Shown here: piece by piece, positions 1 through 64,000 of the stretch
How the letters are laid out: the number at the start of each line of letters is the position of its first letter
How positions within the stretch are numbered: position 1 is the stretch's first letter
IMG/VR virus record: IMGVR_UViG_3300027969_000084
Coordinates: 1-64,000 of that record
Direction: 5' to 3' (one strand)
Length of the DNA: 64,000 nucleotides
DNA from: a virus
Notes under the pieces: model-generated
Told to the model about the DNA's origin: nothing
Database searches by the model: none
The model's input: only the letters and a program-made list of their open reading frames with translations
Position numbers and translations under genes: made by a program

Positions 1-137
1 GGGGCATTTTCATCCGCCCGTTCATCCCACCATTCGCGAGCAATATCGGCAACTTTCTTTGTAGCCTTTTCCAGACTATCAAACGCAGTCACATCAGGAA
101 CGTCGTCATATTCATACACAACAACAAAAATGCTCAT
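1..137 (-). CDS. Small early protein, 3' end outside window
   Basis: Forty-five codons of a leftward gene are visible, starting MSIFVVVYEYDDVPDV; the stop lies beyond the left edge. The ATG is preceded by an AAAGGAA ribosome site and by the stereotyped early leader and promoter at 169-196. No family recognised; the visible part is acidic with a KKVADIAREWWDERAD helix. Too short for the usual ORF cut-off, but it has the same promoter-leader arrangement as its neighbours. Confidence 0.7.
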   Translation of the reverse strand, partial: MSIFVVVYEYDDVPDVTAFDSLEKATKKVADIAREWWDERADENA

Positions 138-168
138 GTCGGTTTCCTTTGCTTCAATCTATGGACTT

Positions 169-196
169 AATCTACAGTAAGAAAAAAACAAGTCAA
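169..196 (-). promoter_or_regulatory. Early promoter, TTGACT-N16-TAGATT
   Basis: Sigma70-like boxes on the minus strand, followed by the shared CATAGATTGAAGCAA leader of the gene at 1-137. A 25-bp palindrome lies 23 bp upstream of the -35 box. Confidence 0.7.
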
Positions 197-219
197 GCAC
201 TTTTTTTGAGTAGGTTTCT

Positions 220-244
220 GTTAACACTAATTTTTAGTATTAAC
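220..244. repeat. 25-bp palindrome, copy 1
   Basis: Arms GTTAACACTAA and TTAGTGTTAAC around a 3-nt A/T centre; this copy has one mismatch (TTAGTATTAAC). One of nine copies in the early region; candidate operator. Confidence 0.8.
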
Positions 245-256
245 AAAACCGCTAAA

Positions 257-283
257 GAAAAAGGCAGGGATTTCTCCCCGCCC
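257..283 (-). terminator. Intrinsic terminator
   Basis: On the minus strand a GGCGGGGA/TCCCTGCC stem is followed by TTTTTC. It lies just after the gene at 297-629. Confidence 0.75.
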
Positions 284-296
284 TTAATAAGCCCTA

Positions 297-629
297 TTAG
301 TATTCTGCAAACGCATCCTCATCTTCATCTTCGTTTTCAACAATACCCTTATAAGTATTGATATGACCGCGAACACGGCGGCTCTCGCTCTTGTAGATCA
401 CATAATTGCCAATTTCGACACGATGCTCGGAATCCACATACTCAAACCCACCATAATAGGCCAGAGAACGATTACGAGACTGTGTGACGGCAATGCAATC
501 ATCGCCCACGAACAACTCATAACCAGACCGAATATCCAGCCCAATGTCCTTAGCCGTGACTTTGGTAAGGGTGGCAATAAACTCTTCAGCCAGATCATTT
601 ACACGATCACATACAGTATCTAAGTTCAT
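297..629 (-). CDS. Hypothetical early protein, 110 aa
   Basis: Not recognised. Begins MNLDTVCDRVNDLAEEF and ends in an acidic tail (NEDEDEDAFAEY). The start at 629 is preferred over an in-frame ATG 12 nt upstream, because that one overlaps the GGAG ribosome site of the conserved leader. The centre reads as short beta strands (SGYELFVGDDCIAVTQS). It has its own promoter (661-688) and terminator (257-283), so it is probably a monocistronic early gene. Confidence 0.8.
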   Translation of the reverse strand: MNLDTVCDRVNDLAEEFIATLTKVTAKDIGLDIRSGYELFVGDDCIAVTQSRNRSLAYYGGFEYVDSEHRVEIGNYVIYKSESRRVRGHINTYKGIVENEDEDEDAFAEY

Positions 630-660
630 GATGATCTCCATTGCTTCAATCTATGGTCTG

Positions 661-688
661 AATATACAGTAGGACGAATCAATGTCAA
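661..688 (-). promoter_or_regulatory. Early promoter, TTGACA-N16-TATATT
   Basis: Perfect -35 and near-consensus -10 on the minus strand. The TACTG preceding the -10 and the CATAGATTGAAGCAATGGAGA leader recur at other early genes. Confidence 0.8.
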
Positions 689-697
689 CTCTTATTT

Positions 698-1000
698 TTA
701 ACCCCCATACATACAAATGTCGTTAAATTCGTCATTGCTCATGCAAAGATAATCATTTTCGGTATATCCCCATCGGTCAATACCCGCACCGATATCGATA
801 TATTTTCCATCTTCAAATGCGCTGTAGCCATAGCTATCAAACCCATCCTTGTCATAGATGCCATAATGAAGGCGAGTATTGTATTCACCTTCGGCCCAAG
901 TTTCAGGGGGAATCTGCTTATCAGCATTGTAGATATATTGACCCGCATTATCGGCAATAATCTTTTTAGTGAGGGCAGGACTGTACTTACCTTTTGACAT
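698..1000 (-). CDS. Hypothetical early protein, 100 aa
   Basis: Starts MSKGKYSPALTKKI at 1000. A longer reading to 1054 would run through the promoter, so it is rejected; the chosen ATG follows a GGAG site. The protein is rich in Tyr, Gly and Asp (HYGIYDKDGFDSYGYSAF) and ends NDICMYGG. No family recognised. No terminator separates it from the promoter of the next gene. Confidence 0.8.
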   Translation of the reverse strand: MSKGKYSPALTKKIIADNAGQYIYNADKQIPPETWAEGEYNTRLHYGIYDKDGFDSYGYSAFEDGKYIDIGAGIDRWGYTENDYLCMSNDEFNDICMYGG

Positions 1001-1027
1001 ATCAATCTCCTTCAATCTATAGTCTGA

Positions 1028-1055
1028 ATATACAATATGAGAAAAACATGTCAAG
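1028..1055 (-). promoter_or_regulatory. Early promoter, TTGACA-N16-TATATT
   Basis: Drives the gene at 698-1000; same spacing and leader as the other early promoters. Palindrome copy 2 begins 24 bp upstream. Confidence 0.8.
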
Positions 1056-1078
1056 CATTATTTTTGGGTAGGATTCCG

Positions 1079-1103
1079 TTAACACTAAAAATTAGTGTTA
1101 ACA
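1079..1103. repeat. 25-bp palindrome, copy 2
   Basis: Perfect arms GTTAACACTAA/TTAGTGTTAAC with AAA centre. Confidence 0.85.
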
Positions 1104-1117
1104 AATCCCTAAAGAAA

Positions 1118-1142
1118 AAAGGCGGGGGAAAATCCCCGCCCT
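1118..1142 (-). terminator. Intrinsic terminator
   Basis: GGCGGGG/CCCCGCC stem followed on the minus strand by a T-run; lies just after the gene at 1148-1705. Confidence 0.75.
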
Positions 1143-1147
1143 TTATA

Positions 1148-1705
1148 TTATGCCGCAACCTTGGCCCGAACCTTTACCGGAGTCGCAACATAATTGTAGC
1201 CACTACCAAGACAATAAAATTGTCCCATAAGATAATTAGCTTCATCCGCATCCTTCGCATAAATCTTTTCAGTCATAGCGTGCTTCATTGGAGAGTGCTT
1301 CTGGTTTGCGGACACTTCAAACAAAACATCCTCTGGATAAAGAGATTCAGCAACCCACCGCTTACGGGTAAAGCGATAGCGCATCATCTTAGTCTCGAAA
1401 TTGCCCTCATAGAGAGTCAGAGTCTTCGTGAACGGATTGAATTGAGCCGAATATGAAACCCAACTAGCATTGGCACGATCATCAATAAACAACACATCAT
1501 GGCCATAAACGATTTGTTTCATGATGTGGTTAGTTTGATGAACATCACCATCAAAACCACGAATAGCATTCATTTCCACCATGTAATTTTCCGCAATGTC
1601 ACGAAGATTCCACATGAATCCATCCACAGTCATGCAAATAGCCTTGCTCCAACGCATAGAACCATCAGCATTAGACTCAATAGATAAAACCGCATGAGTG
1701 CCCAT
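1148..1705 (-). CDS. Hypothetical early protein, 185 aa
   Basis: Not recognised. Begins MGTHAVLSIESNADGSMRW. Soluble, mixed alpha/beta, with a basic C-terminus (KVRAKVAA). The start follows an AGGAG site in the conserved leader, and the gene has its own promoter (1737-1764) and terminator. It is the largest of the five leftmost genes. Opening with MGTHAVLSI could suggest a small beta-sheet enzyme, but no catalytic motif is visible. Confidence 0.8.
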   Translation of the reverse strand: MGTHAVLSIESNADGSMRWSKAICMTVDGFMWNLRDIAENYMVEMNAIRGFDGDVHQTNHIMKQIVYGHDVLFIDDRANASWVSYSAQFNPFTKTLTLYEGNFETKMMRYRFTRKRWVAESLYPEDVLFEVSANQKHSPMKHAMTEKIYAKDADEANYLMGQFYCLGSGYNYVATPVKVRAKVAA

Positions 1706-1736
1706 AATTATCTCCTATTCGTTAATCTATGGTCTG

Positions 1737-1764
1737 AATATACAGTAGGACGAATCATTGTCAA
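1737..1764 (-). promoter_or_regulatory. Early promoter, TTGACA-N16-TATATT
   Basis: Matches the 661-688 promoter almost base for base, including TCGTCCTACTG before the -10; the two promoters look like duplicates. Confidence 0.8.
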
Positions 1765-1768
1765 TAGA

Positions 1769-1791
1769 AAAAGAGGACCGAAGCCCTCTTA
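1769..1791 (-). terminator. Probable terminator
   Basis: AAGAGG/CCTCTT stem with a CTTCGG-type loop, followed by TTTC on the minus strand, just after the gene at 1795-2178. Weaker than the others. Confidence 0.5.
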
Positions 1792-1794
1792 ATC

Positions 1795-2178
1795 TTAGCC
1801 ATGATATTCAAACCTACTTTTCGGAACATAAAGCGTTTCGATAACGGCTTCCAACTCAGACACGGCTTCAAGCCATTGTCCAATAGCAACAATAGCATCG
1901 GCCCCAATCTGCCAACTAGGCTCACCGCCATGCAAGTTAATGCCACGATTGCCAGCCGCGCATTCGAGAACGGTGGACCTATTATATCGAGAAACGAATT
2001 GACCTAGAACACGCCCATTCTCATCCTTATCGTGAGCATAACGCACATCATAAAACTCAACCAAAGGTTCATCTTGATCATTGGTAAGGCAAAGGTTACG
2101 GCCATACTTATCGCCCTTATTCACAACGCGAACCGTGAACGAACGATTGGCCGAATCAGTGAAAACTTTAGAAGTCAT
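1795..2178 (-). CDS. Hypothetical early protein, 127 aa
   Basis: Starts MTSKVFTDSANRSFTVRVV. Three in-frame ATGs lie close together; the one at 2178 sits 7 nt after GGAG, the best spacing. The N-terminal half reads as a beta-rich domain (PLVEFYDVRYAHD); the C-terminal half contains a helix (IVAIGQWLEAVSELEAVIETL). No family recognised. Own promoter at 2211-2238. Confidence 0.8.
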   Translation of the reverse strand: MTSKVFTDSANRSFTVRVVNKGDKYGRNLCLTNDQDEPLVEFYDVRYAHDKDENGRVLGQFVSRYNRSTVLECAAGNRGINLHGGEPSWQIGADAIVAIGQWLEAVSELEAVIETLYVPKSRFEYHG

Positions 2179-2210
2179 TGTCATCTCCATTGCTTCAATC
2201 TATGACCACC

Positions 2211-2238
2211 AATCTACAGTAATAAAAAAACATGTCAA
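2211..2238 (-). promoter_or_regulatory. Early promoter, TTGACA-N16-TAGATT
   Basis: Minus-strand boxes upstream of the gene at 1795-2178; palindrome copy 3 lies 33 bp further upstream. Confidence 0.75.
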
Positions 2239-2271
2239 TCATTATTTTCAATTAAAAGGAAGTTAATCCGC

Positions 2272-2296
2272 GTTAACACTAATTTTTAGTGTTAAC
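2272..2296. repeat. 25-bp palindrome, copy 3
   Basis: Perfect GTTAACACTAA/TTAGTGTTAAC arms with TTT centre. Confidence 0.85.
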
Positions 2297-2304
2297 AAAT
2301 CCCT

Positions 2305-2337
2305 AAAAAATAGAGGCGAGATTTCTCCCGCCTCTTT
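2305..2337 (-). terminator. Intrinsic terminator
   Basis: AGAGGCGGGA/TCTCGCCTCT-type stem followed by a T-run on the minus strand, just after the GP88-like gene. Confidence 0.7.
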
Positions 2338-2340
2338 TGC

Positions 2341-3108
2341 CTATGCAGCCATTGCCATAGGATATTCCACATAATCACGCAACACAAAGCCCGAAGTATC
2401 CCGCTTTGCTTTCTGACCCTTGGGTGACAGCCCAACCACCACATTCTTATCATCCAAATGGCGCAAGTCGTGCTTATCGCCATCAATAACCCGATAGCCG
2501 TTCCAAGTCTCAGGCAATGGACCGCCGAACACAATGGCGACATTGTATCCCGCCGCCAATACTTTCAGGCATGAATCCTCATTAGATTCCGAACGAGAAA
2601 ATGTGAAATGAACATTAGAATACTTATGCGAGTCCATCATACGATTCAGACTCTTAGTATATTCCACAAATTGAACATTAGGGAATCGTTCAATAAGAGT
2701 CTTACGCTCCTTACCATAACGCATACGCTCAAAAGCAATGTCAGTAGAACCGTTAAGGCGAACGCACGGGATCAAATCATTCTTAGATGCCTTGGCAACC
2801 AAGCTTACAATGGCTTTCTCTAAATGCGCCATATAGACTTCCCGTTGTTTCATAAACATGATTGCCTTATTGATTCGGCTTTCGCGAACGGAATTAGTAT
2901 CGTTTTCCAAATCAGCAACCATTGCGGCCTGTCCAGAATATTTTCCCAAACATACCCAAATACATCCTTTAGTAGCATCAACGCACATATTGCCAACGCC
3001 CGCTTCCGTATACGCGGCCATGTAATGGATTCCATTAAGAAAACCATACTTAATGGACTTAACAGCCTTGGGGGAATCTGTAGACAAAAGACGCTTGAAA
3101 TTGATCAT
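2341..3108 (-). CDS. GP88-family protein, 255 aa
   Basis: Resembles the phage gene-product-88 family of unknown function. Visible hallmarks: a Cys-containing segment CVDATKGCIWVCLGKYSG near residues 42-59, an arginine-bearing helix (ESRINKAIMFMKQREVYMAHL), and CVRLNGSTDIAFERM, which in relatives reads RLNGxSDI. The start at 3108 (MINFKRLL) is chosen because a longer TTG reading crosses the promoter at 3143-3170. Family members are common in phages of many hosts; the reaction is unknown. Family assignment is from memory of motifs, not a search. Confidence 0.75.
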   Translation of the reverse strand: MINFKRLLSTDSPKAVKSIKYGFLNGIHYMAAYTEAGVGNMCVDATKGCIWVCLGKYSGQAAMVADLENDTNSVRESRINKAIMFMKQREVYMAHLEKAIVSLVAKASKNDLIPCVRLNGSTDIAFERMRYGKERKTLIERFPNVQFVEYTKSLNRMMDSHKYSNVHFTFSRSESNEDSCLKVLAAGYNVAIVFGGPLPETWNGYRVIDGDKHDLRHLDDKNVVVGLSPKGQKAKRDTSGFVLRDYVEYPMAMAA

Positions 3109-3142
3109 TGATTGTCTCTCTCTGTTAAAACCTATGGCCCCC

Positions 3143-3170
3143 AATCTACAGTATGATAAAACATTGTCAA
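3143..3170 (-). promoter_or_regulatory. Early promoter, TTGACA-N16-TAGATT
   Basis: Leftward promoter of the GP88-like gene. Its -35 box is only 14 bp from the -35 box of a rightward promoter (3185-3212), back to back. Confidence 0.8.
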
Positions 3171-3184
3171 GAGAATCTTTTCGC

Positions 3185-3212
3185 TTGACAGGAATCAATC
3201 ATACTGTAGAAT
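3185..3212 (+). promoter_or_regulatory. Rightward promoter, TTGACA-N16-TAGAAT
   Basis: Near-consensus sigma70 boxes pointing into a conserved non-coding element. The same divergent arrangement recurs at 7769-7838. Confidence 0.8.
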
Positions 3213-3218
3213 GAACAT

Positions 3219-3281
3219 ATAGAGAAATAGAACCACCGAGTCATTGATTCGTAGAGGGTATGTAATCCGCTCCTGCGCGTT
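3219..3281 (+). ncRNA. Putative small RNA, copy A
   Basis: About 50 nt (3229-3280) match copy B at 7860-7910 almost exactly. The blocks are AGAACCACCGAGTC, GATTCGTAGAGGG, ATGTAATCCGC and CCTGCG. GAGTC and GATTC can pair (with one G-U), and only the 3-nt loop differs (ATT here, ACA in copy B), as expected for a hairpin. The only overlapping reading frame in copy B is interrupted here by TGA, so a shared peptide is unlikely. A strong promoter precedes it. Palindrome copy 4 follows and could form the 3' hairpin. Confidence 0.6.
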
Positions 3282-3282
3282 A

Positions 3283-3447
3283 TTAAAAAAAATTAACACT
3301 AATTTTTAGTGTTAACAAATATACCAACCCTAGGTAGTATTTTAAAAAATGCAACTTATGGTAATTATAATAAAAAAGAGGGGGATTTCTCCCCCTCGCA
3401 TACTTGGTTGCAATCTGTTTTATCTTAGGGACTTTTACTTTCCCCAT
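3283..3447 (-). CDS. Small basic peptide gene, up to 54 aa
   Basis: Starts MGKVKVPKIKQIATKYARG and overlaps the stop of the upstream gene (TAATG), suggesting translational coupling. Residues 3-17 closely match the separate peptide gene at 6132-6215 (KVPKxKxIATKxA). After about residue 18 the frame runs through the terminator stem at 3371-3397 and a palindrome before stopping at 3283, so the functional part may be only the N-terminus, or the gene may have lost its own stop. Confidence 0.5.
   Translation of the reverse strand: MGKVKVPKIKQIATKYARGRNPPLFYYNYHKLHFLKYYLGLVYLLTLKISVNFF
3292..3316. repeat. 25-bp palindrome, copy 4
   Basis: First base of the left arm is A instead of G; otherwise perfect. 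Lies directly after small RNA copy A. Confidence 0.85.
3371..3397 (-). terminator. Intrinsic terminator, GAGGGGG type
   Basis: GAGGGGG/CCCCCTC stem followed by TTTTTT on the minus strand. The same stem-loop recurs at 3905, 4908 and 6109. Confidence 0.8.
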
Positions 3448-3734
3448 TAAGCAGCCGCTTGAATCGGCATAGAAGCCTTCAGGGCGGCGATTCGTGCGTC
3501 TAGGTCACTCAGGGCCGCATCATGCTTAGTCTTGCCCTTGTAGGCCTTCCCAGAGAACGCAGTGACCATTCCCAGCATGCGGGTAATGGTGACACCGCGA
3601 GTCGGGATCATACCGAACCGCTGGTGCATTTTGATGCTTTGACGCAGAACCATCAGACGATAGAGATCAACGGCATCAGGGCCGTTGAAGGATGTTGCAC
3701 CAGACTTGCCGACGACGATGTGAGAATCATTCAT
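3447..3734 (-). CDS. Hypothetical early protein, 95 aa
   Basis: Starts MNDSHIVVGKSGATSFNGPDAVDLYRL after AAGGAGAG; the longer reading to 3818 includes the promoter. Helical and basic in the middle (VLRQSIKMHQRFGMIPTRG), with a C-terminal helix (SDLDARIAALKASMPIQAAA). No family recognised. Its stop overlaps the start of the small basic peptide gene at 3447. Confidence 0.8.
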   Translation of the reverse strand: MNDSHIVVGKSGATSFNGPDAVDLYRLMVLRQSIKMHQRFGMIPTRGVTITRMLGMVTAFSGKAYKGKTKHDAALSDLDARIAALKASMPIQAAA

Positions 3735-3765
3735 GTGTGTCTCTCCTTGCTTCAAACAATAATGG

Positions 3766-3794
3766 TTTTTACCGTACAAAAAATCATATGTCAA
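3766..3794 (-). promoter_or_regulatory. Early promoter, TTGACA-N17-TAAAAA
   Basis: Upstream of the gene at 3447-3734. Leader contains TTTGAAGCAAGGAGA, a variant of the common early leader. Confidence 0.7.
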
Positions 3795-3860
3795 GCATAC
3801 CGTAGATTGTATTTTCAAATGATATAATACAACCTAAAGTTTACTCAGTCTTATACCGAC

Positions 3861-3885
3861 GTTAACACTAATTTTTAGTGTTAAT
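3861..3885. repeat. 25-bp palindrome, copy 5
   Basis: Perfect except that the last base is T rather than C. Confidence 0.85.
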
Positions 3886-3898
3886 AAAAATGACCATA

Positions 3899-3924
3899 AA
3901 AAAAGAGGGGGATTTCTCCCCCTC
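3899..3924 (-). terminator. Intrinsic terminator, GAGGGGG type
   Basis: Stem GAGGGGG (3905-3911) with CCCCCTC (3918-3924), followed by TTTTTTT on the minus strand; ends the DUF2958 gene. Confidence 0.8.
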
Positions 3925-3929
3925 AAATC

Positions 3930-4265
3930 TTAGGCGACAATCCGTCCCTCATTTCGTGCCTCACTGGCATATTCCGAGAGAGTCTTGTTAGGGGTGAATG
4001 AACGATCCCGTTCAATCTTCAAACCAAATGGTCCCTTAACAGATTGGATTTCCTCTAAGGACACCCAGCCTAGTTCTGGCTCGCCCATGCCAAGGTCACA
4101 CAGACCAAACAACATGGTTTCATCTAGGGGGTCAATCTCCGAGATAAGCCATGTGGCACGTCCCCAAGGGGTGAATAGCTTCACCACAGGCTTATTCTTC
4201 TTAGATGATTGAATCTCGCCTTGCTTTAGAAGCTTGGCCTTGTCAGCAGCAGTCAAAAGAATCAT
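3930..4265 (-). CDS. DUF2958-family protein, 111 aa
   Basis: The order of motifs fits DUF2958, a small family common on plasmids and phages. VVKLFTPWGRATWLISEIDP near residues 28-47 is followed by LFGLCDLGMGEPELGWVSLEEI and then VKGPFGLKIERDRSF. Length matches the family (about 110 aa). Function unknown; relatives often sit beside DNA-modification or antirestriction genes. The start follows AAGGAG in the shared early leader. Confidence 0.75.
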   Translation of the reverse strand: MILLTAADKAKLLKQGEIQSSKKNKPVVKLFTPWGRATWLISEIDPLDETMLFGLCDLGMGEPELGWVSLEEIQSVKGPFGLKIERDRSFTPNKTLSEYASEARNEGRIVA

Positions 4266-4296
4266 TTAGTTCTCCTTTGCTTCAATCTATAAGAGA

Positions 4297-4325
4297 CCAT
4301 AATTCAGATACTGTAGCCTGTCAAG
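4297..4325 (-). promoter_or_regulatory. Early promoter, TTGACA-N17-TATGGT
   Basis: Leader CTTATAGATTGAAGCAAAGGAG precedes the DUF2958 gene. Confidence 0.65.
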
Positions 4326-4713
4326 CCACTATTTGCTCGACAGGCGCATTTTTAATTCCCTTCGGAAGCTTCAAAAACTTAACAACCTTTGCCGAATATT
4401 TGACATAATCGTCAAAAATATCCACACTACCATCAGTAGCAAACAGGGCAGGGGTGGATTCGTGAACCTGACCATCCGAACTAATGGTTAGGCCAAACTT
4501 CGGAACAGCCTTGCCAGAACGTGCATAGGCATTCTCACAGGCCACAACACCCGTCGAGAACCGCATCTTCACATTGGCAGCATCATCCCAGCTATAAGGC
4601 TTGTAGGCGTATTGATACAGAGCAATCTCTGTCTCAATCTGCGAACCATCATCGAGCGCGATTAGCGCGGTGGCAACGTGACTTGGCTTGGTCTTGTAAA
4701 CATAAACGCCCAT
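4321..4713 (-). CDS. Hypothetical early protein, 130 aa
   Basis: Starts MGVYVYKTKPSHVATALIAL at 4713 after GGAGAGAG; the reading to 4758 would include leader sequence. Mixed alpha/beta, ending LPKGIKNAPVEQIVA. The stop is about 5 nt from the -35 box of the DUF2958 promoter, leaving no room for a terminator. No family recognised. Confidence 0.8.
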   Translation of the reverse strand: MGVYVYKTKPSHVATALIALDDGSQIETEIALYQYAYKPYSWDDAANVKMRFSTGVVACENAYARSGKAVPKFGLTISSDGQVHESTPALFATDGSVDIFDDYVKYSAKVVKFLKLPKGIKNAPVEQIVA

Positions 4714-4745
4714 GTTCTCTCTCCATTGCTTCAATCTATAACCAG

Positions 4746-4774
4746 ATACTAATCCCATTACAGTAGCCTGTCTA
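4746..4774 (-). promoter_or_regulatory. Early promoter, TAGACA-N17-TAGTAT
   Basis: Nearly identical to the promoter at 5934-5962 downstream of the -35 (GTATCTGGTTATAG), but with a weaker -35. Confidence 0.65.
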
Positions 4775-4824
4775 CATACCTAAAGATGTATTTTCAAATA
4801 AATTGAATAACCTTATAGTAGAAA

Positions 4825-4849
4825 ATTAACACTAAAAATTAGTGTTAAC
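4825..4849. repeat. 25-bp palindrome, copy 6
   Basis: First base is A instead of G; AAA centre. Confidence 0.85.
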
Positions 4850-4903
4850 AAAATCACAATTAAAAATAGAAAAATAAAAAATACAACCTATAATAGAAAT
4901 GGT

Positions 4904-4927
4904 AAAAGAGGGGGATTTCTCCCCCTC
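4904..4927 (-). terminator. Intrinsic terminator, GAGGGGG type
   Basis: GAGGGGG (4908-4914)/CCCCCTC (4921-4927) stem, TTTT on the minus strand; follows the gene at 4934-5167. Confidence 0.75.
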
Positions 4928-4933
4928 CCTATC

Positions 4934-5167
4934 CTATGACTTCAGAATCTCTTTCAATTCTGCCTTGATGCGCTTGGCATGTTCGCCACGGAACGATGCA
5001 GCATTGGCTAGGAAGTACGAGACGCACGAGCGTCCAGTGTCCATGAAATAACGATCATTGATGCTGTGAAGGGTCAGCATGGCCTCAAGATAGGGCTTGG
5101 CCGCATAGTTCACATTTTCCCAATACTTACGAATCTCGCGGGCGATTTCATTGATAGGACGAGGCAT
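4934..5167 (-). CDS. Hypothetical early protein, 77 aa
   Basis: Starts MPRPINEIAREIRKYWENVN after AGGAG. Predicted all-helical and basic, with FLANAASFRGEHAKRIKAEL near the C-terminus. No family recognised. It has its own promoter at 5201-5229 and terminator. Confidence 0.8.
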   Translation of the reverse strand: MPRPINEIAREIRKYWENVNYAAKPYLEAMLTLHSINDRYFMDTGRSCVSYFLANAASFRGEHAKRIKAELKEILKS

Positions 5168-5200
5168 GTGTTCATCTCCTGTTGCTCATTCAATACAGAC

Positions 5201-5229
5201 ACTCTAGTCGCATTACTGTATGCTGTCAA
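5201..5229 (-). promoter_or_regulatory. Early promoter, TTGACA-N17-TAGAGT
   Basis: Upstream of the 77-aa gene; the leader diverges slightly from the common form. Palindrome copy 7 lies 62 bp upstream. Confidence 0.65.
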
Positions 5230-5291
5230 CTTACCTAAAGATGTATTTCAAAATAAATTAGATAAACCTATGGTTGTATTGTTAGACAGGC

Positions 5292-5316
5292 GTTAACACT
5301 AATTTTTAGTGTTAAC
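5292..5316. repeat. 25-bp palindrome, copy 7
   Basis: Perfect arms, TTT centre. Confidence 0.85.
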
Positions 5317-5327
5317 AAAACCATAAA

Positions 5328-5352
5328 GAAAAAGGAGGGGAAAATCCCCTCC
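5328..5352 (-). terminator. Intrinsic terminator
   Basis: GGAGGGG/CCCCTCC stem followed by TTTTTC on the minus strand; ends the gene at 5362-5631. Confidence 0.75.
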
Positions 5353-5361
5353 CTTCCCTTA

Positions 5362-5631
5362 CTATCGCTCAAGTTCTCCAAAAATACCGTCCATAACATC
5401 GTCCAGATGCCGCATAGGCTCCGAGTCCGTTGCGCCCAAGTGACGATAAGAAGTCATCGTGGCCATAGCCTTGGAATAAACTTCCCAACGACCATCACCA
5501 GAAGAAACACTATCAACTATCGTCTTATTGATATGATCAACCGCAGATTGCGATTCAGGCATATCAAACAATTCCCAACGAGAAACACTATCAGTCAATT
5601 CAATAGTGCGAGAAATGATCTTCAAAGCCAT
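5362..5631 (-). CDS. Hypothetical early protein, 89 aa
   Basis: Starts MALKIISRTIELTDSVSRW after GGAG. Contains AVDHINKTIVDSVSSGDGRWEVYSK split between helix and strand, and an acidic C-terminus (DVMDGIFGELER). No family recognised. Confidence 0.75.
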   Translation of the reverse strand: MALKIISRTIELTDSVSRWELFDMPESQSAVDHINKTIVDSVSSGDGRWEVYSKAMATMTSYRHLGATDSEPMRHLDDVMDGIFGELER

Positions 5632-5662
5632 GTTCTATCTCCGTTGCTTCAAACTATGATGT

Positions 5663-5691
5663 AAACTACTGTAGGAAATATCGTATGTCAA
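5663..5691 (-). promoter_or_regulatory. Early promoter, TTGACA-N17-TAGTTT
   Basis: Leader CATAGTTTGAAGCAACGGAG is the common early leader with two changes. Confidence 0.65.
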
Positions 5692-5705
5692 GCCTTATAT
5701 GATGC

Positions 5706-5900
5706 CTAACGAACTGGTTGAATGAAATAGACTTCGCCCGATTGCGTGTAGAAGTCCGATGCGGGGTAGTCAACGTCCGCGTCCACTTCATAGAAGGCGA
5801 TCTTGAAGGTAGCCTTGGCGTGTGCCTCTGCTTCCTCGAAAGTGCCAAAGGTGGCCACGACAGTCTTGGAGAAGCGGGTAGCGGATGCGATTTCAAACAT
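5706..5900 (-). CDS. Small early protein, 64 aa
   Basis: Starts MFEIASATRFSKTVVATFG after GGGAG. Short alpha/beta protein with an alanine-rich helix (TFEEAEAHAKATFKI) flanked by strands and ending GEVYFIQPVR. An alternative frame (5666-5896) is a shadow. No family recognised. Confidence 0.75.
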   Translation of the reverse strand: MFEIASATRFSKTVVATFGTFEEAEAHAKATFKIAFYEVDADVDYPASDFYTQSGEVYFIQPVR

Positions 5901-5933
5901 GGTGTGTCTCCCGTTGTTTCAATCTATAACCAG

Positions 5934-5962
5934 ATACTAACCCCACTACAGTATGCTGTCAA
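5934..5962 (-). promoter_or_regulatory. Early promoter, TTGACA-N17-TAGTAT
   Basis: Near-duplicate of the promoter at 4746-4774, with the same upstream ACCTAAxGATGTATTTTCAA segment. Confidence 0.7.
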
Positions 5963-6023
5963 CCTACCTAACGATGTATTTTCAAATAAATTAAATAAAC
6001 CTATGGTTGTATTTTAAGCCAGC

Positions 6024-6048
6024 GTTAACACTAAAAATTAGTGTTAAC
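6024..6048. repeat. 25-bp palindrome, copy 8
   Basis: Perfect arms, AAA centre. Confidence 0.85.
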
Positions 6049-6103
6049 AAAACTACCAATCCAAAATAGCAAAAACAAAAATACAACCTATCATATGCAT
6101 GGT

Positions 6104-6128
6104 AAAAAGAGGGGGATTTCTCCCCCTC
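6104..6128 (-). terminator. Intrinsic terminator, GAGGGGG type
   Basis: GAGGGGG (6109-6115)/CCCCCTC (6122-6128), then TTTTT on the minus strand; ends the helicase/peptide unit. Confidence 0.8.
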
Positions 6129-6131
6129 AAA

Positions 6132-6215
6132 TTATCGTCCGAGTCTCTTGGGTTTCAGAGTCTTGATGGCAAACTTGGTCGCGATCTTTTTGACCTTGGG
6201 CACTTTGATTTTCAT
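6132..6215 (-). CDS. Small basic peptide, 27 aa
   Basis: Starts MKIKVPKVKKIATKFAIK and ends PKRLGR; about one third Lys/Arg. The start at 6215 lies 6 nt after an AGAGG site; another ATG two codons upstream is possible. It follows the helicase gene by 21 nt and shares its transcript. The closely matching N-terminus of the peptide at 3447 shows selection for this sequence. Could bind nucleic acid or a host protein; function unknown. Confidence 0.6.
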   Translation of the reverse strand: MKIKVPKVKKIATKFAIKTLKPKRLGR

Positions 6216-6236
6216 GGGCATCCTCTGGGTTAGACC

Positions 6237-7733
6237 CTAGCCCACAAACGCTAGGGTGTGCTGGGCACGGGTTACAGCCACGTAGGCTAGGTTAGCTTCC
6301 TGCTGAAGCTGCCAAGCTTGGCGAGCAGCCTTAGACGGACAGCGGGCGGCATGCTCGAACAGGAACACGCGATTCCATTCACGGCCCTTAGAGCGGTGAT
6401 AGGTGGCGAGAACTATGGCCCCCGACACATCATCCGAGAAAAGATCATCAATGAATGCGACAACGGCATCAACCGAGGTGTGGCCCTTGGCCGTGACAGC
6501 GGCAATGATGTGAAGCAGGGTGGCCACACGGTCCTCGATTTCCTCGATTTTTTGGTCCTGACCCTTGGCCATAGCCTTTTGGATTTCGCGATCCTTATAG
6601 GTGTCAAGCTTATTAATAAGCGCGGAAGTAGTGGTGACTTTCCAGCGGCGAGCGAGGGCTTTCAGACCCTCGCCAATGGCGCGGCCTTCAACACGAGCGG
6701 GCTTGCCTTGGCGGATCAGGCTGTAGGCCAGATCGATCAGAGGGGCGGTGTTACGGCACAAGATGGCATCACCCACGGCCATATCGTCTGGCAAGGCGTC
6801 AAGGCGCTGTACAGCCCCTTCAGGAGCCTCTGGGGCGGCTTCAATGTCTTGGACATACTGTTGGGCCACGGCCACGACAGCCTTGGGACAACGCCATGTG
6901 ACGGACAGAGGCAGAACCGTGGCATTAAGAGCCTCGATCATGTTCGGCAGGGCCTCAGCGTCCGCACCGGAAAATCCATAGATAGCTTGGCGATCATCGC
7001 CCACGATAATCATCCGGCCAGTGTGAGGCTTCACAAACTTGCGGATCAAGGCTTGGCGAGCAGGGCTAAGGTCTTGAGCCTCGTCCACGAAAACAATGTC
7101 CTTACCGAAGCGAACCCGAAGATTCTTAACCAAGGGGAACAAAATCATGTCGTCAAAATCAACCACGTTGGTTTGAGCCAACGATTGACGATAGATGATT
7201 TGAGCAGCCTCAATCACCGAATCGAGGTCCGAAGTATCCTCGAAACCGTTCACGTCAAAATGGTCAGCGAGGGCGTACCATGCGCCGATATCACCGATCT
7301 GAGAGGTAGGGAAAAACCCGAAGCCTGCGCCCTTGGCGTAGCCCACCAGTTGCTTAATTTGAGCGCGGCAAAACTGATAGATAGGCGCTTCCTGATTATC
7401 GATCAGGCGATCAACCTTTTTGGAATCCACCTCCGACTTGAATGCGAACTTGATCAAGCCATAGCCAAGAGCATGCAGGGTCGAGGTCTGAATCTTGCGC
7501 CAGTCAGTGTGACCCGCCGCCTTTAGCTTCGAGGAAACTTCTTCAGCAATCGCCTTGTTGAACGCACAAACGAGAACTTCCGCGTTCGGAGCAATCGCGG
7601 CGAGGGCGTCAACGCCGAGAAGGATGGTGGAAGTCTTGCCGCAGCCCGCACGAGCGATCAGGGCGAGGTTTGAGGAGGTCGAGGTCAGAGCCGAAAGAAA
7701 CGCGGCCTGTTGAGCCGTGGGTGCGAAAGCCAT
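6237..7733 (-). CDS. UvrD/Rep-like superfamily 1A helicase, 498 aa
   Basis: DNA helicase of the UvrD/Rep type. Visible motifs in order: Walker A AGCGKT (29-34), DEAQD (217-221), VGDDRQAIYGF (244-254), TYHRSKGREWNRVF (motif V region) and AYVAVTRAQHT near residue 485 (motif VI). At 498 aa it is shorter than bacterial UvrD, so accessory 2B insertions are reduced, as in phage Dda-like enzymes. Start 7733 follows GGGAG; five upstream codons are possible. Markedly more GC-rich than the right half of the window. Likely roles are replication restart or recombination. Confidence 0.9.
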   Translation of the reverse strand: MAFAPTAQQAAFLSALTSTSSNLALIARAGCGKTSTILLGVDALAAIAPNAEVLVCAFNKAIAEEVSSKLKAAGHTDWRKIQTSTLHALGYGLIKFAFKSEVDSKKVDRLIDNQEAPIYQFCRAQIKQLVGYAKGAGFGFFPTSQIGDIGAWYALADHFDVNGFEDTSDLDSVIEAAQIIYRQSLAQTNVVDFDDMILFPLVKNLRVRFGKDIVFVDEAQDLSPARQALIRKFVKPHTGRMIIVGDDRQAIYGFSGADAEALPNMIEALNATVLPLSVTWRCPKAVVAVAQQYVQDIEAAPEAPEGAVQRLDALPDDMAVGDAILCRNTAPLIDLAYSLIRQGKPARVEGRAIGEGLKALARRWKVTTTSALINKLDTYKDREIQKAMAKGQDQKIEEIEDRVATLLHIIAAVTAKGHTSVDAVVAFIDDLFSDDVSGAIVLATYHRSKGREWNRVFLFEHAARCPSKAARQAWQLQQEANLAYVAVTRAQHTLAFVG

Positions 7734-7768
7734 CGTGGTGTCTCCCAAAAATTCAAATAACGAGCCTC

Positions 7769-7797
7769 TCCATACCGTAGGAAAAAACCTTTGTCAA
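7769..7797 (-). promoter_or_regulatory. Helicase promoter, TTGACA-N17-TATGGA
   Basis: Leftward promoter, back to back with 7811-7838; the two -35 boxes are 13-14 bp apart, as at 3165-3190. Confidence 0.75.
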
Positions 7798-7810
7798 GAT
7801 AAAAAAAGGC

Positions 7811-7838
7811 TTGACAACAATCAACCCTACTGTAAAAT
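7811..7838 (+). promoter_or_regulatory. Rightward promoter, TTGACA-N16-TAAAAT
   Basis: Near-consensus promoter feeding small RNA copy B. Confidence 0.8.
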
Positions 7839-7844
7839 GAAAAT

Positions 7845-7910
7845 ACAAGATGACCTATCAGAACCACCGAGTCACAGATTCGTAGAGGGAATGTAATCCG
7901 CCCCTGCGTG
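7845..7910 (+). ncRNA. Putative small RNA, copy B
   Basis: Core 7860-7910 matches copy A (3229-3280). The GAGTC-ACA-GATTC hairpin and GAGGG...CCCCT pairing are possible. A 19-codon frame starting MKIQDDLSEPP crosses this copy but is broken by a stop in copy A. A TGCG/CGCA mini-hairpin and then palindrome copy 9 follow. End point uncertain. Confidence 0.6.
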
Positions 7911-7938
7911 ACGCAAAAAAAAGAACAAAGCATGAACC

Positions 7939-7963
7939 GTTAACACTAATTTTTAGTGTTAAC
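7939..7963. repeat. 25-bp palindrome, copy 9
   Basis: Perfect arms, TTT centre; as with copy 4, it lies just beyond a small RNA copy. Confidence 0.85.
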
Positions 7964-7973
7964 AAAAGTACCA

Positions 7974-8222
7974 ACCCAAGATAGCAAAATCCAAAATACC
8001 ATCTGAAATAGAAAAAAATACCACCTAGGGTAGAGTGCCCAGAAAAATACAACCTAGAGTAGAGTAAATGCAACCTAGGGTAGAGTAGTCAAAAAAATGC
8101 AACTCAAAGTAGAATACAACTTAAAATAGCAAAATATAAAATACTATCTAGAATATAATACAACTTCAGGTAGAATGATTACAATTTACAATTTAAAGTA
8201 GAATGCCAACCTATGGTAGAAT
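7974..8222 (+). repeat. Degenerate TACAACCTA-GTAGAAT repeat array
   Basis: About eleven imperfect repeats of TACAACCTARRGTAGAAT follow one another at roughly 20-30 bp spacing. Examples are TACCACCTAGGGTAGAGT, TACAACCTAGAGTAGAGT, TGCAACCTAGGGTAGAGT and TACAACTTCAGGTAGAAT. Single copies also lie near 3330, 3348, 3827, 4891, 6081 and 8683. The TAGAAT/TAGAGT ends resemble the -10 of the rightward promoter at 3207. No gene is supported in this stretch. Confidence 0.7.
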
Positions 8223-8493
8223 GAAATCATCAGGAAAAAATTCAATCAAAAAATTTCCAGCCAAAATCTCTCAAGTATTTTAAAAAATTCCAAGTATATT
8301 TTTTCCAACATAAAAAAAATCCCATAGAAATTTTCTATATGATAATCCCAATGTTCTGCCAATGTTCCGGCCATGCGTCTAATATGCATTATGAGAAATA
8401 ATTTTTCTCTATACCAACAATCATAAGATAAAAACATCTAAACGAACATCCAAGTAATCATAAACCAAATACTATCAAACAATAAATTAATCA
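8223..8493. other. AT-rich gap with no supported gene
   Basis: Strongly AT-rich. A 63-codon leftward frame (8246-8437) has no ribosome site, no recognisable family and biased low-complexity content; not called. Confidence 0.5.
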
Positions 8494-8521
8494 TTGACTA
8501 ATCTTAAACCTATGATATCAT
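8494..8521 (+). promoter_or_regulatory. Promoter, TTGACT-N16-TATCAT
   Basis: Rightward sigma70-like promoter about 33 bp before the 37-aa peptide gene. Confidence 0.65.
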
Positions 8522-8553
8522 CATAAATGTCATAGTATAAGGATCAGTCTAAT

Positions 8554-8667
8554 ATGCCTAAGAAACTAACAACCCTTCAAAAAACCATGAAGACTATTAA
8601 ATCCAAACAAGCTAAAAAGACTAAAATGCTGAAGACAGCCATGAAGGTCATTAAGAAGAAGCGTTAA
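8554..8667 (+). CDS. Lys-rich small peptide, 37 aa
   Basis: Starts MPKKLTTLQKTMKTIKSK and ends KVIKKKR. About 40 percent of residues are Lys/Arg, with no acidic residues, in a probable single amphipathic helix. Preceded by AAGGA 10 nt upstream and a plausible promoter. It is an isolated rightward gene among leftward ones. Its composition recalls the KVPK peptides at 3447 and 6215 and suggests nucleic-acid binding; function unknown. Confidence 0.65.
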   Translation: MPKKLTTLQKTMKTIKSKQAKKTKMLKTAMKVIKKKR

Positions 8668-8689
8668 TCAACTAAAATGATTTGCAACC

Positions 8690-8866
8690 TATAATCGCAG
8701 AAAAAGTTCGCGAAAAAACTTCGCAACTTTTCCTCGCAACAAAAGTCTGCAAAGAAAGTTCGCAACTTTTTCAGGAAAACTTCGCATAAAAAGTCTGCAA
8801 GAAAACTTCGCAGAAAAACTCTGCAACTTTTTCTCAAAAAATCCGCAGACTTTTATCGCAACTTTT
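8690..8866. repeat. CGCAACTTTTT/GAAAACTTCGCA repeat cluster
   Basis: About 175 bp are built from CGCAACTTTTT (about five copies) and AACTTCGCA/GTCTGCAA variants. The first pair can form a hairpin (8702-8731, AAAAGTT-GCGAA with TTCGC-AACTTTT) that could terminate transcription from 8494. The rest looks like degenerate duplicates of that hairpin arm. Confidence 0.6.
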
Positions 8867-9144
8867 TAAAGATTTGACGACGATCTAATAGCCTCAAATT
8901 CCTCTTCAGTCTCAATAGCCTTACCATTAAATAAACCATATGGAGCAAATGGCTTCTTCACACCATTAATAAGATCATTAACTTCTTCCATTGATTCCGC
9001 TACAGTCCATATTACTGTAGAACCAGTAAGACCACCATAAATCAATGTCTTACTATCTTCAGAATACATCGATACAATGTGAGAAGGATTCAAATAAAGA
9101 ACCTTGCCCACATATTCTTCACTCGCATTCGTTAACTTAATCAT
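8866..9144 (-). CDS. FlbD/SwrD-like small protein, 92 aa
   Basis: The first 60 residues follow the pattern of the FlbD/SwrD flagellar family: MIKLTNASEEYVGKVLYLNP, then HIVSMYSEDSKTLI, then a closing VAESMEEVNDLI. A C-terminal extension (APYGLFNGKAIETEEEF) is additional. In bacteria this small protein supports flagellar motor power; in a phage it may simply be the same small beta fold with another role. Start at 9144 lies 7 nt after AAGGA; a TTG two codons earlier is less likely. Confidence 0.55.
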   Translation of the reverse strand: MIKLTNASEEYVGKVLYLNPSHIVSMYSEDSKTLIYGGLTGSTVIWTVAESMEEVNDLINGVKKPFAPYGLFNGKAIETEEEFEAIRSSSNL

Positions 9145-9212
9145 ATCCAAATCCTTAAAAACAATTCATTGAATATAACATACTAATAGTATATAAACAA
9201 ATATTAAGAAAA

Positions 9213-9635
9213 TTAGTCTTCAGACTTTCTAGCCTTCAACTTTTTAGTTTCTTTCTCACCAGTTTTCTGGCTGTATATACCATCAACACCATATTTTTTA
9301 TATCTATCTACCCAAGAATCAAGTTCTTCACGACTCATGTCATAACGCTTCTTAGCTTCTTCATATGAGAATAAACCAGCATCAATAAGAACTATTAACT
9401 TTAACTTCATTAATGGACTACCTATACCTCTAGGAGAATTAACCGGTAAATCATTTGCAGTAATTCTCATAGGCTTACCATTTACATCTATCACTACATG
9501 CTTCTGAGATAGTCTGTCATATTGTGAATCATTCTCCATCACTCTAGAACGAGAATGCTCCTTCAATAAGGATATAGCCTCATCATATATTCCATTACTC
9601 TCTAATAAAGCATAAAGCTTAGCAATCGGTGTCAT
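9213..9635 (-). CDS. SciP-like (DUF1153-type) HTH regulator, 140 aa
   Basis: Residues about 45-115 match the alphaproteobacterial SciP/DUF1153 pattern. VIDVNGKPMRITANDLPVNS is followed by a trihelical segment (KLKLIVLIDAGLFSYEEAKK, RYDMSREELDSWVDRYKKYG). In Caulobacter, SciP binds CtrA and blocks its activation of target promoters. The N-terminal 40 residues (LYALLESNGIYDEAISLL) and a Lys-rich C-terminal tail are extra. A GAATAAATA late-type motif lies upstream (9660-9667), and the start follows GGAG. Family call from motif memory; moderate confidence. Confidence 0.65.
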   Translation of the reverse strand: MTPIAKLYALLESNGIYDEAISLLKEHSRSRVMENDSQYDRLSQKHVVIDVNGKPMRITANDLPVNSPRGIGSPLMKLKLIVLIDAGLFSYEEAKKRYDMSREELDSWVDRYKKYGVDGIYSQKTGEKETKKLKARKSED

Positions 9636-9675
9636 AATAGTTCTCCATAACGTTAAAACTATTTATTCACATAAT

Positions 9676-9912
9676 TTAATCAAATAACGGAAACCATCTA
9701 TCAAACTCTTCAGGAACTAAATTATAACGAGATACAGCATCATCAAATGATATAGTATCAGAAAGAACCGCATGTACCAAAATGTCCTTCAATTCTTTAG
9801 TCCATTCTATATTACCAGTAGAAGGCAAATCTTTTAAATTATCTTCCCTATATTCATTCAATAATAATAGAGCCTCAGATAATAATAAAGATATCTTGTC
9901 TAAAGATTCCAT
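9676..9912 (-). CDS. Second SciP-like HTH protein, 78 aa
   Basis: Its C-terminal 40 residues (ELKDILVHAVLSDTISFDDA, VSRYNLVPEEFDRWFPLF) align with the helix-turn-helix part of the SciP-like protein next door and of DUF1153. The N-terminal half is a leucine-rich helix (MESLDKISLLLSEALLLL). The start at 9912 follows a run of seven G; the open frame continues to 10149 without a good start, so the longer form is possible but not favoured. Confidence 0.55.
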   Translation of the reverse strand: MESLDKISLLLSEALLLLNEYREDNLKDLPSTGNIEWTKELKDILVHAVLSDTISFDDAVSRYNLVPEEFDRWFPLFD

Positions 9913-10149
9913 AACAGTTCCCCCCCAATATTCAAAAATATTTATGGACATACCATCTATACAAAAATACATACTAAATTTATGCAGATTTTCTACACAA
10001 CTTTTCATAGGAAAATATGCAGGAAATTGTTGCCAAGTTTTATCACCATTTTTATACAAAAAGTTTACATAAAAATATCTAATACTTTGCTCAATATAAT
10101 ACTTTAGTCTATATTCGTGCAATACCCTTAAAAACCATCTTTTACTCAA

Positions 10150-10468
10150 TCATTTCAACACTATACCTAAACTATTTTTTATCATTATTATATCATACCT
10201 TATTACCATTTTTGTCAATTTGGCATATAAGAAATATTACATAAATGTGGCATGAATCATGATTTAGGTATAGTTCAAGTATAGTTATACAAACAATAGC
10301 TTTAATTATTTTTTCTATATTTTATAATACTTTGCTTAGATCATGAATGCTTATGATGATTGGTACAGATGATTGAAACAATGATCAGTTGAAGGTTTTT
10401 GAGAACGATTCTGTGGTACATTTAATGAAGACACTTTTTTGCTGTTTTATTGTATTTTGACAATTTGC
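10150..10468. other. AT-rich divergent intergenic region
   Basis: No gene seen. Contains an inverted pair ACTATACCTAAA (10160-10171) and TTTAGGTATAGT (10263-10274) about 90 bp apart, and a second GTATAGTTATAC nearby. It separates leftward from rightward transcription. Confidence 0.5.
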
Positions 10469-10706
10469 ATTAGTACTAATGTAAAAGGATTAGTACTAAG
10501 CTTTTTGAGAGGATTAGTACTAATTTGGGGTGGATTAGTACTAAGCTTTTTGTGGTGAATTAGTCCTAATTTTGATGCATTAGTACTAAGCTTTTTTGCA
10601 TCATTTTTTACCTCATTTTTGCTTATATAATTAGTACTAATTTTGATGCATTAGTACTAAGCTTTTTGGAAAGGATTAGTCCTAATTTGTTTGGATTAGT
10701 ACTAAT
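10469..10706. repeat. Ten-copy ATTAGTACTAAT repeat array
   Basis: Ten palindromic TTAGTACTAA or TTAGTCCTAA units start at 10469, 10489, 10513, 10534, 10559, 10579, 10630, 10650, 10675 and 10695. Steps alternate near 20 and 25 bp, with one gap of 51 bp, so sites recur about every two helical turns. Right flanks alternate between AATTT and AAGCTTTTT. The array lies just upstream of the RHH gene and looks like an operator, centromere or iteron array. Confidence 0.85.
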
Positions 10707-10769
10707 CCAATTATTGCATTTATGGTTACTGATTGTGTATGATGGCATCTATAATTAGGATATGCATAT

Positions 10770-10982
10770 ATGTCTTTATCGGACAAGAAAGAGATTAACA
10801 GGAAGGCTGCTGCTGCATTTACTTCTAAGAAGAAGGATCAGGGTCAGCGGTTGATTAAGGGTTGGGTTGATTCTGATACTTACGATATGTTAGTTTCTTT
10901 GAAGGGTTCTCGTTATAAGAGTACTGATGAACTTCTTGCTGATGCTATAGCTATCTTATATGTAACTGCGAATAATTTATAG
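10770..10982 (+). CDS. Ribbon-helix-helix-like DNA-binding protein, 70 aa
   Basis: Basic N-terminal arm (DKKEINRKAAAAFTSKKKDQ), then RLIKGWVDSDTYDMLVSL as the strand and first helix. YKSTDELLADAIAILYVT would be the second helix, the usual order of RHH proteins such as CopG/Arc/ParG. Start follows AGGA at 7 nt. It is the first gene rightward of the ten-site array, which is the natural candidate for its binding site: autoregulation or partition. Assignment rests on pattern only. Confidence 0.6.
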   Translation: MSLSDKKEINRKAAAAFTSKKKDQGQRLIKGWVDSDTYDMLVSLKGSRYKSTDELLADAIAILYVTANNL

Positions 10983-10991
10983 GAAATTAAA

Positions 10992-11465
10992 GTGAAGATT
11001 ACACAGGAAAGATTAAAAGAGTTATTAGATTATGATCCTATTTCTGGTATTTTTACTAGGAAGAAGGATGGTAAGATTGTTGGTCGTTTAAATGAAAATG
11101 GCTATGTTATTATAAACGTTGATGGTATTTTATTTAGGTCTCACCGATTGGCATGGTTATATGTTTATGGTGGTATTGTTCCATTTCCTTTAGATCATAT
11201 AGATGGCAATAAAGAAAATAATTCTATTAATAATCTCAGGTCTTGTACTCAAAGTCAGAACCAAGCTAACATACCATTATCTAAGAATAGCACTAGTGGG
11301 TTAAAAGGTGTTTGGTATGATAAGCCTAAGAAGAAATGGAAGGCTGGGATTAAGAAAGACAATAAGAAATATCATTTAGGTTATTATCTTACTAAGGAAG
11401 AAGCGCACGAGGCATATTGCAAGGCTGCTGTTGAGTTCTTTGGTGAATTTGCGAGATTTAAATAA
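10992..11465 (+). CDS. HNH homing endonuclease with AP2 domain, 157 aa
   Basis: An HNH core is visible (RSHRLAWLYVYGG, LDHIDGNKENNSINNLRSC), followed by a NUMOD/AP2-type DNA-binding segment (SGLKGVWYDKPKKKWKAGI, YYLTKEEAHEAYCKAAVEF). Starts with GTG after AGGA, 9 nt after the RHH gene. Free-standing phage homing endonucleases of this kind nick related phage DNA and spread their own gene. Confidence 0.9.
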   Translation: MKITQERLKELLDYDPISGIFTRKKDGKIVGRLNENGYVIINVDGILFRSHRLAWLYVYGGIVPFPLDHIDGNKENNSINNLRSCTQSQNQANIPLSKNSTSGLKGVWYDKPKKKWKAGIKKDNKKYHLGYYLTKEEAHEAYCKAAVEFFGEFARFK

Positions 11466-11469
11466 TAAA

Positions 11470-11643
11470 ATGACTGATGATGAAAAAGAGATTATTGATC
11501 AACTTGCGAAAGTTTGGAACTTATTTATTAGTCTTCCGGTTGAACATCCTAGTGATTTGGGGGAGTTTCAAACAGCCATACATTCTGCTCAACTATTAGT
11601 AATGGCTCGTTTGGGTAGAAGGATTTATAATGAACGGTCTTAG
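11470..11643 (+). CDS. Small helical hypothetical protein, 57 aa
   Basis: Starts MTDDEKEIIDQLAKVWNLF at 11470, five bases after the HNH stop; a longer frame from 11431 overlaps the HNH gene. Two predicted helices are joined by LPVEHPSDLGEFQTAIHSAQ and end VMARLGRRIYNERS. Not assigned. The last 4 nt overlap the convergent GNAT-like gene. Confidence 0.65.
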   Translation: MTDDEKEIIDQLAKVWNLFISLPVEHPSDLGEFQTAIHSAQLLVMARLGRRIYNERS

Positions 11644-12092
11644 TGTGGTCTGTTAAAGCCACGTAGCTTGACAATCGTCGGGGCGAATCTGACCATAGAA
11701 AAACTATCTTCATCTTGTCGTATCGTGGAAAACCCAAACTTTTTATACCATTTTTCTAGTTGTTCTGTTGTCATTCGATTATTGCCAAATGCTTTTGCCG
11801 TAAGCTCTAATTGTACTCCAAGCTTGTTGGCCAATGAGCATATAAATTTCATAGTTTTAGAAGCATGTCCTTGATTTGGTTCTATTGCAGAAATATCATG
11901 AATATAAATGGCATCTTTTCTTAGCCTTGAAAGATGCATCATGGTTAACCCATGAATTCGTTTTTTATTATCCCATGGGTGAGGTGATGTAGCATTGTTG
12001 AATTCATCAATAAACTGATCGGCTGGGCCAGCTTCTGATGGTTTATTTGCAAGGGTTAATACATTTGATTCTATGATTTCTGAGTAGCGCAT
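11640..12092 (-). CDS. GNAT-like acetyltransferase with capsid-targeting-like leader, 150 aa
   Basis: Begins MRYSEIIES, the same leader type as several proteins in this window and similar to the T4 internal-protein leader. The body carries an acetyl-CoA-loop-like EPNQGHASKTMKFICSLANK (about residues 72-91), then a KWYKKFGFSTIRQDEDSFSM segment typical of the GNAT C-terminus. A TAAATA motif lies 4 nt before the ATG. It may be a virion-packaged protein-modifying enzyme (inference). Confidence 0.65.
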   Translation of the reverse strand: MRYSEIIESNVLTLANKPSEAGPADQFIDEFNNATSPHPWDNKKRIHGLTMMHLSRLRKDAIYIHDISAIEPNQGHASKTMKFICSLANKLGVQLELTAKAFGNNRMTTEQLEKWYKKFGFSTIRQDEDSFSMVRFAPTIVKLRGFNRPH

Positions 12093-12137
12093 GATATATT
12101 TAGCATTGATGGTTATTGAATTTGGTGAGAATGAAAA

Positions 12138-12920
12138 ATGAATAATGCTGTTTTTATGTATGATGAAACTCCGGAAGATGAGCTTACGGATATTCCTGTA
12201 GATAATATTCCTGTAGATGATACCGAAAGTAAACAGGATCAGCTTGATTATGCGATATATTCTTTATTAAATAAGATATTTGAGGAATCGAGTACTGATA
12301 AGGCGTTAGTAGATTTGTTTATCAATCCTACGTCGGATGATGGGGTTGAGTATGGTGATGTTATTATTATTCATAGTTCCGATGAATATGAATATGATGC
12401 TGAATATCGAGCCAAGATTGATGCATATGTTAGCGATGAAGGATATGAAGAGGATATAGATTATATTAAGGATTGTATTATTATAGATTCTAATCACAAT
12501 CCTTACAATATTGGGGAGATTGATAGAAATTTGAACATCATGCATGATTATATTATAAAAGCCAAAAATGGTAGTTTTGACATTAGGTTTTCTACCTGTT
12601 TTTATGAGCTTGAATTAATACAAACTAAGGTCGTTTATGCCAACATGGATACTGGTGGCTGGGAAGGGCCGGATAGTATTAGGATTAAAGATAGTTATAA
12701 ACTTTTACCTGTTTATGTTTGTTATTTGGATGTTGGTGGTATGGAAGATGATATTCAATATGATGTTTCTATTGCGGGTATGAATAAATTAATCTCTGAT
12801 ATAGAGACGCATGAAATTTATTGTAAGTTGAATGACACTCTTGTTACGGATTTTGATTTTTCTCATCGTTCTAGAAATATTTCTTTGATTAAGTTTCCTT
12901 GTCCTTGTTGTAGTGAATAG
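12138..12920 (+). CDS. Acidic hypothetical protein, 260 aa
   Basis: Not recognised. Strongly acidic throughout; begins with a repeated DIPVDNIPVDD segment and ends in a Cys-rich FPCPCCSE. Middle part is Tyr/Asp-rich (SSDEYEYDAEYRAKIDAYVS). First gene of the rightward accessory run; the next gene begins 6 nt later. No leader peptide or membrane segment. Confidence 0.75.
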   Translation: MNNAVFMYDETPEDELTDIPVDNIPVDDTESKQDQLDYAIYSLLNKIFEESSTDKALVDLFINPTSDDGVEYGDVIIIHSSDEYEYDAEYRAKIDAYVSDEGYEEDIDYIKDCIIIDSNHNPYNIGEIDRNLNIMHDYIIKAKNGSFDIRFSTCFYELELIQTKVVYANMDTGGWEGPDSIRIKDSYKLLPVYVCYLDVGGMEDDIQYDVSIAGMNKLISDIETHEIYCKLNDTLVTDFDFSHRSRNISLIKFPCPCCSE

Positions 12921-12926
12921 GGGTGG

Positions 12927-13223
12927 ATGATGGCATTAATGAGAAATACTATTCCTGCGAAGACTTCTTTGGATTGTAGGGTTAAGTTTTTATATGATAG
13001 TCCTCTTTCTAAAAATAATTCTACTAATGTAATCTTGCGGTTATTTGGTTTAGTTCCTCTTGAAAATGATAAGTTGTATAATGAAATGCTTACTTATTGT
13101 CGGGCTACATTTAGGGGGTATGTTTATTATGTTGAATATGCATCTGGGAGAAAGTGGGCGATAGAGTTCTTTTTTAAGACTCCTTCTGATGCAATGCTTT
13201 TTATGTTGAGGTGGGGTCAATAG
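12927..13223 (+). CDS. FKLRWG-family small protein, 98 aa
   Basis: First member of the window's family defined by a C-terminal strand-helix ending: here FFFKTPSDAMLFMLRWGQ. The N-terminal part has CRVKFLYDSP and NEMLTYCRATFRGYVYYVEY, matching the family pattern of a helix, a G-x-aromatic strand and the terminal F-x-LRW. Start follows GGGG. Function unknown. Confidence 0.75.
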   Translation: MMALMRNTIPAKTSLDCRVKFLYDSPLSKNNSTNVILRLFGLVPLENDKLYNEMLTYCRATFRGYVYYVEYASGRKWAIEFFFKTPSDAMLFMLRWGQ

Positions 13224-13230
13224 TTTTGAG

Positions 13231-13258
13231 TTGACAATTTAGGATTATTTGTTATTAT
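13231..13258 (+). promoter_or_regulatory. Promoter, TTGACA-N16-TATTAT
   Basis: Shares TTGACAATT and ATTTGTTATTAT with the promoter at 33447-33474, so it is probably a dispersed middle/early promoter class. Confidence 0.75.
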
Positions 13259-13300
13259 TTTTATATAGTTTTGTATCAATAGCATTTATGGAGAATATAC

Positions 13301-13621
13301 ATGTATTTGGTTCGTAATATTGAGAGTAAGAATCTTTTGGGTATGTTTGCATCTCGCAGTATTTCTGGTCTTTTTTCTCAGATTGATTCTGAGACTGATC
13401 CTTTTGAATTTGAATATCTTTTGATCAAGACGGGTGGTTTTATATTTGACGAAGATATTTCGGGAGAATATGTGCCTTATGATGAAGAAAATGAGTCTGA
13501 CGAAGATGTCAGTAGTTTTCCTACTGCAACCATGAATGATTGGCTTTATGACAAGGTTCGTGGCAATCCTTCGGTTTGGAAGAAGTTTACTCGCAAGAAT
13601 CACAATGATTGTTATCGGTAA
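13301..13621 (+). CDS. Hypothetical protein, 106 aa
   Basis: Begins MYLVRNIESKNLLGMFASRS after GGAG. Contains FSQIDSETDPFEFEYLLI and an acidic middle (PYDEENESDEDVSSF), with a basic end. The N-terminus (MYLVRNIxxKxLLGxF) resembles small conserved proteins seen in other myoviruses, but no function is known. The leader TATATAGTTTTGTATCAATAG is repeated before the next gene. Confidence 0.7.
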   Translation: MYLVRNIESKNLLGMFASRSISGLFSQIDSETDPFEFEYLLIKTGGFIFDEDISGEYVPYDEENESDEDVSSFPTATMNDWLYDKVRGNPSVWKKFTRKNHNDCYR

Positions 13622-13625
13622 CGGT

Positions 13626-13655
13626 TATATAGTTTTGTATCAATAGCATTCATGG
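13626..13655 (+). repeat. Repeated leader segment ATAGTTTTGTATCAATAGCATT
   Basis: Near-identical to 13262-13292, before the previous gene; both lie just upstream of start codons. The earlier copy overlaps the leader of the 13231 promoter, so this is probably a duplicated 5' leader. Confidence 0.55.
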
Positions 13656-13665
13656 ATATTTTGAT

Positions 13666-13983
13666 ATGAATGAAGAAGACGATCAAATTGTATTTGTGCA
13701 GGAATATTGGGAAAATATATCGCATGTTAATAATCCATCGGAAGTAGTTCAGTTAGCTTCTGTTAAAGAATTTCCTCATGCTATTGCTTTTATTAAAAAT
13801 CCAAGTGAAAAAGTTCAACTAGCGGCTGTTATGCAAAATAGTTCTGCAATTGGATATATTAAGAATCCAAGTGAAGCAGTTCAAGTAGCGGCTGTTACTG
13901 AAGATGGATGGGCAATTAAATATATTGATAATCCGAGTGATCGGGTTAAGATGCTTGCAGAATTATGTAAGGAACATGTGTGA
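13666..13983 (+). CDS. DUF4116-like NPSE-repeat protein 1, 105 aa
   Basis: Three to four 22-residue repeats of the form NPSEAVQLAAVxQNGxAIxYIK, resembling DUF4116. The N-terminal cap is MNEEDDQIVFVQEYWENI and the C-terminal cap NPSDRVKMLAELCKEHV. Each repeat should form a pair of short helices, giving a small solenoid. It opens a block of ten consecutive paralogues joined by TGATG or ATGA overlaps, so they are probably translated together from one message. Confidence 0.85.
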   Translation: MNEEDDQIVFVQEYWENISHVNNPSEVVQLASVKEFPHAIAFIKNPSEKVQLAAVMQNSSAIGYIKNPSEAVQVAAVTEDGWAIKYIDNPSDRVKMLAELCKEHV

Positions 13984-14495
13984 TGACTGAAGAAGAGCAA
14001 ATTGCATGTGTGAAGGAACATTTAGGAAATATCCGATACATCAAGAATCCATCTGAAGCAGTTAAGTTGGCTGCTGTTACACAATATGCATTGGCAATTC
14101 GATATATTAAGAATCCATCTGAAGCAGTTAAATTGGCGGCTGTTGCTCGATGGGGCGATGCGCTTCAATATATTAATAATCCGAGTGAAGCAGTTCAATT
14201 GGCTGCGGCCACTCAATATGGAACGGCAATTCAATATATTGATAATCCAAGTGAGCAAGTTCAATTGGCGGCTGTCATTGGAAATGGATATGCAATTAAA
14301 CATATCAAGAATACAATTGATCTAGTTAAATTGGCTGCGGTTGCTCAAAATGGAAAGGCAATTCAATATATTAAGAATCCGAGTGAAGAAGTTCAATTAG
14401 CGGCTGTTACTGAAAATGGCTGGGCTATTCAATATATTGATAATCCGAGTGATCGGGTTAAGATGCTTGCGGAACTATGCAAGGAATATGCATGA
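13983..14495 (+). CDS. DUF4116-like NPSE-repeat protein 2, 170 aa
   Basis: About six full repeats plus the NPSDRVKMLAELCKEYA cap. Start ATG overlaps the upstream stop (TGATG); a GTG one codon earlier is possible. The fifth repeat is the most diverged (KNTIDLVKLAAVAQNG). N-terminal cap MTEEEQIACVKEHLGNIRYI is shared by most later members. Confidence 0.85.
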   Translation: MTEEEQIACVKEHLGNIRYIKNPSEAVKLAAVTQYALAIRYIKNPSEAVKLAAVARWGDALQYINNPSEAVQLAAATQYGTAIQYIDNPSEQVQLAAVIGNGYAIKHIKNTIDLVKLAAVAQNGKAIQYIKNPSEEVQLAAVTENGWAIQYIDNPSDRVKMLAELCKEYA

Positions 14496-15139
14496 TGACT
14501 GAAGAAGAGCAAATTGCTGCCGTTACTAAAGATGCATGGGCAATTCAATGGATAGATAATGCAAGCGAAGTCGTGCAATTAGCGGCTGTTACTAATCATG
14601 TGTATGCAATTCAGTATATAAAAAATCCAAGTGAAGCTGTGCAATTGGCTGCGGTAATGAACGATGGAGAGGCAATTCGAGATATTAATTGTCCATCTGA
14701 AGCAGTTCAGTTGGTTGCTGTCACGCGAGATATAGATGCAATTCAATATATTGGAAATCCAAGTGAACTAGTTCAATTAGTTGCTGTTAAACAAGACGGT
14801 TTTGCAATTCAATATATCAATAATCCATTAGAAACAGTTCGATTGGCGGCTGTTAAAAAACATGGGTCGTCAATCCAATATATTAACGATCCAAGCGAAG
14901 CCGTTCAATTATCGGCTGTTACTCAAAATGGACATGCAATTTATTATATTAATAATCCATCTGAAGAAGTTCAGCTAGCGGCTATTATGCAAAATAGTTC
15001 TGCAATTGCATATATTGATCATCCATCTGAAGAATTGCAAGTAGCGGCTGTTACTCAAAATGGTTGGGCTATTCGTCATATAAAGAATGCATCTGAACGG
15101 GTTAAGATTCTTGCTGAATTATGCAAGGAATATGCGTGA
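14495..15139 (+). CDS. DUF4116-like NPSE-repeat protein 3, 214 aa
   Basis: Eight to nine repeats, the longest of the contiguous block. Starts MTEEEQIAAVTKDAWAIQWI at a TGATG overlap. Segments such as AAIMQNSSAIAYIDHPSEEL recur almost unchanged in the protein at 16616, evidence of recent duplication or gene conversion. Confidence 0.85.
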   Translation: MTEEEQIAAVTKDAWAIQWIDNASEVVQLAAVTNHVYAIQYIKNPSEAVQLAAVMNDGEAIRDINCPSEAVQLVAVTRDIDAIQYIGNPSELVQLVAVKQDGFAIQYINNPLETVRLAAVKKHGSSIQYINDPSEAVQLSAVTQNGHAIYYINNPSEEVQLAAIMQNSSAIAYIDHPSEELQVAAVTQNGWAIRHIKNASERVKILAELCKEYA

Positions 15140-15519
15140 TGACTGAGGAAGAGCAAATTGCTTACGTAACGAAAAATGGAGAGAATATCCGGCGTATTAA
15201 GAATCCATCAGAATATATTCAATTGGTTGCTGTTCGAAGAAATGGTTTTGCAATTGAATATATTGATAATCCATCCGAGGAAGTTCAAATGGCTGCTATT
15301 GAAAAAAATGCATATACCCTCGAATATATCAAGAATCCATCTGAAGCAGTTCAATTAGCTGCTATTACTAAAAATGGATATGCAATTCTATATATTAAGA
15401 ATCCATCCGAAGAGTTTCAATTAATTGCAGTTCAACAAAATGGATATGCAATTCATTATATTGACAATCCAAGTGACCAAGTTAAAGTTATGGCTGAAAT
15501 GTGCAAGAGATATTCATGA
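15139..15519 (+). CDS. DUF4116-like NPSE-repeat protein 4, 126 aa
   Basis: Five repeats between an MTEEEQIAYVTKNGENIRRI cap and a NPSDQVKVMAEMCKRYS cap. Coupled to its neighbours by TGATG (5') and ATGA (3') overlaps. Confidence 0.85.
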   Translation: MTEEEQIAYVTKNGENIRRIKNPSEYIQLVAVRRNGFAIEYIDNPSEEVQMAAIEKNAYTLEYIKNPSEAVQLAAITKNGYAILYIKNPSEEFQLIAVQQNGYAIHYIDNPSDQVKVMAEMCKRYS

Positions 15520-15869
15520 CCGAATCCGAAAAAGTTAGATATGTGTATATGACTGAAGAAGAACAAATAGCACATGTTCAGAAACATTGGGAAAATATCC
15601 GATATATTCATAATCCATCCGAAGAGGTTCAATTAGCTGCTGTTTCTTTTTATGGCCCCGCCATTCAATGGATTAATAATCCATCTGAAGCAGTTAAAAT
15701 AGCGGCTGTCACGCAACGTGGATTTACTGTTATCAATTTTGATGATCCAAGTGAAGCGGTTCAATTAGCTGCGGTTACTCAAAATTGTGGGGCAATTACA
15801 TTTATTAAAAATCCGACAGATAGTGTTCTGGTTCTTGCAAAATTACTCAAGTACATGCCTAATGACTGA
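15516..15869 (+). CDS. DUF4116-like NPSE-repeat protein 5, 117 aa
   Basis: Four repeats. Unusual N-terminus MTESEKVRYVYMTEEEQIAH: the standard MTEEEQ cap is preceded by 11 residues that look like a partial duplicate of the cap, and either ATG (15516 or 15549) could be used; 15516 keeps the ATGA overlap. The C-terminal cap is diverged (TDSVLVLAKLLKYMPND). Confidence 0.8.
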   Translation: MTESEKVRYVYMTEEEQIAHVQKHWENIRYIHNPSEEVQLAAVSFYGPAIQWINNPSEAVKIAAVTQRGFTVINFDDPSEAVQLAAVTQNCGAITFIKNPTDSVLVLAKLLKYMPND

Positions 15870-16176
15870 AGAAGAAAAAATTGAACATGCGGCAGCATAT
15901 TGGGGGTCGATTAAAGATATTGAAAATCCATCTGAAGCAGTGCAATTGTCTGCGGTTCAATACTCTGCGTATTCTATTACATATATTCAAAACCCATCTG
16001 AAGTAGTTCAATTGGCGGCTGTTACACAAAGTGGAGACGCAATTGCATATATTGATAATCCAAGTGAAGAAGTTCAATTAGCTTCCGTTATACAAAATGG
16101 TTGGGCAATTGAATTTATTAAAAATCCATCTGATCGTGTTAAGATCGTTGCTGAATTATGCAAGGTTCATCCATGA
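15862..16176 (+). CDS. DUF4116-like NPSE-repeat protein 6, 104 aa
   Basis: Four repeats. Starts MTEEEKIEHAAAYWGSIKDI inside the last 8 nt of the previous gene. The C-terminal cap is NPSDRVKIVAELCKVHP. Confidence 0.85.
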   Translation: MTEEEKIEHAAAYWGSIKDIENPSEAVQLSAVQYSAYSITYIQNPSEVVQLAAVTQSGDAIAYIDNPSEEVQLASVIQNGWAIEFIKNPSDRVKIVAELCKVHP

Positions 16177-16619
16177 CTGAAGAAGAAAAAATCGCATATG
16201 TGACAACACATTGGCATGCAATTGGGCATATTGAGAATCCATCTGAAGCAGTTCAGTTGGCGTCTGTTAATAATCATGGATATACAGTTAAATATATTAA
16301 GAATCCAAGTGAAGCAGTTCAATTGGCGGCTGTTACACAAAGTGGATATGCAATCCATTATATTAATAATGCTAGTGAAGAAATTAAATTGGCTGCTGTT
16401 AAACAAGACGGTTTTGCAATTCAATATATCAATAATCCATCCGAAGCGGTACAACTGGCTGCTGTAAATAATCTTGGACATGCAATTCGGTATATTAAGA
16501 ATCCATCTGAAGAAGTTCAAATAGCGGCGATTATACAAGATGCACGGGCAATTAATGTAATTGATAATCCATCCGATACTGTTAAAATTATTGCAGAAAT
16601 GTGCAAGAGATATTCATGA
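16173..16619 (+). CDS. DUF4116-like NPSE-repeat protein 7, 148 aa
   Basis: Six repeats. Starts MTEEEKIAYVTTHWHAIGHI at an ATGA overlap. One repeat carries NASEEIKLAAVKQDGFAIQY, and the last cap is NPSDTVKIIAEMCKRYS. Confidence 0.85.
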   Translation: MTEEEKIAYVTTHWHAIGHIENPSEAVQLASVNNHGYTVKYIKNPSEAVQLAAVTQSGYAIHYINNASEEIKLAAVKQDGFAIQYINNPSEAVQLAAVNNLGHAIRYIKNPSEEVQIAAIIQDARAINVIDNPSDTVKIIAEMCKRYS

Positions 16620-16999
16620 CTCAAGAAGAACAAATGGCCAATGTCCAACGAAATGGGCGGCTCATTCTAGGTATTGATAATCCATCCGAAGAAGTTCAGT
16701 TGGCGGCTGTTCGACAAAATGGATATGCTATTCATTTTATTGATAATCCATCCGAAGCAGTTAAATTAGCCGCTGTTAGGCAAAATGGATATGCAATTTA
16801 TTATATTAAGAATCCATCTGAAGAAGTTCAGCTAGCGGCTATTATGCAAAATAGTTCTGCAATTGCATATATTGATTATCCATCTGAAGAATTACAATTA
16901 GCTGCGGTTACGCAAAATGGATGGGCGATCCATATGATTGAAAATCCGAGTGAACGAGTTAAGATTATTGCTGAACTTTGCAAGGTACATGATGACTGA
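16616..16999 (+). CDS. DUF4116-like NPSE-repeat protein 8, 127 aa
   Basis: Five repeats. N-terminal cap differs slightly (MTQEEQMANVQRNGRLILGI). Internal repeat VQLAAIMQNSSAIAYIDYPS nearly duplicates one in protein 3, and the cap matches protein 9. Confidence 0.85.
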   Translation: MTQEEQMANVQRNGRLILGIDNPSEEVQLAAVRQNGYAIHFIDNPSEAVKLAAVRQNGYAIYYIKNPSEEVQLAAIMQNSSAIAYIDYPSEELQLAAVTQNGWAIHMIENPSERVKIIAELCKVHDD

Positions 17000-17468
17000 A
17001 GAAGAACAAATGGCTAATGTCCAACGAAATGGGCGGCTCATTCAATTTATTAAGAAGCCATCTGCGGCGGTGCAACTCGCTGCTATCCAGCAAAACGCAT
17101 GGGCAATCCATTACATTAAAAATCCTAGCAAAAAGTTGCAGTTGATTGCTATTAAAAAACAACCTAAAGTAATCAAATATATCAATAATCCATCTGAAGA
17201 AGTTCAGTTGGCTGCGGTTACTCAAAGTGGCTGGGTGATCTATGATCTTAAGAACCCATCGGAAGATGTTAAACTTGCCGCCGTTTCATCTGCTGGTCGG
17301 TCGATAAAATACCTCAATGACCCAAGTGAGAAAGTTCAACTAGCCGCAATTCAACAGGACTGTAATGCAATTAATTATATTGTAAATCCATCCGATGTTG
17401 TTCTAATTTTTCATGCCATGTGTTATGATTATCGTGATGAGGATGAGGGCGACGATGGCGATGACTGA
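16992..17468 (+). CDS. DUF4116-like NPSE-repeat protein 9, 158 aa
   Basis: Six repeats with more divergence than its neighbours (NPSKKLQLIAIKKQPKVIKY). It ends in an acidic tail RDEDEGDDGDD not seen in other members. Start overlaps the previous gene by 8 nt; an ATG one codon earlier is equally possible. Confidence 0.8.
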   Translation: MTEEEQMANVQRNGRLIQFIKKPSAAVQLAAIQQNAWAIHYIKNPSKKLQLIAIKKQPKVIKYINNPSEEVQLAAVTQSGWVIYDLKNPSEDVKLAAVSSAGRSIKYLNDPSEKVQLAAIQQDCNAINYIVNPSDVVLIFHAMCYDYRDEDEGDDGDD

Positions 17469-17712
17469 AGAAGAACAAATTACCTATGTTAAGGAAGATT
17501 GGATGAAAATCCGATATATCGAGAATCCATCTGAGGCTGTTCAATTAGCTTCAGTTACTGAACATCCATTTTCTATTCAATTTATTAAAAACCCATCCGA
17601 AGAAATTAAATTAGCTGCTGTTACAAAAAGCGGATGGGTTATTACATGTATCAAGAATCCATCGGATAATTTAAGGATACTTGCTGAACTATCTAAGCTA
17701 CCTATTCAATAA
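17461..17712 (+). CDS. DUF4116-like NPSE-repeat protein 10, 83 aa
   Basis: Shortest member, two to three repeats between MTEEEQITYVKEDWMKIRYI and NPSDNLRILAELSKLPIQ. Last gene of the contiguous block; a terminator follows. Confidence 0.85.
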   Translation: MTEEEQITYVKEDWMKIRYIENPSEAVQLASVTEHPFSIQFIKNPSEEIKLAAVTKSGWVITCIKNPSDNLRILAELSKLPIQ

Positions 17713-17721
17713 AAAGTTTTC

Positions 17722-17760
17722 GAGGATGAAACCGTTTTCCATATTTCACCCTCTATTTTT
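17722..17760 (+). terminator. Intrinsic terminator
   Basis: Stem GAGGATGAAA (17722-17731) with TTTCACCCTC (17744-17753), followed by TATTTTTT; ends the DUF4116-like operon facing the convergent glycosyltransferase gene. Confidence 0.7.
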
Positions 17761-18689
17761 TATTTGATTATTACATTATCTCTTTTATCATTTTTATCGC
17801 CATCAATGAGTTTTAGTCCGTATTCATTGATTTCATTGTTAACAACGAAACTGGCTTTTCTCTTCAATGGATTATTCTTAAACGGGCTATAATCGACATA
17901 ATGGTGCCAACGATTAAACTTCCATACAACCGAAGCCACATTAGGATATGCATCTTCTAGCATTTTGGATTTGGCTAGTGTACCTTCGACTTCATAAAAA
18001 TCCTTATTGTTTCCACCAGCCATGCGCTGAGTAGTAACCTTTCCTTGTAGGAAAGCATTCAATTGAATGGTTGCCCATCCGGCGGTCAATACATCTAAGC
18101 ACAATATGGTATCTTCGTTATATCGTCCGCGCCATTTGAAAGGTATATCATTACGAATCAGAAGGCATGAATAGATTCTTGTATTAAGGCAATATGGTCT
18201 AGCTCTAGAATCAGATTTACAAAAAGAGTAATAGTTGAATCCGGCGATTGCTAGGTTTTCATATCTATCTACAAAATCTTCTGTTGCCACGAAGTTAACA
18301 TTTGTCCGCATAGGGCATTTAATGTTTCTATTCAGACGGTGGAAATCATCGATATTATCATCTAATACCCAATGCCACTTATGTCCTTCTGCAATAGAAT
18401 GATCCCATGCAAAGTTTCGCGCAGGACCAGGACCTGTACTTTTGGTAAAACCATGATCGTCTAGTAGTTCATATTCTTCTTTATACTTCTTAGGAAGTAT
18501 CAGAAGTCTATCTGCTCCGACGACCTTAGCGTATTCGTCAAACTCTTGTTCTTCTACGATAACCCTGAATGGAACGCCGAGCCTAGTAAGCGCTCTATTG
18601 GTTGTCATATTGGTATATCGACCTTTTGATACGATATACACTGGATAGCGGTTTTCCTGTTTATTCTTGTATCCAGCGTTTTGCTGCAT
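17760..18689 (-). CDS. TET-associated-type glycosyltransferase (TAGT), 309 aa
   Basis: Glycosyltransferase-A-like protein of the phage TAGT/GREB1-related family. PVYIVSKGRYTNMTTNRALT (residues 17-36) is followed by VPFRVIVEEQEFDEYAKVVG, GPGPARNFAWDHSIAEGHKW and WVLDDNIDDF, a DxD-type motif. Further on lie GRYNEDTILCLDVLTAGW and TQRMAGGNNKDFYEVEG. Relatives are predicted to sugar-modify hydroxymethylated bases in phage DNA. Start follows AGGAAAG and overlaps the upstream gene by 29 nt, indicating an operon. Confidence 0.8.
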   Translation of the reverse strand: MQQNAGYKNKQENRYPVYIVSKGRYTNMTTNRALTRLGVPFRVIVEEQEFDEYAKVVGADRLLILPKKYKEEYELLDDHGFTKSTGPGPARNFAWDHSIAEGHKWHWVLDDNIDDFHRLNRNIKCPMRTNVNFVATEDFVDRYENLAIAGFNYYSFCKSDSRARPYCLNTRIYSCLLIRNDIPFKWRGRYNEDTILCLDVLTAGWATIQLNAFLQGKVTTQRMAGGNNKDFYEVEGTLAKSKMLEDAYPNVASVVWKFNRWHHYVDYSPFKNNPLKRKASFVVNNEINEYGLKLIDGDKNDKRDNVIIK

Positions 18690-18924
18690 TCTTTCCTCGC
18701 TCTAATTCTGGATACCAAGCACTCTTAGTTTTTGGTGTTAATTTTTGGCCAATCAATTTAGAAAAAGCATCTAAATCTTCTTGATTGTCGAAACGAAAAA
18801 TAATCTTAGCGAATGGTGGTTTATTTTCCTGAACAAACTCAGGCATTTCTACCCATTCTTCGGTTGATGATGTATCATCCTGATTATCATCAAGATCACC
18901 CAACCAATCGTCCAATGATGACAT
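18661..18924 (-). CDS. Small protein co-transcribed with TAGT, 87 aa
   Basis: Acidic N-terminus (MSSLDDWLGDLDDNQDDTSS), then KIIFRFDNQEDLDAFSKLIG and TPKTKSAWYPELERG. This strand-helix plus TKSxWYP pattern occurs in many phages as a small protein of unknown function. The FRFDNQEDLDAF portion also resembles the C-terminal strand-helix of the FKLRWG family. It shares a transcript with the glycosyltransferase. Confidence 0.7.
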   Translation of the reverse strand: MSSLDDWLGDLDDNQDDTSSTEEWVEMPEFVQENKPPFAKIIFRFDNQEDLDAFSKLIGQKLTPKTKSAWYPELERGKNAAKRWIQE

Positions 18925-18964
18925 AACTATCTCCAGATAATTTTAAATATGTTTCACAATATCG

Positions 18965-18983
18965 GACACGATATAATCGTGTC
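18965..18983. promoter_or_regulatory. Inverted-repeat operator candidate
   Basis: Perfect inverted repeat GACACGAT-ATA-ATCGTGTC. It overlaps the -35 (TTGACA, minus strand 18980-18985) and spacer of the leftward promoter for 18924, and lies between two divergent units, as expected of a repressor site. Confidence 0.6.
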
Positions 18984-19009
18984 AATAATAAAATGGGTTA
19001 TGGTTGATG

Positions 19010-19037
19010 TTGCATTTTTTGATAGTTTTGCTATACT
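19010..19037 (+). promoter_or_regulatory. Promoter, TTGCAT-N16-TATACT
   Basis: Rightward sigma70-like boxes about 35 bp before the gene at 19073. Confidence 0.6.
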
Positions 19038-19072
19038 GAAAAAGATTTATACATGGAGAAATAGCAGGCAAT

Positions 19073-19351
19073 ATGGATGAAGATATCGAAATCATTACTC
19101 TTGATGATCAGCAGACGGAACGTCTTGTTGTAATTGGTGTTGACTGGGACGATAATCTCGACCGTCCTGCACACAATGCTATATTTACTACTGAAGTTGA
19201 CGAATGGTGTTTAGAAAATCTTTTAAAATCAACACGTATTCGTTGTGGCAGGCATTTTTATAGTTTACAGCCGTATGATTATCATTATGAGATTGATGTA
19301 GAGTTTGGTTCTGAAGATGATTTGTTTTTGTTTACCTTGAGGTGGCTTTGA
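19073..19351 (+). CDS. FKLRWG-family small protein, 92 aa
   Basis: Ends VEFGSEDDLFLFTLRWL, the family's terminal strand-helix. Acidic N-terminus (MDEDIEIITLDDQQTERLVV) and a central helix DEWCLENLLKSTRIRCGRHF. Coupled to the next member by a TGATG overlap. Confidence 0.75.
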   Translation: MDEDIEIITLDDQQTERLVVIGVDWDDNLDRPAHNAIFTTEVDEWCLENLLKSTRIRCGRHFYSLQPYDYHYEIDVEFGSEDDLFLFTLRWL

Positions 19352-19674
19352 TGGAAGATTTTGAATCAAATCCGGTCGAGGCACAGACTGAAGCTGAAAT
19401 AAAATATTTTACAATGTTGCTTTCTCGGCTTGATTTTCTTAAGAATCAGGATCGATGGTTAAATATTCTCTCAAAAGATAGAGAATCTGATTTGTATGAT
19501 AATGTTGTGGAAATTAACATCAAAGAATCGAATGCGGTTGTAGAAAATATCAATTGGTGGCTGCGCGATAATGGTGGGAATTGGGGCTGCGGTTTTAATT
19601 TCTCAAATTTTACAATTTCTTTCAATTTTGAAGATAATAATACTGCTATTCATTTTAAGCTAAATTGGGGCTGA
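19351..19674 (+). CDS. FKLRWG-family small protein, 107 aa
   Basis: Starts MEDFESNPVEAQTEAEIKYF and ends FNFEDNNTAIHFKLNWG. Has the VENINWWLRDNGGNWGCGF segment, which corresponds to the W-x-x-x-NLxGxW motif of other members. A TGATG overlap joins it to the previous gene. Confidence 0.75.
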   Translation: MEDFESNPVEAQTEAEIKYFTMLLSRLDFLKNQDRWLNILSKDRESDLYDNVVEINIKESNAVVENINWWLRDNGGNWGCGFNFSNFTISFNFEDNNTAIHFKLNWG

Positions 19675-19701
19675 TTGTGTTTAAGCAATGGATATTTGGT
19701 A

Positions 19702-20217
19702 ATGACTGAAGAAGAAAACCTTGAACGTGTAAAGAAAAATGGATGGGAAATTCAATATATTGAAAATCCATCAGAAGAAGTACAACTAGCTGCGGTTAAA
19801 CAACGTGGATGGGCAATTCGATATATTAAGAATCCATCAGAAGCCGTTCAATTGGCTTCAGTTCAACAAAATGGATATGCTATTAAATGGCTTAAGAATC
19901 CATCCGAAGAATTACAAATGATAGCGGTTCTACAATTCTCTGGTTTGACAATCGAAAATATTGAGAATCCAAGTGAAGAAGTTCAATTAACTGCGGCCAA
20001 ACAAAATGGGGCAGTTATTGAATGGATTAAAAATCCGAGTGAAGAGGTCCAGTTGGCTGCTGTTACTAATAATGGCTGGTTCGTTAAATATATTAATAAC
20101 CCGTCTGAAGCAGTTCAATTAGCTGCGGTTACTGAAAATGGTTGGGCCATTAAATATATTGATAATCCTACTTACCGAGTCAAGGTACTTGCCGAATTAT
20201 GCAAGGATCATGACTGA
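19702..20217 (+). CDS. DUF4116-like NPSE-repeat protein 11, 171 aa
   Basis: Seven repeats between MTEEENLERVKKNGWEIQYI and NPTYRVKVLAELCKDHD. The chosen ATG matches the family cap; the frame extends 27 nt upstream. Separated from the main block by the glycosyltransferase operon and two FKLRWG genes; its 3' end overlaps the convergent gene by 10 nt. Confidence 0.85.
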   Translation: MTEEENLERVKKNGWEIQYIENPSEEVQLAAVKQRGWAIRYIKNPSEAVQLASVQQNGYAIKWLKNPSEELQMIAVLQFSGLTIENIENPSEEVQLTAAKQNGAVIEWIKNPSEEVQLAAVTNNGWFVKYINNPSEAVQLAAVTENGWAIKYIDNPTYRVKVLAELCKDHD

Positions 20218-20690
20218 TTAGTTACATACATGCTCCAGAAAGGCCCTTTAATAGGGTCATCTTCTCTTTCAGGGAATAAATATTCATTCAATCTCGCAAC
20301 CCAATCAGGAGTTAGGTGATGATTGCGAAGTCCTCCGGTAGGGAAGATATGAACTTCTTGGTGTTGGGTGCCTTCAAGTTGCTGAAGAGCTACCATACGA
20401 TTCCTGCCTTCATGCCCTGTAATTCTTGCTGGACGAGACAAATCACCTTCTTCCCATTCATCTGGGATAGTAACGAGTAAGAATGGTGCTGCTAGATGTC
20501 CACCTTCTTGTACATGTTGTATCATGCTCTTGACACTAATCTGTTCGCCTAATGGTGCGGCCAACTTAAGGAAAGTATATGGTTTCATTCTGACGCGAAG
20601 ACCCTTGTAGTCAACATTGCGATTATCAGCCACTGCGCCCCAACCGTTTTCATTGTCCATTTGATGTTCGAAGATTTCGTGCGCTCGCAT
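20208..20690 (-). CDS. ParB/Srx-like protein with leader, 160 aa
   Basis: Begins MRAHEIFEHQMDN, a capsid-targeting-like leader. The body contains RVRMKPYTFLKLAAPLGEQI and RITGHEGRNRMVALQQLEGT, the GHEGRxR box of ParB/sulfiredoxin-fold phage proteins, then HQEVHIFPTGGLR. A perfect TATAAATA on the minus strand (20717-20724) suggests late expression. Catalytic activity unproven; a virion-associated role is inferred from the leader and promoter. Confidence 0.6.
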   Translation of the reverse strand: MRAHEIFEHQMDNENGWGAVADNRNVDYKGLRVRMKPYTFLKLAAPLGEQISVKSMIQHVQEGGHLAAPFLLVTIPDEWEEGDLSRPARITGHEGRNRMVALQQLEGTQHQEVHIFPTGGLRNHHLTPDWVARLNEYLFPEREDDPIKGPFWSMYVTNQS

Positions 20691-20716
20691 TTATTATTCT
20701 CGTTTTGATTGTATAC

Positions 20717-20724
20717 TATTTATA
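20717..20724 (-). promoter_or_regulatory. T4-type late promoter TATAAATA
   Basis: Exact T4 late-promoter octamer 26 bp upstream of the ATG at 20690. Confidence 0.65.
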
Positions 20725-20746
20725 CGCTTGATTTTTTAACCAGATT

Positions 20747-20929
20747 ATGATATTATTTAATTACGATATGGCGGCGAGGGCAGAGGAAAATCGTAACTTC
20801 ATCGTTGGACAGACTGCTGAAATTTTATGCGATGTGATCACGCAGAACCAAGATGGTACATATTCGTTGCGTTTCCCACGCTTTGTACGCTTTAGAGATG
20901 ACAAGGAGAACCAGAATGACTCAATATAG
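20747..20929 (+). CDS. Hypothetical protein, 60 aa
   Basis: MILFNYDMAARAEENRNFIV at the N-terminus, then a beta-like NQDGTYSLRFPRFVRFRDDK segment. No ribosome site is obvious; the internal ATG at 20768 is an alternative start. Overlaps the next gene by 14 nt. No family recognised. Confidence 0.5.
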   Translation: MILFNYDMAARAEENRNFIVGQTAEILCDVITQNQDGTYSLRFPRFVRFRDDKENQNDSI

Positions 20930-21164
20930 AATCAAAAAGTTAGGCCCAAAACTTTACGAAGTTCAAAAGAAAGTACTTTTGTATTGGGGTGATGCTTTTA
21001 GTACCATGACGGGTGTGGCGAACATGAGGCGGTTAGAGAATAGACAGTTTGACTCCTATCATGCAGCAAGATCATATTTAAAAAACTATCTAGAAAAGGG
21101 TATGAATGTAAAGAAGAACGTTCCAGCATATTTTTATCCACCCTTTCCCGATAACGAACCATAA
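20916..21164 (+). CDS. Hypothetical protein, 82 aa
   Basis: Starts MTQYRIKKLGPKLYEVQKKV after AAGGAG at 7 nt, which excludes the longer reading. Basic; contains FDSYHAARSYLKNYLEKGMN and ends YFYPPFPDNEP. No family recognised. TAATG overlap with the membrane protein downstream. Confidence 0.7.
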   Translation: MTQYRIKKLGPKLYEVQKKVLLYWGDAFSTMTGVANMRRLENRQFDSYHAARSYLKNYLEKGMNVKKNVPAYFYPPFPDNEP

Positions 21165-21472
21165 TGAACATTAAACTTAAAGCAGCATTGTACACCATTA
21201 TTCCATACCTCGGTACAGCGATATGGCTGTTTTCATTGGCAACTTGGTATGAACCAACACTGTTATTCACTCTGTTTTTTCTTTGGTTTGTCGCACTACC
21301 ATTCGCTATTTACAATCTCGTATACCTTAATCTAAAAGGTAAGCAGAATAGAGCAGATGACCAACAACGGATGAAAGATTTTATAGCCGAGAATAAAAAA
21401 GCAAGTGACAGGGTACAACAAACGGTTAACGCCATGCTAGACAGGCATCGTGACCGTTCGCGCAGGTCATAA
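21164..21472 (+). CDS. Two-helix membrane protein, 102 aa
   Basis: Two hydrophobic spans (ALYTIIPYLGTAIWLFSLAT and LLFTLFFLWFVALPFAIYNL), then a basic coiled-coil-like tail (RMKDFIAENKKASDRVQQTV). Likely an inner-membrane protein with a cytoplasmic tail. No lysis-cassette context (no endolysin nearby), so a holin role is not supported. Confidence 0.65.
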   Translation: MNIKLKAALYTIIPYLGTAIWLFSLATWYEPTLLFTLFFLWFVALPFAIYNLVYLNLKGKQNRADDQQRMKDFIAENKKASDRVQQTVNAMLDRHRDRSRRS

Positions 21473-21498
21473 ATTATTACCAATTGGGATTTTTAAAT

Positions 21499-21867
21499 AT
21501 GAATGATCGCAATGACGACGGGCGTCTTAAGTTCGTGGGTTATAATGGGCATTATTCTAGTTATGATATTTGGGGGCAGACGATCCGTTCCGGCGAGGAG
21601 CATCTAATTCACCCATCTTTTGCTAAATTGTATATTCAAGATGATAAACAAATTAGTTTATATACTAAAGAATGGAGGGTCTCCGTAGGAGCCGATGATA
21701 CTATAACAATCTTCAAAACCGAAGATGGACCCAATGGTGCTAAAGAAACTGAATTGGTTGTTAATGCCTTGCGGAATCCATTGGATGAAAGAAACCGATT
21801 GGCTATTAAAATCATGGACTGCGACGATGATACTTTGATGCGCTTGAAGTTGTTCTTAGGGGAATAA
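21499..21867 (+). CDS. Hypothetical protein, paralogue of next gene, 122 aa
   Basis: Starts MNDRNDDGRLKFVGYNGHYS. Its C-terminus (NPLDERNRLAIKIMDCDDDT, LMRLKLFLGE) aligns with the next protein's DLEDERSRLALKVLKADEET ending. Both endings also resemble the terminal F-K-L motif of the FKLRWG family. The beta-rich first half (DIWGQTIRSGEEHLI) matches the same position in the paralogue. Unknown function. Confidence 0.7.
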   Translation: MNDRNDDGRLKFVGYNGHYSSYDIWGQTIRSGEEHLIHPSFAKLYIQDDKQISLYTKEWRVSVGADDTITIFKTEDGPNGAKETELVVNALRNPLDERNRLAIKIMDCDDDTLMRLKLFLGE

Positions 21868-21910
21868 ATTATGAAACTTTCCACACACGCTAACATGAAA
21901 GAGTTTTAAA

Positions 21911-22237
21911 ATGTCTCATATCACCAAAATAGGTAATTATAAGTATAGCTTGTGGGGCAATGATTCCAATAAAAGCTTATTTGTTAATGAACATTTTTGC
22001 GTAATAAACATTGGTGGAGATAATGAATGGGACATCGAGTTTATGCAAGATGGTTCAGATTTTAGCATTCATAGAACTACTTTCACTAAAAATAAATCTT
22101 TGGCTGATATTAATGAAGACATTTCTTTTTTTACTAATGCCATTAAGGATTTAGAGGATGAACGCTCTCGTCTTGCCTTGAAAGTGTTAAAAGCCGATGA
22201 AGAAACATTGTTTCGCATGAAGTTATTTTTCGAGTAA
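21911..22237 (+). CDS. Hypothetical protein, paralogue of previous gene, 108 aa
   Basis: Starts MSHITKIGNYKYSLWGNDSN and ends TLFRMKLFFE. Shares its overall plan with 21499-21867: a beta-rich first half, an acidic DERxRLAxK helix and a terminal hydrophobic strand. Probable tandem duplication. Confidence 0.7.
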   Translation: MSHITKIGNYKYSLWGNDSNKSLFVNEHFCVINIGGDNEWDIEFMQDGSDFSIHRTTFTKNKSLADINEDISFFTNAIKDLEDERSRLALKVLKADEETLFRMKLFFE

Positions 22238-22257
22238 ATTATGCAGAACGATTTGCC

Positions 22258-22578
22258 ATGAATATTTTTGATAACTTACCGTCTTATATCGGTGGGGATG
22301 TTGCCTCTCGTGCAATATATCGCGTTTATGACAAAAAATGTATGCCCGATCTTGTTTATAAGAATATTCAAATTTACCAAAACGATTGGTTGAAAAAGAA
22401 CTTGCCATATAGTTTTGGCGTTGATGATGCCATGTATTTAAACTTTCCTGATGAAGAATTGCTACCGTGGATTATTGATAATTTGCGAGGTGCTTGGCAT
22501 GCTAGAAAATCTCCGTATGGCTATATAAGATTTGAAGATAAGAGCGATGCTGCATTATTTAAATTGCGATGGTTTTGA
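22258..22578 (+). CDS. FKLRWG-family small protein, 106 aa
   Basis: Typical member: LPWIIDNLRGAWHARKSPYG, then YIRFEDKSDAALFKLRWF at the end. TGATG overlap with the next gene. Confidence 0.8.
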   Translation: MNIFDNLPSYIGGDVASRAIYRVYDKKCMPDLVYKNIQIYQNDWLKKNLPYSFGVDDAMYLNFPDEELLPWIIDNLRGAWHARKSPYGYIRFEDKSDAALFKLRWF

Positions 22579-22862
22579 TGATTACATTCGTTATTGGAAC
22601 TTCTAGTGAACGGGCGAGTGATATTTTTAATCAACGATTTGCTATTGATCTCAATCCTAATGTAAAATCAAAACGAACTTCTGTTGTGTTTTACAATGCC
22701 ATGGCTTCTATTATTGGCGATTTTGACATTACTGTTCCAAAAAATAATAAGTATTATCCCTTATTTTGTTTTGGTAGCAAGAGTTTTGATAATGACGCAG
22801 ACGCCATAGCATTTAAATTGAAGTTTAGTGAATATATCATTGATGAGATAATTCATGACTAG
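22578..22862 (+). CDS. FKLRWG-family small protein, 94 aa
   Basis: Starts MITFVIGTSSERASDIFNQR. The family motif SFDNDADAIAFKLKFSEY is not terminal here: 12 further residues (IIDEIIHD region) follow, an exception within the family. Confidence 0.7.
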   Translation: MITFVIGTSSERASDIFNQRFAIDLNPNVKSKRTSVVFYNAMASIIGDFDITVPKNNKYYPLFCFGSKSFDNDADAIAFKLKFSEYIIDEIIHD

Positions 22863-22889
22863 TTTAACGAAAAATGAACTCATACAACA

Positions 22890-23105
22890 ATGAACCATAT
22901 ATTAGACATAGGCGTTAATGATTACCATACTTGGATCAATTTCGCCAAAAGCCTCGCATGTTTTAATGATTCGGACGATAAACTTAATAAGAAGCTGGCC
23001 GAATATAATGGAAAAGTTTATATAGATAATCGCAACTATAAATATAATTTTGTTGAATTTAAGTCAGAAGCTGATTTGGTTTATTTTAAGTTGGTTTTTG
23101 GCTGA
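22890..23105 (+). CDS. FKLRWG-family small protein, 71 aa
   Basis: Short member. MNHILDIGVNDYHTWINFAK opens and VEFKSEADLVYFKLVFG closes. The central helix and G-x-W element are reduced. Confidence 0.7.
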   Translation: MNHILDIGVNDYHTWINFAKSLACFNDSDDKLNKKLAEYNGKVYIDNRNYKYNFVEFKSEADLVYFKLVFG

Positions 23106-23126
23106 GATTCCTATATGATATAGGTC

Positions 23127-23393
23127 ATGGCTGTCATATTTAAAAATATCACTCATTTATTAGTATCTCGCATTAGTAGCGATAAAGTTCTCTATGGATG
23201 CCAACCATTTGTCAATTTATCCCATTGGGTTTGTTTAAATCAGGAAATTGAAGAATGGATGGATATGAATATGAAAAGAAAGTCAGGAATTAAAGTAAAA
23301 TATTTTACGACTAATAAAACTATTAAACCTCGTTCATTAATAAGTTTTGAGAATGAAAACGATGCTGTCTTATTCAAGATGAGATGGTTATGA
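23127..23393 (+). CDS. FKLRWG-family small protein, 88 aa
   Basis: Ends ISFENENDAVLFKMRWL. The helix NQEIEEWMDMNMKRKSGIKV corresponds to the family's central helix. ATGA overlap with the next gene. Confidence 0.75.
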   Translation: MAVIFKNITHLLVSRISSDKVLYGCQPFVNLSHWVCLNQEIEEWMDMNMKRKSGIKVKYFTTNKTIKPRSLISFENENDAVLFKMRWL

Positions 23394-23806
23394 AATTATC
23401 CAATCGATCTATTGCCAAGGTTATCATGTTTGCATTTCTGAACAAAGATGAAACCCTTCCTAATTATACACGAATGGATACTCGCGATATTTCGCAAGTG
23501 GTTAGTTTTCATTGTTTGAGTTTTACTAATCTGACTTGGAAACAGAAGAAAAATCTTGTACCAGTAGGAACTACATTAGATCGTGTTACTAGATTTCTTT
23601 TAGCTAATGGATGGTTGAGATATGAACAGGCCGCAATATATTATTTAAGCGATGGTCTTATTGAGGCGGTAAAATCTGGAGCCATAAGTTCGGTTGATGA
23701 TTTATTTTGTGACGATCATATCATTGCGGTACATTGCATGATGTTTAATATTAAACTAAATCCAGCGTTTTCTGATGATGATTCTAAATTTGTGTTGCAT
23801 CATTGA
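23390..23806 (+). CDS. Hypothetical helical protein, 138 aa
   Basis: Starts MKLSNRSIAKVIMFAFLNKD at an ATGA overlap. Mostly helical, no FKLRWG ending. Contains TTLDRVTRFLLANGWLRYEQ and DGLIEAVKSGAISSVDDLFC. No family recognised; the single odd gene inside a run of FKLRWG members. Confidence 0.65.
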   Translation: MKLSNRSIAKVIMFAFLNKDETLPNYTRMDTRDISQVVSFHCLSFTNLTWKQKKNLVPVGTTLDRVTRFLLANGWLRYEQAAIYYLSDGLIEAVKSGAISSVDDLFCDDHIIAVHCMMFNIKLNPAFSDDDSKFVLHH

Positions 23807-23821
23807 TAATTGGAGATAATC

Positions 23822-24121
23822 ATGGCAGAGATAAGCGCGTTTGATCTTTTAGCTAATATGGAACTGGCAAATAACCTCAAATATTTGGAGAAGTTGTTTT
23901 CAAAACCTCCTGTACGCTATTCGAACTATGATCATACGGTTGACATTTTAATTCAGAATAAGTTGTATAATAGTTTAGAAAACCATTTAGTGTGGCTTGA
24001 TACGAATAGTCTTGGGTCATGGGATTATAATTTTACTGGATTTTATTCTGATACAACCTCAATCTCTTTTTATTTTGAGAATGAGCTTGCGTCTATTCAT
24101 TTCAAGATGGCATTCGGTTAA
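23822..24121 (+). CDS. FKLRWG-family small protein, 99 aa
   Basis: Starts MAEISAFDLLANMELANNLK after GGAG and ends FYFENELASIHFKMAFG. Its N-terminal helix resembles that of 19351-19674. Confidence 0.75.
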   Translation: MAEISAFDLLANMELANNLKYLEKLFSKPPVRYSNYDHTVDILIQNKLYNSLENHLVWLDTNSLGSWDYNFTGFYSDTTSISFYFENELASIHFKMAFG

Positions 24122-24132
24122 GGAATCTCTTG

Positions 24133-24582
24133 GTGACTGAAGAACAAAAACTCGATCTTGTTAAAAATAGTGGATATGCACTAGCTTATATAAAGAACCC
24201 ATCTTTAGAGGTGCAATGGACTGCTATTCAACGTGATGGAAGCGCTATAGCATATGTCTATAACCCATCAGAAGATTTAAAGCTTGCGGCAGTTAAACAA
24301 AATGGTATTGCTATTCGCCATATAAAGAATCCATCCGAAGAAATGAAAAATATTGCGGTTCTTTCTGTAGGAGGAGCAATAAAATATATTGAAAATCCAT
24401 CAGAAGAATTGCAAATGGTGTCTGTATCACAAAATGGCTGGGCAATTCAGTATATTAAGAATCCATCTGAAGCTGTTCAAATAGCTGCGGTTATGAACGA
24501 TGCATGGGCAATTCAATACATCAGAAATCCATCAGAACAAGTTAAGATACTTGCTGAATTATGCAAGGTTTATGATAAATGA
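24133..24582 (+). CDS. DUF4116-like NPSE-repeat protein 12, 149 aa
   Basis: Six repeats from a GTG start (VTEEQKLDLVKNSGYALAYI) to the cap NPSEQVKILAELCKVYDK. Repeats are more diverged at the N-terminus (NPSLEVQWTAIQRDGSAIAY) than in the main block. Confidence 0.85.
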   Translation: MTEEQKLDLVKNSGYALAYIKNPSLEVQWTAIQRDGSAIAYVYNPSEDLKLAAVKQNGIAIRHIKNPSEEMKNIAVLSVGGAIKYIENPSEELQMVSVSQNGWAIQYIKNPSEAVQIAAVMNDAWAIQYIRNPSEQVKILAELCKVYDK

Positions 24583-24902
24583 CTGAAGATATTTTAGAGA
24601 ATGCAAGAGTTATTCTCAAGATATATGATTTTGATGCAATAATTGAAGACCGCTCTGATCAATTCAATGAACGGTGGGGATGGGATATTGATGACAATTA
24701 TGTATTGATTAAAAATCCAAAATATATTAAACCATATGTTCTTTTGTACGGTCACGTTAGATTTGTTAAAGATCGGCGGCTTTATAAAAAAAACAGTTAT
24801 TCTTATAAAAAAAGTTATTCTAATCAGCAATATTACTCATCTCCCGAAAAATTATTGGAAGGTGTTAATCGGCTTGTTCTAAAGAAAAGTATGATTGATT
24901 AA
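24579..24902 (+). CDS. Hypothetical basic protein, 107 aa
   Basis: Begins MTEDILENARVILKIYDFDA through an ATGA overlap with the NPSE gene. The body has no repeats; a Tyr/Ser/Lys-rich stretch (YKKNSYSYKKSYSNQQYYSS) precedes the C-terminal helix. Not recognised. Confidence 0.65.
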   Translation: MTEDILENARVILKIYDFDAIIEDRSDQFNERWGWDIDDNYVLIKNPKYIKPYVLLYGHVRFVKDRRLYKKNSYSYKKSYSNQQYYSSPEKLLEGVNRLVLKKSMID

Positions 24903-24922
24903 TTTTATAATTGTGTTATTCT
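24895..24922 (+). promoter_or_regulatory. Promoter, TTGATT-N16-TATTCT
   Basis: Sigma70-like boxes 23 bp before the largest NPSE gene. Confidence 0.55.
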
Positions 24923-24944
24923 CAATAGGATTATGGAGAACGCA

Positions 24945-25973
24945 ATGACCGAAGAAGAACAACTGTTATCTGTTCAAGAAAATGGATTTAAGATAGGGTA
25001 TATCGAGAATCCATCCGAAGCTGTGCAAATGGCTGCGGTCACCCAGCACGGGCTATCCATCCAATATATTGAAAGCCCATCAGAAGCAGTTCAAATAGCG
25101 GCGGTTATTCAAAACAATTTGGCAATTTATTACCTCAATAATCCTAGCGATAAAGTGAAAGTGTTATCCGTCATGTATAGCAGTGAGCCAATTGACGGTG
25201 AATGGTTGATTCGTAATTTTGCTTTGGATATAATTAATATATTAAGCGAAGAAACTCAATTGCATATTGTATCTACTGCGAATTTTAGTACTATTAAACG
25301 ACTATTTTCGAATATCAAGAACCCATCCGAAGATGTTCAAATAGCTGCTATTACAAAAAGTTCATATGTAATCGAGCATATCGGAAATCCATCCGAAGCG
25401 GTTCAATTGGCTGCTGTTACTACTGTTGGAGCGGCAATTGCATATATTATAAATCCATCAGAAGCGGTTCAATTGGTGGCTGTTCAACAAGATGGGCGGG
25501 CAATTCAGTTTATCAAAAACCCATCTGAGGCTGTTCAGTTAGCCGCTGTCACCAAAAATGGTTGGGCAATTGAACATATTGAAAGCCCATCAGAAGCAGT
25601 TAAAATAGCTGCGGTTAGTCAAGATGCATGGGCAATTGGCTGGCGGATTACGAATCCATCTGAAGCAGTTAAATTAGCTGCGGTTACTCAAAATGGGCGG
25701 GTAATTCAGTTTATCAAAAACCCATCAGAAGCAGTTCAATTAGCTGCGGTTAACCAACATGGTTTGGTAATTGAATATATAATATCCAAAGGAATTACCC
25801 CAAGTGAAGCTGTTCAATTAGCTGCGGTTAGTCAAGATGGAAGTTCAATTGAGTATATTAAAAATCCATCCGACGCGGTTCAGTTGGCATCTGGGAATGG
25901 AGTTCTTTTTATTGCACCATCTGCGGCAGTTAAGCTAGCATCACTCTGCGCATACAATGAGAAAGTAGTATGA
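24945..25973 (+). CDS. DUF4116-like NPSE-repeat protein 13 (largest), 342 aa
   Basis: About thirteen repeats. The array is interrupted near residues 80-125 by a non-repeat segment (SSEPIDGEWLIRNFALDIIN), and two repeats carry insertions (GWRITNPSEA; YIISKGITPSEA). The C-terminal cap is weak (APSAAVKLASLCAYNEKVV). It starts after GGAG with its own promoter, unlike the coupled members. Confidence 0.85.
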   Translation: MTEEEQLLSVQENGFKIGYIENPSEAVQMAAVTQHGLSIQYIESPSEAVQIAAVIQNNLAIYYLNNPSDKVKVLSVMYSSEPIDGEWLIRNFALDIINILSEETQLHIVSTANFSTIKRLFSNIKNPSEDVQIAAITKSSYVIEHIGNPSEAVQLAAVTTVGAAIAYIINPSEAVQLVAVQQDGRAIQFIKNPSEAVQLAAVTKNGWAIEHIESPSEAVKIAAVSQDAWAIGWRITNPSEAVKLAAVTQNGRVIQFIKNPSEAVQLAAVNQHGLVIEYIISKGITPSEAVQLAAVSQDGSSIEYIKNPSDAVQLASGNGVLFIAPSAAVKLASLCAYNEKVV

Positions 25974-25974
25974 A

Positions 25975-26595
25975 ATGAGCATTCGTATCAATAAAGCAAT
26001 TGGTTGGGGCATTCCCGCAGAATTGTTTGAAAGAAATGTTGCTTTTGAAATTGGCGAAGATGGTTTAGATGACAGTCTTTATGAAAAGCTTTCGTCAATT
26101 ACTGAGTTGGTCGTTCCTGATCGCACAGTTCAAAATATTTTAGAAAACTGGCGTGGCTTCATTTATGAACCAAATCTTTTGAAAAAAGGATATCATGAGG
26201 TTTTCGAAACTGCGGAAAGTTTGCATATCCATGTATCGGATTATGACGGGGATACGAAGATTCATTTGTTCTTGCCTAACGGTAGATATCGCGATGATTT
26301 TTATCGCTATGACAACTCCTTGGACTATACTGAATCTAGGTATGACCTTGAGACGGGAAAGCTGCTTGATGATCCATGCAGTGATATGTTGATCGAACTT
26401 GCACATAACCCATATCCTTGGACTAATGACCTCATGGACGCTGCTGGAGACCCTGTATCGTGGGATTTGAACAATGATGAAGGAATAGTTCAACGCCCGC
26501 CTGCGGAGCTTCGCTGGTGGCTTACGAGTACTGGTATTTTGAAGGAAGATGCGTGGAAACTTCTACGTCCTTACTATGCAAAATGGTGGTCGTGA
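25975..26595 (+). CDS. Hypothetical protein, 206 aa
   Basis: Starts MSIRINKAIGWGIPAELFER immediately after the largest NPSE gene. Contains DRTVQNILENWRGFIYEPNL, a charged YDGDTKIHLFLPNGRYRDDF segment and LAHNPYPWTNDLMDAAGDPV. Soluble, probably alpha/beta. No family recognised. Confidence 0.7.
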   Translation: MSIRINKAIGWGIPAELFERNVAFEIGEDGLDDSLYEKLSSITELVVPDRTVQNILENWRGFIYEPNLLKKGYHEVFETAESLHIHVSDYDGDTKIHLFLPNGRYRDDFYRYDNSLDYTESRYDLETGKLLDDPCSDMLIELAHNPYPWTNDLMDAAGDPVSWDLNNDEGIVQRPPAELRWWLTSTGILKEDAWKLLRPYYAKWWS

Positions 26596-26604
26596 TATAA
26601 TTAT

Positions 26605-27018
26605 TTAGTGTTTTGTCATCAAAGACAATAAGAATAATATTCCTATGATGATTGCCATCATAATCATCTGATTATATGTCATTGGCTTAGACTTATAGGT
26701 TCTCCTACGTCTTGAAGTCTTAACTCCATATGATTTATTTTTTGGAGCCTTATAAGCTTTTGGTTGCTTAACGGGTTTGTGCTTCTTAGGCTTAGCGGGC
26801 GCTTTATATGGCGATATGGTTTTCTTTGTAATCCAACCGCCATTATTTGTAGTTGTTGTATATTTTATTTTACCATCACTGGTTTGTGTCGTTGTTTGTC
26901 TAGTATTACCCATTTTTTTACTACTAGACATAGTAGTTTTTGCACGACCATTACTTATATTTTTCGTAACAGTTGTTCTGCGACCGTTTTGAGTACGCGA
27001 TGTTCTTTTATAAGCCAT
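26605..27018 (-). CDS. Basic protein with C-terminal membrane anchor, 137 aa
   Basis: Starts MAYKRTSRTQNGRRTTVTKN. Very rich in Thr, Lys and Arg, with repeated TTT/NGG segments, a PKKHKPVKQPKAYKAPKNK stretch and one terminal hydrophobic span (MIMMAIIIGILFLLSLM). Resembles a small DNA-binding or envelope-anchored basic protein; function unknown. The longer reading to 27090 crosses its promoter. Confidence 0.65.
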   Translation of the reverse strand: MAYKRTSRTQNGRRTTVTKNISNGRAKTTMSSSKKMGNTRQTTTQTSDGKIKYTTTTNNGGWITKKTISPYKAPAKPKKHKPVKQPKAYKAPKNKSYGVKTSRRRRTYKSKPMTYNQMIMMAIIIGILFLLSLMTKH

Positions 27019-27024
27019 GATATT

Positions 27025-27053
27025 AATATGTATGGTATAATCTTTATTGTCAA
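27025..27053 (-). promoter_or_regulatory. Promoter, TTGACA-N17-CATATT
   Basis: Minus-strand promoter for the basic membrane-anchored protein; a GGTATAAT segment inside the spacer region is an alternative -10 on the plus strand. Confidence 0.5.
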
Positions 27054-27102
27054 GTGATGATTTTATTGGTAATATATTTTCAAAATACATAAAGGCTTGA
27101 CT

Positions 27103-27351
27103 ATGGGCTATATGCTTTCTCGATCATCTGAACTCCGAAACAAAAAGTTGCGTTTCCGCGCCGAAGGGATATTGCATAATAATGGTATCGAACGAGCTAG
27201 TTATTACGATATGAAAAAATGGGCTAAAGAAAACTGCAAAGGCGGTTTTTACTATAAAAGAATAATTTTTTCGTATGGGATTGACGCACGTATTCCATTT
27301 TTATTTGTTCATGAAGATGATGCATTATTTTTTAAATTAAGGTTTGGTTGA
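27103..27351 (+). CDS. FKLRWG-family small protein, 82 aa
   Basis: Starts MGYMLSRSSELRNKKLRFRA 7 nt after AAGG. KKWAKENCKGGFYYKRIIFS matches 32883-33218 (KKWCKENVSGGFYVSIDL). Ends FVHEDDALFFKLRFG. TGATG overlap with the next member. Confidence 0.8.
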   Translation: MGYMLSRSSELRNKKLRFRAEGILHNNGIERASYYDMKKWAKENCKGGFYYKRIIFSYGIDARIPFLFVHEDDALFFKLRFG

Positions 27352-27668
27352 TGATTAATTATGATGAATATGAAATACCAGAATCTATTCCATTAGTATG
27401 GGAGGTTCTATTTTCCACGGATACATCGACTGCATTTCAATTTGATAAAGGTTCTATTCCCATTCTTACCGATGAGGGTAAGGAATGGTTTGATTTGTAT
27501 ATAACTGGGGAATATTCTTTTAAGTATAGTATATATGATAATAATATCAATATTAATATCAATAGATCGATATCGGGAACAGTAACGTTTAATCCTCCTA
27601 GTAGATTAATTCAGGTTTATTTTACTAATGAAAATGATTTTCTAATGTTTAAAATGCGATGGACGTAA
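27351..27668 (+). CDS. FKLRWG-family small protein, 105 aa
   Basis: Starts MINYDEYEIPESIPLVWEVL, ends VYFTNENDFLMFKMRWT. The middle is Asn/Ile-rich (YDNNINININRSISGTVTF). TAATG overlap with the next member. Confidence 0.8.
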   Translation: MINYDEYEIPESIPLVWEVLFSTDTSTAFQFDKGSIPILTDEGKEWFDLYITGEYSFKYSIYDNNINININRSISGTVTFNPPSRLIQVYFTNENDFLMFKMRWT

Positions 27669-27934
27669 TGGTTGAAGTTCCGACCAAGTTCATAGTCGAT
27701 GATAGACGATTTGATTTGGAATTATGGATTAATGATTTTGATGAAGGGGATATCAATGAATATCTCCCTCATCGAGTTGAGTTATATACTTCATTAAAAA
27801 CTGATATAGATATTCAATATCAATGGGTTAGAGACAACTTGCAGGGTATTTGGGCAAGAAGTTTTGGTCGATGGCAGATTTATTTCTTTCAAAATGAAAA
27901 TGATGCCATTTTGTTTAAGTTGAGATGGGGATAA
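27668..27934 (+). CDS. FKLRWG-family small protein, 88 aa
   Basis: Near-archetype: YQWVRDNLQGIWARSFGRWQ, then YFFQNENDAILFKLRWG. Third of a coupled triplet; convergent with the next leftward gene. Confidence 0.8.
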   Translation: MVEVPTKFIVDDRRFDLELWINDFDEGDINEYLPHRVELYTSLKTDIDIQYQWVRDNLQGIWARSFGRWQIYFFQNENDAILFKLRWG

Positions 27935-27952
27935 GATCGTTTTTATATGCCA

Positions 27953-28837
27953 TCAGTCCATAATGGAATCAATTTTCATACCAAATAAATCGGCATATTC
28001 GGCAATAGTTGGATTGAAATTATCTGATTCACTTTTGGTTTCTAGAAGAATTAAACCAGCGTAATTAAAAACCAGCATCTTCCCAATAGGAACAATGTCC
28101 TCTGATGGAATTGGATGACCTTCGGAAATAATGCTATATTTTTTCGTATTCTCAACAGTATGTATGGCATGTAGATACCTACCATAGATCATATTATAGA
28201 AAACCATCACAGGCTTCTTTGATTTGGTCGCCCGCATGATAGTTTTAGTTTTTGTATAATAGATATCCTTATGGACGATGCACTCTATCTTATAGAACAT
28301 GCCGCAAAAAAGCATTTTAGCCTTACTTGCTCCAGACATAGAAACCACGTCTCCAACCTGTAGTGGTCGATCAAACGATGGAGTAGTCCGTTCAATATTA
28401 GCAGGATGGTCTTCACGCATTAGAAAATTATTAGCACCACTACGCGCAAAGATATAATTACCAATCAACTTACCATGGCTTATTTCACCATTCAGAAGAA
28501 TATCCGCCAGATTGTCGGCATAGATTTCAAACTGAAACCCACGAGGATCAGTAATACGAAATACCTTATTGCTCGTAGTATAACGTTCCACCACTGTATC
28601 TAAGGTATACCCAGACAGTTCTACGTTATCGAGCACGACTGGATCAATTTTTGGAATTTTTGGATGTTGATTTGTTCTCCCCCAAACATCATTACACCAA
28701 TTCCAAACCGTTTCTTTGCGCTTCTCAAACGCTTTATCGGTTCCATATGGTGTAATAAAAGACAATGGTGGATTTGACGTATTCAAACCTACTTCTTGAA
28801 AGCCAACATATAGCTTTTCTGGGAATGAAAACAGCAT
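27953..28837 (-). CDS. Conserved hypothetical phage protein, 294 aa
   Basis: Starts MLFSFPEKLYVGFQEVGLNT. The PLSFITPYGTDKAFEKRKET, VWNWCNDVWG segment looks like a conserved phage family of unknown function. The centre may contain an SH3-like beta domain (VGDVVSMSGASKAKMLFCGM). It lies 4 nt after a small membrane protein gene on the same strand. Confidence 0.7.
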   Translation of the reverse strand: MLFSFPEKLYVGFQEVGLNTSNPPLSFITPYGTDKAFEKRKETVWNWCNDVWGRTNQHPKIPKIDPVVLDNVELSGYTLDTVVERYTTSNKVFRITDPRGFQFEIYADNLADILLNGEISHGKLIGNYIFARSGANNFLMREDHPANIERTTPSFDRPLQVGDVVSMSGASKAKMLFCGMFYKIECIVHKDIYYTKTKTIMRATKSKKPVMVFYNMIYGRYLHAIHTVENTKKYSIISEGHPIPSEDIVPIGKMLVFNYAGLILLETKSESDNFNPTIAEYADLFGMKIDSIMD

Positions 28838-28841
28838 GATA

Positions 28842-29096
28842 CTATCCTACGTTTTTGATCAAATTAAAGAAAAGGAAAACCCAGAATGCAACACCGGACA
28901 ATAGCATAATTGCCATAGTAATAGAACCAATAATAAGGCTCACATTGCGATTGCTACGTTTCAAAGGTTCAGGATTATCTTTATAGCATGAACATCCAGT
29001 TCCCGCAGTCCACTTTGGTTTGGAACGACCGGCATTACAATGCACATCGTGCGTATAATACATTTCATAATCTTTATCTGTAAGATACGAGGTCAT
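28842..29096 (-). CDS. Small Cys-rich membrane protein, 84 aa
   Basis: N-terminal soluble part with a Cys cluster (AGTGCSCYKDNPEP), then one hydrophobic span (VSLIIGSITMAIMLLSGVAF, WVFLFFNLI). Start MTSYLTDKDYEMYYTHDVHC. No signal peptide; probably membrane-anchored with N-terminus inside. Function unknown. Confidence 0.65.
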   Translation of the reverse strand: MTSYLTDKDYEMYYTHDVHCNAGRSKPKWTAGTGCSCYKDNPEPLKRSNRNVSLIIGSITMAIMLLSGVAFWVFLFFNLIKNVG

Positions 29097-29161
29097 TGGA
29101 TATCCTTTCCGACACGGTATTTTATAATTTTATCTCATATAGTCAATAGACGGTTGTATAG

Positions 29162-29168
29162 ATAAATA
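29162..29168 (+). promoter_or_regulatory. Late-type promoter ATAAATA
   Basis: Located 22 bp before the ATG of the 773-aa virion-associated protein. Confidence 0.5.
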
Positions 29169-29190
29169 TCTTATAATATCGGAGCAACCC

Positions 29191-31512
29191 ATGTCAAAAT
29201 CAGAAGATATGCGCAAATTGATTGATCTCGCTAACAATGCCAAGATCATTTCAGAATCATATAGCGATAATGAATCCAGTCCATTCAAGGCATTTTCTTC
29301 TTGGAGCAATATTTCTGAAGCTGGAATGCCATCTTCGGTAATCAAATCTAAAGAAAAAATCAGATACGCTACCGATGAAGAAAATAAGCAAAGATTTGCT
29401 GGTAAGACTTTGGAAGAACTTCGTAGCATGGCGTGGCGTCATGGATACGGAAAAGATAGCAAAGAATATGATAAGTTTCATGATGGTGTAACTGGAGTTC
29501 CTGTAACCGAAGATTCTGCACCATTGAGCATCGAACAATTAGCAACCATCAGCAGTGAGGCATTGAATGATGCATATCACTATGGCCGCAGTAATCCTGG
29601 AAATACTTTTGGATGGCAGGCTAACTTAAAGTCAGCAGAATACGCTAAGAAAATGATTGATCAGGGTGTAACCGATATTGAACAGATTAGCGATGCCATA
29701 CACAAAGGTTGGAATGTTACTGCTCGTGAGTTTGTAAAAAATCCAAACCAATTTGATGATACCGAACAGTTAAAGGCTTCCGGAAAATTAGAATCAAAAT
29801 TAGAACAACGTGGTAAATTGATGAACATTAATTATGCTCAATTACCAGAAGATGAAAAAGAAAAAGACCGCGTAGTTGCTCGTGCATTATTACAAGCATT
29901 AACCGGAGAAGATATTACTGAAGATTTACATAAGTGGTTTAAAGAAAAATGGGTAAGATTTGGGCCAGATGGTAAAATCCGTGGAGATTGCGCCAGAGAG
30001 AAGGGCAGTGAAGGTAAACCAAAATGTTTGCCACAAAGCAAAGCACATAGCATAGGAAAAAAAGCTAGAGCAAGCGCAGCCGCACGGAAGCGCAGAAAAG
30101 ACCCTAATGCAAATGGTACTGGCAAGGCTATTAACGTCAATACCAAGAAGAAAAAATCAAATGAAGGTATGGAGGAAGGCAAAGAAGAACGCTGCATGCA
30201 ATGTGGTATGACTAATTGTAGTTGTGCCATAGGTAAATGCAAATGCAAACCTATTGCCGGATGGATTCCTAACAAAGGTTTTGAAAAAGACGATACAACA
30301 CTCGACGAAAAGTGGAGTGCGAAATATAAGAAAAGCATTAATTGCTCACATCCAAAAGGCTTTAGCCAAAAGGCTCACTGTGCTGGTAAGAAGAAACACA
30401 ATGAAAGCATAGAGATGGAGATGGTATGTGAAGATTGTGGTATGTGCCAAACGCACGGCGATCATACTCATAATTTAGAAGAGGCATGCTGGGAAGGATA
30501 TCACAAAGACGGTATGAAAACCATGTTTGGTAAGAAATATCCTAACTGTGTAAAGAATGGAGGTGTGACGGAAGGCGGTGCCGAAACAAGTTGGTCTAAT
30601 GACACAGATACAATCACACTACAAGATATTTTAGAATTAACCAAGCATATTAAACAAATAAATTTACCAATAAACGATAATCTAAAGAGCAAACTACTTC
30701 ATTGGGAAGGCAACCCAGAAGAAATAGAAAGAGTTAATCAAGTAACAGTGTCTAATCAATTTCCTATTTTAATTATGGTAGATGAGCAAGGTCAAATAGA
30801 CTGGATACTCGATGGCAACCACAGAATACATAAAGCAATACAGTCCCAAGCAAAAACAATACCTGCTAAACTTATTAGACCTAATAATCTCAACGACAAA
30901 GCAAAGAAAATATTTAATATAAAAGAGCAAGATATGACAGAAGAAAAATGTCCAGAGTGTGGCGGACCAATGTATCATGAATCAATGATCAATGAAAAGA
31001 AAGATGCTTGCTACCGTAAAGTAAAGTCACGATATAACAAATGGAGTGCCTACGCTAGTGGCGCATTGGTTCAGTGCCGCAAAAAGGGTGCAAAAAACTG
31101 GGGTAACAAGAGTGAATCTGTAATGGATGAAGAACAACTTGATGAAAAGTGCTGGGATGGTTACAAACAAGCTGGTATGAAAAAGAAGGGTAACAAGATG
31201 GTCCCTAACTGCATACCCGAAGGAACATTGTCTGAAGATGAATATGGTCGCGATCTAGGCGCATTATATCAAAGACATGTTTATGGCGATGATGAAGACG
31301 AAGATGAACAAGAAGATTATTATGACTATGAAGATGAAGATGGCATAGATTTTATGCAATCTGGCAGTGCTCTTCGCGCAGCATCACACGACAATCCTCG
31401 TGACCAGCCTTGCCCAACATGCGATGCTCCAAATAAGTTAACACCAGCCGATGTTGAATTAGGATATCAGTGTGATCATTGCGCAGATAAGTCTGAACGC
31501 GGATACGATTAA
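29191..31512 (+). CDS. Large Cys-rich virion-associated protein, 773 aa
   Basis: N-terminal leader MSKSEDMRKLIDLANNAKII is shared in type with other proteins here. The body joins short modules. WVRFGPDGKIRGDCAREKGS begins a basic segment, followed by CMQCGMTNCSCAIGKCKCKP. INCSHPKGFSQKAHCAGKKK comes next, then two CWxGYxxxGMK...PNC units and DACYRKVKSRYNKWSAYASG. A ParB/Srx-like insert (IDWILDGNHRIHKAIQSQAK) sits near residue 540, and the acidic C-terminus has a CPTC/CDHC zinc knuckle. Similar modules occur in T4-like cyanophage virion proteins. Late-type promoter upstream. Confidence 0.7.
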   Translation: MSKSEDMRKLIDLANNAKIISESYSDNESSPFKAFSSWSNISEAGMPSSVIKSKEKIRYATDEENKQRFAGKTLEELRSMAWRHGYGKDSKEYDKFHDGVTGVPVTEDSAPLSIEQLATISSEALNDAYHYGRSNPGNTFGWQANLKSAEYAKKMIDQGVTDIEQISDAIHKGWNVTAREFVKNPNQFDDTEQLKASGKLESKLEQRGKLMNINYAQLPEDEKEKDRVVARALLQALTGEDITEDLHKWFKEKWVRFGPDGKIRGDCAREKGSEGKPKCLPQSKAHSIGKKARASAAARKRRKDPNANGTGKAINVNTKKKKSNEGMEEGKEERCMQCGMTNCSCAIGKCKCKPIAGWIPNKGFEKDDTTLDEKWSAKYKKSINCSHPKGFSQKAHCAGKKKHNESIEMEMVCEDCGMCQTHGDHTHNLEEACWEGYHKDGMKTMFGKKYPNCVKNGGVTEGGAETSWSNDTDTITLQDILELTKHIKQINLPINDNLKSKLLHWEGNPEEIERVNQVTVSNQFPILIMVDEQGQIDWILDGNHRIHKAIQSQAKTIPAKLIRPNNLNDKAKKIFNIKEQDMTEEKCPECGGPMYHESMINEKKDACYRKVKSRYNKWSAYASGALVQCRKKGAKNWGNKSESVMDEEQLDEKCWDGYKQAGMKKKGNKMVPNCIPEGTLSEDEYGRDLGALYQRHVYGDDEDEDEQEDYYDYEDEDGIDFMQSGSALRAASHDNPRDQPCPTCDAPNKLTPADVELGYQCDHCADKSERGYD

Positions 31513-31517
31513 TTTTA

Positions 31518-32003
31518 ATGCGCTATTCCGAGATAGTTTCTGAAGTTAAAACAATTCAGCATGATCAACGCGATGATGATGAATTGTTTGATACTATGTT
31601 AAGATATTTTAAGCGTTTGCAAAACAAACTAGAACAAGTCGATACCATTGATGGGTTATCGCTGCTACGCGGAACATACGGTTATTCATATATATATTTC
31701 TTTGTAGATAATGGTGATCCTATTGGATTCTCAATGGTCGATAGAAGAAATCAAGACAAAAATACTTTTATGGTTTCTATTATATTTTTAACGAAGCCTT
31801 ACAGAAAATCTGGTATCGGATTAAAGTTCTATCAATATCTTCTAGAGAATTACACCCTTATTTCCGATACACGCCAAACTGTTGCCGCACAATCATTGTG
31901 GAAAAAATTAGGTTCTATGCCAGAATATTCTATGAAAGAAGTTGACGGTAGATATGTGGTTAGTAAAAACAACCAAGATACAAACAATAAAGGCACCCAA
32001 TGA
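31518..32003 (+). CDS. GNAT-like acetyltransferase with leader, 161 aa
   Basis: Starts MRYSEIVSEVKTIQHD, a capsid-targeting-like leader. IIFLTKPYRKSGIGLKFYQY (about residues 97-116) carries the R/KxxGxG loop of GNAT enzymes, after strands YIYFFVDNGDPIGFSMVD. The C-terminus is Asn/Gln-rich. Follows the 773-aa gene by 5 nt. With the protein at 11640 it makes two GNAT-like leader-bearing proteins. Confidence 0.65.
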   Translation: MRYSEIVSEVKTIQHDQRDDDELFDTMLRYFKRLQNKLEQVDTIDGLSLLRGTYGYSYIYFFVDNGDPIGFSMVDRRNQDKNTFMVSIIFLTKPYRKSGIGLKFYQYLLENYTLISDTRQTVAAQSLWKKLGSMPEYSMKEVDGRYVVSKNNQDTNNKGTQ

Positions 32004-32803
32004 GTTCATCTGAAAATATGAGAAAATATATTAATATCCTTAAAGAAGCGCAAGTCTTTGATTGGGACGAACAGAAAAAAAATATTATAGAACTTATAAC
32101 AAATAAATTAAGTGATCCTAGTTATACTGGCTCAAAAGGAGTATATTCGCCATTTTATTCCATCATTACTAATTCTAATCTATCAGGCGGAACAAGCGAA
32201 AACGCTGGATTTTCAGATGAGGCAAGAAAATCGTGGAGAGACTATTTCACCGCATCGCCATTCCATCATGATAACGGTGGCCCGTGGTCACAAATATCAA
32301 TAAACTCTAATTTAGAGAAAAAATCAAAGTCGGACGGGCGGACTTATAACTATTACATAGCGGTCGCTCAAGATAAGGCCAACGTACAAAACTTCCTCAA
32401 TGGGCAAAATTTACTATGGCAAATCATGAAGAAATTAAGTGATGAAAAGCAATCTCCTATCGCTTACAAGACCCATAGACATCTTGATAACTTTATGAAG
32501 CACAATGATAGCCTCAAGGTATATTACTATGACCATACTTTAATTGATGATGTAAAACAAGCAGTAAATGAATGGCTGACTAAAGCAAATATAAAGACCG
32601 AAGCACGAACGCACGATCATGGCGTTGATGTAGAGGGAGATGATGGCGGATCATACGGGGAATTATTAGCTAATCATGTAACCAAAGTATTATTTAATAC
32701 TATTGATAAAAATGGTAAAAAATATACGCCTGAACAATATTACGAATGGATCAAGACGCACATGGATACAATAATACGCCAAGTCAAAGTTGGAAGAACA
32801 TAG
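32000..32803 (+). CDS. Leader-bearing protein with effector-like core, 267 aa
   Basis: Starts MSSSENMRKYINILKEAQVF, the second leader type in this window. The core (NYYIAVAQDKANVQNFLNG, KTHRHLDNFMKHNDSLKVYY, YDHTLIDDVKQAVNEWLTKA, TEARTHDHGVDVEGDDG) weakly recalls bacterial type III effectors of the HopA1 or phosphothreonine-lyase type, which share a strand-rich HxxV-like layout. That resemblance is uncertain. It overlaps the GNAT gene by 4 nt, so the two may be delivered together. Confidence 0.5.
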   Translation: MSSSENMRKYINILKEAQVFDWDEQKKNIIELITNKLSDPSYTGSKGVYSPFYSIITNSNLSGGTSENAGFSDEARKSWRDYFTASPFHHDNGGPWSQISINSNLEKKSKSDGRTYNYYIAVAQDKANVQNFLNGQNLLWQIMKKLSDEKQSPIAYKTHRHLDNFMKHNDSLKVYYYDHTLIDDVKQAVNEWLTKANIKTEARTHDHGVDVEGDDGGSYGELLANHVTKVLFNTIDKNGKKYTPEQYYEWIKTHMDTIIRQVKVGRT

Positions 32804-32882
32804 TAGTAAAATATTTCCTTGCGTGATTAGTTAAATTGATGTATTGATTTTTCTTGGGATTGTCTTTTTTAGGATAATTGAT

Positions 32883-33218
32883 ATGGGATATCTGTATAGC
32901 AACGCTTGTCGAGGTTCTAACGAGAACAAAGTAGAATTGAATCTTGATAACATAACCTTTTCAGATTTATGCAGCAAATACGACGAACTTAAGAAATGGT
33001 GCAAAGAAAATGTATCTGGTGGTTTTTACGTTTCTATAGATTTGGAAGAGGAGTCGCGTGCATTCTTCGAGTCGTCCATCTTCAAGCAAACCAGCCTTGG
33101 TTGGAAGAATGCTAAAGACATGAAAAAGGCGTTAAAATACCACATGCTTGATGTAAATATTGTCGTTTATTTTATCAATCCGGATTCGGCTCTTTTGTTC
33201 AAACTAGCATTCGGATAA
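32883..33218 (+). CDS. FKLRWG-family small protein, 111 aa
   Basis: Starts MGYLYSNACRGSNENKVELN; the longer reading begins with a weak codon. LKKWCKENVSGGFYVSIDLE matches the member at 27103. Ends VVYFINPDSALLFKLAFG. Confidence 0.75.
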   Translation: MGYLYSNACRGSNENKVELNLDNITFSDLCSKYDELKKWCKENVSGGFYVSIDLEEESRAFFESSIFKQTSLGWKNAKDMKKALKYHMLDVNIVVYFINPDSALLFKLAFG

Positions 33219-33222
33219 GAAT

Positions 33223-33429
33223 ATGACGGATGATATGAGATGGATTCCTCATGGAAATTTGAAAACAAAAAGTGTATTTCTTAAGATAGGCGATGGGTTT
33301 GAAGACTTCATTCAAGAATCTTTGACGTGGTGTGAACAAAATAATTTGACCTATTGGCGGTCAAGTTATGATATTATTCATTTTACCAAAGATATTGATC
33401 GAATAGCATTTTTATTGCGATTTGGTTGA
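33223..33429 (+). CDS. FKLRWG-family small protein, 68 aa
   Basis: Compact member: EDFIQESLTWCEQNNLTYWR, then IHFTKDIDRIAFLLRFG. Four nt separate it from the previous gene. Confidence 0.75.
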   Translation: MTDDMRWIPHGNLKTKSVFLKIGDGFEDFIQESLTWCEQNNLTYWRSSYDIIHFTKDIDRIAFLLRFG

Positions 33430-33446
33430 CCGTTTAATCCATAAAG

Positions 33447-33474
33447 TTGACAATTAAAGATAATTTGTTATTAT
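33447..33474 (+). promoter_or_regulatory. Promoter, TTGACA-N16-TATTAT
   Basis: Closely related to the promoter at 13231-13258 over the whole element. Confidence 0.75.
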
Positions 33475-33500
33475 CTGATTGACGATTTATGGAGGGCGTA

Positions 33501-34352
33501 ATGCTAAATTGTAGAACATGTGGTGACTATACAATCGATTATAATGCGTATTGCCCTGCTTGCATTCGAAACGAAAAAGTAGCACATGATAATTGGCGGA
33601 CTTCGCAAATTCCACATTGCCATCGATATGGTTATAATATGGATACTGGCGCAGCCAATTATTATTTCCAACTCAAAGAAGATGGAAGCCTATCATGGTC
33701 ATGTTCGCCATATGGTAGCTACGCTGAATCTCCCCTGAATGATTTGGTTTGTAATGGCTTTTTTGAAAAAATGCGTGAGTATAGTTTCTCAGGAGCAACT
33801 TTTCAATATATGCTAGATAGTGCATATAATGCTGGTAGTAATCCTAAACTCCATAATGGTTTTAATATCCCACACGTCAGCAATGGTTTTACTTTTAGAT
33901 TTGATGCCAGCAATCCAAATGTTAGTTTTCATATCAACGAGAATGGCCAAGTTGCTTTTCGGAGGAATAATGTGTTCTCTGATAAAAGGATTATGGACAA
34001 GTTTGATGCAGGGGTATGGGCATACATCGCCGCAAATAGCGAAAATATTAAGACTAGAATTCATCAAAACGAAATAGCACAACAAGAATATGAAATTGAT
34101 CAGCAAAAACGTAGCGGGCAATATAATTTGCAGACAGCCGTTTTGCTTCCATATTTTTTGATAACATCAATTATTGCCGTTTCCATGTTTGGTGGTGGTA
34201 AGATTGGTCTTGTATTTTCTACAGTATTTTGTATCACAAGTGCTGTTGCAAACTTAAGTGAGCGAAATCATCCAATAAAAATGCACACCTTTTTATTGAT
34301 AACTCTTGGTTTGGTTAATATGCTTGTCACGTCTATATTAAAATTGTGGTGA
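33501..34352 (+). CDS. Zinc-ribbon membrane protein, 283 aa
   Basis: Starts MLNCRTCGDYTIDYNAYCPA after GGAGG; the CxxC...CxxC pair (CRTC, CPAC) indicates an N-terminal zinc ribbon. Ends with two hydrophobic spans (LLPYFLITSIIAVSMFGGGK; FLLITLGLVNMLVTSILKLW). The middle is aromatic and Asn-rich. Membrane-anchored with a probable cytoplasmic zinc ribbon; function unknown. Confidence 0.65.
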   Translation: MLNCRTCGDYTIDYNAYCPACIRNEKVAHDNWRTSQIPHCHRYGYNMDTGAANYYFQLKEDGSLSWSCSPYGSYAESPLNDLVCNGFFEKMREYSFSGATFQYMLDSAYNAGSNPKLHNGFNIPHVSNGFTFRFDASNPNVSFHINENGQVAFRRNNVFSDKRIMDKFDAGVWAYIAANSENIKTRIHQNEIAQQEYEIDQQKRSGQYNLQTAVLLPYFLITSIIAVSMFGGGKIGLVFSTVFCITSAVANLSERNHPIKMHTFLLITLGLVNMLVTSILKLW

Positions 34353-34359
34353 TTTTAAA

Positions 34360-34388
34360 TTGTTTTGGTCATACAGTTATTATATAAT
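34360..34388 (+). promoter_or_regulatory. Promoter, TTGTTT-N17-TATAAT
   Basis: Perfect -10, weak -35, 7 bp before the ATG at 34395, so the transcript would have almost no leader. Confidence 0.5.
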
Positions 34389-34394
34389 TAATTC

Positions 34395-34742
34395 ATGATT
34401 AATTCAATTACCAGAGAAGTTACGCAAATAGAACTATCCATAGATGGAGTAGTGAGCTATATTGATGATTCGGAATGGTTAAATTATCTTGAACTAAATC
34501 TACCATATATCGTTACTATTCCTAAAGAAGATCGATATGTATATGATACCGTTGCAAAAAGTTATTGCTATGACTATGATGATATCGATGATTGGATAGT
34601 AGATAACCTCGTTGGTACATGGCATAGCAACGTGCGAGAATATAGATTTTGTGATCAAAATGATGCACTATACTTCAAGTTATTTTGGGGTGGTGTCCGA
34701 CCAGACTATTCACCGAATAAACCTATTAGGCACAGAATATGA
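34395..34742 (+). CDS. FKLRWG-family small protein, 115 aa
   Basis: Contains IDDWIVDNLVGTWHSNVREY and YRFCDQNDALYFKLFWGG, with a 13-residue extension after the motif. The ATG of the next gene overlaps its stop. Confidence 0.8.
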   Translation: MINSITREVTQIELSIDGVVSYIDDSEWLNYLELNLPYIVTIPKEDRYVYDTVAKSYCYDYDDIDDWIVDNLVGTWHSNVREYRFCDQNDALYFKLFWGGVRPDYSPNKPIRHRI

Positions 34743-34936
34743 TGAACGATTGGCATACCATTAGTATTTTTTGTCCAGAAGAGCTAGATAAGCCATATAG
34801 TGGCTGGAAACCTTGCATCGTCTGGTGTAAACAACAATTTGGCGAACGAGGCTCAAATTGGATTTATATTGGAGAAGGTGTATTCTCATTTGAGAACGAA
34901 GAAGATTTGATTCTATTCAAGTTGCGTTGGGGATAA
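34742..34936 (+). CDS. FKLRWG-family small protein, 64 aa
   Basis: Starts MNDWHTISIFCPEELDKPYS at a TGATG overlap and ends FSFENEEDLILFKLRWG. One of the shortest members, and therefore useful for defining the minimal fold. Confidence 0.8.
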   Translation: MNDWHTISIFCPEELDKPYSGWKPCIVWCKQQFGERGSNWIYIGEGVFSFENEEDLILFKLRWG

Positions 34937-34955
34937 TATTTTGAGGGAATTACTG

Positions 34956-35132
34956 ATGAAGCATGATTTCAAAACGTGGTCTAATCGAAATACGATTATT
35001 CGTGATCTGGAAAAACAATCCCGCGATGCTGAATGGATTGGAAATATGGATGAATCAAATCGATTGGATGAAATCATCCTTATTGAGAAGAAACTTCTAA
35101 TAACGGACGGAGAGCTTGTCGTCCCGTTCTGA
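34956..35132 (+). CDS. Small hypothetical protein, 58 aa
   Basis: Starts MKHDFKTWSNRNTIIRDLEK after GAGGGA. Helical and charged; ends LLITDGELVVPF. No family recognised. The longer TTG reading is less likely. Confidence 0.6.
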   Translation: MKHDFKTWSNRNTIIRDLEKQSRDAEWIGNMDESNRLDEIILIEKKLLITDGELVVPF

Positions 35133-35232
35133 CGCCATTGTTCGTAACAGAGGTGTTGGTATATAATTTTTGGTAGAAGCCACCAGAGAGGCTCTGTGTA
35201 GCTTTAATAGCCATTTAAAACGTATATTGAAA
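35133..35232. other. Short intergenic region with hairpin
   Basis: Between convergent genes. Contains a CAGAG-AGG-CTCTG hairpin (near 35186-35198) and a GTATATAATTTTT segment. It might be a weak terminator; no gene is visible. Confidence 0.4.
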
Positions 35233-35649
35233 TCATTTACCTAGAATATATTCTTCAATCTTAGCTTTGCCTTTAAACACAAAGTTTCCGGCATCTGAAT
35301 TGACTTTCAGAAAATCCCAAGCACCATATTTTTGACGTTTTTTGTATAATAGCCGCGTAGCTGTTAAGACATTTTTAATAGTCAACGCAGATACTTGTGC
35401 TTCTAATTTTCCATCAATCTTTTTTGTTGATATGGCAACCCATCCAGCATCATCTAATATTTTTTTTTCGTCAATCTTTTCGGTAACTTCAATTAATTCA
35501 CCATCTTTGATGATAAGTCCCAAGTTAACCAATCCAAACTTTTCTGGATGTTCTTTTGCATAATCATAGTGCATCTTTGCCGATGAAACGTTTTCAAACA
35601 TCTTAGTGTTAACGTTCACCCATGCCTTGTATGTGTTAAAATCATTCAT
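35233..35649 (-). CDS. Hypothetical protein, 138 aa
   Basis: Starts MNDFNTYKAWVNVNTKMFEN after GGAGG. Alternating strands and helices (FGLVNLGLIIKDGELIEVTE) and a Lys-rich second half (RLLYKKRQKYGAWDFLKVNS). No family recognised. Own promoter at 35690-35717. Confidence 0.7.
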   Translation of the reverse strand: MNDFNTYKAWVNVNTKMFENVSSAKMHYDYAKEHPEKFGLVNLGLIIKDGELIEVTEKIDEKKILDDAGWVAISTKKIDGKLEAQVSALTIKNVLTATRLLYKKRQKYGAWDFLKVNSDAGNFVFKGKAKIEEYILGK

Positions 35650-35689
35650 TTTTCTGACCTCCAACGAGCGGCCACTTCTTGGCATTATA

Positions 35690-35717
35690 ATGATAGTTTA
35701 ATTTCAATAAAAGTCAA
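35690..35717 (-). promoter_or_regulatory. Promoter, TTGACT-N16-TATCAT
   Basis: Minus-strand promoter; a TATAAT four bases further downstream is an alternative -10. Confidence 0.55.
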
Positions 35718-35779
35718 TAGGAAATTAACTAAATCATATATATTTATAATTTAAAGTCATTATTTAAGAGTGGAATGTC

Positions 35780-36250
35780 CTATACGTTTGCTGGCGTATA
35801 ATACGGCGTCTCCACCAACTGTATCATTATGTCATTGGAAATAAATTCATCATAATCGGCCAAGTATCCATCAGAAACAATGATATTGATTGAGTTTTTA
35901 TATGATGAATTACATTTTTGTCTACTTTTTATAAAATCAAGAATTGGAATAAGTAGTGATCCACCCCCGCAATTATATGCCATGCTATAAAGAGTATGTT
36001 CAAGGTTTTCGTGCTTAATATCAACTTTCTCATGTGCGAGTTCTGTATCAAATTGCAAAATATTAATTACACCAGAAAATCCAATAGCTGCAAGCGCATT
36101 GCTAATATTCCTTCCAGATGCCATAACTAATGGAATATGTATGGAACCAGACACATCAATAAGAAGATTAACATTATCAAATTTCTTAGGAAATAACATA
36201 AGCAATTGAAGACAAATATCAGATTTGCGCTGTAATTCAATTATTTGCAT
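35780..36250 (-). CDS. VWA-like (DUF2201-type) protein, 156 aa
   Basis: Von Willebrand A fold with an intact metal-adhesion DxSxS: NVNLLIDVSGSIHIPLVMAS (about residues 27-46). It is followed by GVINILQFDTELAHEKVDIK, a Gly-rich NCGGGSLLIPILDFIKS and NSINIIVSDGYLADYDEFIS. The domain order matches the VWA-like region of DUF2201 proteins, but the N-terminal metallopeptidase-like half of that family is absent. Partner unknown; no MoxR ATPase is seen in the window. Confidence 0.75.
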   Translation of the reverse strand: MQIIELQRKSDICLQLLMLFPKKFDNVNLLIDVSGSIHIPLVMASGRNISNALAAIGFSGVINILQFDTELAHEKVDIKHENLEHTLYSMAYNCGGGSLLIPILDFIKSRQKCNSSYKNSINIIVSDGYLADYDEFISNDIMIQLVETPYYTPANV

Positions 36251-36319
36251 TTTTTTATTCCTTTTTTTTGATAATTGTTATTGTGTCATATTTTATAAAC
36301 AAGTCAATCATACTTTTTG

Positions 36320-36327
36320 TATAAATA
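36320..36327 (+). promoter_or_regulatory. T4-type late promoter TATAAATA
   Basis: Exact octamer 19 bp before the start at 36347; a GGGAG ribosome site lies between. Confidence 0.65.
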
Positions 36328-36346
36328 TTAAAAACGGGAGATTACT

Positions 36347-37048
36347 ATGTCTAATATGCGCACTCTAATTAATTTGACTGAAAGCTTTGTTGATGCCGAA
36401 GAAGGCGAAATGGCCAAGGGTCAGATGAAAGTCATGTGCCATAATATTAAAGAACTAAATGATATGATTGAAGACGAAGATGATCTTCCAGAATGGGTTC
36501 AAAACAAACTAACCGTTGCTAACGATTATATTAATACTGTTAAAAATTATATGTTGGGTCAAGATCATGACTTAGATGAAGCAGCAGGCGATGATGAATT
36601 AATTTCGGCATTTCTTGCAAAAAAGAAAGCAAAAGTTGTTGAACCTGGAACTGCTTATGGCGCGAACCCCAAGGCCGATGCTGTGGACAAGTATGCGGCT
36701 AGAACGGCTCGCTATGCCGCTATGGACGCCGCTGACGAGGCTCGTGCGGCTAAGGCCAAGGCTAAGGCAGAGGCTAAAAGGATAGCCCGAAATCGGGCAG
36801 AATCGCTTAAATTATACCCAGAGACCGCCCCGCAGCGAAAATTATATTTTGATTATCTTGACGAGTTAAAAGCACTCAGAAATGGATCGCTCCGTGTCTC
36901 TGACGCCAAGATTGTAACGGACCCTGAAACCTACGTTAAGCTGAAAGACTTCTTCGTTTCCCCAGAAAGTGAACACCTTTGGTCTGATGATCTAGAAGAC
37001 ATTAAGCGCATAATTTCTTCTGGATCATACCCAATATTCTATAATTAA
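36347..37048 (+). CDS. Virion-associated conserved protein with leader, 233 aa
   Basis: Starts MSNMRTLINLTESFVDAEEG; the LTE is a plausible cleavage site of a T4-type prohead protease. EGEMAKGQMKVMCHNIKELN and LPEWVQNKLTVANDYINTVK form a module seen in T4-like phage proteins. A long Ala/Lys-rich helix follows (AADEARAAKAKAKAEAKRIA). The middle is visibly more GC-rich than its surroundings, suggesting an inserted or slippage-expanded segment. Confidence 0.7.
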   Translation: MSNMRTLINLTESFVDAEEGEMAKGQMKVMCHNIKELNDMIEDEDDLPEWVQNKLTVANDYINTVKNYMLGQDHDLDEAAGDDELISAFLAKKKAKVVEPGTAYGANPKADAVDKYAARTARYAAMDAADEARAAKAKAKAEAKRIARNRAESLKLYPETAPQRKLYFDYLDELKALRNGSLRVSDAKIVTDPETYVKLKDFFVSPESEHLWSDDLEDIKRIISSGSYPIFYN

Positions 37049-37287
37049 CCCCAACGCAGCATGCACATAACGTATGCGTCATTATCTTTAAATATTATAG
37101 CACCATTGGGATATTTTGCACAGTCATCAATGAACTTAACGTTGCCTAATTTTTTAAGTTCTGTATTTATGGATTCAACGGAAAATCCCATATTATTCAT
37201 AGGATATTCTGTTGCCATATGATCAATCATTTTTTTCCACCAATCGGGGCACCTACTAAGATATTCTTCCAACTCCACAGTATGCAT
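37045..37287 (-). CDS. FKLRWG-family small protein, 80 aa
   Basis: Leftward member: DWWKKMIDHMATEYPMNNMG helix, then AIIFKDNDAYVMCMLRWG. Convergent with the preceding gene (4-nt overlap). Confidence 0.7.
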   Translation of the reverse strand: MHTVELEEYLSRCPDWWKKMIDHMATEYPMNNMGFSVESINTELKKLGNVKFIDDCAKYPNGAIIFKDNDAYVMCMLRWG

Positions 37288-37337
37288 AAGAAGGTCTCAT
37301 ATTAATTTCACTGATAATAGAACATTTAATAGTATTG

Positions 37338-37889
37338 TCAAGATTTCTTTATGACAGTTGCCATGCGCATTGACGGATGAAGAGGAATAACATGACTCCC
37401 GCCAGTTAGTTTAGGAAAAAGAAACTCATCAATTTTCTTCTGTAATCCAGATAGAACTTGATCATATGGCGCGTTTGGTTCTAATCCTAATTCTATGGCC
37501 CAATTCAATCTAACAGAAAACTTATGACTATTCGTCGAAATACCATTTTTCATTTCTTGACGAATGGCCTCTTTAGCCGAAGAAAGAGATTTCAAATCTT
37601 CATTTTCTGGTTTCGGAGATAATTCTGGAAATATTTTTTGATCCATTTTGGCTTTTATAACTCGCAAAACCTGTTCAGGAGTTGCCGTTGGTCTTAATCC
37701 AAGCCTATACGCCCATTTTTTTGCTAATGCTGGGTTATCTGGTATGTCTTTGTGCAATGATGATAATTGAGAATATGGAATGTCTTCATTAATTATTCCC
37801 CATGATGCAAAAGCAAAAAATGGATTGGACACAACTTCATCTAAGTTGATCATCTCCATTATCTTTTTCATATCACCAGTTCTAGACAT
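37338..37889 (-). CDS. Leader-bearing repeat protein, 183 aa
   Basis: Starts MSRTGDMKKIMEMINLDEVV, then NPFFAFASWGIINED. The leader has the same layout as that of the 773-aa protein (FKAFSSWSNISEAG). Two related modules follow: YRLGLRPTATPEQVLRVIKA and IELGLEPNAPYDQVLSGLQK, each ending in a [FL]FPxL. A start at 37904 next to TAAATA is possible; GGAG favours 37889. Virion association is inferred. Confidence 0.65.
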   Translation of the reverse strand: MSRTGDMKKIMEMINLDEVVSNPFFAFASWGIINEDIPYSQLSSLHKDIPDNPALAKKWAYRLGLRPTATPEQVLRVIKAKMDQKIFPELSPKPENEDLKSLSSAKEAIRQEMKNGISTNSHKFSVRLNWAIELGLEPNAPYDQVLSGLQKKIDEFLFPKLTGGSHVIPLHPSMRMATVIKKS

Positions 37890-37968
37890 TTTTTCTCCAG
37901 TCATTAATATTTAGTTAATGACGGATTAATTCATAAATAAATGATATGCATATTCTGGGAGTTATTTT

Positions 37969-38631
37969 ATGAAGATCGCGGTTTTAGGTTTTATTCTTTC
38001 TTTATTTGCTATGCATGCATTTGCAGAAACTTCAGCAACTCTCAATGGTTCCATGATCAATAATAATGGAAAGTCTAGTAATGTTATTTCTGGATCAATA
38101 GATTATGAGAAAGAAGATACTAAATGGAAGAAAAACCTTGGAGCCGAAGTATTATATCAAGATTTAGGCAAAACCCCGATGTATAATGTGGAACTTTCTG
38201 GGAAATTGGGAAGAAACATTGACGCTAAAAATTATGTAAAAGCTGGATTTAGACTTGAATATGATAATACAAAACAAAATACGCTAGCATTAACTAGCGT
38301 TATTGGTCATGGTTATAGGTTCATTCGAAATGATAAGATGCGTCTTAGCAATGAACTAGCAGTGGGTATACGAGGAGATCAATTTAAAAATATTCCTATA
38401 GTATCTGATAGCATATGGTTTTCTTGGAAAGTTACACCAACTATTACCATTGGTAATAAATTTCTTATAGAGAAATCTATTGGCAAAGCAGATGAAAAGT
38501 ACATTTATAATACTACCACTGCTAATTATGAATTAAACTCTCGTTCATCGGTTCATATAGAAAATCGTATATATAAAGAAAACTTCGTCGATAGTAATAC
38601 AACGTTGTTTGGATTGACCGTTCAATTTTAA
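37969..38631 (+). CDS. DUF481-like outer-membrane beta-barrel protein, 220 aa
   Basis: A clear signal peptide (MKIAVLGFILSLFAMHAFA, cleavage after AFA) is followed by alternating amphipathic strands and a terminal phenylalanine (LFGLTVQF), the outer-membrane assembly signal. The strand pattern (NVISGSIDYEKEDTKWKKNL, LALTSVIGHGYRFI) resembles DUF481 proteins. An outer-membrane protein encoded by a phage could alter receptors or block superinfection (inference). A late-type ATAAATA (37933-37939) precedes it and a strong terminator follows. Confidence 0.75.
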   Translation: MKIAVLGFILSLFAMHAFAETSATLNGSMINNNGKSSNVISGSIDYEKEDTKWKKNLGAEVLYQDLGKTPMYNVELSGKLGRNIDAKNYVKAGFRLEYDNTKQNTLALTSVIGHGYRFIRNDKMRLSNELAVGIRGDQFKNIPIVSDSIWFSWKVTPTITIGNKFLIEKSIGKADEKYIYNTTTANYELNSRSSVHIENRIYKENFVDSNTTLFGLTVQF

Positions 38632-38667
38632 TTTGAAGAAAATTTTGATATCTTCTTCAAATTAAAA
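38626..38667. terminator. Bidirectional terminator
   Basis: Perfect 15-bp stem TTTTAATTTGAAGAA (38626-38640)/TTCTTCAAATTAAAA (38653-38667) between convergent genes. Confidence 0.75.
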
Positions 38668-38684
38668 TTAACGAGGTCAGCGTT

Positions 38685-39875
38685 CTATTCTTCCCAAAGT
38701 TCTTTAAAATCAGTATGGACTAGGACTTGTTGTCCGTTGTCCAATGTTTCAAAGACAAGATTAAACCGAATCAAATCCACAGTTCGACGTTTAAACTTTG
38801 CATTAATTGAGGTAATAATCTCGCGTTGGACACCATCTTTGCCATAATTTTTAATTTGATCGGCAAATTCACTAGCCCACGGCGGAATGGAAGAAGAGTT
38901 ATCTTTCAGATTTTTCTTAAGAGCAACGTGGCTTTCTTTGTATTCTTTGCGTAACAAAGCAATTTGTTCCTTAGAAATAATCTTTATAGAATTACGATGA
39001 TCAACCGTAGGATTATTGATGCGCGATTGAATAGGCTTAAGCCATCCTCTTTCTCTCTTTTTTTCTTTATTGCCGGTATTAGCTTTATTATCGACCTTTG
39101 TCAAAACATGGCCTATCAACCACATCTCCGCCCAATCGGTTGGGCCTTCTGAACGAACCGAATAGATTAGAGATTTTGGAGGCGGACTATTGTAAAGCTT
39201 GGCATTGATTTGATTAGACGTGATTTCTAAACCAGTTTTAGCCGTGATATATTCCGCAATAGTGGTTAACTTTGTTCCTGCAAGAAACTTTTTGCATACT
39301 TCAAGTTCCATTTCTGGATATGAATACCAAGGGAAACCTTTGCTTTGATTTTTACCAGAAGAAGAAATAGCAATTTCTTCTTTGATTGGAATTTCTTTCT
39401 TGATCCTTGCAATCTTAGAAATATTTTCAAAAGCATCTTCTGGAATTTCTTCAAAACCATCCCGCCACTTATTAAGAACGGTCTTTGAAATTTCAAGAGA
39501 AGAACAAACAGTAGATTCCCAATCGGTAGGAAGTTCACCCATACGCTTCTCTACTTTATCTTGAAACTCAAACCAACGATATGACAGATTTGAAATCTTA
39601 GCCATTTGTCTCAGCGTTTTTTCATCAACGGCTTTTTTTAGAAAATTAATCTGAAGAAGCAAAACTTCATTTTCTTTGGTGCGCTTATTAATAAGCGCTG
39701 ATGTGCGACGAATCATACTTCCTTCGCGATTGTCATAAAATCCGATATCATCGCTATGAAAATCATTTTTTGCCATAAGGGTCTTAGCAATAGAAATTGC
39801 ATTTTTAGATTCATTTGAATCGTCGGCAAGACCGCGCTTCACTAGATCAAAAACTCTTTGAAAATCTTCCGACAT
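38685..39875 (-). CDS. Hypothetical protein with HTH-like segments, 396 aa
   Basis: Starts MSEDFQRVFDLVKRGLADDS. Several segments look like helix-turn-helix units (KTLRQMAKISNLSYRWFEF; CSSLEISKTVLNKWRDGF; LTTIAEYITAKTGLEITSNQ). A basic region follows (NKEKKRERGWLKPIQSRINN). It may be a DNA-binding transcription factor or terminase-like small subunit relative; neither can be established. An adjacent bidirectional hairpin separates it from the next leftward gene. Confidence 0.6.
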   Translation of the reverse strand: MSEDFQRVFDLVKRGLADDSNESKNAISIAKTLMAKNDFHSDDIGFYDNREGSMIRRTSALINKRTKENEVLLLQINFLKKAVDEKTLRQMAKISNLSYRWFEFQDKVEKRMGELPTDWESTVCSSLEISKTVLNKWRDGFEEIPEDAFENISKIARIKKEIPIKEEIAISSSGKNQSKGFPWYSYPEMELEVCKKFLAGTKLTTIAEYITAKTGLEITSNQINAKLYNSPPPKSLIYSVRSEGPTDWAEMWLIGHVLTKVDNKANTGNKEKKRERGWLKPIQSRINNPTVDHRNSIKIISKEQIALLRKEYKESHVALKKNLKDNSSSIPPWASEFADQIKNYGKDGVQREIITSINAKFKRRTVDLIRFNLVFETLDNGQQVLVHTDFKELWEE

Positions 39876-39893
39876 AATAACTCCTATTATTAG

Positions 39894-39928
39894 AAAAAAG
39901 TAGCCCGCTTCTGCGAGCTACTTTTTTA
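39894..39928. terminator. Bidirectional terminator
   Basis: AGTAGC-C-CGC/GCG-A-GCTACT stem (39899-39922) flanked by A-run and T-run, so it can stop transcription both ways; follows the gene at 39944-40567. Confidence 0.75.
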
Positions 39929-39943
39929 ATTTACCTGATAGGC

Positions 39944-40567
39944 TTATGCCTTCGCCGGAACCGTCGTATCCGCAGAAAAACGGTTCATAAACATACGAAC
40001 TTCGCGCAGTTCTGCCCCATGTTGTTCAACGCGATTTGTCAATTCCACGTTTTCTTCCTTAAGTGCGGCCATCGCAATCATGGTTTCAGTTTGTTGGTCT
40101 GCAAACAAAACAGTGCTTTCAACAAATGCCGTGCGGACCTTCTTGGAACTGCGAGCGATCAGAGAAGCGTGTGCAATTGCCCGTGCTTGATCTGTCTGCG
40201 ATAGCCCGCTGTGGACGATCTTAGAGGTCACCAGAGCCATCTGCGGCGATCCCAAGAATGCTGGCATGCCTTGCATATCCGCCTTAACTGGGGCACCAAG
40301 CGCCCAGATTGGGTCGCGGCCCCGTGAAGGCGATGGGAAGATAGCGGACCCGATTACGTTAGAAAATTGGCCAGACTTAAAAGCTGCAACAATCTTCGTC
40401 TTTGCAGAGCGATATGCACTAAAATCTTGCGTAAAACCAGACAAAACCAGATGGTCATGAAGAGACATTGGACCACGAGCAATTGCATCTGCGATAAAGT
40501 TACTAACATTAAACTTAGAATTCTTAGCCTTAGCCTTAGTAGAGGTCTTCGTTGCGCGAATGGCCAT
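39944..40567 (-). CDS. Hypothetical basic protein, 207 aa
   Basis: Starts MAIRATKTSTKAKAKNSKFN. N-terminal Lys/Ala-rich arm, then HDHLVLSGFTQDFSAYRSAK and ARSSKKVRTAFVESTVLFAD, and a C-terminal coiled coil (ALKEENVELTNRVEQHGAEL). Codon use is visibly more GC-rich than in adjacent genes, like the left early region. Possibly a chromatin-like or DNA-binding protein; no family recognised. Confidence 0.65.
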   Translation of the reverse strand: MAIRATKTSTKAKAKNSKFNVSNFIADAIARGPMSLHDHLVLSGFTQDFSAYRSAKTKIVAAFKSGQFSNVIGSAIFPSPSRGRDPIWALGAPVKADMQGMPAFLGSPQMALVTSKIVHSGLSQTDQARAIAHASLIARSSKKVRTAFVESTVLFADQQTETMIAMAALKEENVELTNRVEQHGAELREVRMFMNRFSADTTVPAKA

Positions 40568-40674
40568 TTACATAAATCTCCTAGATGTGAGTCGGGACAA
40601 TCCCTAATTCCTTATAGACTATTTTTCACTATTGTAAACGAGATTATTTAAAAAATATGCAATTAAAACCATAC

Positions 40675-40680
40675 TAAATA
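40675..40680 (+). promoter_or_regulatory. TAAATA late-type motif, 5 nt from ATG
   Basis: TAAATA is followed by GGTAT and then the ATG at 40686. If used as a T4-type late promoter, the message would start at or next to the start codon. Confidence 0.5.
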
Positions 40681-40685
40681 GGTAT

Positions 40686-41468
40686 ATGTCTAAAATTGAA
40701 TTACACAATGGCGATTGCCTTGATATCATGAAATCATTTGATGATGAAAGCATTGATGCAATTATTTGCGATTTGCCATATGGAACTACACAATGTTCTT
40801 GGGATATCGCATTGGACCTAAATGTTTTATGGTCAGAATATTTGAGAATTGCAAAAAAAGATGCACCAATTATATTATTCTCGGCACAACCATTTACTAC
40901 AAAACTAGTAGCATCAAACTTAGATTTGTATCGTTATATGTGGTATTGGGAGAAAGAAAAAGGAACTAATTTTTTTAGAACAGGAAATCAACCTCTTAGA
41001 GTAATTGAAGAAATATCCGTATTTTGTAAAACATCAAATTACACCTATAACCCACAACTTGTTCCATTAGACAAACCATATACTCATACAATGCCATTAA
41101 AACATTCTGCTATTACCGGAAAAGGTGAAATTTCAGCAAAACAAACTGACAAAAAAAGAGAATATAAAACTTATACACATTCTCAGCCTAAAAATATTTT
41201 AAAATTTTCTCGCGATAATGGTAATAAAAGTTTAGTTCCAACGCAAAAACCAATAGCGTTGTTAGAATATCTAATTAAAACATATACCAATGATGGCGGA
41301 ACAATTCTAGATAACACGATGGGTAGTGGTACGTGCGGCGTTGCCGCTAAACGATTGGATCGAGATTTTATTGGAATTGAATTAGATAAAAAACATTTTG
41401 ATATCGCAAAAAAAAGGATCGATAATGAAATACCCATCACCGATCCAAATTTCATTTTTATAAGATAA
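40686..41468 (+). CDS. Adenine-N6 DNA methyltransferase, 260 aa
   Basis: Beta-group arrangement: the catalytic motif DLPYGTTQCSWD (residues 29-40, DLPY in place of DPPY) comes before the cofactor-binding TMGSGTCGVAAKRLDRDFIG near residue 215. Target recognition probably lies in the middle (TYNPQLVPLDKPY onward). No restriction endonuclease is adjacent, so it is a solitary methyltransferase that may protect phage DNA or act in regulation. It lacks the size and C-terminal extension of CcrM. Confidence 0.9.
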   Translation: MSKIELHNGDCLDIMKSFDDESIDAIICDLPYGTTQCSWDIALDLNVLWSEYLRIAKKDAPIILFSAQPFTTKLVASNLDLYRYMWYWEKEKGTNFFRTGNQPLRVIEEISVFCKTSNYTYNPQLVPLDKPYTHTMPLKHSAITGKGEISAKQTDKKREYKTYTHSQPKNILKFSRDNGNKSLVPTQKPIALLEYLIKTYTNDGGTILDNTMGSGTCGVAAKRLDRDFIGIELDKKHFDIAKKRIDNEIPITDPNFIFIR

Positions 41469-41481
41469 TACGGATAACCTT

Positions 41482-41694
41482 TCAGGTCTGTTTCAATTCT
41501 CCACCAAATTTGAGATTGAATAGAATTGCGTCTTGAGCAGTTTCAAAAAAGAACCGTGCTATATAGTCATGTTTCCAACTAAGATCAGAAACATCTGTGC
41601 TCTTATAATGCATATAGCTTGGGCAATTTTCTTTCGCCCAATTATGATAAGTGTATGTTGGATTATCCGGATCATAAAGAGTAACCTCGAACAT
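41482..41694 (-). CDS. FKLRWG-family small protein, 70 aa
   Basis: Starts directly at the stop of the NAD synthetase gene (zero spacing), so it is co-transcribed with the NAD+ operon. NWAKENCPSYMHYKSTDVSD parallels the helix of 27103 (KWAKENCKGGFYYKR). Ends FFFETAQDAILFNLKFGGEL with a short extension. Confidence 0.7.
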   Translation of the reverse strand: MFEVTLYDPDNPTYTYHNWAKENCPSYMHYKSTDVSDLSWKHDYIARFFFETAQDAILFNLKFGGELKQT

Positions 41695-43536
41695 TTACCC
41701 TCTCCATTTGTTCACGATAGGGTAGCGACGATCACGTCCATGAATCTTGCTGGTGATCTTTACGCCGGGAGCAGCTTGGCGGCGCTTATATTCCGCATTA
41801 TCTACCAATTGACGAATCTTCATCACCACTGAACAATCTATGTTAATTCGCATAGCAATTTCATCTACGCTCAATTCATCTTCGATCATACCCTTTAGAA
41901 GGCTATCAAGAACAGGGTAAGGGGGCAACGATTGCTCATCGAATTGGTCTGGACGAAGTTCGGCGGAAGGTGGCTTTACAATGATAGCTTCAGGAACAAC
42001 CTCATCATTTGTACCAAAAAACCCATAGGATTTAATCTGAGAAAGATCGAGATTATTTCTCCAGCGACACAGTTCCCACACGGTAGTCTTATACAAATCC
42101 TTAATAGGATTAAAACCACCCGACATGTCGCCATATAATGTCGCATAACCAACACTAACTTCTGACTTATTTCCCGTTGTCAGGAGAAGATGATATTCTT
42201 GATTGGATATTGCCATGAGAATATTACCACGCGCTCTCGCTTGAATATTTTCATCTGCAATTCCCGTCAGCTTGCGAGGGTTTAGATTTTCATTACCACC
42301 GTTATAAACATTATGTTCTGGATAATTCCCGTGATCCGTAGTATTTGCGTATGCTTGCCGCAAAGCTTCCACAACCGGTTCAATAGAAATTGTACGAACC
42401 TTGGCACGAAGACGATCAGAACCAGCCGCTGCATCATTCAAAGAATGCTGGCTGCTATATTTTGAAGGCAACCGAACTAGATGTACATTATCCGGACCAA
42501 CCGCATCGGCTGCAATAGCCGCAACCAATCCAGAATCAACACCTCCGGAATATCCAATAACTACTGACTTGAAACCCTGCTTGTGCATATAGTCGCGAGT
42601 ACCAAGCACACATGCTTGATAGATTTCTGCAAAACTAGTTGGTTCTACTGTCGGATAGTTATCAACAGTTACTAATGGCGTAGGTTGCTTAATCCATTGG
42701 GAATGTTCACCATCATCAGAAATATGAATGATAGCTTCTCCCGCAGAATTAGTATGACGATTTTCAGAAGAAATGTTTACATCTACATAGAAGATATCTT
42801 CTTGGAAGGATGGGAACTCTTTTAGATTTCCGTCATAAAGGAATGATCCACCATCGAACACCAACTCATCTTGTCCACCAACCATATTCACATATAGGAA
42901 TGGTAGACCAGTTTCATTGATGCGATCTTTGATTACATTATGCCGAACAATATTCTTTCCAACTTCAAATGGCGAACCATTGATACTGATCAAAAATTGA
43001 GCACCACGATCCATCATTTCTTTACTGACACGCGGGAACCAACAATCCTCACAGATCATTACTCCAATCGTATGGCCGCGCCATGTGATAGGATATGGCC
43101 GCTCTCCAGAAATGAACACACGCTTTTCGTCAAACACGCCATAATTTGGCAACTCAGTTTTATAAATTAGTTGAATTGGTAAAAGATATTGTCCATCTTG
43201 CGGAGAATATGGCGGAACTTGTGGATCAACCACGTATGCCGCATTACGGATGCCTCTCGGAACTCGACGCGGTGTACCATAGATAATCGTAGGGCCAGTT
43301 TTCCTTGCGCAAATAGTTGTGTTGATAAACTTAACTTTTTCAGCAACCGCAGACATAAAGCTTTCGCGAAGAACAAGGTCTTCTAGCGGATAACCAGTAA
43401 GAGCACATTCTGGGAATACTACCAGTTCAGCGCCTTCGGTTGCGGCTTTATCATATGCAGTAATAATTCGGGCGGCATTACCATCAAGGTCTCCAACAAT
43501 AGGATTAAATTGCACAATGGCGATTTTAGTGGTCAT
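41695..43536 (-). CDS. nadE: Glutamine-dependent NAD+ synthetase
   Basis: Final step of the pathway: nicotinate adenine dinucleotide + ATP + glutamine to NAD+. The N-terminal nitrilase-type amidase shows the Glu-Lys-Cys triad: E43 in VVFPECALTGYP, K126 in LIYKTELPNYG and C162 in VMICEDCWFP. The C-terminal synthetase has the SGGVDS loop at 330-335. At 613 aa it is full length for this type. A TAAATA motif and AGGATC ribosome site precede the ATG, so it may also have its own late promoter. Most bacterial hosts already carry nadE; phage copies are rare. Confidence 0.95.
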   Translation of the reverse strand: MTTKIAIVQFNPIVGDLDGNAARIITAYDKAATEGAELVVFPECALTGYPLEDLVLRESFMSAVAEKVKFINTTICARKTGPTIIYGTPRRVPRGIRNAAYVVDPQVPPYSPQDGQYLLPIQLIYKTELPNYGVFDEKRVFISGERPYPITWRGHTIGVMICEDCWFPRVSKEMMDRGAQFLISINGSPFEVGKNIVRHNVIKDRINETGLPFLYVNMVGGQDELVFDGGSFLYDGNLKEFPSFQEDIFYVDVNISSENRHTNSAGEAIIHISDDGEHSQWIKQPTPLVTVDNYPTVEPTSFAEIYQACVLGTRDYMHKQGFKSVVIGYSGGVDSGLVAAIAADAVGPDNVHLVRLPSKYSSQHSLNDAAAGSDRLRAKVRTISIEPVVEALRQAYANTTDHGNYPEHNVYNGGNENLNPRKLTGIADENIQARARGNILMAISNQEYHLLLTTGNKSEVSVGYATLYGDMSGGFNPIKDLYKTTVWELCRWRNNLDLSQIKSYGFFGTNDEVVPEAIIVKPPSAELRPDQFDEQSLPPYPVLDSLLKGMIEDELSVDEIAMRINIDCSVVMKIRQLVDNAEYKRRQAAPGVKITSKIHGRDRRYPIVNKWRG

Positions 43537-43545
43537 TTTTGATCC

Positions 43546-43551
43546 TATTTA
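43546..43551 (-). promoter_or_regulatory. TAAATA motif upstream of nadE
   Basis: Minus-strand TAAATA 9 nt before the nadE ATG, in the 12-nt gap after the nicotinamidase gene. It might allow separate late expression. Confidence 0.35.
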
Positions 43552-44184
43552 AATATTAGTGCTATAAATTACAGTAACATTACATTCCTGAAAATCAAGC
43601 TCAATTTGGTTAACCGAACCGTTAAGATCGATTGCACGGGTCAAATCCTTGATGACAACGGATTCGAATCCACACTTGATTGCATCAATTGCAGAAAAAC
43701 CAACACAAAAATCATAAGCAAGACCTACAAAGAAGCAGCGCTTGATACCACGCGCAGTCAAATAACCGCGAAGACCAGTATCGGTATTCTTATCATTTTC
43801 TCTGAACGCAGAATATGAATCCACGTCAGATTTGGTTCCTTTGCGGATAATAGCTTGCGCCTTAGTTACCGTATCGGAAATATTCTTATGGAACTCAGAA
43901 CCATATGTATTTTGAATGCAATGATCTGGCCACAAAACTTGATCGCCATATGCCACCTTCGCCAAACCGAAAGCTTCACCACCGTCATGATTTGACGCAA
44001 ATGAGATTTGATTTTGAGGATGCCAATCTTGCGTCACCACAACATTATTGAACTTTTTTGCAAACTCATTAATTGGTAACATAATTTCATCACCGCCAGA
44101 AACGGCTAGAGCGCCATTGGGGCAGAAATCATTTTGTGGATCGATGACGATAAGAACGTCGGTATCATTAATTTGAATATTCAT
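43549..44184 (-). CDS. pncA: Nicotinamidase
   Basis: Isochorismatase-superfamily hydrolase converting nicotinamide to nicotinate and ammonia. Catalytic triad D15 (VIDPQNDF), K115 (IIRKGTKS) and C160 (GLAYDFCVGFSAID); metal site D53-x-H55...H66 (QDWHPQNQISFASNHD). Length 211 aa is normal for PncA. It supplies nicotinate to the pncB product encoded 12 nt upstream in the operon. Confidence 0.93.
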   Translation of the reverse strand: MNIQINDTDVLIVIDPQNDFCPNGALAVSGGDEIMLPINEFAKKFNNVVVTQDWHPQNQISFASNHDGGEAFGLAKVAYGDQVLWPDHCIQNTYGSEFHKNISDTVTKAQAIIRKGTKSDVDSYSAFRENDKNTDTGLRGYLTARGIKRCFFVGLAYDFCVGFSAIDAIKCGFESVVIKDLTRAIDLNGSVNQIELDFQECNVTVIYSTNI

Positions 44185-44196
44185 TTGTATTTCTCC

Positions 44197-45531
44197 TTAA
44201 ACTTTTACAGCGTTTGATTGAACACCATCTGTGCCGAACACAGAAATATAGCGTTCTACTTCTTCTTTAGACCCCGAAGCTTTCGAAATATTATCCGATA
44301 GCTTTACGGAAGACTTTCCTTCAACGGATGAAACCTTACATACGAGGCTGATAGGCTTCATATAATCAGGATCATTTGGCGCACAGCCAATAAAATCACA
44401 TGTAAACATGGTCCCCCAACCATATGCATCACGAACACGACCATGGAAGTGATTGTAGATATCAACAATGTCTTCACCTTGTGGTTCGAAACCATCAATC
44501 CGAACATCTAAACCATCACTGAACAAAACTAGCTTTTCAGCAGGATTTTTCATGTGATAATTCCAATAACAAATTAGTTCTTCTCCACCAGGAATGGGTT
44601 TCTTTGAGTCTGGCCGGAAGCCAGTCCAATCAGCCAGCCAACTTGGTGCATCGCGTAGGAATTGCGTTGTTCCAAAGGTATCAGGAAGAGCCACTAGAAG
44701 AGCGCCGCGATAGTCATCCTGCCACTGTTGAAGAACCTTATATTGAGATTGCTTCAACTCCGCATCATCCTTTGATAACGCAGCAAGAACCATTGGTAGC
44801 TCATGGGCGTTTGTACCCTTTGCGTCAATGCCATGCATCATGGCGATGTAGCAGTTAGAAGTACCAACAAACTTTTCACCAAGAACTTCGCGAGCAGTCA
44901 ATACACAATGCTCTTGCCACAGGAAGCTATGACGGCGGCGAGTACCAAAGTCAGACAATGCTAGTTCATCGAGAGTGTTTAGACGCTCAAGCTTGGCATA
45001 AAGCTTAACCTTTGCACGAGCGTACATGATGTCCAATTGCGAACGATTCATCTTTTGCATCTTGGCACGATAGCGCATCTCATTAATGATGGTTAGTGCA
45101 TAGATTTCGAACAAACTCGTCTCAAGCCACTTGCCATTAAAGGTAAGAGCGATCTGCCCTTCTTTGACTTCGATAGTGTAATCAGCCAGTTTAAAACTAC
45201 TACGTAGATAATCGAGATATCCCTTACCGAAAATACCAGATTGCCCATAGAAGGTTTGACCAGCTAGCCAGATCAATTCATTTTGTTGAAACTTCAATGT
45301 TTGAACATGATCTAGTTGTTCACGCAATTCATTGATATCAATCTCATATCCCAACAAGACTGTCTTAGTTCGGTTAGTGACCGAAAAAGAAACTTCAGTA
45401 TTGGGATACTTGCGCCAAATAAATTGATGCATGAGCAACTTATAGAAGTCTGTATCTAAAAGACTGCGAACGATATAATCGCGAGGAAAACTATGATCCC
45501 ACGCACGCTTTGCGAAATTAGTGTTTTCCAT
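44197..45531 (-). CDS. pncB: Nicotinate phosphoribosyltransferase
   Basis: Makes nicotinate mononucleotide from nicotinate and PRPP. PncB signatures: SLLDTDFYKLLMHQ (23-36), SDFGTRRRHSFLWQEH (193-208), VGTSNCYIAMMHGIDAKGTN and the catalytic His in GTNAHE (H243). LVLFSDGLDVRIDGF and GTMFTCDF mark the phosphate site. The R-x-DS segment reads FRPDSKKPIPGG, whereas bacterial PncB has LRHDSGDP, an oddity in the PRPP region. It lies 4 nt from the adenylyltransferase gene. Confidence 0.93.
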   Translation of the reverse strand: MENTNFAKRAWDHSFPRDYIVRSLLDTDFYKLLMHQFIWRKYPNTEVSFSVTNRTKTVLLGYEIDINELREQLDHVQTLKFQQNELIWLAGQTFYGQSGIFGKGYLDYLRSSFKLADYTIEVKEGQIALTFNGKWLETSLFEIYALTIINEMRYRAKMQKMNRSQLDIMYARAKVKLYAKLERLNTLDELALSDFGTRRRHSFLWQEHCVLTAREVLGEKFVGTSNCYIAMMHGIDAKGTNAHELPMVLAALSKDDAELKQSQYKVLQQWQDDYRGALLVALPDTFGTTQFLRDAPSWLADWTGFRPDSKKPIPGGEELICYWNYHMKNPAEKLVLFSDGLDVRIDGFEPQGEDIVDIYNHFHGRVRDAYGWGTMFTCDFIGCAPNDPDYMKPISLVCKVSSVEGKSSVKLSDNISKASGSKEEVERYISVFGTDGVQSNAVKV

Positions 45532-45535
45532 AATA

Positions 45536-46774
45536 TTAATCCTTAATCATTTGTTTGAGCGTCTGAATCATTGAAAAATGGTCCTCGAACATCTGGTCAC
45601 GCTTAATTTGGTCCAAGCGAACCCACTTAGCCCGCTTAGCATCATCGGCTGCACGGACCTTGGGAAGCGCCAGAGCGTCCTTAATTCGTTTCTTATACGA
45701 TGCATCAGATTCATCCTTAAGGCGGTCAGGAGCCTTCGGTTGAAGGTGGAACAGCGTTGCGTGAGTGATCGTGCGACCACGCATTGAACGGTGTGGGGCA
45801 TCGAAAACTTTAGTAGCAACAATGCTTCCCTTAAGAACGCTGTCGGGAACCTTCAGCTTGGTTTCTTCACGAAGTTCTCGAATGCAAGCCTGATCGATGT
45901 ATTCTTCCGGATCAAGATGCCCACCAGGAAGTGCCCAAAGACCCATGCCTGGGCGAGCTTTTCTTTGAATAAGAAGAACGTGTCCTGCCTGAACAACCAT
46001 ATTGTCAACAGTTACGAACTTTGGTGGGAAAAGTTGAACTTCTCGGCCCCCAATCATGACTTGATACTTTTCACCACCAACTTCAACTTCTACCATTCGG
46101 CCACCAACACGAACCTTGGCATTATATGGTTCAAGATATTTCGTCATGAAATCCCATTCATCTACCATGTTCTGATATTCGGGATTATTTTCGCGGAACT
46201 CTTTGAGGAAATTGTAAACGCCACGTGGAACGAGATTGATCAAGTCAGTAGTTATGAACTTATCAACTAAACTTTTATCTGCATCAAAATAATATTTACG
46301 AATATTTTTAGCAGATATGCTTTTGTGATTATCTACGTCAATGGATTCCCATTCGGGGAACTCTTTTAGATAAAAACTAGAATTATCTTTTGAATGACCA
46401 ACAAGCGCCGTTGTAACGGTCGTGATCTTATAATGATTCATGATTTTTTCAGAAACCTCAGCGGCAAGGCGGCGGATTTCTTCGGACCAAAGTGTCATGT
46501 TATTATAGTCTTCGCAATGGCGAATATGAACTCTCGCCTTTTGCTCGTCTGTTAGGGAGGCGAGAATCATTTGCTCGCGTTCTTCCGAAGTAAATGGAAG
46601 ATAATCAACGCGACGGGCTTCACCCGCAGAGCCTGTTACTATAAGAATATTTTGAGAATATTGTAGAGCCGTATTAATTACGGCTAAGTGCCCATCGTGA
46701 AAACACTGGAATCTTCCGACGAATACGGAAAGATCATACATATGCGCGACCGCAGCCGCTTCATTATTTGTCAT
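45536..46774 (-). CDS. nadM: Bifunctional NMN/NaMN adenylyltransferase-Nudix hydrolase
   Basis: N-terminal nucleotidyltransferase with GRFQCFHDGH (20-29, an HxGH-type motif with Cys at the first His) and ISAKNIR (153-159). The C-terminal Nudix box is GGHLDPEEYIDQACIRELREE (284-304). The first domain forms NaAD or NAD+ from the mononucleotide; the second, by homology to the Francisella/Synechocystis fusion enzymes, cleaves ADP-ribose to AMP and ribose 5-phosphate. First gene of the four-gene NAD+ operon; start 46774 follows TAGGA. Confidence 0.92.
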   Translation of the reverse strand: MTNNEAAAVAHMYDLSVFVGRFQCFHDGHLAVINTALQYSQNILIVTGSAGEARRVDYLPFTSEEREQMILASLTDEQKARVHIRHCEDYNNMTLWSEEIRRLAAEVSEKIMNHYKITTVTTALVGHSKDNSSFYLKEFPEWESIDVDNHKSISAKNIRKYYFDADKSLVDKFITTDLINLVPRGVYNFLKEFRENNPEYQNMVDEWDFMTKYLEPYNAKVRVGGRMVEVEVGGEKYQVMIGGREVQLFPPKFVTVDNMVVQAGHVLLIQRKARPGMGLWALPGGHLDPEEYIDQACIRELREETKLKVPDSVLKGSIVATKVFDAPHRSMRGRTITHATLFHLQPKAPDRLKDESDASYKKRIKDALALPKVRAADDAKRAKWVRLDQIKRDQMFEDHFSMIQTLKQMIKD

Positions 46775-46828
46775 AGTAAATCCTACCATGTTATGACCGA
46801 TCTGGGTCTATTCCCTGAACGTTAAATA

Positions 46829-46858
46829 TATTTAGCACGAATAAAACTATGTTGTCAA
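46829..46858 (-). promoter_or_regulatory. NAD+ operon promoter, TTGACA-N18-TAAATA
   Basis: Perfect -35 and TAAATA -10 about 55 bp upstream of nadM; no palindrome of the early type is present here. Confidence 0.6.
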
Positions 46859-46874
46859 ATTAATTTTAACAAAT

Positions 46875-46908
46875 AAAAAAGCCGCTAGGCGAACCTAGCG
46901 GCTTTTCT
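46875..46908 (-). terminator. Terminator with UUCG tetraloop
   Basis: AAAGCCGCTAGG-TTCG-CCTAGCGGCTTT followed by a T-run on the minus strand; ends mucR. The stem is nearly symmetric, so it could act in both directions. Confidence 0.85.
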
Positions 46909-46940
46909 TATGAAGGCAGAATAACTACCCTCATTATATA

Positions 46941-47498
46941 TTATTCAGCAACGAAAGCTTCCACTTCGGTTTCCACCGAAGCAACCACCTTGGCCTTGCG
47001 AGCACGAGGAGCCTTGGCTTCCACTTCGACAACGGTTTCCACCGCTTCAAAAGCTTCAACTGCGTCAACCTTGCGCTTACGGCCACCACCGATGCCCAGA
47101 CCCGATGCCTTGGCAAGTTCCGAACGCTTTGCAGCGTAGTTCGGAGCAACCATAGGATAGTCAGCAGCCAGACCCCAACGGGCGCGGTACTCATCAGGGG
47201 TCAGGTTAAAGGAAGTGCGCAGATGGCGCTTCAGCGACTTCATCTTCTTACCATCTTCGAGGCAAACGATGTAGTCAGCAGTGATGGACTTCTTGATCGA
47301 AACAGCCGGAACCAGTTCAGGCTTTTCCACAACAACTTCGGGCTGCGAAGGGTTGAGAATGGTAGCAAGCGACGTATGAATTGAAGAAATCACAGAACCA
47401 ATGTCATTTTGTGAAACAGAATTGTTGCTCAGATAAGCAGCAGCCAGTTCGATGGTGGCAGTGATATGGGTCTCGGTAGTTTCGTTAAATTGCTGCAT
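46941..47498 (-). CDS. MucR/Ros-family transcriptional regulator, 185 aa
   Basis: Residues 10-45 (TATIELAAAYLSNNSVSQND) match the MucR oligomerisation region. PAVSIKKSITADYIVCLEDG, KKMKSLKRHLRTSFNLTPDE, YRARWGLAADYPMVAPNYAA match the Ros/MucR DNA-binding domain. The position usually holding the last zinc-binding His (HLRTH) is Ser here. An alanine/valine-rich tail with PRARKAK, not usual in the family, follows. MucR proteins silence AT-rich genes and repress CtrA-activated promoters in alphaproteobacteria. Strong ribosome site (AAGGAG) and promoter. Confidence 0.9.
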   Translation of the reverse strand: MQQFNETTETHITATIELAAAYLSNNSVSQNDIGSVISSIHTSLATILNPSQPEVVVEKPELVPAVSIKKSITADYIVCLEDGKKMKSLKRHLRTSFNLTPDEYRARWGLAADYPMVAPNYAAKRSELAKASGLGIGGGRKRKVDAVEAFEAVETVVEVEAKAPRARKAKVVASVETEVEAFVAE

Positions 47499-47535
47499 GT
47501 TAATCTCCTTGTGTTAAGCAGCGGACAGTGACGGT

Positions 47536-47564
47536 GTAATACGCCCGTTGTTTTAATCTGTCAA
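47536..47564 (-). promoter_or_regulatory. mucR promoter, TTGACA-N17-TATTAC
   Basis: Strong leftward sigma70-like promoter 38 bp from the start codon. Confidence 0.7.
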
Positions 47565-47687
47565 ACGCTTTTAGTAAAAAAAGTGAAAAAAAATCAAATC
47601 CTCAAAAAAACAACTTAATTTCATACCCTCTTACTCGACAATCATACCAATTATTTCACCGATTATATAAGCCTTTGTATACGAAAA

Positions 47688-47716
47688 TTGACAAGAATAA
47701 TTTAATACATTATAAT
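47688..47716 (+). promoter_or_regulatory. Perfect consensus promoter TTGACA-N17-TATAAT
   Basis: Exact sigma70 consensus boxes with optimal spacing, 35 bp before the gene at 47751; probably expressed immediately on infection. Confidence 0.85.
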
Positions 47717-47750
47717 GCGCATTAGAAACTCATGCAGGAATTTGTTTAAA

Positions 47751-48080
47751 ATGATTAATCTTATCAAGAAGTTAGTATTAGAAATTGGAATGCTATTAGA
47801 ATTCCTATTTTGGAATATCTGGAAAATGCGGGCGGCTTTGCCCGCAGGTATAATTTCTTTCCTGTTTACGCTACATGCTGCGAAGAGCGGAGACATTGCG
47901 AATATCGCTGCTGCATTTGTTGTTTGTTTTCTCGCATGGATATGTGCGTATGTCGAAGGATGGGATACACGAGTTGCTTTTAAGATATATCATCGGAATA
48001 AAACAAAAAAGATGATGGATCGTTTTAGAAAAGAATTTGGAGACGAAGTTGTTGATGCCGCCCTTAATCAAAAGGATTAG
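47751..48080 (+). CDS. Membrane protein, 109 aa
   Basis: Starts MINLIKKLVLEIGMLLEFLF. Two hydrophobic segments (MRAALPAGIISFLFTLHAAK; ANIAAAFVVCFLAWICAYVE), then a basic tail (YHRNKTKKMMDRFRKEF). Inner-membrane protein of unknown role, first gene behind the consensus promoter, followed after 9 nt by the 2H-like gene. Confidence 0.65.
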   Translation: MINLIKKLVLEIGMLLEFLFWNIWKMRAALPAGIISFLFTLHAAKSGDIANIAAAFVVCFLAWICAYVEGWDTRVAFKIYHRNKTKKMMDRFRKEFGDEVVDAALNQKD

Positions 48081-48089
48081 GAGAATAAT

Positions 48090-48461
48090 ATGTATGTAGG
48101 TTGGTTGTTACCCGCGTCTGATCGCGAAAAATTAATGATGTATATAAAGCCAGCATATCCAGATGTTTTGGCACATCATGTTACATTGCAGTTTGGCGTC
48201 CCTGCCGATTATCCTCTGCCCGAAGAAACGCAGGGTTTGGTCGTTGGTATTGTAGATGATGGAAAAGGGGTTCAAGCCGTTATTGTTAAGATTGACGGAA
48301 CAACCAAACGCCCTGATGGATCAACATATCATATTACTTGGTCGATAGATAAAGACGCTGGCCGCAAACCCGTTGACAGCAACACAGTAATCGCTGATAT
48401 TGGTTGGCAGAAATTAATGTACGAGGTTCCAATCAAGCTGGAACCCATGATAGCAAAATAG
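48090..48461 (+). CDS. 2H phosphoesterase-like protein, 123 aa
   Basis: Two HxT motifs characterise the 2H phosphoesterase fold: H30-V-T32 (AHHVTLQFGVP) and H81-I-T83 (STYHITWSID), separated by a strand-rich segment (VVGIVDDGKGVQAVIVKIDG). 2H enzymes cleave 2',3'- or 3',5'-phosphodiester bonds; phage members include T4 Acb1, which destroys CBASS cyclic nucleotides. The motif spacing (51 residues) is shorter than in LigT-type enzymes. Placement behind a consensus early promoter fits an anti-defence role (inference). Confidence 0.65.
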   Translation: MYVGWLLPASDREKLMMYIKPAYPDVLAHHVTLQFGVPADYPLPEETQGLVVGIVDDGKGVQAVIVKIDGTTKRPDGSTYHITWSIDKDAGRKPVDSNTVIADIGWQKLMYEVPIKLEPMIAK

Positions 48462-48471
48462 GATCGATAAA

Positions 48472-49278
48472 ATGGGCTGTTGGAACGAAACTTGCGGATT
48501 TTCTAATCTGCCAATTACCGATGGTATGCCAGTTCGAGCAATGTTCATAAAGCGAGTGAAGGAGAGCCGATATAAAGGTGCTGCCTTATTTTATGCTTTT
48601 GATCTCTTCCATCCAGCGACCATTATGATCAAATCGACATATGACGATTATGGTTGGCTCAATGTCACGGCAGCGGAACTTGTTCCTCTTATCGTTAATG
48701 TAGAAAATATGGGTCTGGATATTTCTTTTCGTAATGAAGAAAATGGTTTTAAACCAGATGATTTACCAGAAGATACCTATCTTTGGATGATTAGAGAAGA
48801 TGTGTATCAAATGCTGCGAGATATTCCTCTTGATCATTGGGGCGATAAACCAAAGTTCGTTGGTGAATATGTTGATAGATTGCGAGTGGATTATGCCAAA
48901 CTAGCAACTGATATTAAAGCGGAACTGGTCACAGAAACTGAAAAGATGGGCATTTGGTCCTTTACTCTTCGGGATAGAATGGACCGTTTATTTGGAAGAA
49001 ACGATACGGCAATTAGGTGGCCGTTGCGAGAATTTTTATTACCAACGAGTGGACTTGATATTCCGCCAGATAATGTGGATGAACTGGTGGATATTCATCA
49101 AATATTTTCTGCGATGAATGCTCTCAGAAAAAACTTAGTTCCGACTATTGGTGGCGGTTCGCAAGATTATAATGAAGGCGGTTATAGGGTCATCGCAAAT
49201 TTTATGAACAATGCGATGGACGAATATCGAAAGCACTATGATCATTGGGAAGATGAAGATGAAGAAGTTGAATCCTGA
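48472..49278 (+). CDS. Conserved phage protein (MGCWNxTCGxSxLPI type), 268 aa
   Basis: Begins MGCWNETCGFSNLPITDGMP, a signature shared by a widespread phage family of unknown function. PVRAMFIKRV forms a beta strand and STYDDYGWLN gives a DDYG turn; the C-terminus is acidic (HWEDEDEEVES). The N-terminal Cys pair and Trp may bind metal or nucleotide; unknown. Same transcript as the 2H-like gene. Confidence 0.75.
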   Translation: MGCWNETCGFSNLPITDGMPVRAMFIKRVKESRYKGAALFYAFDLFHPATIMIKSTYDDYGWLNVTAAELVPLIVNVENMGLDISFRNEENGFKPDDLPEDTYLWMIREDVYQMLRDIPLDHWGDKPKFVGEYVDRLRVDYAKLATDIKAELVTETEKMGIWSFTLRDRMDRLFGRNDTAIRWPLREFLLPTSGLDIPPDNVDELVDIHQIFSAMNALRKNLVPTIGGGSQDYNEGGYRVIANFMNNAMDEYRKHYDHWEDEDEEVES

Positions 49279-49279
49279 T

Positions 49280-49606
49280 ATGGATATTAAACGCAATCTC
49301 GACCTTATTCGACAGGTGAATATAAACCTATATGGAAAAGATGGGCCAATGATAAAAATCAGAGATTTGTCAGAATACAAGTTCGTATTCAAAAGAAATG
49401 AAAATGATTTTCAAGATGTTTATGATTTTCTGTCATCTAATTCTATAGAATATAGACAAGATGATATCATGAATATGGGCGTGGTCGATGTGATGATCCA
49501 CACAAACAACAAACTATCTGTTTTGATGATATATACAAAAAGCCCAGATAGCGCAATGCTTATTAAAATGCGGTGGAATGAAGACGGAACATTTTTTGCA
49601 TTATAG
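49280..49606 (+). CDS. FKLRWG-family-like protein, 108 aa
   Basis: Starts MDIKRNLDLIRQVNINLYGK one nucleotide after the previous stop; the longer frame overlaps the upstream gene. VLMIYTKSPDSAMLIKMRWN near the end is a diverged family motif with an extension. Confidence 0.65.
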   Translation: MDIKRNLDLIRQVNINLYGKDGPMIKIRDLSEYKFVFKRNENDFQDVYDFLSSNSIEYRQDDIMNMGVVDVMIHTNNKLSVLMIYTKSPDSAMLIKMRWNEDGTFFAL

Positions 49607-49647
49607 TATTTGGTAGAATAGCATATTTTTTTTACATCCGACAAATA

Positions 49648-49872
49648 CTATCTTGTCATGTCGTCGTCTATTATATCATTCCAGAAAAGTTTGAATATAG
49701 TCGCATCATTTCTGTTAAACATTATACCATATAAGTTTAAGCGGTCAAGCTTTGCTATAATTTTGTATGAGGGTGTATTCAACTCACACCATTTCTCAAT
49801 CTCATCATCAAGTTTTTTTATCCAAAAGCTTTTATTTTCTTTAGCAAATCTCAAGTTAAAACTCTTTTTCAT
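49648..49872 (-). CDS. FKLRWG-family small protein, 74 aa
   Basis: Leftward member: FWIKKLDDEIEKWCELNTPS helix and YGIMFNRNDATIFKLFWNDI. It lies antisense to a long rightward open frame that is not coding here (see 49913). Confidence 0.65.
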   Translation of the reverse strand: MKKSFNLRFAKENKSFWIKKLDDEIEKWCELNTPSYKIIAKLDRLNLYGIMFNRNDATIFKLFWNDIIDDDMTR

Positions 49873-49878
49873 TTATGC

Positions 49879-49886
49879 GATAAATA
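49879..49886 (+). promoter_or_regulatory. Late-type promoter CGATAAATA
   Basis: Precedes the GTG at 49913 by about 27 bp with a GGGG ribosome site between; supports the chosen start of the 768-aa protein. Confidence 0.5.
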
Positions 49887-49912
49887 CTACATTAAGTTAT
49901 GTGGGGTTGCAA

Positions 49913-52219
49913 GTGATATCTTTAAAAACAGTCGCATCTGAGATATTTCAAATTATTCGCTCATTCGATTATACAACGGTTATGTATAACGATGAGGGAA
50001 ATGAAGTATATGAACCAAACGAAGCTAGACGCTTTTTTATCCTACCAAGAAATATGTTATTATCATTAATCGATGACGGCGATGATAGTTCTATAAAATT
50101 GTATTTGAGCAAGTCAACTAAAGCTAAATATATCAAAGGATTTATAGATACTTTAAGAACAACTGCAACTAAAGATAACATGATTTGGCTTGTAACGCAA
50201 AAAGATACCGAATTAAAGCCTTCGGATTTTGCAACAAAATCAGCCGTAAATGAAAGTAGAAAGACTGAAATGGATATTTTTGAAGGCATGTATGGAACAT
50301 CTCGTAGTTCATATCTTACATTAGAAAACGCAAAACTTATTGTCCGTCATGACGGGAAAATAAATGAAAATTCTATTGGCGGGCGTAGTAGAAATATCAA
50401 AAAAATATTCATTGAGAATGCTCAAGGTGAGCGAATGCTTTTCCCAACACGTCAATTGATTCCAGCACGCGCAGAATTGCAGCATGTAAATCAAGGTGGG
50501 AATTTCAATGATGCCATTTCACAACAAATCATGCGGATGGCTAATGATTTTTCCAATCTAAGTTTTGCATCCACGGAAATTGCGTCTGCCGCTCCAATGT
50601 TGGGAGAATCGGCAATGAAAATTAGAGAAGCTTGTCGTTGTAAAATAACCGAAATGAAAAAGTGCTTTGAGCGTTTGTCTCGTCCATTTGGATATAAAAT
50701 GGAATCTAAGAAGATGAATGAAACCGTTCTCACTGAGAATGAAGATCAACCATTAGATATTTCTCCATTGAAAGAAGTTCTAACCTGCGAAGGTTTTGAA
50801 TTATCCGAAAGTGTTCTTAAAAGTATTGCGGAAGCAGTAAAGAGTGTTGCAGAAGCATTGACTGCGGGAACTCCAATTCAACGACCAGACCAAAGCGATG
50901 AAGATTATCTTGATAGTTTAGAAGAACCCACCTATTTGCGCAGGAAAAGAGCAGAACAAAATGCACAAGATGCTCTTGGCGGTGGCCAAAAATTAAGAAC
51001 AGAACCAAATGAACCTTCCGAAGTTAAAGAAGATTATTCTGAAGATGACGAAGAACCAATTGAAAAAACAAGAAAAGGCCCAGAACAAGTAACTATTTTA
51101 GGAAAATCAGTTGATAAGTCAGCATGGGAAGATTTGCTGTCGGATAGGTTGGACTTAAGCCGCGAACCTGACATGTCAATTATGCCACGATTTACTAGCG
51201 ATGAAGCTAAAAAATCATTTATGCTATCTAAGATCGTTCCATATGTTAAGAATGATAGCATGTTAAATCTTTTAAGTTATTTTTCGGATATGATTGAAAA
51301 TCCGCGCCTTAATCCCGATGCTCGTAGAAAAATGAACATGGTAATTTCTGTTGCAATTAAAAGTGCAAAAGTTCCCGATGAGGCAGAATCAGAATCAGAA
51401 TTAGTAAACAACGAAGTTATTCGCGAGTTTAATGAATGGATGGAGCAATTTGATGTTTCAAATATTTTAAGTGAATCTGGAACTAGCGAAGCAGTTGAGA
51501 ACGCAATTTCTCACCGCATCATGCGCCAGCGTCCCGATCTCCTATCAAAATTTGGGCCTGCAAAAGTTATGGCGGCAATTGCGGACGAGGCTAGTTATCT
51601 AGATGATTTAGACGAAATTGGTAGCTCGGACATTTCTGGGTGGGTCGATAACATTTCAAGAACCTTAGAAAGTGGAAGCAACGACGATATTGACGAAAAT
51701 CAAGAATGCAATTTAGAAGAATCTGAACCATATGAAGGTGAAGAAGAATTGCAAGCGGCACAAGTCGAAGCAACTGATGATTTCGATGTTAATGATTTCT
51801 TAAATGATTACGGCGATGAGCTTTATTGGGATCAAGGAAAGTTTGATACTACCGGATTAGAAGACGAAGACCTTAAATTTGAAAAAAGCTATGTAGAAGG
51901 TCTCGTTCAACATTATCTTGAAGCACAAGTATATGATAAAACTGGCCAAGATGTTGATATGAAAGAGTTTGTTCAATATGTTTGGGATCAAGTTGAACCT
52001 CTATTAGCCGATGCAGGACACATTCTTACCGAATTTTTCGATGGTTCATTAACTTTCTCTCATGTCGATATCATTATCCCAACAAATCAGGGAGATGATT
52101 TAGAACGAGAGGTTACAAAACCAAGTTCAACCGATCCATTTACTGGACAAGAAGTACCAGTAGATGATGATTATATCACCAGAATGAGAACTCTTGCTGG
52201 TATGCCTTGGAATCGATAA
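49913..52219 (+). CDS. Large conserved virion-associated protein, 768 aa
   Basis: The frame is open from 49658, but the part before 49913 is antisense to another gene. The GTG at 49913 has a ribosome site and a late-type promoter. ASEIFQIIRSFDYTTVMYND and EPNEARRFFILPRNMLLSLI mark a protein conserved in T4-like myoviruses. The middle and C-terminus are acidic and helical, and the last residues are RMRTLAGMPWNR, echoing LQRMQELAGIRG in the 548-aa protein. Role unknown; probably structural. Confidence 0.75.
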   Translation: MISLKTVASEIFQIIRSFDYTTVMYNDEGNEVYEPNEARRFFILPRNMLLSLIDDGDDSSIKLYLSKSTKAKYIKGFIDTLRTTATKDNMIWLVTQKDTELKPSDFATKSAVNESRKTEMDIFEGMYGTSRSSYLTLENAKLIVRHDGKINENSIGGRSRNIKKIFIENAQGERMLFPTRQLIPARAELQHVNQGGNFNDAISQQIMRMANDFSNLSFASTEIASAAPMLGESAMKIREACRCKITEMKKCFERLSRPFGYKMESKKMNETVLTENEDQPLDISPLKEVLTCEGFELSESVLKSIAEAVKSVAEALTAGTPIQRPDQSDEDYLDSLEEPTYLRRKRAEQNAQDALGGGQKLRTEPNEPSEVKEDYSEDDEEPIEKTRKGPEQVTILGKSVDKSAWEDLLSDRLDLSREPDMSIMPRFTSDEAKKSFMLSKIVPYVKNDSMLNLLSYFSDMIENPRLNPDARRKMNMVISVAIKSAKVPDEAESESELVNNEVIREFNEWMEQFDVSNILSESGTSEAVENAISHRIMRQRPDLLSKFGPAKVMAAIADEASYLDDLDEIGSSDISGWVDNISRTLESGSNDDIDENQECNLEESEPYEGEEELQAAQVEATDDFDVNDFLNDYGDELYWDQGKFDTTGLEDEDLKFEKSYVEGLVQHYLEAQVYDKTGQDVDMKEFVQYVWDQVEPLLADAGHILTEFFDGSLTFSHVDIIIPTNQGDDLEREVTKPSSTDPFTGQEVPVDDDYITRMRTLAGMPWNR

Positions 52220-52241
52220 TCTAATGGTGGCGGTCTTATCC

Positions 52242-52247
52242 TAAATA
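52242..52247 (+). promoter_or_regulatory. TAAATA late-type motif, 5 nt from ATG
   Basis: TAAATA-AAGAT-ATG: start codon 6 nt after the motif, with no ribosome-binding sequence between. Confidence 0.5.
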
Positions 52248-52252
52248 AAGAT

Positions 52253-53149
52253 ATGACCGCCACCATAGAAATATACTCATTTCCAAAAGTTGTTACATTG
52301 ACTCTTGGTGGTAACACCGGAGGAAGTCTAATGAATTATCCTATCAATAATACGGACTTTACTTTAATTAAAGGCGTAACAAACGAAATATTGTTTTTCG
52401 TAAAGAATGTTGATCGTCAACCGATTACCGCAAATTCTTTAACAAATTCTGGCATAGTCCATCTTCGCATGATCATAACTGATCACCACAATAATCAATT
52501 ATTACTAGGTGATCGATCCGCACCAATTCCAGATACTTTTAATAGTAGCGTGTTAGTTCCTTATACGTTAGCTAACCCTGCTAAAGGTATCTGGATGTTT
52601 ACGGCATCATCAAACGATATAGCAGATTGGCCTTTAGGTAATTTGCGATATTCGGTAGTTGGAGATAGAATACAGGGCGATCAGGTTATGTTATACACAA
52701 ATAGATCATATGGCCCATACGGCTCATTGGAGGTCATTGAAGGGCCATATCCCATGCCACCAGAAGCTATCGTAGTAACACCGGATATGATGGTGAACAC
52801 GAACGTAGTTGGAGCGGCAACTATTATGACATCCGGCAGTTACCCTGGCGCAGCAACGGTTGGGAACATTAGTGGTATGCATAGTGCTGTTTTCACGCTA
52901 TCGGATTTCAAGGGTGGAATCATGGTGGAAGCTACTTTAGAAAATCAACCATCACAAAATTCAGCAGATTGGTTTTTAGCAAATATAGAATCATCAACTA
53001 ATGGTGTAATTGATGCCGGTATCGTTACATTTAGTTCTCCAGTAAGCGAAGCAATATATCTGTCAGTTTTAGGAAATTATACGTATGTTAGATTTACCAT
53101 TAAACCACTAGAGGGATCATTGGAAAACATAGCATACAGAAATAATTGA
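52253..53149 (+). CDS. Beta-rich structural protein, 298 aa
   Basis: Starts MTATIEIYSFPKVVTLTLGG. Strand-rich throughout. FTLIKGVTNEILFFVKNVDR and VHLRMIITDHHNNQLLLGDR resemble an N-terminal domain of phage head or tail decoration proteins. A second half (SAVFTLSDFKGGIMVEATLE, YLSVLGNYTYVRFTIKPL) looks like a jelly-roll or Ig-like fold. Late-type motif immediately upstream. Virion role inferred from fold and context. Confidence 0.6.
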   Translation: MTATIEIYSFPKVVTLTLGGNTGGSLMNYPINNTDFTLIKGVTNEILFFVKNVDRQPITANSLTNSGIVHLRMIITDHHNNQLLLGDRSAPIPDTFNSSVLVPYTLANPAKGIWMFTASSNDIADWPLGNLRYSVVGDRIQGDQVMLYTNRSYGPYGSLEVIEGPYPMPPEAIVVTPDMMVNTNVVGAATIMTSGSYPGAATVGNISGMHSAVFTLSDFKGGIMVEATLENQPSQNSADWFLANIESSTNGVIDAGIVTFSSPVSEAIYLSVLGNYTYVRFTIKPLEGSLENIAYRNN

Positions 53150-53174
53150 CATATATACCCATGGGGTATATTAT
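53146..53174 (+). promoter_or_regulatory. Promoter, TTGACA-N17-TATTAT
   Basis: Perfect -35 overlapping the stop of the previous gene; 26 bp before the phosphoesterase start. Confidence 0.7.
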
Positions 53175-53199
53175 TCTGTATAAAAATATGGGGCTTATA

Positions 53200-54042
53200 A
53201 TGAAAATCGATCTAATTTCCGATATCCATTTGGAAGCAGCCCCGTTTGAATTAACGGGCGGGGACATTCTCATATTGTCTGGAGACATATGCGAATCTCG
53301 CAAATTGGTTAGAGACTGTTCTGAAAATAGAACAGAAAAAACAGATTTCAGATATATAAATTTCTTTAAGAATGAATGTGCTAAGTATCGTCATGTCATC
53401 TATGTAATTGGAAATCATGAGCATTATGGCACTCGATTTGATAAAACGCATGATGAAATAAAAGAATGCCTTCCTAGCAATGTAACTCTGCTTAATAGAG
53501 AATCTATCGAGATTGATGGCGTCGTGTTTATCGGTGGAACTATGTGGACTAACTTCCATAAAGGTAGCCCAATTAGCATGGATGTAGCATTGAGAAACAT
53601 GAACGATTTTAGGGCTATCAAATACTGGGATCGTCGCCATGACAAATATTATAAACTAACTCCGCAAGTCGTTTATCGCGAGCATATGGATACCATCTAT
53701 GATTTTGGCGAAATGCTTAAAGCCAATGCGCATAAACCATGTGTAGTTGTAAGTCATCATGCGCCAACTTACTTGAGCATTGCGGAAGAATACAAGAATG
53801 ATCATCTTCTTAATGGTGCGTATGCTTCCGATTTATCAGAGTTCATTCTGGATCATCCGCAAATCAAGGTTTGGACGCATGGACATACGCATACTCGTTT
53901 CAAGTATGAAATGGGAGATACTACGGTAGTTTGTAACCCACGTGGATATAGCGGCATTGAAGCGATCTCTAGAAATTACAAGCCTAGAGGCTTTGAAATA
54001 GATCAATCGGGTAATGTAATTTTCGATGACGATTGGAATTAA
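53200..54042 (+). CDS. Calcineurin-like metallophosphoesterase, 280 aa
   Basis: All five metallophosphoesterase motifs are present: DIHLE (DxH), LSGDICE (GD), VIGNHEHYG (GNHE), VVVSHHAPT (H) and WTHGHTHTRF (GHxH). It hydrolyses phosphoester bonds with a two-metal centre; phage members act on nucleotides, DNA ends or proteins. Start 53200 (MKIDLISDIHLE) follows GGGG. It immediately precedes the primase, suggesting a DNA-metabolism role. Confidence 0.9.
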   Translation: MKIDLISDIHLEAAPFELTGGDILILSGDICESRKLVRDCSENRTEKTDFRYINFFKNECAKYRHVIYVIGNHEHYGTRFDKTHDEIKECLPSNVTLLNRESIEIDGVVFIGGTMWTNFHKGSPISMDVALRNMNDFRAIKYWDRRHDKYYKLTPQVVYREHMDTIYDFGEMLKANAHKPCVVVSHHAPTYLSIAEEYKNDHLLNGAYASDLSEFILDHPQIKVWTHGHTHTRFKYEMGDTTVVCNPRGYSGIEAISRNYKPRGFEIDQSGNVIFDDDWN

Positions 54043-54048
54043 ATTGAC

Positions 54049-54098
54049 GAAAACCCTCATTAGCTAATAAAATGACATATTAGTTAGTGAGGTTTTTT
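54049..54098 (+). promoter_or_regulatory. Terminator-like hairpin covering the primase ribosome site
   Basis: A stem of about 19 bp (54050-54069 with 54078-54097) ends in TTTTTT and includes the GTGAGG ribosome site of the primase whose GTG is at 54100. It could terminate the upstream message and also hold the primase site closed. Confidence 0.65.
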
Positions 54099-54099
54099 C

Positions 54100-55173
54100 G
54101 TGAGCAATATGCTTGATACAATAATTGCGGACGACTTTATGTGGTCGGCAATTCAATCGCATATTTCAGGGCGCGTTAGGCAGACTAGTACCGATTTCAT
54201 TGGATTAAATTGCCCAGTTTGCCATTTATTTGGCGAAAGCACTGACACGCGCAAGCGTTGTGGTGTCAAAAAAAATCCAGATGGTGTTGGAGTTAATTGC
54301 TTCAATTGTGGATTTAAAGCTCGTTTCGGTATTGGCAAAAATATAAGCAAACGGATGCGAACATTTTTAAGTGCATTAGGTGCATCCGAACGAGAGATTT
54401 CTCAATTAAATCTAAAAGCGATGCAATATAGACGAATGATTGGAAGCAATGAAAGCGTTCAATCAATCATATCAGTACCATTTCAGCAAAATTACCAAGA
54501 AGTTTCTTTACCAAATGGGGCAAAGAGTTTCCTTGAATGGGCGGAAAGCGGTTGTTATGATTCAGATTTCATAGATGTAGTAGATTATTTGTTCTCTCGC
54601 GGAGATGATATTTCCACAGCGACTACCTATTATTGGACTCCCGATACAGAAAAGCAAATGAATCGACGGGTGATTATTCCGTTTTATCATAGAGACAAAA
54701 TAGTTGGATGGACAGGAAGAATTGTCGATCCAGTTAAAGAGGGGAGATATAGCAATTCATCGCCACCAAATTATCTTTTTAATAATCATGTGATTAATTC
54801 AGAAAGACAATTTGTTATTGTATGCGAGGGACCATTTGACGCCTTGGCGGTTGATGGGGTTGCCACTCTTGGTGCAAAAATAAATCCAGAACAAGTTCGA
54901 TGGCTAAAAAATAATAACCAAACGGTGATAATTGTTCCCGATAGAGATGCGGCGGGCGATAGACTTATAGATAAAGCTCTTGAAAATAATTGGAAAGTTA
55001 GTTTCCCCAAATTAAAAACGGGACATGGTTCTGGCGATTGGTGGGACGAAGATATCAAAGATTTGGCGGATGCGGTGAAACGGTATGGGCGGCTATATGT
55101 AATTCGATCCGTTATAGAAACTGCGACAGATTCTAAGGCAGAAATTTCTATAAAAAGAACATTTTTATACTGA
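54100..55173 (+). CDS. DNA primase, T4 gp61-like, 357 aa
   Basis: Synthesises RNA primers for lagging-strand replication. An N-terminal zinc site is visible (CPVCHLFGE at 38-46 and CFNCGF at 67-72). The TOPRIM domain includes VIVCEGPFDALAVDG (about 240-254) and VIIVPDRDAAG (about 278-288). Size fits T4 gp61. Starts with GTG. The replicative helicase follows 51 nt downstream, giving the usual primase-helicase pair. Confidence 0.92.
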   Translation: MSNMLDTIIADDFMWSAIQSHISGRVRQTSTDFIGLNCPVCHLFGESTDTRKRCGVKKNPDGVGVNCFNCGFKARFGIGKNISKRMRTFLSALGASEREISQLNLKAMQYRRMIGSNESVQSIISVPFQQNYQEVSLPNGAKSFLEWAESGCYDSDFIDVVDYLFSRGDDISTATTYYWTPDTEKQMNRRVIIPFYHRDKIVGWTGRIVDPVKEGRYSNSSPPNYLFNNHVINSERQFVIVCEGPFDALAVDGVATLGAKINPEQVRWLKNNNQTVIIVPDRDAAGDRLIDKALENNWKVSFPKLKTGHGSGDWWDEDIKDLADAVKRYGRLYVIRSVIETATDSKAEISIKRTFLY

Positions 55174-55224
55174 TATTTTGGTCGCAAGCCTTTATAAATT
55201 ATTATGAATTGAATGGTGGGATAG

Positions 55225-56709
55225 ATGGAAGACGAAGATATTTTCAATACAGAAGTTCAAAAACTTCTAATTTCTTTTATGATAAGCGATAAGACGGCGT
55301 TTGTTCGCAGCCAAAGCATTATTAAGCCAGAATATTTTGATAGTAAGCTATCCGGTACAGTTCGATTTATCATAGACCACTATGATCAATATCAAGATTC
55401 TCCAAGCCCAGACCAAGTTAGAGCAATAACTAGCACTGACGTAGACAAAATTGAATTAAGAAACTCCGAAGTTGAATGGTATCTTAAGAATATAGAGAAA
55501 TTTTGCCGAGGGCGGGGCCTTGAAACGGCTATTTTGGATAGTGCGGACATTCTTTCTGGAAAGAAGAATGGTGATATTCAAAAGATGATCGCTGATGCTA
55601 TGTCTATCAGCCTACTTAAAGACCTCGGAACTTCTTATTTTGAAAACCCAAAGGCTCGTTTGGATCGATTGAAGGATCGTTCTAATTTTATGTCCACGGG
55701 ATGGGCGACATTAGACAGAAAACTATACGGAGGATATACTCGTGGTTCTTTGAATATTTTTGCTGGTGGTTCTGGTTCAGGAAAATCATTGTTCCTTCTT
55801 AACACGGTTAAGAAGTGGAGCCTTATGGGTAAGAATGTCGTTTATATCACCTTAGAGCTTTCTGAAGACCTAGTTAATCTTCGTTTAGATGCTATGATGA
55901 CGGGTTTTGGTACTAAAGAAATTATGCGAAACATCGATGATACCGCCATTCGCATCATGAACTTGAAGCGGACAAACAAACCAGGTGATATCAAAGTCAA
56001 GAAACTACCAGAAGCCGGAACGACTGCAAATCATATTCGTGCCTATCTCAAAGAATATGAAGTTCAAGAAGATAAGAAACCAGATATCCTAGTGGTTGAC
56101 TACCTAGATTTGATGCACCCCAATAACGCGAAGATAGATGTTTCAAACTTATTTACCAAAGATAAGTTTGTATCAGAAGAAATGAGGGCCTTGGGTTCTG
56201 AATGGGATATTCCGGTCGTATCTGCATCACAGTTAAACCGTTCTTCGGTTGATGCTCAAGAATTCGACCATAGCCATATTGCTGGTGGTATTTCTAAGAT
56301 CAATACTGCGGATAATGTTTTTGGTATCTATACTTCAATTACACTTAGAGAGCGGGGAATATATTCTCTACAAATGCTTAAGACTCGTTCATCGTCGTCG
56401 GTAGGCGAAAAGATCGAACTGAAATATAACATCAATAGTATGGCCATTGATGATATGGATAATGCAGACGAAGATGACATTATGCGCGTTAAGTCTGCGG
56501 ATGAGATGCGTTCAGAATTAAAAGAAAAATTATCTGGGGGTGCTCCTAAAATGGAAACAGTTTCCAATTCAAGTATGAGCATAAGCCAAATGGCGCATCC
56601 TCAACATAAAAGTAGAGAAGAAATAGAAGAAGAGCGCGAGCCTTCTGCTTCTCCAGCAAGAACTAATATTCAATCATTAATTAGTAAAGTAAGAAAAGGT
56701 GAAATGTGA
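55225..56709 (+). CDS. Replicative DnaB-type helicase, T4 gp41-like, 494 aa
   Basis: Hexameric 5'-3' helicase. Walker A GGSGSGKS (181-188) and Walker B ILVVDYLDLM near residue 290 are clear. DIPVVSASQLNRSS carries the sensor Gln, and LKTRSSSSVG the arginine-finger region. A Ser-rich C-terminal tail ends ISKVRKGEM, a likely clamp- or primase-interaction peptide. The start follows GGTGGGA. It pairs with the primase just upstream. Confidence 0.93.
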   Translation: MEDEDIFNTEVQKLLISFMISDKTAFVRSQSIIKPEYFDSKLSGTVRFIIDHYDQYQDSPSPDQVRAITSTDVDKIELRNSEVEWYLKNIEKFCRGRGLETAILDSADILSGKKNGDIQKMIADAMSISLLKDLGTSYFENPKARLDRLKDRSNFMSTGWATLDRKLYGGYTRGSLNIFAGGSGSGKSLFLLNTVKKWSLMGKNVVYITLELSEDLVNLRLDAMMTGFGTKEIMRNIDDTAIRIMNLKRTNKPGDIKVKKLPEAGTTANHIRAYLKEYEVQEDKKPDILVVDYLDLMHPNNAKIDVSNLFTKDKFVSEEMRALGSEWDIPVVSASQLNRSSVDAQEFDHSHIAGGISKINTADNVFGIYTSITLRERGIYSLQMLKTRSSSSVGEKIELKYNINSMAIDDMDNADEDDIMRVKSADEMRSELKEKLSGGAPKMETVSNSSMSISQMAHPQHKSREEIEEEREPSASPARTNIQSLISKVRKGEM

Positions 56710-56942
56710 ATATAATTGACGTTTTTGATAGTATAATTCAGAATACGGCTGTTTCTAAAATAGCAATTGAAGATCATGATATTGATTTGAATGAAGAAAT
56801 TTTCAATGAATTAAAATTAGAACATACGATGTTGGTATTATCTTTGATAACATTTGTCGAAAAAAATGCGGTGTTATTGCGATCAGAATTGCTAAATGGC
56901 AAAGAACCACCAAAATTATGGACTAATGTCTTTATAAAATAA
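56706..56942 (+). CDS. Small hypothetical protein, 78 aa
   Basis: Starts with GTG overlapping the helicase stop (ATGTGA). All-helical; contains LEHTMLVLSLITFVEKNAVL and ends PPKLWTNVFIK. No family recognised. Coupling to the helicase gene suggests a replication accessory role, unproven. Confidence 0.6.
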   Translation: MNIIDVFDSIIQNTAVSKIAIEDHDIDLNEEIFNELKLEHTMLVLSLITFVEKNAVLLRSELLNGKEPPKLWTNVFIK

Positions 56943-56962
56943 CTCACTAGCATGCGAACTCG

Positions 56963-56970
56963 TATAAATA
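56963..56970 (+). promoter_or_regulatory. T4-type late promoter TATAAATA, 5 nt from ATG
   Basis: Exact octamer, then TCTAA and ATG at 56976; predicts a nearly leaderless late transcript. Confidence 0.65.
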
Positions 56971-56975
56971 TCTAA

Positions 56976-57284
56976 ATGAATGATTCGCATAATACCAACC
57001 ATCAGATGAAGAGCTTCATAGTACTAACGGAAGAGCTACTTGCCCATTATTCAAAGGCAACTCTTCCGACAGAACTTGAGCCTATTTCAGAAGAACATGC
57101 TGAAATATTTGAACATCCAATGGTCAATGAATGCAAGAATATAGTATTTAAACTTAGAGCATTTATGGAAGATGCTTCCGGTGGCGATTATGCTCTTGGT
57201 ATAGAAATTGGTATGCAGCGCGCTGCGGATATGATTGAAAATCTTATCAAGCGTTATGAACAGAAGGACGATAATTTTGAATAA
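56976..57284 (+). CDS. Conserved T4-like late protein, 102 aa
   Basis: MNDSHNTNHQMKSFIVLTEE carries a leader-like MKSFxxLTEE. EHAEIFEHPMVNECKNIVFK and YALGIEIGMQRAADMIENLI form two long helices, as in small conserved proteins of T4-like phages. Exact late-promoter motif upstream. Function unknown. Confidence 0.7.
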   Translation: MNDSHNTNHQMKSFIVLTEELLAHYSKATLPTELEPISEEHAEIFEHPMVNECKNIVFKLRAFMEDASGGDYALGIEIGMQRAADMIENLIKRYEQKDDNFE

Positions 57285-57537
57285 TCATAAATTTCGTAGC
57301 ATAGTAGAAGAACTATCAGATTATGCGCCAGCAAAAGATCGTGATCTTTTTATCGAAAGCCGCGCTCAACAAGTTTTGGCTAGTGTTGGTCATTTGATGC
57401 GACTGATACGCGAAAGTTATGATTCTGAAACAGCAGACGATCTTCAGAAGCGTTTAGTTAATGCCATCCGCACCGAAGATGAAATGAAATTCAGAAGAAA
57501 GATAAGACAAATACGAGAATCTAAGGAACAAAAATAA
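57277..57537 (+). CDS. Conserved T4-like helical protein, 86 aa
   Basis: Starts TTG at 57277 (LNNHKFRSIVEELSDYAPAK), 8 nt after AAGGA and overlapping the previous stop; the ATG at 57235 lies inside the upstream gene. Helical, with LIRESYDSETADDLQKRLVN and RRKIRQIRESKEQK. Similar small proteins are found in other T4-like myoviruses; function unknown. Confidence 0.65.
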   Translation: MNNHKFRSIVEELSDYAPAKDRDLFIESRAQQVLASVGHLMRLIRESYDSETADDLQKRLVNAIRTEDEMKFRRKIRQIRESKEQK

Positions 57538-58712
57538 TGAAAAAGTGGATAGTATCTGAAAGTAAAAAATCATTAAATTATGTAGGAAATCCACTAGTTG
57601 AAAGTATTAATGGATATGTAACCAAAACAAAAGACGGATATAATGCGTTTATTTCTGAACAATTTATTGGTACATACGCTGATTCCGCAAAAGCAAAAAA
57701 TGCCGTAGAATTAAATGTAGGAGATAAACTGTACGAAGCTGGTCTCCGAGATATGATTGCTAGCGGATTTGATCGTATTGCAGTAGCCGCAGGCTCTAAA
57801 AGTGCAGAAGGGCGCATTCAATTGCGAACTGGCACAAATAAATTAATGGGCGATTGGAAAATATATGGAGCTAGAGAAAAAGGCGCAGGAAATCTTAGCC
57901 CATCATCAAAAAGCCCAACGTTAGCTGATTTAGTAGATTTTTTTGCATCAGAATATGGAATGGAATTATCTGCGGAGCAACTTCAAACAATGGCTGGCGC
58001 AGGCGCTACAAAGCCATCAGAAGAAAAAAAGCCAGATGGTGAGCCAGAAAAACCGGTAAAGGAATCAACCATTATGGAAGCTGATAGTCCTGAAACTATG
58101 ACATTTGATCCCAAAGTGGTATTTCCACGGTTAGCAAATGGCTTGATAAAGCTTGGAATTTTAAAAGTTAGCGATAAAGACGGGAATTATAAAGGCGATT
58201 ACGATAAAAAAAAAGTTGAAAAAGCATTAGATACTCAATCATTTGATGGATATACGGTCAACATGATTAATTATTCAAAGTTTTTACAAAAAAATGGTAT
58301 CGCTAATGCCGAAGAAATGCATAAACTAATGTCTAAGCTAAATGCAAGCGTTGATCCAAAAAGCGCCGAAGCACAACTATCATTTGTGATAGTTGCTGGA
58401 TTTTCCGCAAATATCATAAATGCAGATAAAATTGATAAAGCAAAAAATATAACAGCAAGCAAGCATACCATAGATATGCATAAGTTAGTTGAATTACTAA
58501 AAAAATATAGTATTCCTTTAAAATATCTGGTCGATATAGGAAGTAAGATAAAAAATGAAGATAACAAAGTAGAAGCGTTGAAAACTATTATTGGAGCCGA
58601 AGAAGCAAGTATAGTAAGATCAATGCATATTGCAAAATGTATTTTAAATTCTATAGTTACAGTAGAAGAAGAAAAAGATAAAAGTAAAGAAAGTTCCGAA
58701 TTAATAAAATGA
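57537..58712 (+). CDS. Leader-bearing structural-type protein, 391 aa
   Basis: Starts MKKWIVSESKKSLNYVGNPL at a TAATG overlap. A compact N-terminal beta domain (YVTKTKDGYNAFISEQFIGT) is followed by a Pro/Glu-rich linker (PSEEKKPDGEPEKPVKES). The C-terminal part is helical (YSIPLKYLVDIGSKIKNEDN). Two-domain build and position among late genes suggest a virion or assembly protein. No family recognised. Confidence 0.6.
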   Translation: MKKWIVSESKKSLNYVGNPLVESINGYVTKTKDGYNAFISEQFIGTYADSAKAKNAVELNVGDKLYEAGLRDMIASGFDRIAVAAGSKSAEGRIQLRTGTNKLMGDWKIYGAREKGAGNLSPSSKSPTLADLVDFFASEYGMELSAEQLQTMAGAGATKPSEEKKPDGEPEKPVKESTIMEADSPETMTFDPKVVFPRLANGLIKLGILKVSDKDGNYKGDYDKKKVEKALDTQSFDGYTVNMINYSKFLQKNGIANAEEMHKLMSKLNASVDPKSAEAQLSFVIVAGFSANIINADKIDKAKNITASKHTIDMHKLVELLKKYSIPLKYLVDIGSKIKNEDNKVEALKTIIGAEEASIVRSMHIAKCILNSIVTVEEEKDKSKESSELIK

Positions 58713-59401
58713 TGTTTGATTTTATAGGAACTTTAGCAGAGAGTAGATTAATACCATCAACAAATAGTTATTCTCCATTTTCGGCGGAAGACTTAGCAGA
58801 ACTCTCTGTTTTATACATTTGTGCTTTATGGCTTATGTATTGTGACAAAGATGAGCATGAAATTGCCATATCTTATGCTAAAAAAACTATACAATATGGT
58901 GTAAATTTTGAAAAATGGAGAACTGGCGGTACTGATCTATATAATATTTTACATGGGTTGACGGCAGAAGATGTTATATTAAACCATCCGGCTCAAAGTG
59001 AAAAATTTAAATTCCATGTTCCTATTGGTGAAGCTCCTTTAATTAGATGGTTAAGAGAGATGGCAAATGGACATGTTCAGATTCAAACTCATCGTTCTTT
59101 TTTTGTAAAATTAGATTTCAATTTTAAAATTTCAAATAATTCCATTCGAGCAGTAAGAAGGCTAGCGATGGATTGGAGAACAATAAATTTTGGAGAACGA
59201 AGCCTCTGTATGACTAGACTACTTCAAATGCTTCGCGTTCGCGCTATGAAGGGCGAAATGTTGCCAGCATTAAGTAAAATGGCTAGAGAAAAAGAATTAG
59301 AAATATTTGATAATCCACCACAAGCTACAGAACGTGGCGGTGGATTTTTGGCGGCTCTTGCTGCTGGTGTTAAAGTTGCCAACAAGATTGGCAATAAATA
59401 A
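58712..59401 (+). CDS. Conserved T4-like phage protein, 229 aa
   Basis: SYSPFSAEDLAELSVLYICA, WLMYCDKDEHEIAISYAKKT and GGTDLYNILHGLTAEDVILN match a protein conserved in marine and soil T4-like myoviruses. Later IQTHRSFFVKLDFNFKISNN and RRLAMDWRTINFGERSLCMT complete the pattern. All-alpha. ATG at 58709 or 58712 (TGATG overlap). Function unknown; linked to late genes. Confidence 0.7.
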   Translation: MFDFIGTLAESRLIPSTNSYSPFSAEDLAELSVLYICALWLMYCDKDEHEIAISYAKKTIQYGVNFEKWRTGGTDLYNILHGLTAEDVILNHPAQSEKFKFHVPIGEAPLIRWLREMANGHVQIQTHRSFFVKLDFNFKISNNSIRAVRRLAMDWRTINFGERSLCMTRLLQMLRVRAMKGEMLPALSKMAREKELEIFDNPPQATERGGGFLAALAAGVKVANKIGNK

Positions 59402-59955
59402 TGCGTTGGGTGGAAATAAAAGAAGGCCGCGATGCTCCATTATATCATGCGACTAGCCTAGTTCGAGCAGTAAAAATATTGAATAATGGCAAATTTATTT
59501 CAAACTTTTCGGATAAAAATAATAGCACGATTTCTACAACACGCGATTCTCGCCTTCGGTACTATTCAAAAGACGAAGAAGATATCATTGGTATAGCACC
59601 AGTTCAGTTTGTATTAGATCAAACAAAAATATCCAATAGATATAAAATAGAACCATTTGATTTTTGGGATGGGGCCGGAAGATGGCCAACAAAAGATCAA
59701 AATGAAAAATCCGGCGGGGTTCGTTCACATGAAGCCGAAGAAATCATTAGAACCAAATCGCTACCAATTTCATATATAAAAGAAATATGGTTGATGCCGC
59801 TAGATGATGATTATTTTGATAATGCATCCACCGATGAATTAAATTTTGTTGGTTCTGCTATGACTACAAATATTAAAAAAGCTTATGATTCTTTAATTTC
59901 TTTAGCAAACAAATACAATATCCCTATAATCGACAAGCGTAATATTAAAAGCTAA
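59401..59955 (+). CDS. ADP-ribosyltransferase-like protein with leader, 184 aa
   Basis: MRWVEIKEGRDAPLYHATSL opens: a leader-like MRWVEIKE followed by YHATSL, the YHxT strand seen in ART-fold proteins. SRLRYYSKDEEDIIGIAPVQ and RSHEAEEIIRTKSLPISYIK supply a candidate Tyr and a Glu (EAEE). T4 packages the ADP-ribosyltransferase Alt, so a leader-tagged ART next to late genes is plausible. NAD+ supply by the nad operon would support it. Assignment is tentative. Confidence 0.5.
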   Translation: MRWVEIKEGRDAPLYHATSLVRAVKILNNGKFISNFSDKNNSTISTTRDSRLRYYSKDEEDIIGIAPVQFVLDQTKISNRYKIEPFDFWDGAGRWPTKDQNEKSGGVRSHEAEEIIRTKSLPISYIKEIWLMPLDDDYFDNASTDELNFVGSAMTTNIKKAYDSLISLANKYNIPIIDKRNIKS

Positions 59956-59958
59956 ATA
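59953..59958 (+). promoter_or_regulatory. TAAATA late-type motif, 5 nt from ATG
   Basis: GCTAAATA-TAGAT-ATG overlaps the stop of the ART-like gene; start codon 6 nt after the motif. Confidence 0.5.
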
Positions 59959-59963
59959 TAGAT

Positions 59964-60158
59964 ATGAGATATTCAGAAATCGTTGGAAAATCAAATATAA
60001 AAGAAACTGCATCCTCTGGTGCCACAGGATCAGCAAGTGTAGCTACCGTAGTTGGTGGATTAGGCGCTGGATTTGATCCTAATGGGGATAAGGGAATATA
60101 TGAGATTTCTAAGAAACCACTACTTATTAAAAGAATTTCAAATCCCAAAGCGAAATAA
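59964..60158 (+). CDS. Small Gly/Ala-rich leader protein, 64 aa
   Basis: MRYSEIVGKSNIKE leader, then a low-complexity TASSGATGSASVATVVGGLG and a basic end (LLIKRISNPKAK). Small Gly-rich proteins of this build with a capsid-targeting leader look like internal head or core components of T4-like phages. Late-type motif directly upstream. Confidence 0.65.
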   Translation: MRYSEIVGKSNIKETASSGATGSASVATVVGGLGAGFDPNGDKGIYEISKKPLLIKRISNPKAK

Positions 60159-60164
60159 ACTCTA

Positions 60165-60437
60165 GTGTCTGATTATACGATACAATATAGCATTCTTGAT
60201 CCATTAGAAAAAGAAAACAATAAAGCTCGCGAGGGTTTTGTTTATCTGTTTCGCGTTGAATCAAACAATTATTACAAGTGCCAAGAAATTATAAATTGGT
60301 GTAAAGATGAATTTTCAAAAGAAAAATTTCAAACTATTGGCGGATCATCTGGAAATCATACCAATGTAAGAACATATTTTGAGATTATTACTTTAAAAGA
60401 AGCAGACGATGCTTTATTATTTCGACTTAGTTGGTAA
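60165..60437 (+). CDS. FKLRWG-family small protein, 90 aa
   Basis: GTG start (SDYTIQYSILDPLEKENNKA). CQEIINWCKDEFSKEKFQTI helix, then FEIITLKEADDALLFRLSW. Isolated among late genes, showing that the family is dispersed across modules. Confidence 0.75.
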   Translation: MSDYTIQYSILDPLEKENNKAREGFVYLFRVESNNYYKCQEIINWCKDEFSKEKFQTIGGSSGNHTNVRTYFEIITLKEADDALLFRLSW

Positions 60438-60472
60438 CTTATATATACTTTTTTAAAAAACTTTGATAAAAT

Positions 60473-60480
60473 GATAAATA
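60473..60480 (+). promoter_or_regulatory. Late-type promoter GATAAATA
   Basis: Lies 33 bp before the 124-aa structural gene; the leader includes a strong GGAAGGA ribosome site. Confidence 0.55.
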
Positions 60481-60513
60481 GAATATCACACTCCTTTTGG
60501 AAGGATCATTAAA

Positions 60514-60888
60514 ATGGCTTATAATTCAAACAAGGTCAATGGACACGTCGCCGCAGGCGAACACTTGACATCAAACATCGACTATTTCACAGTCGTAATC
60601 TCAAACGTCGATATCACTTCGGCATCAACCGTAAGCGGTCTAACTGCTTTGGACAAGATCATCGAAGTTGTTTCTCTTCGTGGTCAACCAGTAATCCAAG
60701 GAACTGTAACAGGTACAGGACCATGGACTGTAAAGTTCGCTACAGAACATAAGGGTTCATGGAACGTAACAGGCGATCAAGTATCTGATCACTCAGCAGC
60801 CGATTTGAAGGACGCCATTGTTGCTGCCGGAATCGACTGGAACTTGACTTCAGGTAACGTTGCAGTATCAGTTTCTGCATCTCTCTAA
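60514..60888 (+). CDS. Abundant small virion protein (predicted), 124 aa
   Basis: MAYNSNKVNGHVAAGEHLTS, then NIDYFTVVISNVDITSASTV and FATEHKGSWNVTGDQVSDHS. Similar small proteins occur in T4-like phages. Codons are strikingly uniform and C-ending (ATC, AAC, GAC, TTC) compared with its AT-ending neighbours, and it has a strong ribosome site, late-type promoter and strong terminator. Together these signs indicate very high expression, as for a decoration or tail-tube-like protein. Exact role unknown. Confidence 0.7.
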   Translation: MAYNSNKVNGHVAAGEHLTSNIDYFTVVISNVDITSASTVSGLTALDKIIEVVSLRGQPVIQGTVTGTGPWTVKFATEHKGSWNVTGDQVSDHSAADLKDAIVAAGIDWNLTSGNVAVSVSASL

Positions 60889-60912
60889 TATAGCATAAAG
60901 CTATATGCTAAG

Positions 60913-60946
60913 AACACCCGCTCAGAAATGGGCGGGTGTTTTTTTA
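60913..60946 (+). terminator. Strong intrinsic terminator
   Basis: AACACCCGC/GCGGGTGTT stem followed by TTTTTT, just after the highly expressed gene. Confidence 0.9.
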
Positions 60947-60962
60947 TATAAAATTGTTTTCG

Positions 60963-60970
60963 TATAAATA
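60963..60970 (+). promoter_or_regulatory. T4-type late promoter TATAAATA
   Basis: Exact octamer 27 bp before the 49-aa gene, restarting transcription after the terminator. Confidence 0.65.
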
Positions 60971-60997
60971 CTTGAACAACATACTACGGAAGTATCA

Positions 60998-61147
60998 ATG
61001 ACTATTGATCAAATATTTGAATCTAACATGTCTAAAAAAGTAATTTGGACAAAAAAAGGAGATAATGTTTCTAAAAGAACCATTTCTTCTTTATTTTCTA
61101 TTACACCAAAAACAATGATTGCACCTAAAAAGGAAATCAAACAATGA
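60998..61147 (+). CDS. Small basic late protein, 49 aa
   Basis: MTIDQIFESNMSKKVIWTKK and onward, ending PKKEIKQ. Preceded by GGAAG and an exact late promoter, and its stop overlaps the next ATG (ATGA). MTIDQIFES resembles the leader class. Easily missed because of its size; the coupling and promoter support it. Confidence 0.65.
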   Translation: MTIDQIFESNMSKKVIWTKKGDNVSKRTISSLFSITPKTMIAPKKEIKQ

Positions 61148-62790
61148 GAGAATGGATTTCTTTACTTGAAGATGAAAGCCTAGAAGATTTTTCTTTTATT
61201 GATAGTTTGACTAAAATGTTAAATATTAAAAAAGAATATATGGACGATATGATTGAAAAATTAAGCGTAGATGAACTTTCTAATTTGGTGGATGCTACTA
61301 TAAACAATGATATTGATGCAGCAAAAAGCATAATTTCAAATAATACTGATATAGAATTTGATCTAGATAAAAATGACGAAGATTCTGAAGATACTGATAT
61401 AGGTAAAGAAAATATGAATGATTTGATAATGAGAGACAAATTAACAGCAAAACGTTCTCGTGAAAATCATAGTATAGATGAAACTGCGGATAGTTTATCC
61501 CTAAATATAGGAGACACGGTGTTCGTTGACGACGAAGAAGGAACTGTTAAAATTCCTTTTGCTCCCGGAAATACAATTGGTGTAATGATTGATGGAGAAT
61601 TACAAATGATTAATAAAGAAAAAGTTCATGTCAGAGAAGGTGTATTGGGCATGACACCGATGCCGGGTTTGCGCCCTTCTGTCGATAATGATCTTCAAAG
61701 AATGCAAGAGCTTGCTGGAATTCGTGGCATGGAAGCAAATTCTCCATCCGAAATTGAACCAATCAATTCTATGGATATTGAAGAGCCTATGCATAATTCG
61801 GGCATGGATAGCATGGATAGTATGGATGCTATGGATGGCATGGATGAGCCATCTTACATGCCCATGATACCCGATGACCATGAACCAATGGGTGAAACGG
61901 AAGATGGTGCAGACGCAATTGAGAGCGCCATTAGCGACATTGAATCGCATATTCCAAATGTTAGCATTTCCGATTACAAATCTATTGTTGCTCGTTTAAA
62001 AGCACTAGTTTCTATGGCAGAAAATGCAGGAAGAACTGCGTTGGCAGAAAGCAAAAAGGCTAAAATGAAATTAGGCGAAGCTGACCACCAACAAGTTATG
62101 TACAAAGACCTAAGCGATGTATACGACCAAGGTCCAACAGAAGTTTGGTATTGGAAATCTGGTTTGGGCCGTGACCTTATGATGGGTAAGAATTGGCTTA
62201 TCAAGCATAACAAGATGCCGGACCCTGAAAACTTAGAAGCCACTCATGTTAAGATTGGTTCTGTTAAAGAAACTAATCCAGAAAACGTGTATCGTATGAT
62301 GCAAGGCGAAGTCTGGAGTCCAGAAGGACAAGCTCGTGATTTTATTAAAAGTTCTGGCACAGGTCATACATCAATGAGCATGGGTGATATTATTGTTATT
62401 AATGGCCAAGCCGAGATGGTAGACCAATTTGGATTTTCTAAATTAGATACAGAAATTACCGATGAAAGCAAAACATATGAAGATAAAATAATGGTAAAAC
62501 AACCAAAAGAAAATAAAGTTGGGACCGAAGGAACAGAAGTTACTCGTAAGACATTATTAGATTATATTCGCGAACAAGAAATGGATAATACACAAACTCT
62601 AGGATCAGATCGTGCTGCTGCTCTCGACACTATTAAAAATCGTTTGGGAGCAAACGGTAATCCACAGGCAGCTAATCAAGCTTTTTCTAAATTGCAGAGT
62701 ACTGGAAAAATAAAACAAAATAATGGTGTATTTACTATGGACTCTATGGATGATGAAGATTTTAATAATGCTATTGGCCAAAACAAGTAA
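61144..62790 (+). CDS. Large leader-bearing virion protein, 548 aa
   Basis: MREWISLLEDESLEDFSFID leader; an SH3-like strand set (IGDTVFVDDEEGTVKIPFAP); LQRMQELAGIRG; then a Met/Asp-rich linker (MDSMDSMDAMDGMDEPSYMP). A globular module follows (YDQGPTEVWYWKSGLGRDLM, MMQGEVWSPEGQARDFIKSS, MSMGDIIVINGQAEMVDQFG), related to domains seen in other phages. A C-terminal winged-helix-like unit (AALDTIKNRLGANGNPQAAN) is shared with the next protein. Mosaic build typical of phage core or scaffold proteins. Confidence 0.7.
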   Translation: MREWISLLEDESLEDFSFIDSLTKMLNIKKEYMDDMIEKLSVDELSNLVDATINNDIDAAKSIISNNTDIEFDLDKNDEDSEDTDIGKENMNDLIMRDKLTAKRSRENHSIDETADSLSLNIGDTVFVDDEEGTVKIPFAPGNTIGVMIDGELQMINKEKVHVREGVLGMTPMPGLRPSVDNDLQRMQELAGIRGMEANSPSEIEPINSMDIEEPMHNSGMDSMDSMDAMDGMDEPSYMPMIPDDHEPMGETEDGADAIESAISDIESHIPNVSISDYKSIVARLKALVSMAENAGRTALAESKKAKMKLGEADHQQVMYKDLSDVYDQGPTEVWYWKSGLGRDLMMGKNWLIKHNKMPDPENLEATHVKIGSVKETNPENVYRMMQGEVWSPEGQARDFIKSSGTGHTSMSMGDIIVINGQAEMVDQFGFSKLDTEITDESKTYEDKIMVKQPKENKVGTEGTEVTRKTLLDYIREQEMDNTQTLGSDRAAALDTIKNRLGANGNPQAANQAFSKLQSTGKIKQNNGVFTMDSMDDEDFNNAIGQNK

Positions 62791-62808
62791 GGCAATTACC
62801 AAAATATT

Positions 62809-63210
62809 ATGAAAATTGTACTTGGCGAAACAAGACGTGAGGCTATAAACCGAATCCAAGAAAGACTCGGCCCAAATACCTCACGCCCAATCGCTGAAAG
62901 CACATTTTGGGAATTGGCTTCTGAAAAAAAAATCACTCTAAGCGAATCCGGAGAATATCTTATTGAAGATGATATAACGGATGAAGGCATGAGAGATACT
63001 GCAAAAAAAACTATTACACGTTCGCAAAAAATTGGACCACGTAACGCATCAAAACGTGGTCCTAATAGCTTTAAAAATAAAAGCGAACTACGAAATCACA
63101 CTATGAACCATAATCCAAATACTAATGCCAAGGCGGCAATGAAAAGTATGAAAAGTGCGATGGCACCCGATCCTCTAGCAACCTTATTGGATGGTAATAC
63201 GGAAAGCTAG
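62809..63210 (+). CDS. Winged-helix-like small protein, 133 aa
   Basis: MKIVLGETRREAINRIQERL through ASEKKITLSESGEYLIEDD parallels the last 50 residues of the 548-aa protein (NRLGANGNPQ...LQSTGKIKQNNGVFTM). The two therefore carry the same small domain. The C-terminal half is basic and Asn/Lys/Met-rich (NAKAAMKSMKSAMAPDPL). Probably DNA-binding; function unknown. Confidence 0.65.
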   Translation: MKIVLGETRREAINRIQERLGPNTSRPIAESTFWELASEKKITLSESGEYLIEDDITDEGMRDTAKKTITRSQKIGPRNASKRGPNSFKNKSELRNHTMNHNPNTNAKAAMKSMKSAMAPDPLATLLDGNTES

Positions 63211-63234
63211 ATTTTAATATTGCATATAATCATC

Positions 63235-63242
63235 AATAAATA
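63235..63242 (+). promoter_or_regulatory. Late-type promoter AATAAATA
   Basis: Located 24 bp before the 77-aa leader protein; AGGAAG ribosome site between. Confidence 0.5.
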
Positions 63243-63266
63243 GATAATCACTAATGTTAGGAAGTT

Positions 63267-63500
63267 ATGCGTTTTTACGAAATATCTAGTGGATTCCGTA
63301 TCCCAGTATCAAACGAAGAACAAGATATTATTGATATGATCTCTTCTAAAAAAGGGACTGTTTCAAAATCTGACTTCGATGAACGCCAAGAAGAAGTTGC
63401 CAGAAAGATGGTAGCACGGGGACTGCTAGTTCGTAGTAAAGATTCTGATGGTAAAATCTTAATTAGTACAAATAATATTGATGATATTTGGAGAGTTTAA
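63267..63500 (+). CDS. Leader-bearing winged-helix-like protein, 77 aa
   Basis: MRFYEISSGFRIPVSNEEQD leader and a compact alpha/beta unit (KKGTVSKSDFDERQEEVARK, MVARGLLVRSKDSDGKILIS) with the form of a small winged helix. Late-type motif upstream; TAATG overlap with the next gene. Confidence 0.65.
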   Translation: MRFYEISSGFRIPVSNEEQDIIDMISSKKGTVSKSDFDERQEEVARKMVARGLLVRSKDSDGKILISTNNIDDIWRV

Positions 63501-64000
63501 TGTCGGTAGATTCTAAAGAAGTAAACGAGATGGCGCGTCTTATTAATCTAATGAACAGCAATGTTCAATTTGAAGATGAGCCAGTATCTAATATTAATGA
63601 AGGTCTCACTAGAACGGTCTCACAAGATCATGTTGATCCAAACGTTTCAGAAATGAAGCGCATTTTGGAAGCATTTAATAATATACAAAATAGCCCAACT
63701 AAGCGCCTTACTGATCGAGCATTCGTTAATAAAGAATTACGAGAAGCGTTGATTACACAAGAAACCGATAACGGTGTTCGTATCGGCAATTGGGATATTG
63801 TTGTTAAAGAATCTGCTAGAAAATTAAAGACATACGACGTAGTAAGCGTCCAGACGGGCATTGCTATTGCTATTGACCTTACCATATATGAAGCCGCGCA
63901 TGGCATCACGCAAGCTCTCAACGAGGGCAAGGGCATCAATAGCCGCCAAGTTAAAGATATTCTCCAAGCAGAGGGAGAATATGCGCATCATAGACAAGAT
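63500..64000 (+). CDS. Leader-bearing structural-type protein, 3' end outside window
   Basis: Starts MSVDSKEVNEMARLINLMNS at a TAATG overlap; 167 codons are visible and the frame runs off the right edge. The MARLINLMN segment is the second leader type. KRILEAFNNIQNSPTKRLTD is followed by a beta module (GVRIGNWDIVVKESARKLKT, YDVVSVQTGIAIAIDLTIYE) seen in T4-like phage proteins. Too short for the ORF cut-off because it is truncated by the window. Confidence 0.7.
   Translation, partial: MSVDSKEVNEMARLINLMNSNVQFEDEPVSNINEGLTRTVSQDHVDPNVSEMKRILEAFNNIQNSPTKRLTDRAFVNKELREALITQETDNGVRIGNWDIVVKESARKLKTYDVVSVQTGIAIAIDLTIYEAAHGITQALNEGKGINSRQVKDILQAEGEYAHHRQD

What the first reader, a model, noticed from the sequence alone, without database searches (positions are those of the whole stretch)
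48090..48461. 2H phosphoesterase-like protein behind a perfect consensus promoter
Two HxT motifs with short spacing and a compact size resemble a minimal 2H enzyme. T4 Acb1 uses this fold against CBASS and Pycsar signals. The exact consensus promoter (47688-47716) predicts immediate-early expression, as expected for anti-defence genes.
Basis: partly seen in the sequence, partly recalled or inferred. Interest (0 to 1): 0.7.

Follow-up and report, generated by a model that had tools for sequence, protein, structure and literature searches.

The report
Phage cyclic-phosphate-opening 2H enzyme
This small giant-phage gene encodes a stand-alone enzyme of the kind that opens cyclic phosphates (as in yeast tRNA ligase and the myelin enzyme CNPase); in related phages and bacteria its gene usually sits beside one of two different phosphatases, so it most likely performs the first half of a two-step clean-up of cyclic phosphates on RNA, nucleotides or NAD-derived molecules rather than acting as a T4 Acb1-type anti-CBASS protein.

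Summary
ORF 48090-48461 (123 aa) carries two HxT motifs (H30-V-T32, H81-I-T83), and TTGACA-N17-TATAAT lies exactly at 47688-47716. The motifs are invariant in 52 aligned relatives from jumbo-phage contigs and alphaproteobacteria. A confident AlphaFold model (pLDDT 97.5) is a 2H fold. Its best solved matches are mouse CNPase (Z 11.3) and the phosphodiesterase domain of fungal tRNA ligase (Z 10.7), with phage Acb1 well below (Z 6.9). So "2H" is right, but the Acb1/CBASS reading is not supported.

New: the neighbouring gene in relatives is usually a phosphatase. It is an NT5C-like HAD, often overlapping and in either order, in about 17 distinct loci including Devosia and Sphingomicrobium. It is a macro domain related to yeast ADP-ribose-1''-phosphatase in eight jumbo-phage loci. 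The window's protein sits loosely with macro-associated relatives and shares their flanking genes, but no macro gene is in this 69.7-kb record. NAD salvage genes lie 1-6 kb away on the opposite strand.

Best reading: a CNPase/Trl1-type 2H that opens 2',3'- (or ADP-ribose 1'',2''-) cyclic phosphates for a partner phosphatase. This is a new, unnamed subfamily of a known superfamily; its substrate is unproven.

The parts
48090..48461 (+). 2H phosphoesterase of the CNPase / Trl1-CPD type, 123 aa (PHROG 36523, unknown function)
48177..48185 (+). first catalytic motif H30-V-T32
   Evidence: 52/52 relatives
48330..48338 (+). second catalytic motif H81-I-T83 (S85 also invariant)
   Evidence: 52/52 relatives
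48369..48383 (+). PVDSN (residues 94-98), loop leading into the helix at residues 96-104; position corresponds to the CNPase beta5-alpha7 loop (correspondence inferred)
47688..47716 (+). exact sigma-70 consensus promoter TTGACA-17-TATAAT
47751..48080 (+). small membrane protein, first gene of the presumed unit; weak homologue in a similar position in L074
   Evidence: start placed downstream of the -10 box
48472..49278 (+). conserved downstream gene (MGCW..., N-terminus matches phrog_5960); homologue follows the 2H gene in L043 (38% identity) and L074 (N-terminus)
45536..46789 (-). NMN adenylyltransferase-Nudix fusion, homologue (37%) near the 2H gene in L043; context only
41695..45531 (-). 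rest of an NAD salvage set: NAD synthetase 41695-43536, isochorismatase-family nicotinamidase-like 43549-44184, nicotinate phosphoribosyltransferase 44197-45531; context only

Best explanation
It is a stand-alone 2H phosphoesterase of the CNPase / fungal tRNA-ligase CPD type. Using H30/T32 and H81/T83 and no metal, it opens a five-membered cyclic phosphate (2',3'-cyclic on RNA ends or nucleotides, or 1'',2''-cyclic on ADP-ribose) to a phosphomonoester, probably the 2'-phosphate as CNPase does. A partner phosphatase then removes that phosphate: an NT5C-like HAD in most relatives, a Poa1/TARG1-like macro domain in others. The window's gene belongs loosely to the macro/NAD-associated part of the family, so an ADP-ribose or NAD-linked substrate, or tRNA-end repair coupled to NAD recycling, is the leading guess. 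Shown by computation: fold, catalytic motifs, gene pairings. Inferred: activity, product, substrate, expression time.
For: Model pLDDT 97.5; top solved folds are Trl1 KIN-CPD and CNPase, Z 10.7-11.3 over nearly the whole protein. Top viral predicted structures are long giant-virus proteins, one annotated RNA ligase. Catalytic residues 52/52. Y2 and F35 (42/52 and 33/52) sit where CNPase has Tyr168 and Phe235 by end-point and spacing, and a helix follows the second motif as in CNPase. CNPase turns 2',3'-cyclic into 2'-phosphate (PMC4643303). An NT5C-like HAD is adjacent in about 17 distinct loci of phages and bacteria, in both gene orders, often overlapping, and matches 5'(3')-deoxyribonucleotidases. 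A macro domain is directly upstream in 8 distinct loci and matches ADP-ribose 1''-phosphate phosphatase and TARG1. NAD or ADP-ribose genes lie near the 2H in the window, L043, L047, L052 and L001. RNA ligase PF09511 is in 7 of 16 records.
Against: The window's own record has no macro, KptA or T4-type RNA ligase and no HAD partner was found in the 64 kb; the record is a 69.7-kb fragment. [quoted passage not shown] Placement of the window in the macro-associated group is weak once more sequences are added (69/64). Z scores show fold, not activity. Many alphaproteobacterial members (Azospirillum, Roseicella) have no phosphatase next door.
Confidence: 0.6

Rival explanations
1. RNA end healing: it opens 2',3'-cyclic phosphates left on tRNAs by host ribonuclease toxins, so that phage ligase can reseal them.
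For: Closest folds are the healing domain of fungal tRNA ligase and CNPase. T4-type RNA ligase in 7 of 16 carrier records, including all three named jumbo phages. L001 carries a PNK-like AAA_33 kinase and Thg1. Proposed for jumbo-phage 2H enzymes in general (PMC7824862, PMC9503650).
Against: The ligases are not beside the 2H gene; no ligase in the window's fragment; the NT5C-like partner resembles enzymes that act on mononucleotides; several bacterial carriers show no repair genes next door.
Confidence: 0.3
2. [quoted passage not shown]
For: Direct 2H-macro gene pair in 8 loci; macro matches Poa1-type phosphatase; neighbours are NMNAT-Nudix, NAMPT, NADAR and ADP-ribosylglycohydrolase; KptA in two of the macro-paired genomes.
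Against: KptA missing from G307 and G310 and from the window's fragment; no macro in the window's fragment.
Confidence: 0.27
3. Salvage of free 2',3'-cyclic nucleotides from degraded host RNA: the 2H gives 2'-NMP, the HAD gives nucleoside, supplying the ribonucleotide-reductase genes often found alongside.
For: NT5C-like partner; genes that read as ribonucleotide reductase, glutaredoxin and dCMP deaminase flank the pair in several phages (read by eye).
Against: The window lacks both partner and reductase nearby; does not explain the macro pairings.
Confidence: 0.2
4. Acb1-like anti-CBASS nuclease.
For: Same superfamily and size class; phage gene behind a strong promoter; Acb1 appears among fold matches.
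Against: Much weaker fold match than CNPase/Trl1; no Acb1-type family hit; the chain ends at residue 123 with no tail corresponding to the Acb1 lid (residues 145-152, PMC9117128); many homologues in bacterial genomes.
Confidence: 0.06

Closest known systems
Vertebrate CNPase catalytic domain (2',3'-cyclic nucleotide 3'-phosphodiesterase)
   Same: Best fold match (Z 11.3, 2.8-2.9 A over 120 residues), two HxT motifs, H+5 aromatic, helix after the second motif
   Different: 123 versus about 206 residues, no PNK-like domain fused, 15-18% identity, phage and bacterial
Fungal tRNA ligase Trl1 CPD domain (PF08302; PDB 6u05)
   Same: Top Foldseek hit, Z 10.7; weak Pfam match in 3 of 33 relatives (best E 0.004)
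   Different: Stand-alone, minimal, below Pfam's cut-off; not fused to kinase or ligase
Phage Acb1 anti-CBASS nuclease (PDB 7t26/7t27)
   Same: 2H superfamily, small phage protein
   Different: Z 6.9 at 4.0 A; 51 rather than 69 residues between the catalytic histidines; no corresponding C-terminal lid; homologues common in bacteria
LigT / plant CPDase / 2'-5' RNA-ligase-like 2H
   Same: 2H fold, HxT pair
   Different: Z 5.4-6.0; longer proteins
Jumbo-phage 2H, KptA, macro networks (PMC7824862, PMC9503650)
   Same: 2H and macro proposed to process KptA's product and RNA ends
   Different: The passages read there do not name this family or describe the 2H-NT5C gene pair (supplements not read)

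Membership tests
2H phosphoesterase superfamily | two HxT/S motifs | tested here: met
   52/52 relatives
2H phosphoesterase superfamily | 2H fold | tested here: met
   predicted model; CNPase, Trl1-CPD, Acb1, LigT all recovered
2H phosphoesterase superfamily | metal-independent phosphodiesterase activity | not testable with these tools
   needs an enzyme assay
CNPase / Trl1-CPD branch | closest fold among 2H enzymes | tested here: met
   Z 10.7-11.3 for the best structures versus 6.9 or less for other 2H enzymes
CNPase / Trl1-CPD branch | Pfam tRNA_lig_CPD or CNPase profile above cut-off | tested here: not met
   3 of 33 relatives match tRNA_lig_CPD weakly; the scores shown are below cut-off and the window protein does not match at all; so 'works like', not filed as a member of those Pfam families
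CNPase / Trl1-CPD branch | substrate-binding Tyr168/Phe235/Val321 equivalents | tested here: inconclusive
   Y2 42/52, F35 33/52, V95 41/52; correspondence rests on alignment ends and spacing
Acb1 | sequence-family match | tested here: not met
   no hit in Pfam, PHROGs, NCBIfam, PADLOC
Acb1 | C-terminal lid closing over cyclic dinucleotide | tested here: inconclusive
   chain ends in a strand at 118-122; lid definition from PMC9117128; no residue-level superposition available
Acb1 | cleaves 3'3'-cGAMP / cAAA | not testable with these tools
   needs an enzyme assay
Cpd1-Poa1-type ADP-ribose 1'',2''-phosphate pathway | paired macro-domain phosphatase | tested here: not met
   met in 8 relatives but absent in the window's record
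Cpd1-Poa1-type ADP-ribose 1'',2''-phosphate pathway | KptA/Tpt1 in the same genome | tested here: inconclusive
   absent from the 69.7-kb fragment; 3 of 11 large carrier records (300 kb or more) have it above cut-off

The most novel reading that the evidence does not exclude
A minimal CNPase-type enzyme family shared by jumbo phages and alphaproteobacteria forms a two-gene module, cyclic-phosphate opener plus swappable phosphatase (HAD or macro). In the NAD-linked group it degrades an as yet unknown NAD- or ADP-ribose-derived cyclic phosphate made during phage defence.
Probability: 0.15. Interest if true: 0.7.

Novelty: new variant of a known kind. Interest (0 to 1): 0.45.

Why it matters
It gives a function class and testable substrates to an unnamed family (PHROG 36523) found in the largest phages and in soil bacteria. 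The recurring 2H-phosphatase gene pair predicts a concrete two-step reaction. It also shows that a phage 2H gene near a strong promoter need not be an anti-CBASS gene: this branch resembles the RNA-healing enzymes of eukaryotes instead, and so bears on how phages repair RNA and recycle NAD during infection.

Tried and rejected
HMMER profiles of the family against PDB sequences found nothing credible (ribosomal proteins, chance). Pfam Big_7 hits (7 members, best 0.0015) were rejected: short partial matches, and the fold is 2H. pP_pnuc_2 and T4_MRH hits are isolated and below cut-off. KptA-macro linkage looked perfect in the first 16 records but broke with more genomes, so it is not claimed. The tight grouping of the window with macro-paired L043 and L052 (92/87) weakened when ten sequences were added. 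No Acb1-type sequence match was found. The Nudix-like look of the L017 C-terminal extension was not confirmed by Pfam.

Full report
Observation. The ORF 48090-48461 (+) exists, starts with ATG behind AGGAG, and encodes 123 aa. H30-V-T32 and H81-I-T83 are as described. The promoter TTGACA-17-TATAAT at 47688-47716 is exact, unique in the window and absent from 100 shuffles. It reads first into a small membrane protein (start most likely 47751, because the ATG at 47715 overlaps the -10 box), then the 2H gene, then 48472-49278. The window lies in a 69,695-base virus record.

Family. Pfam, NCBIfam and PADLOC give nothing credible for the protein; PHROGs gives family 36523, unknown function, E 5.5e-30. 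Relatives are in jumbo phages (Salicola phage SCTP-2, Sinorhizobium phage Phosso, Agrobacterium phage Atu_ph07), in many IMG/VR contigs up to 578 kb, on plasmids and chromids of Azospirillum, Sphingobium, Sphingomonas, Novosphingobium and one Alteromonas at up to 54% identity, and in alphaproteobacterial genomes such as Devosia, Roseicella and Sphingomicrobium. In a sample of 289 genomes of the class that holds the Paracraurococcus carrier, 5 have it. So it is a patchy bacterial and phage family. Across 52 relatives H30, T32, H81, T83 and S85 never vary, and R74 and N98 vary once each. Part of the sample was fetched with a DNA pattern containing the second motif; the first motif was not used for that selection.

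Structure. AlphaFold2 with 24 sequences gives mean pLDDT 97.5. Foldseek ranks the fungal tRNA ligase kinase-CPD structure (6u05) and CNPase first, with modest E-values (0.011 at best). The DALI-like realignment gives Z 11.3 (2.8-2.9 A, 120 of 123 residues) for CNPase and 10.7 for 6u05, against 6.9 for Acb1 and 5.4 for LigT. Among viral models the best are a 771-aa Cafeteria roenbergensis virus protein and a 765-aa marseillevirus 'RNA ligase'. Three of 33 relatives match Pfam tRNA_lig_CPD weakly, best 0.004. CNPase makes 2'-phosphate from 2',3'-cyclic nucleotides with H230/T232/H309/T311, and binds substrate with Tyr168, Phe235 and Val321; its helix after the second motif is described as absent from other 2H enzymes (PMC4643303). 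The window model also has a helix directly after the second motif (96-104). The equivalences Y2-Tyr168, F35-Phe235 and V95-Val321 are inferred from alignment ends and spacing, not from a residue-level superposition.

Neighbourhood. In most relatives the neighbouring gene is a phosphatase. A small HMM built from the neighbours finds an NT5C-like HAD directly beside the 2H gene in about 17 distinct loci, in phages (L027, L029, L031-L036, L039, L040, L044/L050, L049/L051, L053, L055) and in Devosia (L012, L015) and Sphingomicrobium (L016). Both gene orders occur and the reading frames often touch or overlap. All 13 HADs scanned match Pfam NT5C (best 6.5e-13), and their profile matches mammalian 5'(3')-deoxyribonucleotidases (best E 1.3e-9). 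In eight other distinct loci (L043, L047, L052, L074, L083, L084, L086, L087) a macro domain lies just upstream, and its profile matches ADP-ribose 1''-phosphate phosphatase (6lfu, E 1e-10) and TARG1. In the 457-kb record G297 the Pfam search found a single macro domain, and it lies about 15 bases from the 2H gene. L083, L084, L086 and L087 also have an NT5C-like HAD 2-6 kb away.

The window in this picture. The protein is nearest to L073 (61%), L043, L013/L014 and others; a loose group with macro-paired L043, L047, L052 and L074 is weakly supported (69/64). L074 reads membrane protein - macro - 2H - MGxW protein; L043 reads macro - 2H - MGCW protein and, nearby, NMNAT-Nudix. The window reads membrane protein - 2H - MGCW protein, with homologous flanks (the membrane protein match is weak) and no macro in the record. 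On the opposite strand lie NMNAT-Nudix, nicotinate phosphoribosyltransferase, a nicotinamidase-like isochorismatase and NAD synthetase. L047 and L001 have NAMPT, L001 has NADAR and Thg1, and L052 has an ADP-ribosylglycohydrolase beside the 2H gene.

Mechanism. The economical reading is a metal-free opener of a five-membered cyclic phosphate whose monoester product goes to a phosphatase. A HAD of the 5'(3')-nucleotidase kind fits 2'- or 3'-nucleotides or RNA ends; a Poa1-like macro fits ADP-ribose 1''-phosphate. Published surveys already propose that jumbo-phage 2H enzymes clear cyclic RNA ends and that 2H plus macro process KptA's product (PMC7824862, PMC9503650). What appears new here is the unnamed CNPase-like subfamily, its spread in bacteria, and its pairing with two unrelated phosphatases; the literature search was limited. 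The KptA test is mixed: present in G297, G299 and G308, absent from G307, G310 and six other large records. T4-type RNA ligase is in 7 of 16 records.

Verdict. The 2H claim stands; the Acb1 analogy does not fit the fold ranking, the family profiles or the gene neighbourhood, though no assay excludes activity on CBASS signals.

Noticed in passing
window 41695-46789 (-): Phage-borne NAD salvage set: NAD synthetase, isochorismatase-family nicotinamidase-like protein, nicotinate phosphoribosyltransferase, NMNAT-Nudix; looks like a complete Preiss-Handler route.
   Followed up: partly
window 46941-47498 (-): ROS/MucR-type regulator (Pfam E 4.5e-46); a similar MucR-like protein directly precedes the 2H gene in L081.
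   Followed up: partly
window 13980-25973: Many tandem paralogues made of repeats like NPSEAVQLAAVTQNGWAIQYI; one scanned copy matches DUF4116. Function unknown.
   Followed up: no
window 17760-18689 (-): TET-associated glycosyltransferase (PF20691, E 4.8e-45), suggesting hypermodified DNA.
   Followed up: no
L017 3929-5446: 2H domain fused to a roughly 370-aa C-terminal region without Pfam match in an alphaproteobacterial MAG; contains a Nudix-box-like stretch by eye.
   Followed up: partly
L001 1429-9419: NADAR, a DUF4326-looking protein, a PNK-like AAA_33 kinase and a Thg1 tRNA guanylyltransferase cluster around the 2H gene: possible tRNA-repair island.
   Followed up: partly
L004 and L005: In Phosso and Atu_ph07 the 2H gene sits at a conserved place between topoisomerase genes and a ClpX-like ATPase plus IF3 gene.
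   Followed up: no
L008 5501-6369: In Sphingobium cloacae plasmid pSCLO_2 the 2H gene overlaps a cupin gene and lies between LigD and an SOS/ImuA mutasome region.
   Followed up: no
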